The translations under genes were made by a program, and so were the position numbers. A DNA stretch of 64,000 nucleotides from NCBI GenBank assembly GCA_033065855.1, contig JAVXUO010000146.1:124001-188000 (forward strand), given 5' to 3'. Under the pieces are notes generated by a model, which was given only the letters and a program-made list of their open reading frames with translations, had not been told where the DNA came from and ran no database searches. The DNA comes from Escallonia rubra (lineage: Eukaryota; Streptophyta; Magnoliopsida; Escalloniales; Escalloniaceae). Positions 1 to 64,000 of the stretch are shown in pieces (the first letter of the stretch is position 1; each line of letters starts with the position of its first letter).

Positions 1-772
1 TTTCGTTTCCGCGAAGTTTGACTTTGTCAGATTAGTTATGTGGTGGGGCTGGTGAAGAAAAGAAACAGTTATATCTTCGTTTTTTTCTTATTCTGTTTGA
101 GATGCACCGTCTTCACTGCCTGTGGATGTTGAAACAATATGATAAAAGAATGAATTGGGCTATCCTTGAAATTGTTATTGTTGTACCTTGTGCAAAAAAG
201 AGTGCAACTAAAACAATGTAGAAAGTCATATCTGGCTTCTTACACATCCCAGCAGAAAGGTTTAGAGGGTAGAAGGGAATTAATTGTGGGGTGCAGGGAG
301 GGGGAAGACGTACAATTTTATGCAAAGAAACTGGAGACACGTTTCTTATGTTACCTTACCATTAGAGACATTGGTCCCATAATCTCCTGTCCAATACTGT
401 GTAGATTACATAGCTGGTTTTCCTGGTTCTTAAGGAAGGTAGGGATATGCGTGGCACCAAGGAGACCTTTCTGTGGCATCAAGATGCTTTTAGTCTTTTC
501 AGTGTAGTTCTTTTATTACACTGTAACTTTCTCCAGTAGATTTAAAGCTGCATGAGATGTTAACCATGTGCAGCTTTTAGGTGCACTGAGTTCATTTTAC
601 GCTCTCCAGAGGAGACAAATATCTCTTCCAGTCAAATATTATCCGTCTTCAATATTTTCTTAAGTGTTAATGGGGTGAACTTTTGTCCAGTCACGCCAGA
701 TTTGAACTATATCGTAGTTATACCTCGTGTTGATTGGCTATCTCGTAATTGATCCATTTACGTATTGTGTAG
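1..772 (+). other. Probable intron of the RLT3-like gene
   Basis: No reading frame here resembles a protein I recognise. The stretch ends in an acceptor (AG at 771-772) that opens the first recognisable RLT3 exon, so at least its distal part is intron. An upstream exon could be hidden in the first few hundred bases, but I could not establish one. Confidence 0.5.
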
Positions 773-3541
773 GCATTTGATGCTCTTTTGATGTCTTTGG
801 ATACTCGTGGGATTAGAGAGTCTCAATTGCAGATAATGTTGCAAACAATCGAGACATCTTTTAAGGAAAGTGTTAGAAAGACCTCGCTGTGTGCTAATAC
901 TGGCCAATGTGGAACTGCTATTAAAATCGAAGGTGCTGAAAGTCCTGCCTGCACTGGTGGTGCAGAAAGTCCTAGTAGTGCAGTGTGTGCTTCAAATTCT
1001 GATTCATTAGAGCCGTCGTCGTCCTTTAAGATTGAGCTTGGGAGGCATGAAACTGAGAAAAAGAATGCTTTGAAAAGATATCAGGACCTGCAGATGTGGA
1101 TTTGGAGAGAGTGCTTCAATTCATCAAGCTTATGTGCCATGACATATGGGAAGAATGGTCGTACACCCCTTCTGGGAATTTGTGATTTATGTCTTGACAC
1201 TTACATTTTCGAGGAGAGTCTTTGCTCTTCTTGTGGTAGGACATTCGCCTTTAATGACAAGGTAAATTACGTGGAACATGTGATCCAGCTTATGGGGAGA
1301 AGGGAAGGCAACACCAAAAATGTTCTCTCTTCAGATCTTTCTCATCCATTGAGACTCAGGTTGATCAAGGCCCTCTTAAATTTCCTTGAGGTAAGAAATG
1401 ATTTAATACCTATGTACTTGGATTATCACCTTTTTGTTCTCGAATTTGTTTTAAGTGTTTTTTGAGGAAAGGCTCTATTTATTTTGTTGGTGTTTTCATT
1501 ATTTAGTTCGTTTTCGTTTTTAGTGGTTGTTAATTGATTTAATTGGAATTGTATCATTTCTGATCTATACAGGCTTCTGTTCCACCTGAGGCTTTTCTAC
1601 CTTCTTGGACAGATGAACGTAGGAAAACTTGGGGTTCAGACTTACACAATGCATCAACCACTGGGGATCTTCAACAGGTATATGCCCTATTTCTTCTTCT
1701 TATGTTGGTGAATTTTTGGGTGGGGTGTTGACCTCTGCTTAGTTTGAGTGCTTATCTTTGTCTACCTTGTAATTCTTGTAGTTGACCATCATCCACTTTG
1801 TTGGGTTAGGTAATAATTAGTGGCCAAGTTGTCAATATCGACAAGGCTCGCTAAACTGTCAGAAACTATCCTAGAAAGAACTATCCAAGTGCTCTTGGAC
1901 ATTGTCTAGCAACATGCATTTGCAATTAATATATATATATCTCGGATTCCCAACTGACGACTCTGGCTCGATATGTGGGAATTCAGTAATGTGAGTTAAA
2001 TGGTTCTTAGAAGGGGAGGGCGAAATTACATTTTGCATTGTTGCTTGTCGCAGGCTAGTAGTTTTGCTTTGATGGGGATCTCAACCTTGGTCATCAAAGT
2101 TGTTTCCCTATATCATGTGGCTTAACACACTCCCCTTGTTTGGAAACAGTTGGCATTACAGTGTGCAGTTATTTTATAATTGTCCCTGCCACATCATTTA
2201 GGAATCGACTTTTGGGACTAAGCTTGGGATTCCTATTACTTTTTTTTTTTTTTTGAATCCGGACTTTTTTTGTGCTGCATTAGCAATATTTCAGATAAAA
2301 TTGGGTTAACTTTAGGAATAAGCGGCTTGCTAGCTGTAGTAAATTACGTGTGTTGACAATAAATGAATGTCTGTGGACGTGTATGCTGGTAACTGCTCAG
2401 GAACAGGAATGATAGGCTAGGATCATTGTACCATACTTGCTATTGGTATTCATAAAGCTCTTTTCTCAAATGACGTCTTTATATGTAAAGGAAAGGGAGT
2501 GGAAGAACAGAGCATCTCGTATAATAAAATGTTGTTTAATATGTCATTTGCTTGTTCCAGATAAATGTCAATAATACTAAGAATTTTCTTTGCAGATTAT
2601 GACTCAGTTGGAGGGCATCATAGTTCGGGATCGTTTATCTTTGAAGTTCGAGACGACAAATGAATTGCTTGCCTCCTGTGCTTTGTCAGGTAGGGCTGTT
2701 TGTGATTCTGCTCATCCTGGACCAGTTCCACAACTTCCATGGATACCACAAACCACTGCTGCTGTGGCTCTACGGCTTTTGGAGCTTGATGCGTCCGTCA
2801 TGTACATTCCAAGTCAGAAAACCGAGCCTGAAGATGAAGGCATAACGGTTGAGTTTTCTTTCATTGGCCCCTATTAGATCTGTGCTGTACGGGTATCTTC
2901 TTAAGTTGTTCTCCTTTATGCTAAAAAGTAATGTTCTGCTACCTTGTTTGTTGTATCCACAGAAGCTACCATCAAGGTATTCATATATGAAGAGCATCCG
3001 TAAGGTCGAACTTAGAGGACCAGACAAAGATGAACACATGAGAAAAGAAAGCTGGCCTGTACGTGGTAGTTCTAAAACTAGGCAAGTCGTTCGTGGACGA
3101 GGTGGTGGTCGCCCTCGAGGAAGGGGGCGGAAAAGAGTTGGCTTTGCCATATCAGGGTATCGCAGGCAAAGTGTTCGAGATAAGGAGACGTTGGCGCAAG
3201 TTCTCTCGCAGCAGGTACACAGAACACACGGAAAGAGTCATGGGCGGGGCCGCCGGACCGTCAGGAGGAGGAGAACAGAGCAGAAAGCTGCAGTGCAAGC
3301 ACCACTCCACCATTTGGGCAACGATGAATGGATTGGTGAGGAAACTGGGAAGATGCATATGGTGGATGCTGATACTAGTAATAGCGTGGAAGCAAGTGAA
3401 TCTGATGACGACGCAGTTAGGTACGAGGGCGGGACATGGGTGCCGGGTTCGGATGTTGCTTCTAATCGTAGTACATGGGGTGCAGTGGAAGTGAGTGATG
3501 AGGATGTAAATGGTTCTGAAGATGATAATGGTTATGAAGAC

Positions 3542-3573
<32 letters not shown>

Positions 3574-3682
3574 AGAAAATGTGGAGGGCGACGATGATTT
3601 AAATGATGGCATAGTTGGAAATGAGGATGTGCTTAGAGATGAAGATTCAGACTCAGTAGTTTCTGGTGACTATAGTGATTGA
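773..3682 (+). CDS. RLT3: Homeobox-DDT domain protein RLT3-like, C-terminal part (5' partial)
   Basis: This is the C-terminal part of a RINGLET protein. RLT proteins are plant-specific homeobox-DDT subunits that work with ISWI chromatin remodellers in the nucleus. Four exons join in frame: 773-1390, 1573-1677, 2596-2847 and 2963-3682, all with GT-AG introns; the stop is TGA at 3680-3682. Exon 1 carries the family block ending in QDLQMWIWRECFN, followed by a CxxC...CxxC zinc-knuckle-like pair (CDLC, CSSC). Exon 3 has the conserved PQLPWIPQTTAAVALRLLEL segment and exon 4 starts at KLPSRYSYMKSIRKVELRGP. The tail is an RG-rich basic stretch (RGRGGGRPRGRGRKR) followed by a long acidic run of Glu and Asp. 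The homeobox and DDT domains must lie upstream of the window. Family assignment is from remembered similarity; exon boundaries come from splice sites and frame. Confidence 0.85.
3541..3580 (+). repeat. GAA/GAG triplet repeat coding a poly-Glu run
   Basis: A run of GAA/GAG codons inside the last RLT3 exon encodes about 14 consecutive glutamates. Its length is likely to vary between alleles. Confidence 0.8.
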
Positions 3683-4466
3683 GTAACAAAATGCTTTTTA
3701 AGTCCCAAAATAGAGGGCGGGCATTTGATGAGATAGAGAAGCAACCATGAGATGCTTACAATTTTTTCCATATAGTCCGCAAGTTATAATCCTTGTAAAC
3801 AGAGCCTCAACGCAGGCTGATCTTTGTGTACAAATATGTGAGCGAACATAATAAGATAGCTTTTTTCGGCCTCTACAAGACTGACTGAAGTTCGTGATAC
3901 AGTGTTCGCCATTTTATTCCACATTTTGACTCTCGACAGACGTTGCAGACATTACAGTGTCGTATCATCACGTGGCTCGAATCTTTTTCTCTGTATGTAT
4001 TTTATTGTTTTAGCAACATTGTATAACTCACTTCCACCACCCAGACCCACCGTAACCACCGGAGCACTACCCTCCACCCACCAGCCATTCCCACCGTTTA
4101 GCCACCTGGGTCCACCACTACCACGCTACTGAAGATGGGGGCTCTGCCCATCTCTCCACTCTCATCCGCTCCACCTAACTTGTTATCGCAAGCTAAAGCC
4201 TTGGCAGTGGTGGGTTGAGGTCTTGACTGCTGGTGGTGGGTTGGTGGTGACCGACGAGAGGGCAGAGAAAAGATGAGAAGAACTTTGAGATAATTGGTGC
4301 AGATTTCTTTTTCCTTTTTCTCTTTACTCGCGAATTGATAACATCGATTGTTGACATGCCTAACATGTCAGGTAGGTGTTAAAATGCGAGAGAAAATATC
4401 GAATACCCTACTCTTATTTTTGAACTTGTGTGCATTATTCGCCAAAAATTGTACTTGAGCCTCTAT
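3683..4466. other. Downstream and intergenic sequence with a CCACC-rich patch
   Basis: This holds the RLT3 3' UTR (an AATAAG-type poly(A) signal near 3849) and then sequence without a recognisable gene. A CCACC-rich patch at about 4030-4130 followed by a GGTGG-rich patch at 4208-4250 forms a loose inverted pair; similar islands recur in the window. Confidence 0.5.
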
Positions 4467-5985
4467 AACTTTGGTCCAATACCTTGGAGTGCCCCTAATC
4501 TCCACCAAACTACAGTACAAAGACTGCAAGGTCCTAGTGGAGAAGCTAACAAAAAGAATATCATGTTGGTCTACCAAGTCACTATCATATGCTGGGAGAC
4601 TGCAATTGACTATATCTGTATTGAGCAGTATGTATATTTACTGGTGTTCACTTTTCATCCTTCCTAAGAAGATCATTGCACATATAGAAGGGAAGCTAAG
4701 AGCTTTTCTCTGGCATGGGAAAGACATCAAGTGTACAGGGGCTAAGGTTGCATGGAAGGACCTCTGTCTACCTAAACAAGAAGGAGGTCTAGGTATCAAG
4801 AGAGTGGAAGAATGGAATAAAGCTGCTATTTGTAAGCACTTATGGGATCTAGCTCATAAGAAAGATTCACTTTGGGTGAAATGGTGCCACATTTTCATAA
4901 TAAAGAATAAGCACATATGGACCTTTAAACCACTTGTATGCCTATCATGGACATGGGGGAAAATTCTGAAGATTAGAGATATGTTCAGTAAGTATATGTA
5001 CTATAAGGTGGGGAATGGAGAGCTCATATGGCTGTGGTATGATAGATGGATGTTGGAGGTCCCTCTAATTGAGCATTATGGACAAAGAGTAGTGTATGAC
5101 TCTGGTCTACCTCTTAATGCAAAGGTAAAGGACATTATTCAGAATGGTATTTGGAAACAATTACCTGGCAGATCAGAGGAGCTAAAAAGGGTTAACACTT
5201 TGTTAACCAATTTAAGTGCTCCTAATATTCACCATCAAGATCAAATCATATGGAAACTCAGCCCTAATGAAGATTTTAGTATCAAAACAGCTTGGGAAGA
5301 GATAAGACATATAGAAACTAACACTGCATGGTGGAAGTTGGTTTGGTTCAAGGGACATATACCAAGATGTGCATTGATTTTATGGCTACTGTGCAAAGGG
5401 GGACTAAGGACCAAGGCCAAATTAAAGACTTGAATGTTATTCAAGAGGATAAATGTGTAATGTGCTAGGAACATTCTGAGACAGATGATCATTTATTTGT
5501 ACAATGTTCATTTGCACAGAGAATATGGGAAGAAGCATTCAATAAAATGAAGATGCATATACCTTTAATCTCATGGCAGCAGCTTCTAGGAGATATAACA
5601 ACCAAATACAGGGGCAAAAGCTTTCAAGCCAGATTATGTAAACTACTAGTTGTTGTGATCACCTATGGGGTGTGGATGGAAAGGAACACTAGAATATTTG
5701 AAAACAAGCCACAGTGGAAGGATGTCTACAGATGATAAAGCAATGAATGAGTTACAGAACATCTAGCTGGAAGAAATCCTACTATACTGATAGGAACAAT
5801 GCACTATGTCAAGCTTGGGGACTAGACACCAGTAATGTTTTGTTAGATTGATGTACATAGCATTAGAATATACTCTACCATGAGGAACTGTGCATAAAAG
5901 GAGACTAGATTGTAAATGTTGTTTGAGCTTAAATGAATACAAAGGACCTTTGATAAAATAAAAAAAACAAAAACTTTGGTCCAAT
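4467..5985 (+). mobile_element. 5'-truncated L1-type LINE with 14-bp target-site duplication
   Basis: The element proper is 4481-5971. It is bounded by an exact 14-bp direct repeat, AACTTTGGTCCAAT, at 4467-4480 and 5972-5985. It starts inside the reverse transcriptase (YLGVPL, then the thumb/connection region with AGRLQL and FLWHG), continues into the zf-RVT region (KVGNGELIWLWYDRW) and ends with an A-rich tail at 5955-5971. The main frame stops at 5431-5433. Homology resumes out of frame at 5463-5735 (CEHSETDDHLFVQC, then VWMERNTRIFENK), so at least one frameshift and one stop break it. The 5' truncation, A tail and target duplication are the signature of target-primed reverse transcription. 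The element is dead. Confidence 0.93.
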
Positions 5986-6109
5986 GTCGATCCCTCCCTC
6001 CCGTGACATTCCAAGAGTGGGTTGCTATTGTAGCCAAAACTTATATGCTTCGTAATGGCAACATTGCATGGGGTGAAGCTGTGTGCCCGTAGTTGTTATC
6101 ATGCATCTT

Positions 6110-6588
6110 AACTCTTTTGCAACCTGTGGGGTTGGGGTTGGGGTTTTGGGGGGGGGGGGGGGGGGGGGTTTGGAGTTTTAAGGCTCTTTCCTGGTTTTGA
6201 GCCTCCTGTGTAACTACTTTGGTATGTTGCGGGTGAGCAGCGTTTCCTCCATCCGATATTGTGAGAATTTGATTCGGATTTGATACGCGATAGTAGAAGG
6301 ATGAATATTGCGGTGTTGAAAATCCTCTGTGTGTTGCGCTTTTCTAAATCGCTGTGCTCACTTTTGGGCCGTGCGGTTCTTCATTGTCTGCCCTATAGTT
6401 ACCACCTTGTGTTTTGTTTTGTAAATTTATTAGGTGTATTGTTACTTTCCGACCTTTGCGGTCATGTATTCTGAGTCACGAGAATGTCGTGACCTATAAT
6501 CTTTGTATGCTCTAGAACAGAGCGACTGTGTAACATTTATTTTATCAATGCAATTCTCCTATTCTACTAAAAAACTCTTTTGCAACCT
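6110..6588 (+). mobile_element. Short 5'-truncated retroinsert with 16-bp target-site duplication
   Basis: An exact 16-bp direct repeat, AACTCTTTTGCAACCT, at 6110-6125 and 6573-6588 flanks a 447-bp insert (6126-6572) ending in a short A run. The insert has no intact coding region. Its 3' part (TGTATGCTCTAG, TTTATCAATGCAATTC) reads like the 3' UTR of a LINE or of another polyadenylated transcript. Its 5' end is extremely G-rich. The insertion mechanism is read directly from the flanks; the source element is not identified. Confidence 0.85.
6126..6168 (+). repeat. G-rich tract with a 21-G homopolymer, quadruplex-prone
   Basis: Runs of GGGG separated by TT or TTTT lead into 21 uninterrupted G (6148-6168). 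Four or more G-tracts with short loops fit the G-quadruplex pattern. It lies at the 5' junction of the retroinsert. The exact homopolymer length may be unreliable in sequencing. Confidence 0.8.
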
Positions 6589-7495
6589 CTTGAGCTTGTA
6601 TTTTGGTTTGGAAATTTTTTATCTCCTCCTAGATTAATAATTCTCCCAACATTATTAATAAGAAAAAGCCAATCAAAGGATATTGAAAAGTCAGGCACAA
6701 CTACGTAGGTTATGTATTTTGGGTTCAAAGTCCTGCAGTCTATGTCCTGCGAACGCGTATTGCTTACGCGAAAAATTTCCTGAGGCCCGCCCCATCGCGT
6801 CCAAGCTGAGAGATAAATTGAACGGTCATTGCTCTGACTAACCATATACGTCATGTCCAGCACCACCCTTCTCCACCATTACATTTTTCTTGCGCATCTT
6901 GCACATTGATACAGATGACCCTAGTGCTGTCAATTGTGATGCTAGGCGGATGAGCAGCCGAGGGCATGTAGCCCATAGGTACGGTACGAAAGAGTTGACA
7001 GGAAACGCAAACAAGTGCTTTAGAGTCGAGGTACTCGTCACAACAAAAAATCCGAGAGCTGTGTCGAGTTTTGGATGCCAAGGATTTCATCGTGCTATCG
7101 CCAACAATGTGCACAAAATGAGCTCAAAATTGTCACCTACATAAAATAAGCCAACAATTACATCAACACCTCAATGCATCCAAATCATATGCCCAATACA
7201 ACCCACCCCTATAACCAAGTCAAAGATTTAACGTAAACTTATATAGAATCTTCCAACAAAGTAATACTACTTCAGACATGCTTCATTCTGCCTTCTTTCG
7301 TAAACAAGAATGTACATGCTACATAGTGAAAATATCACTCGTCCCAGCTTCCTTTCACGCACTTTATTACTACAAACAAATTCTGCACACGGAAGAAATG
7401 CAGAATAAAAGCAATCCCAGGGGAAAGGTAGGGGGGTTGGGTGGGGGGAGAGGGGAGGGAATGGGGGATTTACAGACAAAATTGAACAACCTATT
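6589..7495. other. Intergenic sequence and DnaJ 3' UTR
   Basis: No gene recognised. The right part, up to 7495, is downstream of the minus-strand DnaJ stop codon and should hold its 3' UTR. A G-rich patch (GGGGGGTTGGGTGGGGGGAG) lies at about 7433-7452. Confidence 0.5.
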
Positions 7496-9452
7496 TCATG
7501 AAGCAAGTTTCCCATCAACAAGTACTTTCTTGATTCCAGCTTTCTGCTCCGCTGTTAACCTTGTTGGGAACTTAATGTTGAACTTGATCCGCAAGTTTCC
7601 CCTCTTTGATGGTTCTTTTGGTATTGGCATTCCTTCTCTTGGAACCACCTCTTCGTAGTTTGGGTGAATCACATTGTTGATGGGAATTGTCAGGGTCCTT
7701 CCATCTAGTGTTGTGATACGAACTGTGTAGCCCGTCAATGCATCAGCAAGCGATATCTTCTGCGTAACAACAAGATCGTTTCCGTCCCTCGTGAACACAC
7801 TATGTGGTTTCTCATCAACCTTAAAAATAAGATCCGCTGGGACGACGTTTGGTTGCTCGTTTCCCTTCTCTGGGAAGGTTATTTTCGTTCCCTTTTTCCA
7901 GCCAGGCTTGATGTCAATGGTTAAAATCTCCTCTACCGGCAAAGTCCTCCTGCAAGACAGAATATATTGCCATGTCAGGAAACTAAACCATGAAATCACT
8001 CGTCGTTTACCGAATATATTACAATGTTCAAGTTTCTAAGAATTTAAAAGCATGTAAGAATCTGATTATCTTCCACTTTTTCTCTATATCCTTTCCATTA
8101 ATAGCAAGGTAGCCTAATCAGCCACACAAGACTGATACTTCAGCATACTAAGAAGTGTCCAATCCAGCATTTTCTTAGCAGCGCCTCAGTTAAAGGGCTA
8201 CCTACCAAACAAAGAATGAACAACTTAACTAACTTCTTCATGTTATATCAGATGTTACTCTTGTAAGCAGAACTAAAGTCTAGCCCCATCAGTCAAGATC
8301 AAATTGAGGACATATTCCCCTTGCTTACCAACAATAGTTGTTTTCGAGATCAAACAAATAACGCTTGCCCGAAAGCATTCCTATATGATGCATGCTACTG
8401 CACTTTATGCAGACCATATAGCAGAGAAATAAACAAAAGAGAAGATGTTTTTTGTTTAAGCATATTCATTAATGGCAGATATCATGAGCAAGTTTTAGCA
8501 TGGGACATCACCAGGTTAGTAAGACAATAAACCAACTGCCAAGTACATCATTCACAAGCTTTCTTAGATACAAACTTCCAAAATCTTGAGTGATGTACTT
8601 AAGATTTGCTGCAGGTATTGCATCCAACAACAAGTACTTCACTAAAAGCTCATTACTTCCTTATATAAAGGTTAACGCAGGCAATAAAACAAGGAATCCC
8701 TAACACTAGAATGAATAATCTTTTACGATGATACCAAGTTGCCAAAGAAAAGAAACTTTATGAATTAAGTGTGCAAGTAAAAGAATTGAATAACAACTAC
8801 TTACCCACTTGCATCCGCTATTTCCCTGGAGATCTTCATCTTCTTAGTAGTACCCTTGTAGAGTTCCTCTAGGCTACAAGGCAATGCATTCTCAATTGGA
8901 GGCGCCTTCCGAGGACCTGAACTCATTGGCCTGCTCTCCCCAAATGAACTGAACATATCATCTCCAAACATTCCACTAGAGAATCTTGAACCACCCCTCA
9001 TGCTGCCTCCGCCGCCACCTCCCATGCCCCCAAAAGGACTAGAAAACCCAAAGAACTCTGTAAAAATGTCATCAGCATTTCTGGGATTAAATCTGAAAAC
9101 ATTTGGTCCTTCTCCTGTTTGGAAGAACGACGCCCCACCAGGGCCCCCAGCATCCGGTGGTGGCACTTGGCCTTTTAGCCCTTCTTCACCATACTGATCA
9201 TACACCTGTCTCTTCTGAGGATCACTTAGAACCTTCGAAAACAAAGAAAAAAGAGTTATCATCGACTTCCAAAGATTAAGATGTCAAGAAAAACACGCTC
9301 AGAGAAACCCGCAACACAAATCACATATGGAATGAAAGATCTCTGAGCTACAAATATGGGTAATTTGGGTGGTCTTAAGAACAAAAGAGCCATATAGTGC
9401 AATTCTTAGAGCCAAATTGTGATCTCTGTTATCAATAAACAAAATCAAGCTC

Positions 9453-9487
<35 letters not shown>

Positions 9488-9999
9488 TACATTCACACAA
9501 ACACATATATGGATATACACATTCCACACATGCACACACAAGATACATATCAACTGTGAAACTCTTTAAAGAGTTGTAAACATCTCTGACAATTAATACA
9601 AACATTCTGGGTGGTTTAAAAATAGGCATAAAGTAGGTGATCTTCGAAGGGTTGCCTTCTGTTAGTCCATAGCACTTTTAAACTTTAGCTCCTAATCCAA
9701 TTTCAAGAAATGGGCAACCCAAAAAAAATGCGAAGGAGCAAGAATCTAAGAATCCCATATCTAATCTACTTGCACAATCAAGAACTCTGACCAACCCTGA
9801 ACTACAAACGTTGATTCGAATATGAAATAGATACCTCGTATGCTTCAGAGATCTGTTTGAATTTGGCCTCAGCTTCTTTCTTGTTGTTGGGATTCTTGTC
9901 AGGGTGCCACTTCATGGCAAGCTTTCTGTAAGCCTTCTTCAATTCATCATCTGTGGCATTCTTGTCGACCCCCAACACTTTGTAATAATCCACACCCAT
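7496..9999 (-). CDS. Type II (class B) DnaJ/HSP40 co-chaperone
   Basis: This cytosolic J-protein stimulates the ATPase of Hsp70 and delivers clients to it. Three exons on the minus strand join in frame: 9999-9835, 9232-8805 and 7949-7496, giving 348 residues, the usual size for the family. The start is [20 protein letters not shown], with the HPD motif at residues 32-34. Exon 2 has the Gly/Phe-rich linker ([15 protein letters not shown]) and then the start of C-terminal domain I ([20 protein letters not shown]). Exon 3 completes the substrate-binding domains ([36 protein letters not shown]) and ends VDGKLAS. There is no CxxCxGxG zinc finger and no CaaX box, so it is class B and not farnesylated. 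All introns are GT-AG. It resembles Arabidopsis DNAJB1-like proteins such as At4g28480 from memory. Confidence 0.95.
9453..9487. repeat. Compound (GT)n(GA)n microsatellite
   Basis: About nine GT units run directly into about eight GA units, within the first intron of the DnaJ gene. Confidence 0.95.
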
Positions 10000-10189
10000 C
10001 TCCTCTGCTCTGCTAAAACTCTTGATTCCTCTGTGTGTGTCTGTGTGCTGTTTAGAAATTGATTGATCTGTGGTGGTGCACCCACTGGTCGTTGTTGAGA
10101 TGAATGAAATTGGGCAATGGGGAAGAATGAAAAAATAAGGGAATACAGAGAGATCTGTCGGGAAGCTGAGAAAGTACGAGAAGGGTGTG

Positions 10190-10201
10190 GAAGGTTCCGG
10201 A
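10190..10201 (-). promoter_or_regulatory. Heat shock element-like site upstream of DnaJ
   Basis: GAAGGTTCCGGA fits alternating nGAAn units (GAA..TTC..GA) and lies about 190 bp upstream of the DnaJ start codon. Further GAA and TTC units follow (TTTCGCGG, TTTCTTTC). Class B DnaJ genes are commonly heat-inducible through HSF binding. The site is seen in the sequence; its function is inferred. Confidence 0.5.
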
Positions 10202-10225
10202 GTTTCGCGGATTTCTTTCTAGCGT

Positions 10226-10258
10226 CTTTCTTTTCCTTTTCCTTTTCCTTTTTCTTTT
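10226..10258. repeat. TTTTCC microsatellite-like tract
   Basis: Several TTTTCC hexamers in a pyrimidine run lie in the 5' region of the DnaJ gene. Confidence 0.7.
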
Positions 10259-10269
10259 GTTGGCCTTTA

Positions 10270-11599
10270 CTTTTTTTTTTTTTTAAAAGCGGTAAAAACT
10301 CTATTATTAATAATATAAAGATAGTACTCGAACGACCTCCCATCCGATAAGAAGTACAATTTATATTTATTTATATTTATATTTATACTATACTACTTTT
10401 AAAAGTCTCAATATTTGTAAATTATTTTTTGGACATAAATACCCTTTAATACTCTTTTTATAACGTAAATACCCTTTTTAATCTTTAGACCCTATTCCTC
10501 AGTGAATGCAATCATTCCTCACAACCCTTTCCACTTCACGTTCCCTCCACTGTACTGCAGTTCTCGGCAAAGAGACTTCATACATCTCCTCTAGAAATTG
10601 AATGTTATGATTCATGTGACGGTTGATTTTCCATCTCCACGGCATTAATTCTTGCGAACCCTTCCTCTTCGAGTTCCATTTCTTCTACTATTATGATTCT
10701 TTCTAAAACGACTTCATACTACGAATTAATTGGAGCAGATTTCAAGAGGGCAACTATCCATCAATAAGCACATGATTAAGAAGGTTTCCCACCATATAAT
10801 GGTAATCTTCTCCTCTTCATGTATGCTTACGTCAGAAAATGAGGTAACTGTGTTTTTGTTTTTTTTACGATTTTACGAATCTTACCCAAATTATTCTTCT
10901 CACTTGGATGTTTTGGAGGTAGATTCTGCTACTTCCTCTCTAATTGCTCGAAGTCCGGAGTTCGATTCCCCCTGAGTTATATATATGAATTGCAGTTCTA
11001 ACAAATTTCCCAATTGAGAAATTTTTTAATTTTTTTTTAATAATATTGTGGTTGTAATGTTTCGCTGGTTGTCATTGAATTGACTCAATTAAAGTTATTA
11101 TTTCTTTTTCTTATATATAGACATCCGATTTTACACATCCTCAATGGGATGTGGCCAGAAGGATATTGCAAGCCACACAAATTTTGAAAATTGGAAAAGA
11201 ATCCTCTTCCGTTTGCATTTTATAGAGCCATTAATAGGTCGGGTTCAATTGAAAAATAATTAATTAATAGGGGTTTAATTGCCAATATTGTTACAAGTAT
11301 AATGTGCGAGCAAATCTTAGTATTAAGTTGATATATTTAATCCCTAAAAAGAGTTTAGCACTAAGAATCTCTAGCGGCATTTTACAAAAACATGTCGCTC
11401 TAATTAGTGACTTTTTTCGCTTTATAATTACGTTGAAAGTAACTGAGGGACTCAAGTGCTGATGAAATGAATTTTTAGAGATTATTCGCAAAAACAAAAT
11501 ACTACCGAGTAATATGAATAGTTCGAGGGCGTCAAACTGTATTTAGCCTTCTGAAAACATTTTGGAAGCCAGAAAGTCGAAAACCAGTGCAGGTCGAAA
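10270..11599. other. Intergenic region between divergent DnaJ and the coiled-coil gene
   Basis: No gene recognised. It has a TTTATATT-rich repeat at 10351-10385. The 3' end, just before 11600, should contain the promoter and 5' UTR of the next gene. No clear TATA box was found at the expected distance. Confidence 0.5.
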
Positions 11600-14500
11600 A
11601 TGGCGGGTTCACTGCCTCTGCTTCCCGCCATCTCGTTGCTTCTTCTCTTCCGATGCGGTTCGACGGCTCTGACTCCTCAACTGGACGCGCAAGCGTCGTG
11701 CACGAATCGGCCGGATCGCCAGCTAATCCGTGAACTGGAAGACGCAAAGCTCAAGGTCGATCGATTAGGTAATCGTCTGTTCAATACGCATACATCTTAC
11801 CAAACGCAGTCGAATTCAAGCATTTTTCAGCCCATTGCAGTGTCTTTTGAATCTGTTAGCTTTATCATTACTTTCGGTATTGTGTCTCGGTAAACTTTTT
11901 CTCACCCCTAGGCTATGATTTGGTTATATAACTGGCTAATTTTAAGGTAGCCGTAATTTACTATGAAAAAAGAAAATGCCGAAAGGATGAGAAAACTGCG
12001 ATGAAATGAATGGGAATTGTCTGATAAGTTAAAAGAAGAACTAAGATAAAGATCGTGACATTAGTGTCAAGCCTTGATTCCCAAATGATGTGGCGTCAGC
12101 TGTGTTGAGATAATTGAAAAGTATAATTGCTGAGAGGTTTATAGCGGTTGGACTGTAAGGAACCACATCATTTTCCTGTAAATGAGTCAGTAGCTAAAGC
12201 GCTTGGAATTAGTTTACGAGGATGACGTTAATCTCAAGCCATCGGCTTGTTTTGTGAAGTATTTACCATGAGTATGACATGTTAGTCTCACTGGTTGCAG
12301 TGCCATGGAAAAACTCTTCTAATATATTTAGCTTCAACGCTTTTTCTTGTTATCCCATTGTGTTTCTTTATTGTGTGTTGTAGCTCCTATGGTGTTGTAG
12401 TTTTTGTTGTGTGTAGCCTTTTGCTCGATTGACACTTAATGCCATGGACGTTTTCTCTCGCCATCTCATTCACTTTCCTTTCTTCGTCTCTCCTAGAATC
12501 TGTACTTTTTGTAGTGCTTCTGAGTACTTGTCAAGATTATTGGTTCATATGATAATTATTTTGTGTCCAACACATTTTGTTATTTGGCTCTAATATTACA
12601 CTTTAATGTCATCCCAACACCAGAGTGATGGCTCTTTTGTGAGTGTTTGTGTTTGCTACTTATTTTGGTGGTAAGTTGTGAGTGGGGGGAAGCTGATGGC
12701 GAAAAAGAATTTCTTTCAAAGATGTGCTGATGAGTGAATTTAACAGTCCGTATGTTCTCTTGTATTGGTGTAAGTTTCAGTACACTCTGTTGCTATTTTG
12801 ATTTAGATTCATGTTTTCTTGGATTTATGTGTCTCGACACCAATGTAGAATCAATCCTCGAGGAAAGCATTCAACTCCTGCATTCGAAAATTCTTTCTAT
12901 TGGAGAAAGTGAAAAGCTGATTGAGGAGATGAGCCGAGACATTGATTATCTGCAATCTGCTTTGGTCAGTTTGAAGGTATACCTTTTGTTGCAATTAAGG
13001 AAACATTAGTCTGAGATAGTTTTTACATGCGCTAAGAGTGAGGTCTGGTTAAATGGTTGACAATGTTATTCTAAATGCAGAGTGATTGTAGATGGTTCCA
13101 TCAGAGTATCTCTCTTATGCCTTATTTTGCTCAAGTTGAAATAATATGTCAATCAATTGTCTTTTTAGTCCTTATTTTACATTAAGGGCCAGGTGCGTGA
13201 GCTTTTTGACCATTCCTTGGTCAAGGTTGCATAGCCTTTGGTGAGCAAAGCGCCGCTAGGAGTATCACCGTCACTTGTATGCTTTTCCTTTTCATTCGTT
13301 TATCCTTAGCATCATTATCAACTTAAGCAAGAGAGCCATAAAACAATAGGTTCTATTCTTGCAACAATAAAGAATGGGAACCATGAGATGTTTTACAGTT
13401 AAGGGCTTTATAGGTTAGAACTCAAACTTTTGAAGCAAATATTTCATCTTAAATTCTCAATGGCCAAAGAATACAAAGAGAAAATCAGTATTAGGTAAAG
13501 ATTTTAAAGAAGTTATGAAGCAATATTTCCTTTTGAAAAATGCTTATGGAGTACATGTTCATCAAATGTTCAGTTTGTTCCTTTCTTTTTCTGTTTATTT
13601 TTTGGGGCCGTTTTTAGCATGTAGGAAAAGGTAATTTGCTTTTTCCCCTCGTTTTGGATAGAGTTAAATATTGCATGCTTTTTTTAGCACAATCGGGTTT
13701 TAAGTACATAGCCTAAACTTCCAAGCCATGTTTAGCACAATCTGATGATAATCATTTTGTATGGAATTTGATTAGTGTAACATATACTATTATACTAACG
13801 CAGGAGAGGGTTCTTTAATGCTGTCGAGAGTTAGGACTGCCAACTGTTCAAAGAATTTTAAACCTAACTTCACTAGTGCACAAGTAGTGGTATACTACTA
13901 TCGAAGCATTAGCTTTCTCTTATTCATTTAAATTTGTCATGTCACTTTCTAGTTAACAGAGAGAAAAATTAGTACGTTCCTTTCTTCCTTGATTTTACTT
14001 TGTTGTTCATCATACATTACGTATATAAGTTAGGTATTGATGTGACTGTCACCTCAATTCTCCAACGGAACTTGTTAATTTGAGTCTTAAATTACTTGTA
14101 ATTTGTTTGGAGATTCCTTTTAAGAAAATTGGAGTGTCTATCTTGATTATAGTTGGTTAAAATTTTAATTGCTCATGAAAGCCTCATCTTGGGTTGACAG
14201 TTGCACCTGTTCTGTCTTGCAACTCAGCCATCTTGACATTCTATAGTCAGTTGTCTACGTTTAATAGGTAACTGTCATTGCAATTTGCAACCTCGAGATG
14301 CCTTAGGAGCAAAATCTTCTCTCATCTGAAATGGATGAGCAGGTCATTTAGTGAAGAAAATTCAGTTACACCATTGTAGTGCTTATATCTGCTCTTACTG
14401 TAGGGTGACTCATCACGTGAAGATGAAAGGCTTAATGTGCTAGAAGCAGAGGTGTGGTTCTCTTCTGTATACTGTGTATCTTTATTTCAGTGCGTGCTGA

Positions 14501-16653
14501 TTTGATTGCCAACATAACTAAGCAGTGGACATGGGGGTGTTCAGGTCCGACTTCTCTGGGAGGCGTCAAGGAAAAATAACTTTGAGCTTCATACACTAGA
14601 GACTAAAGCTCAAGATACAGAGGCAAGATTGGAAGTGGTTACTTCACAAGTTGAAAAGGTCAGTACTCAAGGACATCCCCTCATCTTTTTGCACAGATGA
14701 ACTTGCCAAGAACATCGACAGTTGCTCCTGTAGATTGTTAACGTATATAAAATGGAACTGTTAGTAGGAATTGAAAAATTATGCTCTTAGTTTACAATTT
14801 TAATAGTTGATGGGTGTTATACATCTGATTACTATAATTGAAATATTTTAACAAATAGTAGTTTCTTCAAAAATACATAGTAGGCTTCTTACTTCAGGGG
14901 TAAACACAAAGATCGCATGTTTAGGGAAAGGAGTCGCGATGATAAAAACTCATTAGTCATTACTCCTCATTAGTAGCAAGTTGTTTGATTTTTCTCGAGA
15001 TATTGTGGACTAACCTCTAAGTCTTAGGCTCTTAGCTTCAGCTTGCTTATTACTGTTCAGGGGCACTTTCTATGGATTATATATACTCATCGTAATTCAT
15101 TTTAGTGATTTTTTGTATAGATTACTAATCTCGGTTTTGTGCATGCAGATGGCTGATATTGTTGCTGAACAGTGGATTCAGATTCAGCAACTTGAACAGG
15201 CTCTTCAAATCACAGAAGTATTACAAATTTATTTTCCATAAAGAGAAAAAGGAGTTCAAAAGTAACGTATGCTTGTGTCAGTAGTCTGATTTAGATAGTT
15301 TCAGATGCAGATTTTGAAGGTTAAAAGGCAAGGAGGCTCCACAAGATGCACATTTGTTAAGGTAAACGGGAGGCCAATATTTGACGCAATTTGCTCCAGT
15401 CCAGCTTATATAGATGTACATAATAATAGGACTTTGTGAGTTGGTCCTCTTGTATTTATGTCATAATCTCATCTAATCATTTATATGGCTTTGCAGTTTA
15501 TCAAAAACCTTCTTAGCAATCATCTTGAAACTTCAAGGCTAATGGTGGATCCATATCTATCTGACAAGGGGTTTCCTTTGAGTTCTTATTTGTCTCGTGC
15601 TTTGCATCAATTAGCAAAAACTTTTTCAGCAGCACAGCACTATCATCACCAGGTATGTACTTTCTCTCCTATGTTTTTACTCTTCCTCAGGTGCCCACTT
15701 TTTCCTACTTTTTGTGGCCACTGAGCCCAGTTCCTCCACCACTTATATGATTGTTTAGGTAAAGAAACTTGATGTTTAGAGTTACATATACCTCTTTAGC
15801 ACTTCAATTTTGTTCTTTGGTTTTTTTATTGTTATTGTTTTGTCTTTTTCGTCTTTATTTTGGGAAGGGGGTGAGACGAAAGGAGCCTTTTCTGGAGTTT
15901 CAGAAAACACTAGTCCATGTTTCTGATGATATCTTTGAAAAATGACCATGTTGATTGAAATGGAGTGACATCAAAAGCGAAGCACCATCATATACTGCAA
16001 TGGCGTGACAGTGTTCTATTTATTTACCAATCTACTGTGCTGGAGAATGTCCCTTTGTACTTCAGCCACTGTTAGCGATATTATGCTTAATCAGTGATTC
16101 ATCTTTGTTTCAGTTAACGAATAACTAGTAAGTTTGACGGCCACCTTCCTCTTGGGCTTTCCACTACCTCTAGTTCCCCTCCCGTGTTGTGCACTGATGA
16201 AAACTATAATGTATTCAGTTTGATCTGGTGGAAAAATCCAATTAAGATCACTGTGTGTACAAAAAATCTGCAATGTGAAATATCGGATGGATCTACTTTG
16301 ATGTGACCAGAACAATCCATGTCTGAAAGAAAGTATTTTGTAGGCGAATTATGTATTCTGCTAATAAATACTCACCATCTGATTTTAATTCAGTTGCAAG
16401 GCTACATCAAACAGGAGATGGAAAGGAATGAATTTACTGCAGCTTTTGCAAACAGGGAAGTGGTATTTTTTGTGGTAAGTCACCTAAATTCCTCTTGCAA
16501 CTCCATGTGGTCAATTCTAGTTAGCAAAATATGTGCTGCTATACTGTCATAGAGGTCGCTCATCTGACTTGAACTTCGCTATTCCAGGCATCTGCTCTAA
16601 TCCTATTTCCGATACTGAGTGCTTGGATGTGCCTCGTGTCACAAGTTAGCTAG
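11600..16653 (+). CDS. Signal-peptide, coiled-coil, membrane-anchored protein, unidentified
   Basis: I do not recognise this family by name. Nine exons join in frame: 11600-11768, 12849-12976, 14404-14451, 14545-14658, 15149-15217, 15305-15361, 15497-15652, 16394-16474 and 16588-16653, giving 295 residues. The N-terminus has a hydrophobic leader (LPLLPAISLLLLF) consistent with ER targeting. Residues from about 45 to 180 are rich in Leu, Glu, Lys and Gln with heptad-like spacing (LRELEDAKLKVDRLESILEE style, then EARLEVVTSQVEK and IQIQQLEQALQI), predicting a long coiled coil. The C-terminus is hydrophobic (VVFFVASALILFPILSAWMCLV), consistent with a single membrane anchor. This suggests an endomembrane protein, possibly a tether or scaffold, but no function is assigned. 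The sixth exon could instead begin at 15311, because two AG acceptors lie 6 bp apart in the same phase. Confidence 0.8.
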
Positions 16654-17674
16654 CGGGAGATGATGTCTACTACAAAGAAGCAGGCAAGCCATCTTCGTGA
16701 AAATTGAAAATATCGATCCAGCAGAACTTCATTTTTTATTCTGAAACTAGATAAACCGCTTCTGCAATATACATGCATATCAATGAATTGAATATACAAA
16801 TTTCTGTAGGTTAGAACACCGAAGAGGTCTAAGGTTATCCTAGGTTGTAGTGCTTATATAGCATTTTACATAGCGAACTTTGACATATAATGATAGGCTA
16901 GCCCTATTATCGAAGCAACGTAGAGTAGACCGAAGCAAACACTACACTGATTCAGAAGCTGGTTTTGTTTTCCCAAAAGTTATATTACTAGTGACGTTGG
17001 AGTAGCCTTCATTTAGGCTGGAAATTTCATCCAAGTCTACCACAGACTTCAAATGCTTTAATAAATCTAATCTCATTCTGTTTAATAATATCCTAATCCT
17101 TTCTGTTCTCTTCATAACCAAACGTATTTTGTGCAAACAATTGTGCAAAGAACCAAGATGAAATTTAACAGTCCTTGAAAGTAAGATTTGAAATGTTATT
17201 CACATCCTAAAAGGATATTGTCACACCATTATAGAAGGGATTAGGATAGCACATTTGCTGTAATATAAAAAAGTTCACTAAATGTATTTTAGGAATGAAA
17301 GATTATTAATTTAAGTTTTAGCAACAACAACAGGATAGATAATCTTTTGTTACTAAAGAAATGATTTTTAGTGATAATCTATTGTGCCTAAAGAGATGCT
17401 GTACAACATATTAATGTTAATTTTAAGAATAACAACAACATACTTTCAGTAACAACCGTTAAATAACCGGTAAATGCACAATTATTTGCTTTTGTTTCCA
17501 AATTTTGTGTTACTCGAAGAAAGAAATACTCAATTGTCATCTCTTCATCTCTTGCCCCCTTTTGGTAATTTTTGCACCCAAGCTTATCAATTTGCTCTCA
17601 GACTCCCCTCCTCCTCCATCTTCTTCGCTCGCTCTCTCTCCTCTCTCTCTGAGTCACAGATAAACCCAGTAATC
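16654..17674. other. 3' UTR and intergenic sequence, MITE-like patch
   Basis: No gene recognised. The stretch at about 17290-17460 has TTTTAGCAACAACAAC and TTTTTAGTGATAATC motifs like the MITEs at 27.8 and 52.0 kb, but I could not define its ends. Confidence 0.4.
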
Positions 17675-17683
17675 ATGAGATAA
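17675..17683 (+). promoter_or_regulatory. Minimal two-codon uORF overlapping the next start codon
   Basis: ATG-AGA-TAA ends at 17683, and the A of that stop is the first base of the main ATG (TAATGG). Ribosomes that start at the first ATG would end exactly on the main start. This arrangement can modulate translation through reinitiation. The sequence is direct observation; an effect requires that transcription starts upstream of 17675. Confidence 0.55.
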
Positions 17684-18147
17684 TGGAAGACACAACATGG
17701 GAGCAGAAATTCCAAGCCTTAACCCACATACTAACCCACCCCACAAACACACCCTCCCTCCACTCTCAACTCTTCATCTCCACACACGTCCCCTGCTACC
17801 TCAACTGGGACTACCCGCCCACCCTCTGTCCCAGATCTTCAACCGCCTTCCCTCCTCTGCATCTGAGGTGGGCCTTCTCTCTGTTCCTCAAGAGGGTCTC
17901 CAGATTTGGGCTCCCTCAAACCTCCTGGAGGTCCAAGTGCCCCTACCACCAGCCCCCGCCGCTGATACTCGCCAAGGGAGTGGAGGAAGCCCGGTGGGGT
18001 GAGGAGGAGAAGCGTGATTACGTGAGGAAGAGGCTGAGAAGGAAACGCCTGGGAAGTGATGTCCATCCTTTCATTCCGATTTTGGTCCCGAATCTCTTCT
18101 TGCTTTCTCTCCTGCTTTGGAACCCATTTCCCTCTGATGAGTCCTGA
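17683..18147 (+). CDS. Small plant protein with C-terminal hydrophobic segment, unidentified
   Basis: This is a single-exon 154-residue frame beginning MEDTTWEQKFQALTHILTHP. I do not recognise a named family with confidence. The middle contains an aromatic and proline-rich part (CYLNWDYPP) and a Leu/Arg stretch (LHLRWAFSLFLKR). A strongly basic stretch (DYVRKRLRRKRLG) precedes a hydrophobic segment (PFIPILVPNLFLLSLLLW) near the end, which could be a membrane anchor or tail anchor. The start is supported by a good context (ATAATGG) and by a CT-rich leader (17630-17655) typical of plant 5' UTRs. The coherent composition and length argue for a real gene rather than a chance frame. A two-codon uORF sits immediately before it. 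Confidence 0.7.
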   Translation: MEDTTWEQKFQALTHILTHPTNTPSLHSQLFISTHVPCYLNWDYPPTLCPRSSTAFPPLHLRWAFSLFLKRVSRFGLPQTSWRSKCPYHQPPPLILAKGVEEARWGEEEKRDYVRKRLRRKRLGSDVHPFIPILVPNLFLLSLLLWNPFPSDES

Positions 18148-18680
18148 TAATGTTCATGTGTCACACGTCTGCCACGTGGCATTTTTTTTTAAATTTTTTA
18201 TAACACCACCCCCCCCCCCCCCCTCCCCCCTTCCTTCCCTCCCCTCCCCCTGTATCCAAATATTGCTAAGTAATATATGTATATCCCATGTTTGGCTTGA
18301 GACTACCAAAAAATTTCTTGTGAGATTGCTATACAATCGTTATAACTTGATTTTTTTGTTCTTAGATGGATTACTGTATTGTTTCGTTATGTTTGGTTTA
18401 CTTTTACATTGCATTCTCGAATTTTTTGTAGTGCATTTCGGCTATTCTTTTCATCACGTAACTATAGAGACTATCGACAAAACATCATATATCATAAGGA
18501 CATGTTTCAATGAGACAAAGCAAGACTAATCACGATCTTGTCGAGCTTGCGATTTCATGCTTCGTTGCGAACTACGTCGTACAATCATGGGATAAGTGAC
18601 CCATCGACTAAAGTAATTTCCTTGGAAGTTTTGAATTGTAAATTAGAGGACCAAACCCATGCATAACGAGTGCAAAGTAG
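18148..18680. other. Downstream sequence with poly-C tract
   Basis: This holds the 3' region of the preceding gene and no other recognisable gene. A run of 15 C lies at 18209-18223, followed by a CCCTTCC-rich stretch to 18250. Confidence 0.6.
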
Positions 18681-18992
18681 TACTATTTCTGTCTCACATA
18701 ATTTGATTAATTTTTTTATTACATATTTATACTTTTATTTTTTTTTATTCTATTTCTCTCTCCACATTTAAATTTCTATCAATTAATTTTCTCTCTCCTG
18801 GTTCACTTTCTTACATTTTTTTATTCATTTCTCTTCCACGTTTAACACTCCACTAACATATTTTCTCTCTCCTGTCTCACTTTCTTTCCTTATTTTCTTT
18901 AAAGGTAGAATGAGAAAAACACAATATATCATTTAAATCTTTAATTTGTGTGCGAAAAAAAGTTGATCAAATTATGTAGGATGAAAAAAGTA
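18681..18992. mobile_element. Stowaway-like MITE with TA target duplication
   Basis: A 308-bp element (18683-18990) is flanked by TA on each side. Its ends are inverted: the left reads CTATTTCTGTCTCACATAAT and continues TTGATTAA, and the right read backwards is CTTTTTTCATCCTACATAAT then TTGATCAA. The Tc1/mariner-derived Stowaway group has CTCCCTCCGTCC-type ends and TA duplications, which this fits as a diverged copy. The interior is AT- and CTCTCT-rich and non-coding. Confidence 0.85.
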
Positions 18993-19150
18993 TATATTAA
19001 CAGCAAATACCACTTACGCGGCTCAACATCGAAAAAGATCTCTTAACCCTACAGCAGATGCTAGATTAAGCTACATAATCACTCTTGGCACTCCAACTAT
19101 CTAATCTGCTTTGCCAACACAACAGCTAAAACGAGGGCAGCCGGTCCTAA

Positions 19151-19153
<3 letters not shown>

Positions 19154-19185
<32 letters not shown>
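19154..19185. repeat. (CT)16 microsatellite
   Basis: An uninterrupted CT dinucleotide repeat. Confidence 0.95.
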
Positions 19186-19187
<2 letters not shown>

Positions 19188-19199
19188 GCCATAACTCAT

Positions 19200-19596
19200 T
19201 TTCTATCCACAACCCACGTTTCTTCTGCCACTGCTGGTTTAAATTGATCACTGGTGGTGGCGTGATCAATTTAAAGGTTGTGCTTGGCGGCTATGTGCTT
19301 TAGTGGTGCGTGGTTTTAGTGATCGGATTTTTGAAGGGTGTATTCGGATCAATAGAGGCGTCCAGTTTCAGGGTAAAAGGTTGGTTCGTCTGCGATTTAA
19401 TTTGCACTTTGGTGCTTGTTTATTAATCCCTATAGGTCCAAAAGTGTTGGGCCTTTAACTTTGTTGCTTAAATGTCTTTTGTTTTTATGTTAGTTTTTGA
19501 CATTTTGGCACTGTAATCTTGAGGTCAGGGTTGTTGGCCTCATATTTTTGTCTCGATAATATATATTACTTATCTTTTTCAAAAAGAAAAAAAAAG
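19200..19596 (+). mobile_element. Probable LINE 3' UTR and poly(A) tail
   Basis: The right part (about 19440-19596) has the feel of plant L1 3' ends: T-rich sequence, a TTGGCACTGTAATC motif, then AATATATATTACTTATC and an A-rich tail at 19580-19594. No reverse transcriptase coding remains and I found no convincing target-site duplication, so the 5' boundary is a guess. Confidence 0.4.
19238..19275. repeat. Perfect 14-bp inverted repeat with 10-nt loop
   Basis: TTTAAATTGATCAC at 19238-19251 is exactly complementary to GTGATCAATTTAAA at 19262-19275, with loop TGGTGGTGGC. No T-rich tail or gene context supports a terminator. Confidence 0.85.
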
Positions 19597-20060
19597 GAAC
19601 AGCAAATTGCATGTTTAAATCTCAAATGTTGTGTTCACTTGGACAATTTTGAGTCTCCATTTTTTTTCTTTCATAAAGTTCATATTTATCCTTTGCATTT
19701 GAAACTAACCAAAGAAAAAAGTTATTTGAAACTGCTAAGAATCCGAAATTCTCATTCTGCGTATCATTTTTGACAGCTTCTTGGGTTCATTATTTTTTTA
19801 AAGAAGTAGCAACATCATACACGTTATGAAGAATTACAAAAGTGAGCTGCCAAACACCAGAAAATCTTGAGTGTGTAAGAGGAATAGATGCGCCGTAAGC
19901 TAACACATGGGTGAAATCTAACAAGAGTGAGAGATTTTAAAAAAATGGGAGTGTCAACGAATCTTTTATTTTTCCATGTTATCTATTTGTGGCATCATGT
20001 CATATCTATCACTATTGCATTCAAATTTTGTATTCCAAAGAGGTATGGGTCAAAATACAA

Positions 20061-20100
20061 CTAGTTTTAATCTCGTGCGTTGCACACGAAAGCGACGTGT
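20061..20100 (-). mobile_element. Helitron 3' terminus (minus strand)
   Basis: Read on the minus strand, this ends in CGTGTGCAACGCACGAG, then ATTAAAACTAG followed by host T. A GC hairpin (CGTG/CACG) roughly ten bases before CTAG, followed by T, is the canonical Helitron 3' end. It nearly matches the end of the complete element at 21733. No matching 5' end could be assigned. Confidence 0.6.
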
Positions 20101-20231
20101 GCTAAGTACAAAAATATTCATTAAATTGCATCATATCAATTACTATAATAAAGTAAAATAATATTAAGAACAATTGAAATGCTAATAATAAGTTGATATC
20201 TATTTTATACCCTAGTTGATTTCCATTTTTA

Positions 20232-20383
20232 TACCCTAGTTGATTTCTTTTGATAAACTTCTTGTATCTAAAAAGAAGTAAAAAAAAAAAAAAACGATAA
20301 TATCACATGATACCCTAGTTGATTTTTATTGATGAACTTCTTGTATCTAAAAAGAAGTAAAAAAAAACGATAATATCACATTA
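20232..20383. repeat. Tandem duplication of about 76 bp
   Basis: Two adjacent copies (20232-20310 and 20311-20383) share TACCCTAGTTGATTT, then AACTTCTTGTATCTAAAAAG, an A run and CGATAATATCACAT. A third partial copy of the first motif lies at 20208-20226. Confidence 0.85.
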
Positions 20384-21732
20384 TTGTAAAGGTAGGGAGA
20401 AAGTGACTTTTTTTTATCTCCATAATTTTAGCAACCTTCTTCCACTAAAAAAGAAAACTCTCTCTCACTGGTAATATTTCATACACCATTAAAATTATTA
20501 ATATCTGGTTCAAATTTTCAGATGTAAATTCACATATAAAATACTCACTTCTTAAAAACTGCTCAAATACTAAATATGCAATTTCATAAATTCGTAAATT
20601 AACGAATTTTAAAATGAATGAATTTTGAAATGTAATGTACTTTGAAATTTTCTATACAAACACACTCCTAGCTGCATGAAAGTTCCATAAAATTACAATT
20701 CACTCAAAGTAGTTTGGTAACTTGTTAATTACCTCACCAAAAGGTAACCCACCTTGGGTTGTACGAGGCTACATCACTAAGCACAATGCCATCACAATTA
20801 ATTAGTAAATAAGGCTAACATCATCATGAAAGACCTTAATATCAATTTCTCTATTTTTTTAATGGGATTGTCAGCTGTTAAAGTCAAACAATGTCAAGAT
20901 TTGAAAGACTTTTAATGCTTGAATCCCTCGTCCGCTAATCACTCGACAAGTTACACCCAAACCCCAAGAGAAAGAAGGCAAAAGTGTGGAAAAGTGAAAG
21001 AAATGATGATTGGTCAAACACTTTGACAAGAAGCAAAGAAAATAAAGTCTTCTTGTAGATGGTTCTTGGGGTTAAGGCTGTGTTTGGCCCTACCATCTCT
21101 TGTTAGTTGTTACATGGTACATTATTAGTCTTAATGGTGGGGACATTGCCTTTACGGTGCAAGATGGTAAGTTTGAGCTTTATACTCCAGTTAGGACAAG
21201 AAAATTCGTCCGTGTAAGATCGAGCCTCAAATTTTTTTTTTATTTTTTTTTACGCTTAAGATTTAGAATACTGCATTAATAACAGGAGTAACACATAATA
21301 AAACGTAAATTTCTTCTCAAATTTGAGGATAGTGAAGGAAAGATAGCAGCTCGTATCTTCATTATCGGGTTTTTTGTGTTTAAAGCATCTAGCAAGTTAC
21401 TTGAGAATAGGATGCAAACCAAATCAACCCCCCAAGTATCTGGGAAGCTACATGTATGCGTCCTGAGTTTGAAAATCTGCAACAAGTTTTCACCAAGTTT
21501 GAAGGCGTTACCATTTTTGACGGTTTTGCTTATATGAGGACATCGAGGAGGCTCCTTGAGTTTTAATCTCTATTGATGCCAAATATTTGGAAAAGGCCAA
21601 CTGTCAAAGTGCCTGCATCTGAAACTTCAATGTGTATAACATCACACACTTCTTGGTTTGGGGCATAATCCCATTCAGTTCCATATATTTGTCGAAGTGT
21701 CTGCATCCAAAACTTCAAATTCATCAAATATA
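20384..21732. other. Gene-free AT-rich intergenic sequence
   Basis: No gene, structured RNA or defined element recognised. Reading frames here are short and have no family resemblance. Confidence 0.5.
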
Positions 21733-22923
21733 CTAGTTTTGATCCCGTGCGTTGCACATGGGAGAAGAGGCACTTTGAGAACTTAGAATCATCAAAATAA
21801 TGTAAAAATCACATTGAGTGAAACAAATAGGGACGTTTTTGAAAAAGGTGCTAACATAGAAAACTAAATTAAGCATATTTCTGTAGGCATATAAAATCAT
21901 CTAAGGTATCGAAGTAATGAAAAATAACAAAGAGAACCAACCAAACGTATAAAACCAAATATAATATGAAAATATTGAAAGGTCAAAGAAATTTCAAAAT
22001 AGGACTGGTGCTCCTACATTTTGATGAAACTATTAGCAATCGACAACTGGAACTACTTTATTTTTTTGAAGCGTATGATATTAAACAAATATAAGAAATT
22101 GTTATATATGATTGACTATCCAGCTTGAAGATAAAATTTTTACCAAAACAACCTCCTTTTTTTGCATATTAGAATGAATCAATCTCTCTATTTGCATATA
22201 CTCAATAAATGGTGAAATACAATAACAAAAATATGAAAAGAGTGAAGGTTCAAAAAGAGTCTTTATATACATATATATCAAGAAAAAGAATGATAGATTA
22301 TTATGCTACCTCAAATGTTAGTAATCTATGCTGACAAATGGTGATTACCATAGGTGATTGGAGAGTTTTTTTCAGTGTAAACTTTTAAATTGTTATTTTA
22401 GAAATATGTAATCAATCGGGTTTAAAATGAGAGAGATTTAATCTGATTGTAATCTAATCTAATTATATATCAAAAAAGAAAAAAATTAACGAATTAAAAG
22501 GAACAAAAAAATGATTAATCTTAAAAATACATGAAATTAAAGCAAACATGTAATAAATTAGCTTAAATATCTAGCAATGATGATAGAAAAGAGAGTTTCA
22601 AGTAAAGAAAGGGAGATATTTAAGGAGAAAATATGACAAAATTAAAGTGATGAGAAAAATTAAAGTCAAAATAAGGAGATAATTTAGGAAAGGAAATCAT
22701 AAATAGGGACGTTACATATAAATAGAGATGCGAACATGTTGGAGTTTGTGAGAGAGATTGAAAAATGATAAAGACTTAAAACATGTGACAAAAAGAGTAA
22801 AAATAATTCGTAATAAATTAAAAATTCATTATCCATGTGGCAGAAGGAGAGAGTGTTCACGTAGGACATGACGTTGCTACTTTCTCTCAGTTTCAGCTTT
22901 CATATATATATAATTAGATTAGA
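21733..22923 (-). mobile_element. Non-autonomous Helitron with both termini
   Basis: On the minus strand the element starts after a host A at 22924 with TCTAATCTAATTATATATAT (22923 downward). It ends with a GTGC/GCAC hairpin (CCCATGTGCAACGCACGGG), then ATCAAAACTAG at 21733, followed by host T. The 5' TC, 3' hairpin plus CTAG and insertion between A and T are the Helitron hallmarks, and there is no target duplication, as expected. The 1,191-bp interior is AT-rich and has no Rep/helicase coding, so it is non-autonomous. A second, plus-strand copy of the 5' motif (TCTAATCTAATTATATAT) sits inside at 22453, which suggests nesting or a chimeric origin. Confidence 0.75.
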
Positions 22924-23672
22924 TTCCTCCAAGTTGAAGGTGTTAGCCCTATGGTTGGCGTTACCATTTTTCACAAATTTTTGAATCAACTTGAAAAATA
23001 AGGATGCTCACAAACATGGGACCCACATTTATGCCTCAGCCTACATTTTGCACAAAAAATTCAATTCACTTGGAAATAATTGATGCTTACACATGTGGGA
23101 CAATTCATGACACAGCCCCCCATGTAGTTGTAGTTGTTGAAATGTTAACTAACTTGGCTTTCACTTATTTAATTTTGGCATTGAACTGTGTATCCATCCA
23201 ACCTTTAAAACTGCATGAATCCATCCAACTTTCAAGTGACAGCAATCATGCTCGGCGTATAAGGAAGGGTACGAATAACACTTCAGGACTCGGTCCCTGC
23301 AAAAAGGGTCAGTACCCTACTCGTGTTTTGGTTCAACAACCTCAACGTCAACCTCAACACCTACACTAACACCAGCACCTACACAAACACTAGTAAATAA
23401 GTAGTTCGAAGTCGGTAGTCTAACAATCTCTTTCCTTCCTTAATCCCTCTGCTTATTGCATTAGTGCCCCTCTCATCCAACACTCGTGAATGATCGAAAC
23501 TGATAATTCGGGATCATGCAATGTTCACTCCACATACTTACATTGCATCATCATTTCATGTAGAGTACCGGAAGAAGCTCGCTAGCAAAGTTTTAAGGCT
23601 AAAGTCCTTAAATGTTATTTGTTCTTTTGACGGGTAATGCTAGTCGCTAAAGTACTAGAGAGGTAACAAACT
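22924..23672. other. Gene-free intergenic sequence
   Basis: No recognisable gene. A 121-codon open frame at 23004-23369 has no family resemblance and lies in repeat-dense DNA. Confidence 0.5.
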
Positions 23673-24085
23673 AACTAGTTTCAGCGACAGCTTTTGGACA
23701 TGGCGGATGTCCCTGATACCACTGCTCCGATTATGTACGACTTTTGCTTCATTTTATCTGATTTCCACCAGCTCAGTTTCGACAAAGCCACGGCGTCTCA
23801 GCTCAAGGAATCCAGATCACTAGCTGCTTTTGTCTGCCATGCCCGTATCAACGTCTTTCAGGACTGGGTGCATGACTTTTTGCCGCAACAAGATCTTTAA
23901 GTCCTTTTGCTTTGTATACGTCTTTTGTATTGGTGGTCTTGATTGTCGTATCTTTCACCTGTGTTTCGTTGGTGTCTGTTGTTATGTTGTTTCTCTTTTT
24001 CTGTATTCACCTTTGGGTGAAGAACGCTTTATTTATCTATGCTATTCTGTGTTTCTACCAAAAAAAAAAAAACTAGTTTCAGCGA
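23673..24085 (+). mobile_element. 5'-truncated retroinsert (LINE-like) with 15-bp target-site duplication
   Basis: An exact 15-bp repeat, AACTAGTTTCAGCGA, at 23673-23687 and 24071-24085 brackets an insert (23688-24070) that ends in an A tail at 24059-24070. The insert holds a 60-odd codon frame ending FLPQQDL at 23898-23900 and then a T-rich 3' UTR. The structure shows reverse transcription and integration of a polyadenylated RNA, most likely a LINE. Confidence 0.85.
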
Positions 24086-24466
24086 ATGCAGAGCACTTTT
24101 CACACATCCATTTACAGCTTAGTGTATCAAATTTCAGAAGGTGGAGGGTACCAATTGGCTTTTTAACATTTGTAAAGCGATCTAAGCCGATTTCCTTCGC
24201 TGGAAATCGACATACATTGATATCGGATGTTGAGCTTGCCCGTATCGCGAAATTTAGAAGGGAACAATCAATACAAGGTAACAGTTCTTTTTAAGGGACC
24301 TCTTTCTTGAACTCTCCTTGAATCTGGTTAGTAGTATGATTGGTTGCAGCATTTTACTAGAACCCAGTGCTAAAGTATGCCACTATTCCCCAAGGTATTG
24401 TTAAGCATTTCTGAAAACATAGTTGAGCATTCCCAAGAGTATCTCTAGAAGTCATGTCTTATGTTA
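24086..24466. other. Gene-free spacer
   Basis: Nothing recognised between the retroinsert and the solo LTR. Confidence 0.5.
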
Positions 24467-25360
24467 AGCATTGTTGCCGAGGAAAGTTGGTTCGCATGCC
24501 ACGTGAGGTGCCACAAAGGATGCAGTCTGCGTTGGCTTCCAGCTAGGCAAAGTGGGAGACAGCAAGGATGGAGTAAGGGCTGAGAGCAAGGCTCCCCAGA
24601 CAGGTCGCGAGGGCTGGCAGCGCCGCGTAAGCAGGGAGACGACGAGCAGGGGCGACAGTCAACAGCCGACAGTCCGCGTCAAGGGTGCAGCGTCAAGAGT
24701 CCGATGACAGGAGTCCAAATGTCTTTCTCTCACTAGAAATCCAGAGAGAATGAGCTCTAGCAAGAGAAAGTGAAATGTCCAAATGAGAGAGAAGTCCTTG
24801 AATAAGCTCCAGAATTCACTATATATAGGCACAAATATGCGCGTGTCATCAGCTGACACGTGTCGTCCTCCGGGAGTGACACATCGCCGTAAGGGGTCCT
24901 GCGGTATCGATCGTTCGTCGGATATGCCGGCCCCCGAGTTCGTGCCGCCCTGCCCTTGCAGCGTCCCTCTGCCTGTCTGAGGAGACTGACCACACTGCGG
25001 TAGCATGGTCAGAGTAGCCCATTGCCCCAGCCTCCAGTCCAAGCCCTTACTGAATCCCACGAGATGCGTCATGAGACGCGCAGAGATCCTGGCAGCGGTG
25101 AGGGTTGCCCCTGCAGCCAACTGCCAGGCGTGCCGGACGCGATGCCCTCCGAGGACCTGCTCCCGTCCCGGAGTGACCCGCGGTTCATTGCCCTGACGAC
25201 GTCGATGATCAACGGTGATATGAGCGCACATGCTCACAGCTCGATGCTTAGAGTCCGTGGCGGGGCATCCTCGTGCTGGAGCACTACGAACGGAGCCCCC
25301 AGAAGCCTGTCGGTTGGTTGTGCCGGCGATGGCCTTAGGGTCGTGAGCCTATCCCCGTGG

Positions 25361-25525
25361 CGAAGGCCGGAGCCTCCGGTTGATTGCACCTGCGAGGGCC
25401 GGAGCCCGTCGGTTGATTGTGCTGGCGAAGGCCGGAGCCTCCGGTTGATTGTGCTGGCGAAGGCCGGAGCCTCCGGTTGATTGCACCTGCGAGGGCCGGA
25501 GCCCGTCATTTGATTGAGCCGGCGA
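25361..25525. repeat. Tandem repeat of about 34 bp inside the solo LTR
   Basis: About five imperfect units contain GGCCGGAGCC and GGTTGATTG, alternating between two variants (TCCGG or CGTC after GGAGCC). Confidence 0.85.
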
Positions 25526-25671
25526 GGGCTTAAGGGTTGCGAGCCCGTCCCGCCGTGAGTTTGATTGAGCTGGCAATAATGACCGTCGCACTACTGAAGA
25601 TAGCGAGGGTGTGTTGTTGGAGCGAGAAGCTAGTGCCGTGCAGCAGATTCCCCCCTTCGCGGGGCAATGGA

Positions 25672-25758
25672 GGCCGACCCCCTTGGGGTGGCCGACCCCT
25701 TGGGGTGGCCGACCCCTTGGGGTGGCCGACCCCTTGGGGTGGCCGACCCTATTTGGGG
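25672..25758. repeat. 17-bp tandem repeat inside the solo LTR
   Basis: Five units of GGCCGACCCCTTGGGGT; the first and last differ slightly. Each unit contains the near-palindrome ACCCCTTGGGGT. Confidence 0.95.
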
Positions 25759-25919
25759 GGAGAACACCTTTGATCGCCGTCCGGATGCTCGAGGCGCGGA
25801 GTACTTTAACCGAGCAATCTTGTTGAGCGATGTTGACCGCCAAATGGGTGACGTGTAGCGCCACTAGGATCTCTTAGCGGGCCCCAGGGTGCGGTCCAGA
25901 ATAGGTTGTGAACAAGCAT

Positions 25920-27790
25920 ATCTGTGTAGAAAATACAATCTCTTATTGACAATCTAATATTTGAAAAAAGATGAATGTGTTGTTATGCCATAGAGAAGTT
26001 CATTATGGCAGCTAATAAAAAAGATAATTATATCCTTATTTCTAGGATACTTGTATTAAGTCATTAAGGGTAAATAAGTCATTTAGTTATAAATTTACAG
26101 AGCTAATTGTGTTCGTGGACGCCATGGTGGGTGGCTGCTGTGGTGCGGACTGTGACGTTAGATGGGGCGACCAATGGGAGGCTGCCATGGTGGGTGACGC
26201 TATGGCGTGGTGATGATGAGATGTAGTAGTGGGTTGCAGGTGGAGACCGGCAGTGATGGTGGTGGTGCATGGTCGGTAGGAGGTGGTAAAAAACAAAAAA
26301 AAATTAAAAGGGTCAAAGTTTTCAATACTACGTCGTTGTAGTTCATAGCCATATAGAAGTTTTCTAAGTGCATAGCGATACATTTGCCTTCCCCGTAACA
26401 CGTATAAGTTTTCTGGACATTTTAAAAAATTGCTAATTGATTTTGAGTTGGATGTTTTCACATACCACCACCCAATGTAATTCATCCACGTGTTTGGCCT
26501 GCTAAAAATAAAATTTGTCCACACACAAGAGAGCGTATCGAGACACAATTCCATGTCGAAAAAAATATAATTACAGATTTAATATATAACCTTGTGGGTC
26601 TCTCCACGCTCTACCAATCGATTTTAAGTCAATACTTTCACAATTTTCGCTAAAAGCTTTATTTCAGCAGGAGCAGAGGTACCGCAAGAGTAAACCATGA
26701 TTACAGCAAAACTCGTGCTGCTGCTGCAAACATACACCATGAAGCTTCTCTTTTTTTTTTTTTTGTTGGTCTATTTTAGGGTCGAACAATATGAAGTTCT
26801 ATCATAATAAATCAGGAACCTCATTCAGTGAAGATGCTCTTGGGACATTTTTTTTTCCCTTATAAATGCTTTGAGAACTTTTGACATTGTATGTATTTAT
26901 ATATTTGGCGCTTTTTGTTGACTTCATTACTAAGAAATTAGTATCTTTACACTAAAAAGAGATATATTAAGTCAATTCACAACAACCTTCATTGTCACTA
27001 AACACAACGGCAACGGGTTTGGCCATAAGAAAGTCATGAAATACAAACGTGGCGACAACTACGATAATCTAAATATAACTATTAAACAATATTTTTTTTT
27101 TTACACGTTTTCAAGTTATTTCTCAGTACTAAATAGTTCTTCCGCTTAAGTTTTTGACGCTTAATTTTAATTTTATCGAACAACCCAGAAGACTGACAGT
27201 CATTGCCGGTGAGCCCACTGCACAGTCCACGCCAGTGGGCACGCTCGAGTGGCATGCAGGCAACAAATTAGGTGGGTGCAACTTCACATATTTGACAAAC
27301 TCTAGACGGCACATGCTCTGTGCATTTAATCATATTATCTCCATGTCCCACCAACTCCACAATCTCCGCATAATTGCCCGGCTAACATCTCCAATTTATA
27401 TGTCCCTCTGGCCCTTATTTTAAAGTACTAAAGAAATATTGTATAAAACTTTGTTTGGGATTAGGAAATAACTTTTGTATAAAATCAAGAGCGTAGGCAA
27501 GAGCTCGGTATCAAGTACCTCCGTGTAGGGATCCTTTTGCGATACTGCAATGATGAAAGTTCGTCACAAGAAAGTCTTTTTTGTCTCTGAGAAGCTATCG
27601 ATCATTAAAAAGTGAAAATTTTGTCTTTTTAGCTATAATAGAGCTTTAGCGACAGTTTAAGTTATATGCACCGGAATTTCTACCTTAGGATAGCATTTTC
27701 CATTATGATTGTGTTCATTCTAGTATGGACCACGTTATTGGCGCTTTTGGGTGTCTCTTTAGTGGTTGCATGCATAATTTTTTTTGGCTA
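25920..27790. other. Gene-free intergenic sequence with a GGTGG-rich island
   Basis: No gene recognised. A GGTGG/GATGG-rich island at about 26120-26290 resembles those at 34.7 and 57.8 kb. Confidence 0.5.
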
Positions 27791-28034
27791 GTAAGATAGC
27801 TATAACTCCTGTATAGTGATAATTAATGATTGTTAAATGTCTTTTGTGGCTTTATTTAGTAACACGTACTAAATAAAATACTGTTAAGAATTGCCATTGA
27901 AAGTATGAGCAGAAATGACACTAACAATATTTATTAACCTTTGATAATTGCCACTAAAAGTATTAACAGAAATGTCACTACGATATTTAGGGAACACTGA
28001 TTATCACTATACGAGGGATTGTACCTATCTTCTT
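27791..28034. mobile_element. MITE, family shared with 51956-52141
   Basis: Inverted ends of about 34 bp: the left reads GATAGCTATAACTCC then TGTATAGTGATAAT, and the right read backwards is GATAGGTACAATCCC then TCGTATAGTGATAAT. The interior carries TATTTAGGGA, which also occurs in the related copy at 52 kb. No coding. The target duplication could not be fixed, so the superfamily is open. Confidence 0.7.
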
Positions 28035-28550
28035 GTAACACGGATAGGAGCAAAAAAAAATTTTATTTTTATTTATGGGTCTTAAATTAAATTAGTAGAC
28101 TCCTTTGGCATAAACTAAAACAAACAAACTTCATTATGGACTCAAATATGTGGGAGATTTGTAAACCTTTTTCTTTAACTTTCTGCATGACAAAATCTCA
28201 ATTAAATCTTTGCTACATCCTTGCCAAAAATAAGAGTCTCTATTTCTTGGCCTAAAATACATTCCTAGAATCAAGAAACACAAACCATATCTTGAAGGGA
28301 GGGCGGTTATTTTATAACTTAATTAAGGGTTTAATTAAGAGATTGAAAATAGCTTTTCTCCTTGTGAACTGCAACAAGAACACCATTAAAGTGAAATGAT
28401 TCGGTAAAACTCCTCTTTTCCCGGTAATTAGCAAAAAGACTCTTTGGTTAAAGTGTTATTTATGAAAGGGACCACAATCATCGCCCATTTTCTTCTCCCA
28501 TTACACCTAATAATCAGAAATTTTGGAGGGGGTTTGATTGGAGAGCCCTC

Positions 28551-28558
28551 TATATAAA
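28551..28558 (+). promoter_or_regulatory. TATA box of the E6-like gene
   Basis: TATATAAA lies 55 bp before the ATG at 28613, which fits a transcription start near 28582 and a short leader. Confidence 0.75.
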
Positions 28559-28612
28559 GAATAGGACCATCACAATGTGTTACCACTTGACACTCTTACC
28601 CATATCCCTTCA

Positions 28613-29824
28613 ATGGCTTCCTCTGCCAAGCAATTTTCTGCCCTCCTCTTCCTCTTCACCCTCTCATCCTCTGTCCTTGTTCATGGCAGAGACAGCCAGT
28701 TCTTCAGCAAAGTCACCAACAACAATGGCAACAATGCCCAAGAAACCCTAGTTGTTCCCAACAAGGAAGTTACCACCTTCACCAAGCAAGCGCAAGAAGA
28801 GCCTGTTTCCGCAGCAGGAACCCAGAATGGCTATGGCCTCTATGGCCATGAATCTGGCCAGTTGTCCCCCACTGCCACCAAAACCACCGCCACTACCACC
28901 ATCACCCCCCAGGAGCCCTTCAAGAAGTTTAACCCCAACACTAAAGCCTATGAGCCCTTGGACAAATTTGAGCCTGATGCTAAAGCCTACGAGCCCTTGG
29001 ACAAGTTCGAGCCTGACGAATTTGACCCTAATTCCAACACCAATCTCAACGATCTCTACAAGAATGATGCTCATGTGACTGATCAGCCACAAGGTATGAG
29101 TGACACAAGGAGGAGTGACAACAGTTTCAGTGGCGGCAATGGCATGTACAACCTCAAGGAGCAACAAGGCTACACCACCCCAGTCAACAACTACAACAAT
29201 GGCGGCAATCTGTACAACTCTGAGAAACAAGGTGCGAGTGACACGAAGTTCATGGCCAGAGGGTACACTACTCCAATCAGTAGTGAGAACAGTTACAGTG
29301 GTGGCAATGGCATGTACAACCTCAAGGAGCAACAAGGCTACACCACACCAGTCAACAGCTACAACGATGACAGCAGTCTGTACAACTCTGAGAAACAAGG
29401 TATAAGTGAGAACAGTTACAGTGGTGGCAATGGCATGTACAACCTCAAGGAGCAACAGGGCTACACCACCCCAGTCAACAGCTACAACAATGGCGGCAAT
29501 AATAATGGCATGTACAACCTCAAGGAGCAACAGGGCTACACCACCCCAGTCCACAAGTACAACAATGGCGGCAGTCTGTACAACCCTGAGAAGCACGGTA
29601 TGAGCGACACAAGGTTTTTGGAGAATGGAAAGTACTACTATAACCTTGAAAGTGAGAAGTATAATTTCAACGCAAATGCCAACTCAAGGGGTTTTGAGTC
29701 AAGGGATCAGTACTTCCCCACAAACCAGGGGCGTTATGGGAACGGTGAGAACTACGAGTTCAACAATGGAAACTCATACCAAGAGGAGTTCCAGGGTAGC
29801 CAAGGTGATCAGTACAATCCTTGA
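28613..29824 (+). CDS. E6-like secreted repeat protein
   Basis: This is an intronless 403-residue protein starting MASSAKQFSALLFLFTLSSS with a clear signal peptide ending near VLVHGRDS. The mature part is hydrophilic, rich in Asn, Tyr, Gly and Ser. It contains a duplicated AYEPLDKFEPD block and four copies of GMYNLKEQQGYTTPV separated by Asn/Gly/Tyr linkers (NSYNNGG, SLYNSEKQG). The C-terminal region GMSDTRFLENGKYYYNLESE is the hallmark I remember from cotton fibre protein E6 and E6-like proteins, which are secreted and expressed in fibres and elongating tissue; their biochemical role is unknown. An in-frame GTG lies upstream at 28577, but the ATG at 28613 starts the signal peptide and follows a TATA box at the right distance. 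The repeat number may vary between alleles. Confidence 0.88.
   Translation: MASSAKQFSALLFLFTLSSSVLVHGRDSQFFSKVTNNNGNNAQETLVVPNKEVTTFTKQAQEEPVSAAGTQNGYGLYGHESGQLSPTATKTTATTTITPQEPFKKFNPNTKAYEPLDKFEPDAKAYEPLDKFEPDEFDPNSNTNLNDLYKNDAHVTDQPQGMSDTRRSDNSFSGGNGMYNLKEQQGYTTPVNNYNNGGNLYNSEKQGASDTKFMARGYTTPISSENSYSGGNGMYNLKEQQGYTTPVNSYNDDSSLYNSEKQGISENSYSGGNGMYNLKEQQGYTTPVNSYNNGGNNNGMYNLKEQQGYTTPVHKYNNGGSLYNPEKHGMSDTRFLENGKYYYNLESEKYNFNANANSRGFESRDQYFPTNQGRYGNGENYEFNNGNSYQEEFQGSQGDQYNP
29140..29580 (+). repeat. Coding tandem repeats of the E6-like gene
   Basis: Four units share GGCATGTACAACCTCAAGGA and the following CAACA(A/G)GGCTACACCAC. The near-identical DNA between units suggests recent duplication by unequal exchange. 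Confidence 0.9.
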
Positions 29825-32317
29825 GCAGTACTGAGATGGATTTTTAACTTTGTTGGTGCTTTAAAGCTATGGTAAATTATGTTCTGGTAGTAAAGTTGGA
29901 AGCATAGATTAGTTTATGGTTTTGTTCTTTTTGTGGCATACTTACTGTCATGCTTTGAAGTGAAGTATGGATCTTGTGATTTTATGTCGAGTGATGTCCA
30001 ATTAAATAAAAATTGGATACAACTAAAGGCTTCATATTATTATGTTTATGCATATTCCTACATATGTTATTTTGTGATTCCCTCATTTTTATGTAGGAAT
30101 GTCTATTTTCACGTTATGTTATATTTTTACGGTCTCGAAACGTATAGTTGTAAAAATAAACGCTCTCTTATCGTATTCTGAAATAAAGACATATTGGAAT
30201 TCATAATTCTTGTCCTGTCTTTTGTGGCTATCCCACAAGTCTATACAATACAGATAGATTATTGGCAAGTGACAGTCACAGCTGATGGTCCACCACATTG
30301 GCTCATAGCTTATATGACCCATGACTCTAGTGAGAAAATATGTCATTTTGTACACCGACGATCTTTGATTTTTTTCTTTTGCTTTAAACTTTTTTCCTTT
30401 TTCTTTGTTAGATATTATATTTTTAAAAGCAAGTCATACTTGCTTTAAAAAGAAAACCCTTCTTTCTCGTAATTCTAAGATGATACACTCCCTTTAAAGA
30501 TTTAGACCGACCAACACTTTTGCAAAAGCACAACTATTTAAGACCCAATGAACATTTATTTAGTCTGATCTAATTGGTCACACTTGAATTGTCTTCTCAT
30601 AAAATAAAAAACAAACAAAGGGAGAAAAAGTGGTCTCTTTTCAACATTTTATATCGCACAAAATAACTAATTATTACCCCCCCTCCAACCCACCCCCACC
30701 CCTACCCCCACACTATTTTCTGGAAGGCTGTGGGTGTGTAGGATCTTTTCACAAGTGTCGCTAAATACGGCTTTATTAACACAAAAGCTTGCCACTATAA
30801 ACTTTTATAATAGCTACATAATACTTTTAGCAACAATCTTTTGTTATAACAGTCATTATATCATCAAACATCAGAAGATCACAGGTATTGTTGCACAGTA
30901 CTTGTTAGTTGTTACGGTTTAATGTTTCTTTCACTTTGTACACTTCAATGGTAGGCCCAAAGAAGGGGAAGGTGACCATTTTGTCAATGTCAAGTAAGGT
31001 ATTGGAGTGGAGATGGGCACTTTTCATTAACGGGAGGACCCATAGATTTATATGGGCAATTGCGTAGTTGGTGAGGCAGTAATTGAATTGAAAGAAGTAA
31101 CACTTGCATTTTCTTCCCCGTGAATGACGGGGCTGACCTGTCTGTTCCGCTGTGCAGTGTAATGTGACTGGGAAAGACTATGATGCCAAAGTTCGAGTGA
31201 TTTGAAGAAGAAGTGCTTCGTACATCACTGCTTCACTGTAAAACCCTTGAAATTGTGTGGTGCATTTCAGATTATCAGAGTGCATGGACACTGTTTTCGG
31301 TTGTCTGTTTGACTCAACCTTTGTTTTGAGTTTCACAACTCTTGCGTTTTCTCGTTTCTTAGTTTTGCAGCGATGTTTGTAGCGCGTATGCGTTGCTAAT
31401 AGGGTTGCAAATGTCTAAGCCTTCTCACAAACATCTTGTTGATGGGCTCGACTAGCGAAAAATTGAATTGAGCTTAACAAATGAGCCAAACCCTGACACG
31501 TTCGTTATCGGGCTACTCGATACATAACTTGCTGCTAGGAAATGATGTATACATGCGTGATTCTTAACTTGAAAACTAGTGGTTGTATAAGCAAATTTGA
31601 GTTTTTCGCGAACGCAAGACAATTGAGACACTCCCTAAACTTAAGCAAAACCTCACGCAATTATGCAGCCATGTTTGGTGAATGCTAAAAGCTAGTCCCA
31701 TTGACAAAGTAAATATGACTTTTGCTGAAGTAATGCGTCTTTTAAAGTGATTCCACCACCTGCTTCTGCAAGTGATTCTATCACCTCCTTCTTCGAAACT
31801 CGTTCAAATAGTAGTTGGACGTGTGGATGCGCTACTAATATGGAACATAAAGGTTCTTTCTTTGTTTTCAAAATAGATCATCGCAAAGAAATAATGGAAG
31901 GAGAAAATGCTTAACTGATTCAAAATGCGTTAAATTGTAGCATGCTTGATTAACTTGTGATTGCGTTAAACCAAATACAACAAGGGTTACCACCAACCAA
32001 TATGGGTACCTTGCAAACTTGTGATTCTTTTGTCTTCATCGTTTTATCAATTCTTTCTTGCCCCAAAAGAAGGGCATATGGGTAGAAGTTTTGTCAACGA
32101 ACAAGAGTGATGGGTTAAAGAAGATCTGCAGAATGTGCCTTGTCTTTGTGAAATGGAACCCCATTTCACAAAAGGAGTAGCCATTTCATCAAGACAGAGA
32201 GGAAGAGGCACTCAATGATGTTGAACTGCAATTGTGAAAATTGGAAAGGGGGCCATGCGGGTAATCATAACAGTTGACAAGTCATAATCATCTCCACTTC
32301 CTTGTGTTCCTACCTTT
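29825..32317. other. 3' UTR and gene-free intergenic sequence
   Basis: No gene recognised. A C-rich patch lies at 30677-30713. At 30744-30850 there are TCGCTAAATA and TTTTAGCAACAATC motifs like those of the MITEs at 27.8 and 52 kb, but the ends were not found. Confidence 0.45.
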
Positions 32318-32473
32318 TGTGGAACAGCATAAACCCTCCATGATAGTAGCTTTCCCCAACTTGATTCAGCTTTAGTAATTTATCATAAGTAATGGGAGGT
32401 CCAAAAGCAAATTCGATACTCTCTCCCTCCATATAGAATAATACCGGGCGCTCATACCGCGATCTTCTTGTTC
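32318..32473 (-). other. Isolated exon-like island, product not recognised
   Basis: On the minus strand a good acceptor (GTTTTTTCAG) is followed by a 52-codon open stretch and a donor (AAAAG/GTAGG). It encodes TRRSRYERPVLFYMEG, then FGPPITYDKLLKLNQVGE and SYYHGGFMLFHK. The composition looks like a real protein, but no neighbouring exon could be joined and I do not recognise the family. It may be a captured or orphan exon of a dead gene. Confidence 0.3.
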
Positions 32474-33446
32474 TGAAAAAACAGTCGATTGATTTCACAT
32501 CGAGAATATGAACTTTACATCACGAAGAACACTACTAGTAATTATTATGTCAATGTATACTAATTGACAATGAGTTAGAAAGTAACGCGTCACGGTACAA
32601 GACAATACAAATTCCTTGATTTGAAAGAAAATGACTTGATAGATCTATCTGTGCACAATAGCCGAGACATTCACCACGATACAAAGCTAGAAAAATGTTC
32701 GCAAAAGGAGGACGAGTTAAAACTAGAAAAATATTCCTAGCGGGGCACTTTCCTAGCACAATGATAATGTACGGTCATTCATTTAGGATATTTTTATGAA
32801 TGTGTTCTTATCGGTCTCTTACACTAAACATGTATAAAAAACGTGTATGTAATAAAAATTGAAGTGCATTTTATCGGTTTGAAAGAAATAAGAAAGAGCA
32901 ATATTAAGACCAGCCTCATTATAGTTAAATTCGAGCTCTTGATATTTGGCAAGTAAAGCAATGCATGAGTAGAACAAATTTTAGAGTACTGCTTTAGGGT
33001 TTCAAAGATGGCGCTCGATCCTTGGTAAATCTCAGTGGAACGGATTCTAAGAGCCGCATGTTCTTTCAAAAAATACAATTTTTTTGTTGGTACGACATAT
33101 CAGTAAATGGGTAATGTAGCAGCCCATGAGATAGCTAAATAACGCCAAAAATTATTAATAGATTTATTATTCGATGGAGGAAACGCCCCCGTTTATCATG
33201 TCATTTATTCTCAAAGATGTAATAATATCCCAATTGAACGATCAATAAGATCGAGTCTAAGATAAAACGTGAAAGCTCCCAACGTTGTATCATTTTGCTC
33301 AAGGCCCACGTTGTGTCAAGTGGGCAGCAGATCTGCCTCAAATTAACTTTAAGGTCTGTAAGTTAGAAGCCCAAATCCAGCCGAATGATGCAATTGGCCA
33401 CCACCCTTACACCCAACTCAATGGAGTTCAGTATATAATCCAACAA
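32474..33446. other. Gene-free intergenic sequence
   Basis: Nothing recognised. Confidence 0.5.
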
Positions 33447-33857
33447 TTAGAGGTCGTTTGCGACTGATTCTCAAAAGTAAATTTTGATTAAATCTGAACC
33501 AGTTTCTATAATCATCTTTAATCCATTTTAAGTATAATAGATTAAATTTGTTCTAAGTGTTTGGATAAAAATGGATTAAAGTAGGTTTAGTATTGCAAAA
33601 TTATCATGTAGTGTATCTAAATGTAAATGGAGCATTTAATATATGATTATATGTGAGGTAATTCTCTTGGTTAAACCTGATTTTCCAAAACTGATTAAAT
33701 CCAGAATCATAATTCTCTTGGATTATGATTTAAATTGTTTTGAGCAATTGGAACATATTTAATCAGTTTATTACTTTTTGTCAAACACTTCAAATCTGAT
33801 ATAATCTGAACTTATTCAGGTTTAACCATTCTAAAATCAATCTCAAACACCCTCTTA
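33447..33857. mobile_element. Tourist-like (PIF/Harbinger) MITE with TTA target duplication
   Basis: A 405-bp element (33450-33854) is flanked by TTA on both sides. The left end is GAGGTCGTTTGCGACTGATT and the right end read backwards is GAGGGTGTTTGAGATTGATT. The ends and the three-base TTA duplication fit the Tourist group. The interior is AT-rich with its own inverted segments (AATCCAGAATCATAATTC / GGATTATGATT). Confidence 0.8.
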
Positions 33858-36800
33858 GGATCGTAAAAAGATGCTATTCGGATGGATACTTAGTACAAAC
33901 ATATATATTTATAGATCCCTCGTCGGCATATCAATGTGGCATAAGGATCGAATTCGGTTTTTATCCACATCAGTGCAGCTAAGTTGAGGTCATTAAAATT
34001 GGTTTTGAATATGCAATTAAATTATTCAACCACTTTAATATTATTTGACCATAATAAAATTGATTTTTGAGTTTTAAATTGATATAGACAAAATATTATA
34101 GATGCTTTATTGTATCCATTTACGTGCGCATGTGTGTGAAAGTTTAAGCATATGTATCCTATGTTTTCATTCCGTTCTTTACGATTTACTCAACTGGAAT
34201 TTATGATATTCACTTAATGTTCGAAAGTCTGAAGTGGTTATCATGCACCATATAAGAAATAAAAGATTTCAATTATAAACACTATATTCTTACGTTTTGT
34301 AACAGAAGTGTATAAACAGATGCAAAAATTTTCTCAATGACATTAACGAATTAGGTATATGCTTCAAAATATCCATTCTAAATGGATATGAATAAAAAAG
34401 GATATATCCTTTTCTTTATGGCCCTATCAATAATCTAAACAAAAAATATGTATAGATCTCTTGTGGTTTAGGCAAGTTGAGAATACATCTGCTTCTATTC
34501 TTTGCGAATGACCTACGGTGCTTATTGTGTTTCATAGTCCTAAAACTCTAAAGACTATTTGATTCCGTAGCCCTAGATCTTGCCATGGCAAGAAGAAATC
34601 ACATATCTGCATAATCGAACTCGATCTGACCATTGCAAAAAATCAAACCAGACATGTGAGTGGTGGTGGTTGACATGGATGGACTGTTGGTAGACATGAA
34701 TGGTGGTGGTCAATTGGGCTGTATCGGTGTTGGATGTGAGTGGTGGTGGTTGGACGGGGTTTGGTTTATGGTGGGCATGAATGGTGGTGTTAGACGAGGC
34801 TTAGTCGATGATGGGTGGACAAGGCTGTTGGTTGGGCTAATGGCTTTTGGACGAAGATAGGCTTGTGGTAAGCAATTCGGGTTATAGGTAGGGGTGGTGA
34901 CGGCGGACAAGTCTGGGGTAGTGATAGACAGGATGGTGGTGGTGAATGGGCTGGGTCAATGAGGATGGCGGCTAGGTGTTGTGTTTGGTTAGCGTGAAGA
35001 AGAGGTTTAGGCATGAGTGGGAGAGAAAAAGAAATTGAGGGTATTATAGTAATTTCTAAATATATAATTTGCCTAAAATGTACTTTTAGAAAATGTGAGT
35101 ATCATGTCTTGTCAATTTGGATAACTATTCTAATGTTTGTAACATAATCGGCGGACACATGGAGTCATTTGCAAAAGGATAAAGAAAATGTGTGTTTTCG
35201 CAAGTCGTATAAACCACAAGGGGCTTGTATGCAAATTACCCTAGGCTAAAAGGAAATGACCTTGAGTAATTTCAAGAAAATTATAGAATGTATCTTCCAT
35301 AACGCGTTACTAGCGCAAAAACTTGTCAATACTTTAGCTTCTTTCTTCATTTTACAATAAGGTGACAATTAAATCTCGGACCAAATGTCAACCCTAAAGT
35401 GCCGGTGATAATATTTGATTTGTCATCTAACTAATCATGAATAATTAATCCTTCGCCATCTACGTCAACTCCTGGAGGCTAGGATCAGCTTTTTACATCC
35501 GCCTTGATCAATAACAATTTACCATTGTGCCCTTTCACTTTTTAAGATATATCCGTCGTGTCCCTCCCCTCCAGCACGTTGGACCTGCTTCTATATTATG
35601 AGCATCGCCTAAAATCAAAATGGCAAACGTTCATGACCTTATGGTTCAAACCGCGTGTTTCCCTCATCGAAAATCATTGCATTTCGACTTCAACTCAAAA
35701 CAAAAAGTTTTTATGAACACCGGCCCCACGGTTGAATGACAAATATGAAGTGTTGGTTTACTAAAGGTCAAGACTCGTTCGACCCACGAACTCCAAATTT
35801 GCCTTCATATCATCATCCATAACAAGCAACATATCCAACAAATTAGCCGTTACTATCTGTACCGATTATGACAAGAAAAAGATAAGACCGAATAATTTGG
35901 AACAAACATCACAACTACTTATAAAGATTGGGGTCCATGCTTTTTAAACAAAGGAGATCTGGACCATCCAGTTTGTGACGTGATCGAGAGAGAGAGGAGA
36001 GTGGTATTTCAAAAAAACCCGAGTGAGTTGCGAGGTGTGGGTTGGCGATCGGTGTGGTCACAAAACGGATCCATCGTTACCGTAAAAAGGAGTGTGTGAG
36101 GTGGTGGAAAGAAGAATATGCTCGATCAAGGCAATAATAGATCAAACCAGGTCCTATTTTTCCAGTGCACTTGCTTGATCTCAGTTAGCTAGGTTGTCTT
36201 TTGCTTGCCCATAGATCAACTAATATTTAATAATAAATCAAGTTGCATGTCAAAACCTGTGGGAAAGAGAAAATAAAAAAAACAACTCCAACTAGAATGA
36301 CATGAAACTTTCGATCGTGCCGGTAGACTTCACACTTTGCTTCGGATGGGACTATTTAGTTGTTATTTAGCTAGGAAATCGTCGGATTGTCCTGTCCTCA
36401 AAGTTGTAAAATCTCTCTCTGGCATTGTTTGATTTGCTAGTTATACCTTTTAGTCAAAAGTGCTGACTTAATATGCGTAGAAGGATTATTTTATTAACCA
36501 AATTATCTTTATAAAACCAACCTTAAACATTTACTCTCTGGCAATTTAGCATTAACAGAGTCAAAGAACCAAAAACGCAAATATACAAATAAGACGAAAA
36601 CTTTGTTTGAGACAACATAGATTACCATCATAAAAGGCCAACTCCAAATTGACCTTGTACTCAGTTCTTTTGGTTTTCCCCAGTAGCTCAAATGAGATCA
36701 AATACCTTAGATGTTTTCATTTTGCCGAAAAATCAATTACCTCATCATAGACACTCCCGTTGGAGAAGCCATTTACTTATATGGTGCACTCTCACTTGCC

Positions 36801-37386
36801 TTAGGTGAAAAGAAGTGTGATCTAACACGACTCACAGTGAATTCATTTTCTCATGCACCACGCATGATAGAAAGGTGACTGCACTAGCAAGCACAAGAGA
36901 TTATTGAACAAAAAAATAAAAGTAACTCTTGACTGTTTTGATTAGATGAAGTTTGGAAAGTAATATTTATGTTTCATATTTATTTTATCGTTTGAGCTCC
37001 ATTACGGACTCCAAAGCCATTAAGCTATCGTTACGTGCCTTTAAAATTATTGCCAAAATTGGGTGCTCAGCTATCGATACTTAGAACTTATTGCGCGTAT
37101 ATTTCGAGTCGTTAAAATTCATGTAGTATGTGTAACTAGGACTAGAATAAAAGAACTTCATTGACCTGCCACGGCTCTGACCGATCGGCCTTAACAGGAA
37201 CAATATAGGAAAGCTGGTATATAATCATGTCCTCTTTAGTTTTCACCTTGTAATAGCTCTTGCAATAAAGGTATCCCAAACTCATAGTCAGGTTAATCTT
37301 CCGTGATAAATTTCTATGGCATGTGTGCATCTCATAATCCATACATGATAGTAACCGGATATATTTAGTGCGAGTCGAACATATGC
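33858..37386. other. Gene-free sequence with a GGTGG-rich minisatellite-like island
   Basis: No gene recognised. A GTGGTGGTGG-rich island with ATGAATGGTGGTGG and GAGTGGTGGTGGTTG variants lies at 34658-34950. Short open frames there are by-products of composition. Confidence 0.5.
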
Positions 37387-38410
37387 TGTAACGCCCTGAA
37401 TTTTCGGAGCGTTAATATCAAATAAATAAATTAAAATATCTTAAAATATCAAAAAGTCTTTAAAGTGGTCATCCAGAGCATCTATTAATCCCTCCCTAAG
37501 ATACATTAATAAATGTCATAGCAGTCTAAAGCATTTATATAATCCAAATTACTCCGACACGGAGCTCCAAAATAAAATATAAACAAATTCAATTTGTCTT
37601 AATTATTACATCTAAAAATACTGATACTGACTCTGAGATAAAAACCGATAGTTCTCAGTCACACGGCTAGCCCTGAAATTCAATCTCACCTATTAAAAGG
37701 AAAACAATTAGGAAGTGAGTCAAATGCCCAGTAAAGTCACTCAACGGACCAATCAAAAGGAATATAAAAATGTCTGAGAAAACGAGATTACGGAGATACA
37801 GAATTTTAACGGAATAGATACCATACCTAATTTCAAAATGCAAAAATATATATCTGTATAAAAACAGACACTAGAGAGTCATTCAGAATAAGACTACACA
37901 TGCCATCATTGACACATGTAACCAGGTCCAGAAGATAAGGTCGCGATCTCTAACTCATCTCGCTGAACTAGCCTACGTTCTAATACACGTGAGTAAGTCA
38001 GAAACAAAAAAGTTACGTAGTACACTGTGACATGACTCAACGAATAAGCTACACACGTATAACAAATAAAATAGGCGAGACACCAATAAGTTACCTAAAC
38101 GATGTGAACTAATGAATGTCTCCCCAAAAGTTACGCAAAGTAATATTATAAAAACATATGTTGCTATTTACCAACGTTTTAAGTTTGATATTTCAAAAGA
38201 GTTCGGAATTCACAATATATCTCTCTACCTTAAAAGGCTAAAGTGTTTAGACATGTTTATGTGTTTCTACACATTCTCATCCCCAAAATACCCTCTAAAA
38301 TATCACATAACATCAATAATTAACACGAATAACCTGCCAGATTTCAAAAACGTCGCAACAACACACCTCTTCCGCCAGGCTCTCTCACTCCCCACCCGCT
38401 CAAGACACCC
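37387..38410 (-). mobile_element. Probable LTR (Ty3-type) fragment or solo LTR
   Basis: Read on the minus strand, the sequence ends in GGGCGTTACA at 37387, a common end of plant Ty3-type LTRs. The adjoining kilobase has the anonymous composition of such LTRs, including a GACTTTACTGGGCATTTGAC stretch. The other end is not defined (38410 is approximate), and no target duplication was found. Confidence 0.4.
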
Positions 38411-41400
38411 TTAAGCGGTGCCATGGTTTCAAAACAAACAGAACTTCTTTTCCACCAGGCTTTCTCAGTCCCCGTGCACACTTCGGCGTAGCCTCTACAA
38501 GGATTGCTTCGTTCTGTACTTCAAAGTTCTTCCTACAATAATTCATCCAATTCTTCATCTGCAGGTCAGTGTTTGCATAACACGATCGCATTTCGTGAAT
38601 CAATGAACGGAAACGCTCTGTTTGCGCTTCTGATTATTCTGCATTATACATTCTGTTGTTCAATGACGTTTATCTCTCGTTCATCCGATGACTACCCACA
38701 CATGAGATTGCATGCTCTGCGCCTCTACCGCCACCGCCACTTCTTCCTTATGTGTCTCCTACATGTTTTCGTCCTCTTTCACCATTGCATGCAAGGTGTT
38801 TGAAGATATGCAAATTGCCTTGTTGTGTCACTAATCACATAGGAAAAAGCAGATACGAATGATTGCAAAAAATTTAAAGCTTTGCTTGTGGTAGAAGGAT
38901 ATTATGCATTTCAAGACTCAAAATAAGAACCCACCCCAGTAACAGTAATGGAGACCTCATCCTAGATGCCAGTGTTCCTATCCCTGCATCAATAAAACGA
39001 TTATCATAGAATGTCTATTCTGAAATTTCTTTACTTTCATTCTGACCCATGTCCTACTTCCACATACCATTTTTCACATACTTGCTGTTTCCATGTCCTG
39101 CTGTTTCTACATAGGCCAGGTTGATGAGGATGTTGTTGGATCTGCGAGCTTTCAATCTAAATTCAGACAATTCAAAGATTGGGGGCCTAGAGTTGAGCAG
39201 GTTCAGTTATACTTAACAGAAAAAGGAAAACCATTAAGGGCCTAAATAGCGCATGATGTGGCATAGAACCCATCACATCGTTAGAAATATACCACAAGTG
39301 GTTACACTATATTTTACTGAATGTAAGACTTGGGTGAAATTACGAATTAACTAAGGTATAATTGTCTTTTAAAATGGTGTCGCCGATAGATATTATTATA
39401 CCTGGAAGCTTTTGAGTTCTAATTGATCATTGACGGGTTGTCCATGCCCATTTTTGATGTGAAGCAATTCTTCCTCAGGTTTTTATGTTCTTGGATAGAA
39501 ACACTTTGGCTGAGTGGCGACGTGTTACAGCATAGTGATTATGTAGATATACCAATTCTAGGCCAAAGTGATTGAGGCAGTGCATTACAGTGATGCGTTG
39601 TTCTTGGATAAAAACTCTGCTGCTTTATTGCGGCAGGGCATTACAGTGATTACTTTCAGGGTCCATTGGCCTAATCTAATCTGGTGTTGGAGTATATTTC
39701 TTATACTTCTTGGTTCATCTCAGCTTTTCACTATTTCTTTTCACATTTGTAGCTCTTCTTCAACGGCATGACCCTATGCCCGTGTAATTCATCTTTTCCA
39801 ACGCTATACTAGGCGCACTACAGTTATAGAGGTGGAATTTCAGACAGACTGGAAGGTAGGGGGACTGCGGGATATGATACTATAAAAATTAGCTATATTA
39901 CTGCCACAGAACGATATTAATCCACAAAAGCTGCAATAGAATCTGGGGTTCGGCGAAAAATCAACTATGTCAAAAGCGTGCCTATTCAAATGGACCACCA
40001 AATAAATAACAGTGCCCAGCCTCCACTGCTTTTGAGCCCTGATATCTACATACTTATTTTATATGCCCAAACCCAAGCTATTTGATCTAGACCTGAAACT
40101 CTGCAGATATTTTCTTTACACTCATCTACTCCAAGGTCATATGGCAAACTTGCTTAGAAAAGAACTTATATGATGGGCAAGTTGGTGATTAGAACACAGA
40201 GCTCTGTTTTGCAGTGCAAAACTTTAAGGTGGCAGCCTTGAAGATAAAATTAGTAAGGTACCTTTAACTGTAACCCTATACTGCAACTGGGCGAGAAAAT
40301 TGCCCAGGGCCATACCAAATTTGAACATGTTCCTTGGACTCTTTTCACGAAACTCGTGTACTCAATTAATATTGCTATTAGTATTTGTTTGTTCCAAGAT
40401 GTTATGTTACATACAGTTTCTGAAGCCCTATAGGCCACACTCATCAGATTATAATAGCTGTTAAATGAGGTTTTCCTAGGGCAGATTGTAGAGACAATAT
40501 TCTCTGGTGCTGATTGAATATCTACCTAGAAGTCCATACTAAAAGCCAGCTAGAAGAGGCTGCTAGAATTCGATAACATTCTATCGAACTCATGAGATTC
40601 TGAAAACAATTAAGAAAATCCAGAAGAAGGTGACTATAGTTCAAATTTCAAAGCATTGTGTGAATTAGCATTAATAGCTTATGTTCATCTACATGCCTCC
40701 TTATTCTCATCTCATGATTCTTGTTCAATTGGCTCTTCGAATATCGTGATTTCAGTTCAAGCTAAGTAGATCAAGGAGGTTTCTCGGGGTCTCATAAGTC
40801 CTATCCTTGCAATAATTACTGTTCACAAAGTACATCTCCCTAGGTTTCCTCTTGTTTGCAATCAGAAGAGCAGAACAAGAGAATCGTATTTCTACCTCAT
40901 ACATTGAAAGAAAAAACTGAGAGGAATAGTCAGTTGACATAGGAACAAGAACATAGATGTACATTACCAATTATGTCTCCTGTTAAGCAGTTGAATCTGA
41001 GGATGTTTGATTGCAAAAACAGCATAGCCGGATTCAAAATAAATAAACAAAAAGAGAAAGCAGGTCTGATTTCTAGAGGTTCACACGGCGATGGTATCAG
41101 ATGTTGATTGGCTCTTTAATAAATGTTACAAACTATCACGATAACGCAATAAAATGAATTACACAGAGTATTATATGCGAAACTTTGGATGGAACTTAAA
41201 GACTGCAAACCAATCCAGATTCAACAGAGGGAAACTTGTAACCATTCACGGTGACATCAACTCATTTAATATAAGCCTCAGGCCCTTTATATAACCACTT
41301 CTCTTGTTGATCTTGTTTCTTCTTAAAAGTTTCATTTCAAATGTGCTGGTTTACCACGCTCCAACTGAAGATCTTTTTCCCATTGGGATCAGTATCCACC

Positions 41401-43062
41401 GTATGTCCAGAAGTATTAATCCATTTCTGGAGTTGATAAGGTTGTACCTATCGTTCATACGGCCATTAAAGACTACATTGATGAGATTGACATCCATGTG
41501 CCCCAGAGATTCCTACATAGGGGACACTTTATAGTGACTTCGATTCCATGTAAAGATTCGTGGTACAAAATGACTAAGAACAAAGTGATGATTTTACCTT
41601 AGGCCTGCAGCCAATGCCGCTTCTTTTGCTCACGCCTTCAATGTGAATTCTGTCCTTCAGAGGAGCTTCTTCTAACAGAAACTGGAACTCCGAACAACGA
41701 ATTTAGTCAATTAGTCAATTTTGAATTGCTAGGCTATGTTTTTGATGTCTTGTAGAAGAGTTAGATTAGTTCTTTTAGATATTGCTATGTGTCTGTAATT
41801 GCCAGTTGCTCACCCCCTACAGAACATTTACCTTGAGGCTTTGATTTATTCACTTAATGAGTTGGGTGGTCACAATAAGGCATTACATCCTCGAGTCTTG
41901 CACATAATGGGAGTTTGCAGAAGACATCTTGATATATATTGAAAGTTAAAGTTGTAGGCAATAATACAAAGCTGGTTTGTTTTAACGCTCATTACGGTCC
42001 CTGAAGCATCATCTCCACAAGTGGTGCAGCACAAAACAAAATCATAATCAAATATATATAAGAGCCTGGACGTGGGCCTGCACCGTGTGTAAAACGGGTA
42101 TAATACTAATGTCATTCGTCCTCTAACGGTTCTACTCAGAATATAATGCGTTCTCTATCCTGGTCCTAAGTTTCCTACATTGGTTGGTGAAGGTTAAAGA
42201 CTATTTTTGTTTCCATAGTCAGCATCAATACAAGGAACATGCTTACACTAAAATACAGTAGATTATCTTCACTGTTTTGACAATTAGGCTAATAATTTGT
42301 TACTATGACCTTGAGAGTCTGTAGCATTTACAGCATTGCGTATACTTCCCACCCATCTTTATGACAGTTACCACGATTTTTTGAAATTTGTTGCACTATT
42401 TGTGAAAAGTTTAACAAGCAATGTGAAAAAGATTCAGAAAAAGGCCAATACTCAGTTATTTTATGACTACCAAACTTGAATCGTGGGGTTTGGAACATAA
42501 CTGCAAGAGAGAAAATACTGAAAATTGTCCTCATTGATGTTTGATATCGATTTTCTAATGTTGTATTTCGATTGACTACTTTGGAGAATCATAGCTTACA
42601 TTAATGATATTGAAGTCCTATTGTTATTATATGTTGTCGATTCAACATATTTTCTAACAGTTTTTGTGACTTGTCATGTGTTTTTCTGAGATGTGTCATA
42701 GCAACATAGTTCATATGCCATTAATGCAGCCAGATATAGCATATAAGTCCTCTGCACCGCTGGGGATCAATGTGTCTGATACATGTACCTCACAGTTTCT
42801 TGTGTATCCAAGTTAAGTTCTTTTAGTAGCAAGAATTGGATATGTTAATGTGTGCATGGGGTATAACCAGCGTTTACACATCCAAAAACAACCAGTTGTG
42901 GTATTATAGTCATTTGCAAGTTCATCATACATACAAAAACCATCCATTTGTTTAGTGTGTTAAATTTGATAGTTTTATGCAGCTTTTTGTGAATGGATTT
43001 ACTGCAACTTGACTACAGTTGCTGGAAAGATAAACCTCTAAATGTTTTGATAACTTTTGCAG
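38411..43062. other. Gene-poor region with small exon-like pieces
   Basis: No intact gene. A 66-codon frame from ATG 38603 has a hydrophobic start (NALFALLIILHYTFCC), and a 38-codon open piece follows an acceptor at 39118-39119 (VDEDVVGSASFQSKFRQF). Neither is recognised and they do not join in frame. The remainder shows nothing supportable except a Helitron-like end at 42050-42109. Confidence 0.4.
42050..42109 (+). mobile_element. Helitron-like 3' terminus (plus strand)
   Basis: An AT-rich ATATATATAAG segment is followed by a weak hairpin (CCGT...ACGG) and then GTATAATACTAA before host T. CTAA fits the CTRR rule. It is more degenerate than the terminus at 46412. Confidence 0.4.
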
Positions 43063-43143
43063 GAAGGGGAGCAATATGCGAAAAAAAATGGTATGCTATT
43101 TTTTGAAACTTCTGCAAAAGCAGCACAGAACACAATTGTTTTC
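43063..43143 (+). pseudogene. Rab GTPase exon fragment
   Basis: After a good acceptor (TTTTGCAG) the frame reads EGEQYAKKNGMLFFETSAKA, then AQN. It contains the ETSAK motif, the G5 guanine-base contact of Rab small GTPases; the wording is closest to Rab5/RabF and Rab2/RabB types. Similarity stops after AQN, where a Rab would continue N-[IV]-x-x-[AL]-F, and no neighbouring Rab exons (G1 to G4 boxes, prenylated C-terminus) are nearby. It is an orphan exon, not a gene. Confidence 0.7.
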
Positions 43144-43365
43144 AAGTATGGTGCTAACTGTGGGAGTCAGAGGTCTGCCTTATTTGAATTCCAAAAATGT
43201 TATGAGTGGTAACATGTTTATTAGACAAAGAGAGACTAAAAAATCTGTTGTTTTTGTCCTAAGCTGAAGTGATTAGTCAACTAGGCAACAACTTACAATT
43301 TCTGAGGTCCTTTCATGGTGTCATTCCTAGGCATTGGTGTTCTTTCTTCTTCATGTTTTACTATA

Positions 43366-43404
43366 GGCATGCATGCAAGCGTGCGTGCGTGCGTGCACAC
43401 ACTT
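43366..43404. repeat. Alternating purine-pyrimidine (GCAT/GCGT) tract
   Basis: GCATGCATGCAAGCGTGCGT continues as GCGTGCGTGCACACAC, an alternating purine-pyrimidine sequence with Z-DNA potential. Confidence 0.8.
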
Positions 43405-43927
43405 AAAAATGTTGTTAAATTCTTTTTGCATGTTTTGCTGAATTAGTATCTGAGGCAATTAGTAGTAACCATATGCTGCACTATTCAGGGTGCCAGGAGT
43501 TGGACAGATTGGAAAATAACTCCTGCGAAATTCAGATTAACAATATTGTTCAATATTATTAATCTGTTAATCTGTAAGTCAACATTTATGAGAAGCTCAA
43601 TGTAGGAGTATTTGATGAGACTGAAGAGCTCTTTCTATACAATTTTAGGGAGCAAATACTAAATAAAACGAATAACATTTAATCAGTTGCTGAAGTTGTT
43701 AAATAGGCCAGATATTGAAATTGAACATCCATTATATGGTTAGTGGCTTTGGCATGGGTGAGTTCAATATGTTCTGGTACTGCTGGACTAGCTGCATAAA
43801 TTCCACTGAATAATCAATGTCGAAACAATTCCCACAAGATGATGCTTCCTTTGTATCTTTCTCCTTTGCACTTTTCCTCTGTTTATTGTTTTGAGAAGGT
43901 CATTGCTATTTGACTTCTCTCATAACC

Positions 43928-44275
43928 TTTAAGAACTTTTACCTGTTGTGTGATGACGACCGTTGTATTGATATTGAACTATGCCCAAGATGTGAGAAAT
44001 TGAGGTTCGTCTATGATTACCCAACTGAGACTTGTCAAGCGAAAGATAATACGGCTGATGTGTGCAAGGCTTGCACACTCTGCATACAACGTTGTTTTCA
44101 ATGTGGCCAATGCATAAATGGCAGCGAATATGAAGAAACATTTTGTCTGGATTTGCTTTGTTCGAATTGTTCCAAGCAGCTACGTAAGTGCCAAGAGAAG
44201 TTGGATAGAAAGATTGGCTGTAGTGAGAAAACTGTTCATCATGAGCCCAGTTATAACTTCTGTCTACATGGCTAG
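43928..44275 (+). pseudogene. F-box protein SKIP14-like C-terminal fragment
   Basis: The frame reads FKNFYLLCDDDRCIDIELCP, then RCEKLRFVYDYPTETCQ, CKACTLCIQRCFQCGQCING, EYEETFCLDLLCSNC and ends SYNFCLHG with TAG at 44273-44275. The Cys-rich pattern (C..C pairs, then EYEETFCLDLLC) matches what I remember of the C-terminal region of SKIP14-type F-box proteins, which join SCF ubiquitin ligases. The N-terminal F-box and leucine-rich repeats are not found upstream. It could be an orphan 3' exon or a captured fragment; it lacks internal stops. Confidence 0.65.
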
Positions 44276-44818
44276 CTGCTGATATTTCTTGTTGCATACA
44301 GCCTTGTTTATGGATCACATTCCGTACCTGAAATCCGGTAAGAAAGTTTGATGCCGTGCTATGAAGTCATGGCTTGCTTTATGTGTCAGTATAGCTGTTT
44401 AAGCACACAGAAATGATAGAGAACCATTCCTTTTTTTAATTAGCAATCAACGGACCCTATGCTTGAAAAAAATACATATTCACCGAAGCATTTGTAGATT
44501 AAGGCTCATCTCTGTTACTTTCCTGGTAGCTCCGCTTCATCATAGTCCCTAAGATGCCTTCTACGTTTTGTTCGTACTTCGTCTATTATTTAGAATTTGT
44601 TTTTTTAGGCACCTATTACTCATTTATAATTTGGTACAGGGATCAAGAAGTGGTAAGTATGAACCAATCATTGAGAATTTTTTCAAACTTAGTAGCCGCT
44701 GATTCTATTAGTTCTGCTGGGTTACTTGATGAAATATTATGTGAATAGGAAATGGTCAATCAATTCCTTGCTTTCCTTCCCCAGCATCGAAGGTGCGTAG
44801 TGCACTATTCACTTTCAG

Positions 44819-45002
44819 TAAAGTAGTGTACACCGCCAACAAAGACAAGCAATACAGGGTCTTCAAGGAAGAGGTTAGGTCCCTAGCTTCAGAAGTGGCA
44901 GCAAAGCACTTAGCTAAATCATCATCTGCAGATCAACTTCTTGGCTTTACTGCTAGCGTGGTCCACATCAAAACATCTGATGGTTATGAATTAATGGCGA
45001 AG
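44819..45002 (+). pseudogene. Unidentified exon fragment
   Basis: This is an open stretch between an acceptor (CTTTCAG, AG at 44817-44818) and a donor (AAG/GTATGT). It encodes KVVYTANKDKQYRVFKEEVR, then SLASEVAAKHLAKSSSADQL and ASVVHIKTSDGYELMAK. The composition is that of a real, probably helical protein, but I do not recognise the family and no partner exon joins it. It sits between the SKIP14 and ent-kaurene oxidase fragments in the same orientation. Confidence 0.4.
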
Positions 45003-45203
45003 GTATGTCTCAACTGTTCTTCAAGAATATATTTTTTGAAGAGTACTATTGTTGGTTTAATTTTTATCCCCTAGGTACTCTGTTATCGGAGTTTTTATTA
45101 TTGTACCAAAAGAACTTTTTTATTTTCCGTAACACCTTTGGATGATTTCAATTACTGTTAACAAGCATGATTTTGGCAAAATTTGCAGTTAATACTGATG
45201 TTG

Positions 45204-45386
45204 CTATATTTTGTGCAAAGCTTTTCAACTTTAAAACAACTGCTAGATAACTGCAGAGTTAGTGGGAGCTCATACTTTATATGGTGGCAAAAGGGTGTTG
45301 TCTATATTTTGTGCATAGCTTTTCGGGTTGCCTCCATATATGTCAACATTTATATGGTGGCAAAAGGGTGTTGGTGCCATAGAGTG
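45204..45386. repeat. Local duplication of two short segments
   Basis: TATATGGTGGCAAAAGGGTG occurs at about 45279 and again at about 45352; TATATTTTGTGCAAAGCTTT at about 45207 recurs as TATATTTTGTGCATAGCTTT at about 45303. Confidence 0.8.
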
Positions 45387-45546
45387 ACTTAAATACAATG
45401 AGCTTATCTTGTTCGTTAACCACCGTAAGAAAATTTGTATATTGGCATTTCAACGAACTTGCGGAGGGTAGTCAAAGTGTAGTTGTGTCTTTTGATTCTT
45501 ACATCCATCACACTCATGTCAGTTTCTCTCCACGGAATTTTAAGAA

Positions 45547-46044
45547 AAGTATAGTCCTGCCCCAGTAATTCTTCTAAGATATGTGCACGAAGACACAGAG
45601 TTAGCAGGATACCATATCCCTGCTAGAAATAAGTTTGTACTTTTTCCCTTCTTAATTTGCTACCTTTTCCCCATTTTTTCTTACTTCCTTCGACCAGTTT
45701 AACACTTTAACTATGGAGTTGCTACATTGATCTGTGTAGATCGCTTAAACATGGACGACAAAGTATGGGAGCATCCTAAAGAATGGAGGCCTGAGAGATT
45801 TCTTGACGAGAATAATGACAGCGTAGATCTCTACAAGATGATGGCATTTGGAGGGGGAAAGAGGGTATGTGCTGCTGTGCACTCCAAACTATATATGTCG
45901 ATTTCTCGTATGGCAATCGGCAAATTTATACAAGAGTTTGACTCCTAACTCAAAGTTAGGGTGGAAGAAAATGTTGATACTTAAATACTTACGACTCAAA
46001 AACTTCATCCCAGCTGCTCTTGGCTACAACTTCAAATCTCAATG
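45547..46044 (+). pseudogene. Ent-kaurene oxidase (CYP701A) fragment, broken
   Basis: Two blocks match the C-terminal third of ent-kaurene oxidase, the P450 of early gibberellin synthesis. Block one (45547-45630) reads PVILLRYVHEDTELAGYHIP. Block two (45740-46044) reads NMDDKVWEHPKEWRPERFLD, then DLYKMMAFGGGKRVCA and MAIGKFIQEF. The heme-binding loop is FGGGKRVCAA, with Ala where the family has Gly after CA. A stop interrupts the frame at 45946-45948, after QEFDS, and again after ENVDT; similarity then continues with LTTQKLHP. The upstream two thirds of the P450 (membrane anchor, I-helix, most of K-helix region) are missing. It is a non-functional fragment. Confidence 0.85.
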
Positions 46045-46372
46045 ACAAGGATGGCGTCGAAGAAACGTTTGTACTAGAATTACAAAGAAATTTGATTTTA
46101 GTTTCAGGTGTAGTTGATACTACCTGCCTTTAACGAGATAGTTTGCTATCCAAAATTGATGTCGAAATTCTTAGATTTGTGAGGGTTGATTCTATTCTTA
46201 AGAGTAATGCCGGCTATTGTGTGATAATCAAACTTTTATTAGATGCTCTTTTCATCCCTAATGCTGGTTGTTTCAATATATATACCCAACATTTGCTGTA
46301 CTATTCTGTGAAAAGTAATATTACGATACCTTCCTTTTTAATGGACTATTAAGTAAGATTGATCAATATATA

Positions 46373-46412
46373 TAGAAAATAATCCACGTGCAACGCACGT
46401 GCACACAACTAG
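46373..46412 (+). mobile_element. Helitron 3' terminus closing the gene-fragment cluster
   Basis: After an A the sequence reads TCAATATATATAGAAAATAA, then TCCACGTGCAACGCACGTGC (hairpin CACGTGC/GCACGTG-like) and ACACAACTAG, followed by host T at 46413. Hairpin plus CTAG before T is the Helitron 3' signature, and the core GTGCAACGCAC is shared with the ends at 20061 and 21733. The AT-rich TC-start could itself be a 5' end, which would make a 40-bp element; more likely it is part of the 3' region. Confidence 0.65.
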
Positions 46413-49008
46413 TGGGACTAAAAGTCGAAGATGACAAGATAACCAACTGACTTTGGCACGAAAAAACTAAAAACTAAGGAGTAATATTTCAATCTGATTG
46501 TTAGCCCAGTCTGCTTTTCCATTGAAAAACTACAGAAATGAAAAAGGAGGTTTTTATAAAGAAACTAAACTAGCGGTTTGGATGTAAGATCAAATGGAAA
46601 AGCATTAGGGTAGCCAAAAAGGAGATATTAGAAAAAGGATTCAGGTGCGTCAACATCAAAGCAATAATAAGTCTCTTGTCTCGGGAACTCGATCCACCAC
46701 CCTTGAATCCGAAGATAACCGCTGCAGTAATCTAAACTGTCACTTTAAGCGATCCTTAGAATTGATACCTCGCTGCAACTCTTCCACTTTGTTACCATTC
46801 GATCTGAATTTTGTAAATTCAACAATGGTAATACTTATCCTTTTCAATTTATGTCAAGGCCATGTTGGCCGTATGTTTTTGCTCAAGTTTGTGTTTTTCT
46901 TGTTGTTTGTACTTGTTGCTTGTACTTTGTGTCTTTTTTATGCCGACTTCAAAGAAAAACATTTTCATGCCTTGACTATGAACCACCTTTTGAACAAAAA
47001 AAATCTCATGGTGGCTCACTTGAACCAATTAGTCAATGAATAATTCTACGTACATACAGGTGTGCAATCAAATCAAATTCTCAAAGTATTAGTCAGATGG
47101 AAAATAAAGGAAAGGTCCACGACAGAACTAAAGTAGCGTGAACATGTTGGAATTCTGGCAGAGGGCCACGCAGTTTAACGAAATTGACAGGGAAGACTTT
47201 AACGAGTACCAATTGATTGAAATCAAGGAAAGCAAAGAGAAACATGATTCAAATTTTCTTTTGTTTATTGGAAAAGACCAATCAAGTCCAATAATTCAGA
47301 GCCAATGAAATAAACCCTTACAAACATTAAATTGATCGGTCCAACGCTGATTTAAATTTTAAAAAATAATAACCCTTATCTCAGTTGTGCAAAATTCCCA
47401 ACACAGTTCTCATCACGGAGTTTCCCAATATGTTCCAAACAATACTAAATTCAATCACCAAAAAGTCAGGGCTTTAAGGATCTTGCTTCTAGATAAATCC
47501 TAATTCAAGAATCAAGCCTCTTACCTTAAATTTCACGCCAAAAGTCTGTTGCGAATGAGACTATATTGTTCTTCTTTCTGTTCTTCTCATAAGCCCAAAA
47601 GTAAAAGTAATGATACTTATAAGCCACCTAAACACTAAATAAAATTTGCTGAATATATTTTTTTAAAAATACCGATCACGTCCCTTAACTTATCTAAATT
47701 TGCAAAAATGGGTTTAAGCTGAGTCCAATCACATACTGTCACTAGGACTCCATCATAAATCGTTTCAATAACATTAAACAATAAAATTAGTCCATCAATC
47801 AAAGTACTAGAATGTCAAATCTATACCCATCAGGTCAAATTAGTAAAACTTAAGCTCAAAAAAATTTTGAGAATAAAATATTAATTTCACCAAAATCCAA
47901 AATTTTGGGGTATTCCGTGTGCTATGTTCAACTTTTTACAGCTCAGTCTCCTTTGTCCCAATGATTGGGTTTCGTATCATTGCGCGGTGAGGTAATTTCC
48001 GATGTACAGGAAAATCATAGACAAGTCGTATGTTTTTCTTGTAAGGATTGTATAAAAGTCATAAACTTTTGCGCGTAACACATTGAGATTGTTTGAGAAG
48101 CTGAGTCACCAACTTCTAATTTCAATCACATCGATAATGTCATAATGATTAATGAAGGAGTTCTTTTGCTCTCCCACCACCCCGTTTCGTGTGGACTACT
48201 CCTACTTTGCTCGCATCTATTACGGCTTTTGCTTTCTTTCTCTTTGGCTTCTAAGATATTTCAATTCACTAAAGTTGTCTTTTACCCGCCAGTAAAATCA
48301 AGTTGGCCTATTCGAGAATCTCCAGATCTATGCTCATTTTTAATTCTCCGACCTAATAAGGAAAAGGATAGGTACAACTCGTTCGCGAACAGCCAAACGA
48401 GGCAAATTTGAGTTATCATACAATTTCAGATCGTATTTAGGCCTGGGAATGAAGAACCAAAATTCAAAAAGAAGGAACATAAAGTATACCTTAATGTATG
48501 AACCTCCAGAGTGAGACCACATCTAACCACATTGTGCCCAATAGGAGCCAGATAAGAGCCAGATAACACAATCGTGACTACAAAACAATGAAACAAAGCC
48601 CGTAAAAGCTCCTACAGCGTAGTCAAATTTAGCCCATGAGCTTTCCGGAGTCATGGATGTGGACTCCACGAATAGCCCAATCATCATGTACTTTTTATTA
48701 GAGTATATAAAGCTGTATTGTCTAACAGGATCCGAGACCTTCTGTTTTGTAACACTTTTGCTGTAGCAGTTAAATATCGTTAAATGCGTTTCAGCAAAAA
48801 AAAAAATTATCACTACTAATTTTACTAGCAACAACACTTATATCGACTATCTTATGGTGCTAAAATTGTTACATCGGGATCCTTGTCTACTGAAATGGTG
48901 ATTAAAAATTTCCGGGATAGGCTCAAAACTTATAGCCATCGCCTATCATCATTAATTAAGGGCTTCAACCTGTCCCGGGAGGGCTAAAACCTACAGCCAT
49001 GCCGTTAA
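46413..49008. other. Gene-free intergenic sequence
   Basis: No gene recognised. At 46825-47010 a T-rich stretch with an ACAAAAAAAA run could be an old retroinsert 3' end, but no duplication was found. Confidence 0.45.
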
Positions 49009-49836
49009 CAAAATATACTTATATCCATTGACCAAATTGAATCTTAAAAAATATAACGGTTTTGAGAAAATGGGCTTGGCCTTGTTACCGGGATGGCTCA
49101 CAAATGTCATACCATCGCCGTCTAATCAAAACCTTTTTCTCCTCGTAGGATGGCCACAACCTTATACAATCGCCACCCACCAAGGTCAGCCTCCACCCTC
49201 CCCAGAGATGGGTCACCATACCTCTACCCACCCTCCCACACCCATTGTTGCTCCCACACTTCCACCCCACGTTCTGCCCTCACCTTCTTCCACCCCGAAG
49301 TTGTTGCCCCCACCTTCCGCTACCCCGTCGCCAATACCCCCACCTCACTCCATCGCTGCCTGCCCTCACCCTCCCCAACCCCGTCGCGGCCTGCCTCCAC
49401 CCTTCCGCTACCCTGTCGCCGTCCCCATCCTCCTCGTCTCACTCGCTGGCTTTGCATACTTTTTCATTGTCAGTGTTTGGCTTTTGAGAAAACACAACCA
49501 ATGAAATTTGCTTCTTGTTAATTGCTATTAGAGAGACCCTAATTTAGAAATTAGGGTTAAAACTTTAATTTGGAGAGAGCGAATTATGTTTGAAACCCTA
49601 ATTTTTCAAATTAGGATTTTTAATCTTTACACAGTGTATGTGTATATACGGTATAAGGGTAATACTGACATTTAAAAAATACGCATGGATTCATTTGACA
49701 GAAGTACATTACAGATTGGACAGATTCTTCAAGGCTATATTTTCACTTTTTGATCATGATATGTTACATTTGAAACTTTGTATCATTAACTGTAATTTTA
49801 CCCTAACCTCGAGAATATTGTTATAATTATCCCTTA
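49009..49836. mobile_element. Degenerate long-TIR element related to 57047-58136
   Basis: The left arm (ACTTATATCCATTGACCAAA, then TATAACGGTTTTGAGAAAAT) matches the reversed right inner arm of the 57-58 kb element (CACTTGTATCCATTGACCAA, then CCTAACGGTTTTAACAAAAT). The right arm (AACTGTAATTTTACCCTAAC) matches its right outer arm. The interior has a CCACC/CCCTCACC-rich block at 49190-49440 and an AAACCCTAATTT / AAATTAGG inverted pair at 49540-49617, both also present in the relative. Open frames inside are composition artefacts. Confidence 0.65.
49190..49440. repeat. C-rich imperfect repeats
   Basis: Repeated CCCACC, CTTCCGCTACCC and CTCACCTTC motifs with strong C bias on the plus strand. Confidence 0.7.
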
Positions 49837-50483
49837 ACTTAATTGTCACCGGAAGAAAGTTGGCTCGAGAAGAGTATTAGGTTAGGGTCGATAATTTTAG
49901 TGAGTTCTAGTTTGACCCGTTTACCTAACCAGCAAAACCAAAATATTTTTGCATCTACCAAGTCAAATCCAAGCTCTTGATATCAAAATAGTTTATCAAG
50001 CGAATCTTACCAAATACAAAATATTCAAGAAATGACTCTTATTTGGTTAGAGTTAGAAGGATATTTCCTTTCAAATGTCATTACTTCGTCTCCTCTTCTT
50101 TCTTTACCTTTTTCTCTTCCTTTTGGAGAACCCACCACCGCAGTACAATCATGCCACCGCTACACCACACATCAGCCTCCACCCCCCATGACCACCAAGA
50201 TTTCCCTCACCATAATACTCTGACCCCACCCTCTCAAGCCCATATAATAGATAACTTTACCTTAAACTCTTCAAGAATAAAGCTCAAATTCAACTGTTAT
50301 TCAAATTTTGTTTCCAAATGCAGCCTTTGCTAAAAATTGTAACGTAAGCTCAAACTCCTCTTGAAAGCACGACAAATGCAATTGTTCCTAAAACAAGTAC
50401 TTTTGGTGACGACTTCCTTGAAAATCAAGCGATGGTCTAAAGTAAAACTATCTTTGATATTTTTTTTATCAGCAAGAAGATCA
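49837..50483. other. Gene-free sequence with a small CCACC-rich patch
   Basis: Nothing recognised; CCACC-rich at about 50128-50215. Confidence 0.5.
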
Positions 50484-51050
50484 TAGTTATTAGAACTTGA
50501 CCTGTTATTGAACCGGTGAAAGCACCGATCTAGTTCTTTTTCATTGGTTTAAAAGGTGGTTCAAGTAACTAAAATTGAATAAAATTAGAAACAAATTACT
50601 TGATTAAAAATGCATGAAATTTAGAAATTTCAAGTTTGACGATAAGTACTATGATAAAGTTCCTTGGATCACTTTTAAAACCCAAAATTATTAAAAAATG
50701 ATTAACACGAGGAAAACTAGTGCAAAATCAAATAGTTACTATTATTAATTGTTTTGTTGTTTGCTAACAAAAAAGTGTGGCCGGTCAAGTAGCATCAAGG
50801 AGCTAAACAAGATATTTTTAACCTGGATATCTTGAGTAATTTTTAGAAACGTCCATAAGTGTTAACCCGGTCCAATTAGACATTTTAACTCAAAACCGGC
50901 AGGTTTGACATTAGAACTAACCGGTTTATGCCACACCATCCGGATTAAGTGCAGATAATTGATCCAAATCAAGACTCGGTTTAGTGAAGTCACCGGTTCT
51001 CAGTTAAACCGGTCTGAGTGGTTAGTTCGGTTACATTCTGATAACTGTAA
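50484..51050. mobile_element. AACCGGT-rich MITE-like palindromic element
   Basis: The left end reads ATAGTTATTAGAACTTGACC ... GAACCGGTGA, and the right end read backwards is ACAGTTATCAGAATGTAACC ... GAACCGGTGAC. Several AACCGG or CCGGTT motifs lie between. This resembles a common plant class of non-autonomous elements with ends like TTATCAGAACCGG. No clear target duplication was seen. Confidence 0.5.
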
Positions 51051-51955
51051 ATAAAGTGAACGGATAATTTCTCCGATCAATTTGATTAGATTCTAATAAC
51101 GTCATATAAAATTATATCAGACAGCGTATCGTACTAGATTCATGTTTCCTCGAAGGTCATTTTCAAACCGGCCTTACTAGTCCAATTTAAACCAAATAAA
51201 TGTGCACGAGGGTGTCCTTTTTTAACACCTTAAACATATAAAGGGGTGCCGTAATAGACGGGATTTGGGAGGTGGAGTTAAGGAAGAGACGGTGTCGGTG
51301 TGAATCAGCTGCTAAAGCTACCAACCAAAACAAGGCTTTTTATGGTTGATTGAACCATTGCCACTTGTTGGTCACATCATTATCAACTTGTTCGTTGTCC
51401 AGTTTTTTATGGAAAATAATAAAGAGTGACTGGTGAATATGTTAAAATTTGGAAGGTCCATTTATGCAGAATTATACTTGTACTACTATAATAATTGAAT
51501 GCATGTATGGTGAAGCCCCATCAATGCGTCCAAATTTGAAGGTCCCTAAGAAAATGAGTACGTAACTTTCATGATAAAGAAAATGGAAATTGTTTATTTT
51601 TAGACTCTTTTTAAGAGTAATCTTTCGTATTCCTGTAAAGAAATCAAACTTTTTTCTTATTTAGAGTATTGAAAAGTAATCCAAGCGTTTGATTAGAATG
51701 GGTATCAGCTAATTTTTAGTTAGTACATTTTTTTAAAATTCTATTGGACAAGTTTACAACTGGCGCTACACGAACTCACTGAATACCATTGTTCGCGAAG
51801 AAATTACACTAGGCCAATACATTGAATTGTAGTTGGCAATCAACGTACCAAAAGTGAATTTTTGTGTCAAAATTTTCATGAACTTTCCGGATAAATTTTA
51901 TCTTTAGTATTTTATTGTTTATTAGAACAATTTTTTTTTACTACAATCTAAATTG
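51051..51955. other. Gene-free intergenic sequence
   Basis: Nothing recognised. Confidence 0.5.
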
Positions 51956-52141
51956 TAAGAAGACCCTACAAGCCCCTCATATAGCAACGGATATTGATTT
52001 TTATATATTGTTATTAACTTTTAATTAGCGACGCTAAAAAATGTTACTAAGGATTGTCGCTAAAATGTCTTTAATAATGTCACCAGTACTATTTAGGGAC
52101 AATAAATTGTTAATTATATGGAAGATTGTACGCTCTTCTTA
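51956..52141. mobile_element. MITE, family shared with 27791-28034
   Basis: The left end is TAAGAAGACCCTACAAGCCC then CTCATATAGCAACGG; the right end read backwards is TAAGAAGAGCGTACAATCTT then CCATATAATTAACAA. Both match the GATAGGTACAATCCC type end of the 27.8-kb copy, and TATTTAGGGA is shared internally. Inner TTAGCGAC and GTCGCTAA motifs are also inverted. Confidence 0.7.
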
Positions 52142-53028
52142 TTACCGAGATTGCAGCTAAAATCTTTTCCCGGGTAAACCAGGTGAGGGCCGTTGGCCTA
52201 CTGCCAAGTGATTGCTATGAAGAATGGGGTTTGTCTGCAATTCCCTCGGTTTGGAGTTATGAGGTAGTATCACCATGTTACATTCAACTGCAGGTTTGAT
52301 AATCATTATAAAACCAGTAAGGTAGGAGTATTAAATTTGCCATTCAATCACATAGACTCCTGGTACATTTGGCTCATTGATCATGATCTGCCCATCCTAG
52401 GGACCATTCCCATTCTAGGCCACTGTCTGTTCTTTGATCTAACTATCATCCTTCAAGAAAAAAAAATCTGGGAACCCAAAAACAAGATGGAAAATTGATT
52501 TACTAACGCAAAAGAATGCGTTAGAACTTTGCGATAATTCACGTGACACACTGCGATAAATTACTGGAGTGTTTACTTCTTTTTATCGCTTTTACGTTAC
52601 ATTAGTTGATAAACTTTTTGTGCGCATATTTATGGTATTTACAACATTACGCTAAAAATTGCGAGATGTGAATTTGATGAGAGAAAATGGGGAGTAGCAG
52701 AATAGGTATTTTTTAAGTTTGGTGGTAACAGTTAACAAAGGAGAAAAAAGGTAGGTTAGGGAGAGGGAATGTACATCTCATCTAACACAGACATGGCGAA
52801 CTGAAGATTAAATGGCTAGTCTCCTACCATGGGCCCCAAGGAAAATTTAAAGTCTCAGACACAATTGTTTGAGGAGGAATATGGAGACTCCCATTTCTTC
52901 TCTGGTCTTACCAAAACCAATTTTGGTGCCCTCATAGTCATCCTTTTGTTTCTGTCATAAACTCATCATCATTAGTATAGTAGTCATCACCACACACTTC
53001 TTTCTTGTGGAGGCTTCCATTCCACAGC
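52142..53028. other. Intergenic region and 5' region of the next gene
   Basis: No other gene recognised. The last 100 bp should include the promoter and leader of the gene at 53029. Confidence 0.5.
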
Positions 53029-55113
53029 ATGGTCATAGAGGTAACTGAAGTTGTTCATTCTTGTTCATGGTTTTTGTCTTCTGCATGAATTATGATTGAC
53101 ATGTTGATGTACTGGTGCTATGACCTATGAGGAACTGTTACTTGGAATCTGAAGCTATCTGTTTCTGGTTTTGCTCAGTTTTATGGAGATTCAGGAAGTT
53201 TTGCTCAGTGTCAAATAATATCAGCTTTCACTTGTTTGTGTCAAAAGTTTGCTTGGTTGTAGTTACCTAGAATCTGACTACAGTTTTAAAAGTTAATCTT
53301 TTGGAGGCTTATTGGTGATTCTTGCCTCAACTTTTTCAGAAAAACTTTCTACTTGCTCATGGGTTCTCCTTGATTCAGCGTATAGTTATGTTTAAGCAAA
53401 ATCCCATGAAAGAAACCATAGTTCCAGAGTTCTGATTTTAAGAGATTCAATCAGAGCCAACTGAACAGAAGGAAAGAGATTATCTTAATTTCAAAAATAT
53501 CTCACCAGAATTGTTTTCTTCTCTTTAATCATTTCAAACTTTCAGTATTCGAAATTATAGCAGCTTTACTAATCAGCTGAAATCAACCAAGTTTGATCTC
53601 TCTTTTCGAATCCCGTGTTATGTTTGCTTAAGAACTGCTGTGCAAATCATGAAAGAATTTTCATACAAACAAAAAAGGACAAGCAAATTTGTCATCCAAC
53701 TTTCAGCAGTCGCAGGCATAGCATATTCGACAGTTAAATTTCCCAAGTTTGATGTCTCATTCCAGAGCCAGCGGCAAGTTTATCTATCTTGTACTCAATT
53801 CGTCGTCTAATTTAAAGGGTACAATCGAAGATGTAAGCAAATAATGTCACAAGTGAGAAACTGGGAAGCTAATTGATACTTAGTTCAACACAAAAAGGAA
53901 CTGTCCATCTCCTTATTTCTGTCCTTTTGATTGTAGAACCAAGGTTGCAGGTCTTAACTAATTGAACAGCCTATAAAACACTACTTTCAGGCAGAGATTT
54001 TACAGTATGGGGTGTCTATTTTTTGTTCTCGGATATGCTGCTATTTGCTGATTAGTAGTTATTCACAGGACCAAGAGATACATAATGGATGGCCGCTTGG
54101 GCTTGGTAATATGAACATGAGACTTAGAGTGGTAGACAGCTTTCAGGCTGCAGCAGCAGCACCATACCCAAGACATGTGCCCTCATCCAGTTTCTCCTCA
54201 TTCTCATCCTCTAGCCTTGACACAGAGGTACTACTTCTTTTCCATCCAGGTTCTCTTCATCTAGTTATATTGGTGTACTGCTTACTGCTATGTTTTACAC
54301 CTGTGTTAATTGCTGCAACTTTAAGTAAGAATGACAATGGCCTCTAATCCAACTTTGTTAACAGCTAAGTTTCAAATTATCCGGAAGGGAACACATAACA
54401 TTTTAACACTCGGCCTCACTTGTGGGATCTTCAACTCTAGATGTTTCCAAATTCATCCCCCACGCCCACCACAAGAATTTGTAAGACACCCATGTTTACC
54501 CTCCTTGACCCGATCTTTGGATCAGTGACTGTAAAGAAATAACTACTCCAAAAGTTTCATCTGTTAGGGAATATTTTTCCCCGCTTAGACCTAATTTCAC
54601 AAAACTTCCAATCCGCATATGTGTCTGACCCTTTAGACCTGATCATTGCATCCATTCCAACAAACAACCACCTGTTTTTTAAGTTTAATCTGCAGTCTTT
54701 TGGCATGAAAACTGGGGTTCTTGATTTATCAGCAGTAGACCATTTTGAATCGTTGCTGTGGTCATTAGAAGTAAGCATCAGTCACTGAAGTTGCTTCCAC
54801 ATTGTACCTCAACTGGGCTTGACCCTCTTTGACTTGTCTGTAACTTTTATTGGCGCTGCAGTCCACGACATCATTCTTTCAAGACCACAGCGTGTCGCTG
54901 GGCCGCCTTATTGGAATTAGACCAGGGGACAGAGGAATCTTGTATTTTCCAAACACAATCCGCTACCAAAGGCATGGAAACAAATTGGAGGGAAGTTTGC
55001 AATCAGAGGTCTCCGATGGCCATGGAATGGCGACGTCTCGGGGAATCTGTGTCCCACAGTTGCTCAACATGATAGGGAAGATGAACCGCAGTAAAAGCAG
55101 TACAAGAAATTGA
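53029..55113 (+). CDS. At3g17950-like plant protein of unknown function
   Basis: Three coding exons join in frame: 53029-53040, 54069-54227 and 54862-55113, giving 140 residues. The first coding exon is only 12 nt (ATG GTC ATA GAG) before a GT donor. Exon 2 gives DQEIHNGWPLGLGNMNMRLR, a Ser-rich stretch (SSSFSSFSSSSLDTE), and exon 3 STTSFFQDHSVSLGRLIGIR. The WPLGL motif and the SSSLDTEST.SFF.D.S..LG.LIG core are what I remember of a small plant family annotated as uncharacterized At3g17950-like. No domain of known function, signal peptide or membrane segment is visible. Introns are GT-AG; the 1.0-kb first intron is long for the gene. The tail (MNRSKSSTRN) is basic. Confidence 0.8.
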
Positions 55114-55310
55114 AGTTACTTGTGCCCAAAACAGAAATTGGACTGAGTAGTGTTGTGTGAGTAATAATTCATTAATGGTTTTAGTGTTTCAACAATAAGG
55201 TTTGGAAGATTTAACACGAGTTTATCTCCAAATCATGACATTGTTCCAATCATAGCAGGTCATATGTTCAATCAAAGCATCCTTGTTCTCTTTGCCCAAT
55301 GAAATGGCTA

Positions 55311-56225
55311 GATCACTGTTGGGCGAAATATATAGCTTTGTGTATACTTGTGCCTCAAATCAGTTTCGAACATTTAATAGCATTCAAATATAAAGGTTTC
55401 AAAAACGGCAGTAACGTAACCAAAGAAATAAATTATAGATTATAACTCACAACAAGATTGAAGAACAGCGAAGGAAAAAGGGCCGAGGCGTGAATTTGAT
55501 TCACTGTCCTTAAGACTTATTTGTTCCGCAACGGTGCTGACGGCTCTCGACGATAGTCTCCCAGGATACAACGGCTACGTCTGAAAATAGGAGCACTCCA
55601 AATTTCCAGACCCGGCGAACCAAACAATGGTAGAACTCTTTCTTATTTTCGAACACTAAAAACTGGACAGACTCTTTTACAGAAGAAAATTCGGGATTAG
55701 AATTAAGTAACTTCTGTAACTGACTCGATTTTATACACAGAGTATTCACTGGGGGGTGCAACTCTTCACAGTTACAACTTTTCGGAAAAGAAAATAAATA
55801 AATAAAATTTATTTGTCCCAAAAAGAATAAGCCTGATGGGCCTGGGCCCAGGCCCAAGGATGGGGCGGGCGGCGCGCGTGTGGTGGGCCTTGTGTCAACC
55901 TAGGTCCTCCCTCCTTACAAAACATGGGTACCCCCAAGGGACCCAATCCTTAGCTCAAGACGAAGCCTTATAAGGAGATAACATTGGCTTTATCTCTTCA
56001 ATGTGGGATACTCTTTTCCCTTCAAGTTGAACCACCAACTTCAACGTCAATTTTCTCATTCACCTTTCATTTGTTTTAAACATGTGAATATACCATGACC
56101 AACAATTACAACAAACGATCAAGAATCAATTAGTTCCTACCCAAAATATTGTTAGGAACCCATTACAAAATTGAGTCAAAGTTGCTTCTCCGTAATGGGT
56201 TTAAAACCCAATTCCAACAGATCAC
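55311..56225 (-). mobile_element. Solo LTR (Copia-like) with 6-bp target-site duplication
   Basis: The LTR proper is 55317-56219 (903 bp). On the plus strand it starts TGTTGGGCGAAATATATAGC and ends AACCCAATTCCAACA, so the termini TGTTGG/CCAACA are perfect inverted repeats. GATCAC flanks it on both sides (55311-55316 and 56220-56225). No internal coding, so it is a solo LTR. The minus strand has TATAAAA at about 55730-55736 and TTATAAGG near 55969, so minus orientation is likely but not certain. The frame at 55510-55857 inside it is not a gene. Confidence 0.88.
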
Positions 56226-56574
56226 TGTTTGATTTGCTTGATTACCAGTTCTCATTTACAGTTTTCGGTATAGTAGTTAAGAGAGATTAGAGAATATGAT
56301 CCGTTTTGTTGCAGAGAAATACAGAGAAAACAAGCACCTCACTGTTCTGAAACAAAGTTCATGTGGAGAGAGACCTAAGAATCACCTCATTTCTCTTCCT
56401 TTTTTCTTCAGATATCCACTTTACTGTCCTAACGACAAAGAGTCGATATAGAAAAACTTTGAAGTAGATCGGTAAGGACTTTTATAACTTAAAATGAAAC
56501 ACATGGACAGAAATATCTTGCTTTTCTACTTGATATCTATGCATTTTAGTGGATGCTTCAACATGGTATCAGAG
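56226..56574 (+). mobile_element. LTR-like end plus tRNA-Met primer-binding-site-like sequence
   Basis: CTTCAACA at 56556-56563 is followed directly by TGGTATCAGAG (56564-56574), the primer-binding site of most plant Copia elements (complement of the initiator tRNA-Met 3' end). If the preceding LTR begins at TGTTTGATTTG (56226) it is 338 bp with TGTT...AACA ends. No gag-pol follows, so only a remnant is left. Confidence 0.5.
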
Positions 56575-56929
56575 ATAGGCGTTGAAATCACCTAATACTC
56601 GATGTCATCGTGAAGGAGGGTGTTAAAGTCTCGTACCAATTCTATATGGAGATTGAGATCGGTTCTTATACCTAATGAGTTTATTCTTTCTATGAGCAAT
56701 CTTTTGGGTTAGACATCGAACTTTAATGGTTCCAATGACTACCATGTTTGTAATTCTTTTTTGAAATTGTTTTAAGATATATAGACCATCCTCTTATACT
56801 AAAGTCCTTCGAGATAAAAAAAAAAAAAAAACACCATACTCCGAGTTTTGACATTATTGTAACACCCTATATAAGAAATTAAGAAAGAGAGATTACCTAC
56901 TTTGAATAAACATTAGAAGGGAGATCATT

Positions 56930-57018
56930 TTGTAGTGCATCCAATGCCAAAATATTGGCAATAGGTAAAAAGACTTGTAGTGCATCCAATGCCAAAATAT
57001 TGGTAATATGTAAAAGAC
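56930..57018. repeat. Tandem duplication of about 44 bp
   Basis: Two adjacent copies share TTGTAGTGCATCCAATGCCA, AAATATTGG and GTAAAA(A)GAC, differing at a few positions. Confidence 0.9.
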
Positions 57019-57321
57019 AGTTTGAGCGATACGGTAGAAAAGGAATGGGCAAACACTTATATCCTTGAGGTTAGGATGTAATTACAGTCAAGGACACTGA
57101 GTTTCAAAGTGTAACATTCGTGACCAAAAAATCCTAATTTTGTAACACTTGTGTCCATCCGTTAGGGTTCAGTAAAAAAAATTTATTTTTTTTATGATGT
57201 AATCGTTATGTATTTTCAAAATGGCAATACTGCCCTTTATTGCATTAAGGTTTCAAAACCCTAATTTGAAAATTAGGGTTCCAAAACCCTAAAATCTGAA
57301 ATTCACTGTGAATTTCATTCT

Positions 57322-57420
57322 ATCACTATTGTCCAAGTATCAATTCAATTTCATCACTATTATCCAAGTATCAATTCAATTCCATCATTATTGTCCAAGT
57401 ATCAATTCAATTCCATCACC
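57322..57420. repeat. Three tandem units of about 34 bp
   Basis: The unit TTGTCCAAGTATCAATTCAA followed by TTYCATCAYTA is repeated three times inside the Mutator-like element. Confidence 0.9.
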
Positions 57421-57449
57421 AAAGACCACTCAATAAATTAATGGAATTG

Positions 57450-57720
57450 CACCTGTCCTTGGACCACCACCCCGCCGCCACTACCGTGCCCACCAACCTG
57501 CCGCCGCCCCTACAGTCCCCCCAACCTGCCGTCGCTGCCCCTACCCCCTCGTCCATACCCCATCGATCACCATCCCCCTGCCCCCATCATCCCTACCCCG
57601 TCGCCGTCCCTAGTCGCCTCCACCCATCCCGTCGTCAACCCATTTCACACCTCCCCCTGCCACCACAGCCCCCACCGTGGCCCAACCAATCAGATCCACC
57701 CGTCACCGACCAGATCGAGT
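57450..57720. repeat. C-rich imperfect repeats
   Basis: Strongly C-biased sequence with CCCCTACCCC, CCGTCGCCGTCCC and CCACC motifs. A G-rich block at 57840-57930 is partly complementary. Open frames across it are composition artefacts. Confidence 0.7.
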
Positions 57721-58145
57721 TAACCCGCGGCTGACCATACACCTGCAAACACGCACGGCGGAAAAAATGGTCTGCCGGCAGTGGGTCCTTAGATTCGGAG
57801 CTTTTTGCAGCTGGGTTATGGTTGGACCAGCTTTGATTTGTGTATAGTGGTGGTGTGGGTGGGTCGATCGGCGGTGGGGCGAGGGAAGGGGCTGCCTGCC
57901 GGCGTAGGGAGAGGGGAGGGGGCTGCCGGCGTGGGAAAGAGAAGTGTAGAGAGAATTTAAGATAATGGCAATTGAAATAAATAGATTTGTAACTTGAGGG
58001 CAATAAAGTCATTTTGTTAAAACCGTTAGGATTTTTAGGGTTCCGTTTGGTCAATGGATACAAGTGTAATTTGTCCAAACTATTGTCTTTGTCTGTAATT
58101 ATACCCTAACCTCAGGGATATAAGTGTAATTTGCCCAAAAAGAAT

Positions 58146-58590
58146 TTAAAGTTGGAACAAAGGAACTTAGAAATTTGAACTATCAAATCAAATGTTTGGT
58201 TTAGCGGTCAACTTTTTGGCTTTTCTAGTTGCGGGTATGAGTCATGCTTCTACATGCTAGTTGTGGTACTTTTAAAAGAGTATCAAGAATGTAAGCGTCC
58301 TGACGGATAAGTGAGGGGGGTATATGACCTATTTGCATATTCATTTCTTCACCTCAGTGGTTAGGATTTTGAATTTTTTGAATCAAAAAAGAGAAAAGAA
58401 AAAATGGAATTTCATTTATCTATTTAACTTTTTTCTTTTTGAGAAAGGGAATTTGAAGAAATCGATTTTAGAGAAGGTCCCAACTCATAAAAATGGAAAA
58501 ACAGAAAAAGGACCTAAAATCCCTCGTAAACCCCTTCGTATAAGAGAGCAGAACCGCAAATCATAAAGCCCAATTTCTCATTTCTCAACC
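58146..58590. other. 5' region of the NFD6-like gene
   Basis: No other gene. The last stretch before 58591 should be leader and promoter; no clear TATA box was fixed. Confidence 0.45.
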
Positions 58591-59155
58591 ATGGCCACCG
58601 CTGCCAGGTCCGCTCTCCGCTCCGCCGCCACCGCCTCCAAAGCCAAAACCATCGCTGCACGCTCTCCCTTTCGCATCCCCGATCCAAATAAAACACCTCT
58701 CTCTCACAGCATCTTCAGGTCATATATACGCCATCCGTTTCGCTAAATTGTTCTTCGTTCACTTTTTGCAAATTCTTAGTTTAGGTTTGGTATCTTTTAA
58801 ACGATGAATTTTGAACTCAAAAAGTAATGATGGGTTGAAGTAAGTCTCGTTTGTCAAGTCAAATTAAGGTATGAAGCATAATCAATGGATAAAGTCAATA
58901 TAGTAAATCAAATCAGTGAAAAGTCCGGCGGAAGGGAAGTAGTGTTGTTCTTAAATCAAAAGCTGGTGATGCTTAAAATGCTTTGTCAAATGCAAGATTG
59001 TTGTCTGGGTACTAATTGATCTTGTAATTAGGTCACCTGTGGAGATGAGTTGCGTGACGATGCTTCCTTTTCACACTGCCTCTGCATTGCTCACTTCCAT
59101 GCTTTCCCTAACTCGTCGTACATTTGGTTCCCCCCTTGAAGGTGTATTTATTTAG
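58591..59155 (+). CDS. NFD6: NFD6-like small mitochondrial protein
   Basis: Two exons join in frame: 58591-58718 and 59032-59155, giving 83 residues. The N-terminus MATAARSALRSAATASKAKT is rich in Ala, Arg and Ser without acids, a typical mitochondrial presequence. It is followed by ARSPFRIPDP, HSIFRSPVEMSC and LPFHTASALLTSMLSLTRR. This order matches what I remember of NUCLEAR FUSION DEFECTIVE 6, a small plant organelle protein needed for polar nuclear fusion in the female gametophyte. The C-terminus depends on splicing: reading through gives GSPLEGVFI and a stop at 59153-59155, while a donor at 59142 (GAAG/GTGTAT) could join a later exon. One in-frame candidate at 62225-62241 would end SPLEASLVK. 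Paralogues are known for variable last residues. Confidence 0.82.
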
Positions 59156-62100
59156 ACTATCTCTTGCATCAAATGCACGTTTTGGAATGCTTTTCGAATT
59201 TCTACCGCAAATGCGTCTAAAAACAGTTATTTTAACCTGCTTGGCTCTCTTCTTATCACATCGTTTGGGAGTCAAGTATGAGGGATGAAAGAACATTTCA
59301 AGATTAGGGTATTTATGTGATTTTGACAAGTAGAAGGATATTACAAGACAGAAACCCCCAGTGGGGGTGAATGGATCCACGCTGGAAGTTTACAATGCTT
59401 AACTTGTTTTAAATATGACAGGATTTTTTGTTACAAATTGGTGTTGTTTAGATACAGGTTGAGAAGTCGCGATTTGTTTTTTTACTAAATGGACGGTTCA
59501 TTTGATTCCATTGTGAAGGCAACTTTGTTTACACATAAATTATGACGTTTGTTTGGTAAAACTCTTTTCTTGCGAGGTGGGTTTAATATGTGCTTTTTTA
59601 TGTTTACAAGTAGTAGGCATAGGAAGGAAAGTTTAATGTTAGAGGCAAGTGAACCAAAGAGAGGTAAAATTGTTGTAGAACTTTTGAGTTCTTTATGCCA
59701 CAGTTACTTTAGTTGACCATATTAATATGGCAATCATCATTTCATCTTTTTAAATGATATATAGTTGTGTCAACATGAAGTTTCATAAATGGCACGCTAT
59801 GGAGATTTTGCAAAAGTTTATGATGTGGAATGTTTGCATAGGATTGAGAGGCATGGGATTCATCTTCAGATTTGATTTGATCACACCTTTATTAGTGATG
59901 GTTACTGGCCAATGGGGTATACAAGTTTCCGCTGGTAAGGACAAGACTAAAGTGCAATATCATAAGAATATTTTTACCACAATTGCCAGTAAATTATTGT
60001 TCACAATTTACACTGAAAATAAATGGAAGGAAACTAAAGGCAAACAAGAATACAAGTTTAACATATTTCTGATAAATCTACTGCCTATGTCCACCTTGAG
60101 AGAATAAACCTTTTATTCTGAGGGATCAGAGGATGCATTGAAGATTTACTCCAAACCCAAGCCCCTTGGATACCCTTTTTCTTTTCTCAGCATGGATTAG
60201 CAAAAACTCTCGGTTACTTGCAACACTCTTTTTCTCTCCATGTCCAGAAGCTTTTCCGCTCCTCCTCGGAGGCTGAGGCATTGCGTCACCTCACTATACC
60301 AGCCACAGTTTGGAGCTGTCTTCACACGGCTTACGTGGTAGACCATGCGTGCTCCAAATGAACATTGGCGAGACATTCCCCAGGTGAAGGAACATGCTTA
60401 TAGTCTATCACCTGCCCCTCTTAGTATTTACGAATGCCAAGGAACACAACTATTCATTCTAAAAAGCCATGCCATGAGTGTAGAGTCCAAGGAGCCACCA
60501 ACAAAGTCCGATCTACCATCAATTAATGATGTGTTGGGGTATAATACCTATGTGGTGAACCCCAACAATATTTTCCTCTTATTGCACTTGTGAAGATTTC
60601 CATTTGCTTTCTATGCCGTACCAGCTTCCAAAGTGGACAATGGTATGTGCAGGTTCACCATGGCGACATCACACCAACAGGATTCTTCTCATCATACAGT
60701 CTCATATCTTATTATCTTGCACACGTTATCAGTAACATCTATCGAGATATTAAAGCAGACGAGACAATACCACTATGTACCTTTATCCCTATTGTGAAGA
60801 TCATAGTAATCTTGTTTTGATGTCCCCCCCACCGCAAACCTAAAAAAACCCCTCCACACCCATGCGCGTGCCCCACACAACCCCAGACCCGCACATTGCC
60901 TTTAGGTTATCAGATGTTTTACCTAATAGCCTATTTTGCTCGTGTTTCGGTTGGTTGTGTGTTTGCAGATGGAGATATCGAATCTGAATTATTTTTTTCC
61001 CTGAACGAATCCCTTATATTTCGTATCGTCCCCCTTGGTAATCCCTTTTCTCCTCATCACAAAATTCCATATTATTTTTGCTTTTGTAGGACTAGACAAA
61101 ACTAATTGAACATCACAAAACCAAAGCCGAAAAACATGGATTTGTTTTGCGTGAAGTATTACGAGTATTCAATCGCATAGATTAGGTGAGAGAAGTGCCT
61201 CTTTGGCCCTTCCCAATAAATAAGCAGAAGTTGAACTGTTGGGTTATGTTACTTCTATAAGTGCATCAAGTTAGGAATAAGGTGAAATTTCAAGGTTTAG
61301 AGGATTCATTGAAGCTTTCTTGTATATAATTACATCTCTTCAAAGCGAAGGATGTACTTGGTTACTTTACTAGTGGCTACCCCAGACCTGGTCTCTCCCG
61401 TGGCTTTGTTTTTGTACTCTTATTATTGCTCTTTGCAAGTATACCTACGCATAGTCACATGAGAGATGGGGACAAAGAACCTATGTGTAGATGAGCTAAA
61501 ATCTAATAATTATTTGTCTCATCTTTAATTAGTCTCTTGGGAAAGAGGTGGTTTGGATGCCAAACGACTTAGTTAAGCTTAAACAGAATTCACAGATTTA
61601 TAAATTGAAGTAGAATTCAGAACTCATTATACTAAATACTAATTGGACCTAGTCTTTTTATATACTATGCAAAAAAGATCCCAAAGGCGGGTATGGGCTC
61701 CAGTAGATTGTTGTGGCACCAAAAATGGATGAAGTGGTTCATACAACCGCTAATATTTTCTAGTGAGAGCAAAAACTTGATGTTAAGATTTGTGTGGACT
61801 GTCTTAATCAATTCATAAACCCTTCCTTCCATGGGTCTTTTTCCTTTGCTTGTTTTTCTTTGCTTTGAAGTGATTATTGTTAGGTGATGGTGATTAAGGT
61901 AATACGTGATGGGTGGTGACTAGGGAGAGTGATGGAGAAGAATATCGGGGATAAGAACTGGTGGTGGAGAGCGGGAGAGGATCTTGATTTGTTGTTCATG
62001 CTTCTTAGAAGCATGATTAGAAACTTCTGTTCTTTTTGAAGTTAAAATTGTTGTTGGATTTATAGACTAAGAAGTAGTACGATGTTGTTGTTGGTTTCTC

Positions 62101-62930
62101 TCAATTTATACAAGTGTTAGTGCTTCGCAGTCTATTTGTTTTTTGGCCTTGGTGCTTAATGTAATGTTTGTGTGGAACTCTTCTGATGGTTTAACTTGCT
62201 CGATTCTTGCGATTGCATCTGCAGCTTCACTGGTCAAGTAAATTATCTTCAATATTCATCTCCATGATGGCAAGAAGCATAAGGCTAGTGAAAGTCAAAG
62301 TGGATGGTATAGCAGCAAGGTCAAATGACACGAGGCCGGCCAAAGTAGCGGCTACTTGATGATATAAACTTCTTTCAGAACCAAATTATGCCAAACTATA
62401 TTATGCTGGTGAGGAAGTAGACATGAGTCCCCTTGCCAACTTAGTTTCTCCGGCTCCATGTTTTTGACTTTTGAGTCATGGTTGTCTGGGCTAAAGGTCT
62501 GTGCTTGTCATGGATGTGGAAATCGTATTCTACTTGATTTCCTTGGCGGCGTCTACGCTTTATGTCTTTGCTACATTGTACATGCTTCGGGTTCCAAGAA
62601 ATGAGTGCTCTGCCATTTTTAGGTTTCTTGTAATCTATCTGCCCTTCCATCCATTACCACTTGCATAGACCAGAGCCACCCTTTTCACCATGCATAGTTT
62701 GGCCGAAACGTTGATTAGAATAGATTGCTTTGTATGTTTCCAGATGCAAATATCCATATTAAACCCCCAAAAAAATGTATTTCGGTGTAGAACTCTGGAA
62801 TCCTACTCCAAAAATTTAGGAAAACCTCTAAAATTCAAACATTTATCTGGCTATCGCAACAATATTAGAGGTTATTTCCTGAAGTTCTTAGACCTTTTAC
62901 CAAATGAAAAACAGATTATTACCTTAACTG
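59156..62930. other. Long intron or intergenic sequence, no gene recognised
   Basis: The start could be a last intron of the NFD6-like gene. A 60-codon piece near 60190-60350 (HVQKLFRSSSEAEALRHLTI) looks protein-like but is followed by stops and is not recognised. A C-rich patch lies at 60822-60895. Nothing else is supportable. Confidence 0.4.
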
Positions 62931-64000
62931 AGGTAGCGTTTGACAGACTCTTTTTTTTTTTAGTTTTTTCTTCAGGTTTGTAAACTGAAGAAAAAAAACG
63001 GGTTTGGCAAGACGGTTTTTGTTTTTTTTCCTTTTAGTTTTGTAAACCAGTTTTTAAATGGGACTGTTTTCTGGTTGGAGTTTTGGGTTGTCATTTTTGT
63101 TTTTTGTTTTGATATCCAACCTTCAAATTTTGTTAGAAGCAAAAAATGAGTATCATTATAACCAAACCCCCCACATAGAGCACCATCAGACACTTCCTTC
63201 CATCACCCAAACTTTTACCACGTCGCCACCATGGCGACTATCCCCTGCTCTCACATACGCTCACACCACCACCATCAATTATCCCACCGTTGTCACCCTA
63301 TCACTGTCGTGACTCATAAATATGCCCTTCCATCGCCACCACACGCCTTCGACAACCATGGGTTTGTCACACCACCACCACCACACTCCCGCCACTGCCA
63401 CCCACAAATCTGCCCCAGCACCGCCACCCTACTATCATCGCCACCCACAGATCTGGCCCACCGTCGCCAACCCATGCCTTCAACAATGAATCACACCTCA
63501 ACCCTCCATCTTCACCCCACTACCATGGACACCCAATGAGACCTCAAGCAACGCCGTCGCACAACTCAAAAATTGCCCTACTGTCACCACCCCACCACCA
63601 ATGAATCTACCCATCGTGGCAATCCCGTTGTCATGTCTCTTTGTTATTGCTCCCTGTAAAAGCTTTCTCAAAACAAACCCATTTCATTTGTTGTGTGAAA
63701 GGGTTTTCTTGAGAGAGTGGTGTTATGAATTTGATTATGGTGGTGGTGGTATTGGCCGATGGTGGTGCTTTGAAATTCTGGGAAAGTGTCTATTGGAGAA
63801 AAATGCAAGGTTGTTGGAAAAATTAAGAAAAAAATGGTAAAGAAAAACTCAAAATAAAAACTGACTAATCAAACAACCATGTGTTTTTGTAAAAACAAAA
63901 ACTAAACTGGTTTTGATTTTTATTTTTTTAAAAAAAATTGAAAACTAAAACTGCTAATGATTTTAAATAGCCCATGAGTGTTGGCATCATTTTTTTATCG
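62931..64000. other. Possible TIR transposon with CCACC-rich interior, right end cut off
   Basis: The left part (GCGTTTGACAGAC, then TTTTAGTTTTGTAAACCAGT) and the right part (AAACTGGTTTTGATTTTT, AAAACTAAAACTGC) are loosely inverted. The block between them at 63180-63600 is CCACC-rich. This resembles plant non-autonomous elements with AGTTTTTAGTTTTC-type ends, but no duplication is visible and the window ends here. Confidence 0.3.

Follow-up and report, generated by a model that had tools for sequence, protein, structure and literature searches.

Helitrons are jumping DNA elements known for picking up pieces of ordinary genes. Plant Helitrons, those of maize foremost, are described as carrying pieces of unrelated genes (PMC3288121, PMC2575219, PMC5030654), and gene capture has been reported to occur far less often in rice and Arabidopsis than in maize (PMC2575219). 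According to PMC3288121, the helA Helitrons of maize each contain 0 to 12 fragments of genes and on average 3; 28.7% of them possess multiple termini, and in a sample of 100 internal 3' termini, 99 are without an intact CTAG. The promoter of BnSP11-1 in Brassica napus contains a non-autonomous Helitron of 3.6 kb that begins with TC, ends with CTAG, and lies between an A and a T (PMC5030654). For the Helraiser element, bypass of the 3' terminator has been described as causing flanking DNA to be transduced as far as a new terminator downstream (PMC4778049).

We analyzed a 64-kb stretch of genomic DNA of Escallonia rubra, here called the window, with positions counted from its first letter. We conclude that the window probably holds a non-autonomous plant Helitron that ends at position 46412 and carries pieces of several genes. 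The locus resembles maize helA, as presented in PMC3288121 and PMC2267711, in its CTAGT end and a closely similar hairpin core with a central AA, as well as in the presence of several gene fragments per element and, possibly, of multiple termini. It differs from helA in the stem, which is CCCGT/ACGGG there and CACGT/ACGTG here, and in its 5' sequence, which fails the maize patterns that we ran. A hairpin near the 3' end and truncated gene pieces are also reported for the BnSP11-1 Helitron; that insertion is defined at both ends (PMC5030654), whereas the locus described here has a 3' end and candidate 5' ends. A Helitron with captured gene pieces is a well-known kind of event, of which this locus is a probable further example. 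New here are two companion termini, a candidate 5' end, and a possible worn terminus.

A Helitron 3' end and two companions

A preliminary description of this DNA had placed a hairpin and CTAG downstream of the last of four gene pieces. We located this terminus, CACGTGCAACGCACGTGCACACAACTAG|T, at positions 46385 to 46412 of the forward strand, where a hairpin (46385-46401) is followed by a 7-nt spacer, CTAG (46409-46412), and a T at 46413. With as many as 3 mismatches allowed, its sequence is the sole match in the 64-kb window, and 100 shuffles contain none. Treated as single-stranded DNA, the terminus forms a hairpin with a stem of 7 bp and a loop of 3 nt (z = -3.79), and only 1 of 200 shuffles folds as well. 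The locus thus shows the CTRR end with a flanking T that is expected of a Helitron and, 7 nt before the CTAG, a GC-rich palindrome of 17 nt. The distance between palindrome and end is often quoted as 10 to 12 nt (PMC4683698, PMC3288121), which is longer than the 7 nt found here, and the helA search pattern given in PMC3288121 permits 6 to 8 nt, a range that includes the gap at 46412.

The high-quality HelitronFinder 3' pattern of Du et al., taken from PMC2267711, has two matches in the window, the 46412 end and one at 20088 on the reverse strand, while 4 of 60 shuffles contain any. The medium HelitronFinder pattern says little, with 21 matches where shuffles average 13. The looser of the helA 3' patterns from Dong et al. 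(PMC3288121) matches nowhere in the window; it misses the 46412 end because one stem pair is altered on both sides (C..G to A..T), a change that still keeps the pairing. A first ad hoc hairpin scan ranked the 46412 end best of 4, with five shuffles, one strand each, giving 0 to 2. The exact 3'-end pattern has no match in either of two contig collections, which says little since their contents are prokaryotes and viruses. Taken as a whole, a real Helitron 3' end at 46412 is well supported.

The 12-nt core of this terminus, GTGCAACGCACG, is present in three copies in the window, at 46388 on the forward strand and at 21757 and 20085 on the reverse strand. Allowing one mismatch again yields three copies, against a shuffle mean of 0.09, and none of 100 shuffles reaches three. 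Each copy lies exactly 9 nt before a CTAGT, and none of 200 shuffles holds even one instance of GTGCAACGCACG-N9-CTAGT, a pattern into which the 9-nt spacing was entered only after it had been noticed. The two companion termini, ending at 21733 and 20061, share the reverse strand and are 1.67 kb apart. The 21733 end folds weakly (z = -1.10, with 27 of 200 shuffles as good), and the best fold of the 20061 end relies on another stem (z = -1.83, with 14 of 200 shuffles as good). The three same-core ends point to a repeated Helitron 3' end, and we infer that all three are Helitron termini of one family in differing states of wear. A literature search that paired the core string with Helitron returned no match, and one on Helitron ends in dicots added nothing useful.

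Pieces of genes upstream of the terminus

Four gene-like pieces are found between 42.05 and 46.41 kb, all on the strand of the 46412 end, and they would represent two or more, and probably four, host genes unrelated to one another. One is a broken C-terminal part of a cytochrome P450 at 45547 to 46014 (forward strand). An ORF at 45703-45948 matches Pfam PF00067 with an E value of 2.4e-13 over profile positions 360 to 412, the interval 45745-45945 matches the P450 family at 4.3e-12, and a comparison with the PDB returned P450 chains with a best E value of 2.2e-07. After this match, the reading frame passes through two in-frame stops. The piece at 45547 weakly matches P450 profile positions 335 to 359 (E = 0.028), and its PDB comparison ranked a non-P450 chain first (E = 0.087), with a P450 at 0.24. 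Because positions 335 to 359 are matched at 45547 and positions 360 to 412 follow, the locus probably contains two adjoining P450 parts in their original order, with some 90 bp between them that may be an intron or an insertion. The earlier statement that none of the pieces has its partner exons is therefore too strong for this stretch. The piece is presumed to be ent-kaurene-oxidase-like, and the tail beyond the first stop is likewise presumed to belong to it. The preliminary description had named it a broken ent-kaurene oxidase 3' part; its P450 membership and the stops that follow are borne out, while the enzyme name goes beyond what the libraries used can separate. A literature search for an ent-kaurene oxidase captured by a Helitron returned no match.

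A Rab-type GTPase exon piece at 43063 to 43140 (forward strand, 3' limit approximate) is preceded by an acceptor-like TTTTGCAG. Its assignment, also made in the preliminary description, is supported at the family level: a segment of 25 residues matches Pfam PF00071 at profile positions 126 to 148 with an E value of 0.0012, a match that falls short of the curated cut-off, as does that of the longer interval 43063-43185 (E = 0.0036). The PDB comparison returned the Rab-like GTPase Ypt51 (E = 0.00083), and the Rab-type stretch matched comprises 23 residues. An ORF at 43034-43267 is not in the Rab frame.

The two remaining pieces are without a family match above the cut-off. The piece at 43928 to 44275 (forward strand) is cysteine-rich, C-terminal, and open to its stop, with a best PDB E value of 1.3. 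The name given to it in the preliminary description, SKIP14-like, drew no family support and is kept here as a presumption. The other, at 44819 to 45002 (forward strand), was described earlier as an exon and left unnamed. Its ends are indeed acceptor-like (TTTCAG) and donor-like (GTATGT), and the PDB returned no match at E values up to 10. An exon-like ORF at 39115 reached a best PDB E value of 1.4. Weak matches to Fer4_4, Gag_p24, CTV_P33, Stc1, EbsA, SelB-wing, DUF4952, and other families were put down to chance or low complexity, and Rfam and tRNA scans of the 64-kb window each returned no match.

Candidate 5' ends and the extent of the element

The preliminary description reported that no 5' TC end could be found, and our search adds only candidates, at 42042, 42048, and 41927, none of them above chance. 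The first two lie within 42042-42064 of the forward strand, where A|TC is followed by an AT-rich stretch and AAGAG; this is a weak candidate terminus, and the rival A|TCTTGATATATATTGAAAG at 41927-41945 of the same strand is equally weak. With a start at 42042 the element would measure 4,371 bp, and with one at 42048, 4,365 bp. The loose 5' pattern that finds these two starts has 4 matches in the window against a shuffle mean of 2.95, and the helB 5' pattern of Dong et al. has 8 against a mean of 4.4. The maize 5' patterns, the high-quality one of Du et al. and the helA one of Dong et al., have no match in the window. Pairing the A|TC starts at 34.0 to 46.2 kb on the forward strand with those at 20.1 to 30.0 kb on the reverse strand yielded 25,785 pairs, among which 41927 ranked 5th, 42042 ranked 12th, and 42048 ranked 339th; the pairing picked out no single 5' end. 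All three candidates are preceded by an A. We favor 42042 or 42048 as the best candidate 5' end, for an element of about 4.37 kb, with the caveat that such matches are common by chance.

These results bear on the earlier proposal that one Helitron had captured all four pieces. The part of this proposal that concerns the 3' end is well supported and strengthened by the same-core companions; the 5' end is only a candidate. The real 3' end at 46412 may instead terminate an element that spans just a portion of the region, with the upstream pieces derived from older nested Helitrons or unrelated duplications that happen to be neighbors. Besides the candidate status of the 5' end, this reading draws on a possible second, worn 3' terminus at 42109 and on the two same-core termini of the opposite strand, separated by 1.67 kb, which make nesting plausible in this window. 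Against it, the four pieces all share the strand of the 46412 end, and no further terminus with the core GTGCAACGCACG was found among them. We regard it as unlikely, while giving it real weight, and prefer the reading of one element that would span all four pieces.

The possible worn terminus, ACCGTGTGTAAAACGGGTATAATACTAA|T, occupies positions 42082 to 42109 of the forward strand and is proposed from its sequence pattern. It resembles the 3' end of helA, with CTAA in place of CTAG. The pattern, which was picked after the site had been seen, occurs once in the window, and 4 of 200 shuffles contain one. The site folds no better than its shuffles (z = 0.47, with 139 of 200 at least as good). Stepwise capture or read-through capture would both be compatible with a worn terminus at 42109. 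In the latter case, an older 3' terminus at 42109 would have been bypassed and the 46412 end would have taken over, so that 4.3 kb with the four pieces was transduced; the termini at 21733 and 20061 would then form another pair of this kind within the window. The capture model is the same as that for Helraiser, which was studied by experiment in a bat element (PMC4778049), whereas at 42109 it is only a possibility, and one we consider rather doubtful.

Coding capacity and bracketing repeats

Rep, helicase, and RPA families were absent from 83 of the 107 ORFs of at least 82 amino acids in the window and from the further ORF sets scanned. Of the remaining 24 ORFs, 4 were scanned separately and 20 that overlap other ORFs were left out; for ORFs shorter than 82 amino acids, the scan was limited to 37 to 48 kb, where 29 of the 34 ORFs of at least 60 amino acids were covered. 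Any Helitron here therefore looks non-autonomous, and an autonomous element is disfavored by the ORFs scanned.

Gene pieces can also be carried by other transposons, as reported for a CACTA element of soybean (PMC1947982), and we thus considered capture by a Pack-MULE, CACTA, or LTR element. Imperfect inverted pairs of 14 to 23 nt do lie on both sides of the pieces, as at 37475/46236 and 39320/47882, but their size is that expected by chance. Between 37000 and 48000, the longest inverted pair, among the best 25 of 26 pairs, is 33 nt at 73% identity and lies outside a bracketing position, and direct repeats reach at most 25 nt; long, well-matched repeats that bracket the gene pieces were not found in this interval. 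Repeats this short disfavor a Pack-MULE or LTR element, around whose cargo long terminal repeats would be expected, and a CACTA origin is unlikely as well. Each of these elements would in addition leave the Helitron terminus in need of its own explanation, and we consider this kind of capture very improbable.

Hairpins before CTRRT are not rare in general: perfect 7-bp stems 8 to 14 nt before CTRRT, a count that excludes the 46412 end with its gap of 7 nt, number 5 in the window against a shuffle mean of 1.5, and 45 of 60 shuffles contain at least one. Ordinary degenerate pseudogenes or genomic debris beside such a chance palindrome would nonetheless be the least credible account, given that a GC-rich terminus like that at 46412 together with two same-core companions is unexpected by chance.

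Proposed history and implications

The preferred reading is thus a non-autonomous Helitron that would extend from a 5' TC end upstream of the Rab-type piece, perhaps at 42042 or 42048, to the 3' end at 46412. Rep/helicase supplied by another element would have moved it, and it would have inserted between an A and a T. The gene pieces may have been gained across several transpositions. Their splice-like borders suggest that genomic DNA rather than cDNA was captured, in which case intron sequence would have been taken up with them.

In annotation, neither the P450 piece nor the Rab piece should be labeled a gene. The presence of three same-core 3' ends within 64 kb suggests an active or once-active Helitron family in this genome. 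The worn terminus, if real, would allow a plant test of the read-through model. Helitrons shuffle pieces of plant genes and can yield chimeric transcripts, and the region described here would add one more example.

Companion Helitron-type ends and neighboring sequence

Two further Helitron-type 3' ends lie on the minus strand, at 20061-20085 and 21733-21757, each with a core identical to the 12-nt core that starts at 46388 (+) within the 3' terminus of the probable main Helitron. The two are spaced 1.67 kb apart. The end at 21733 possibly belongs to an element of about 1.19 kb, with a 5' start at 22918 or 22923, both candidates having been chosen by eye. Upstream of the candidate 5' end of this probable Helitron, 39115-39245 (+) is open and exon-like; it has no Pfam match, a PDB search returned nothing significant, and it is possibly a further captured piece.

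Other transposon-related sequence includes a LINE-type fragment at 4459-5433 (+), indicated by a zf-RVT match (E 2.5e-08). A 65-nt repeat, whose copies at 49008-49072 and 58010-58074 are in opposed orientations with 82% complementarity, adjoins low-complexity, proline-rich-coding DNA and is perhaps one small element present twice.

Other coding sequence and base composition

A DnaJ/HSP40-type gene with several exons occupies 7496-10218 (-) (DnaJ, E 2.9e-24; DnaJ_C, E 5.5e-34). The ORF at 773-1465 (+) gives a weak WSD/DDT-type match below the cut-off (E 0.00093). GC-rich tandem arrays at 25358-25780 consist of 32-nt and 17-nt units, and window GC outside them is 38%. The 419-aa ORF at 28565-29824 (+) carries repeated GGNGMYNLKEQQGYTTPV units; a Pfam search of it gave no match, and it is putatively E6-like.
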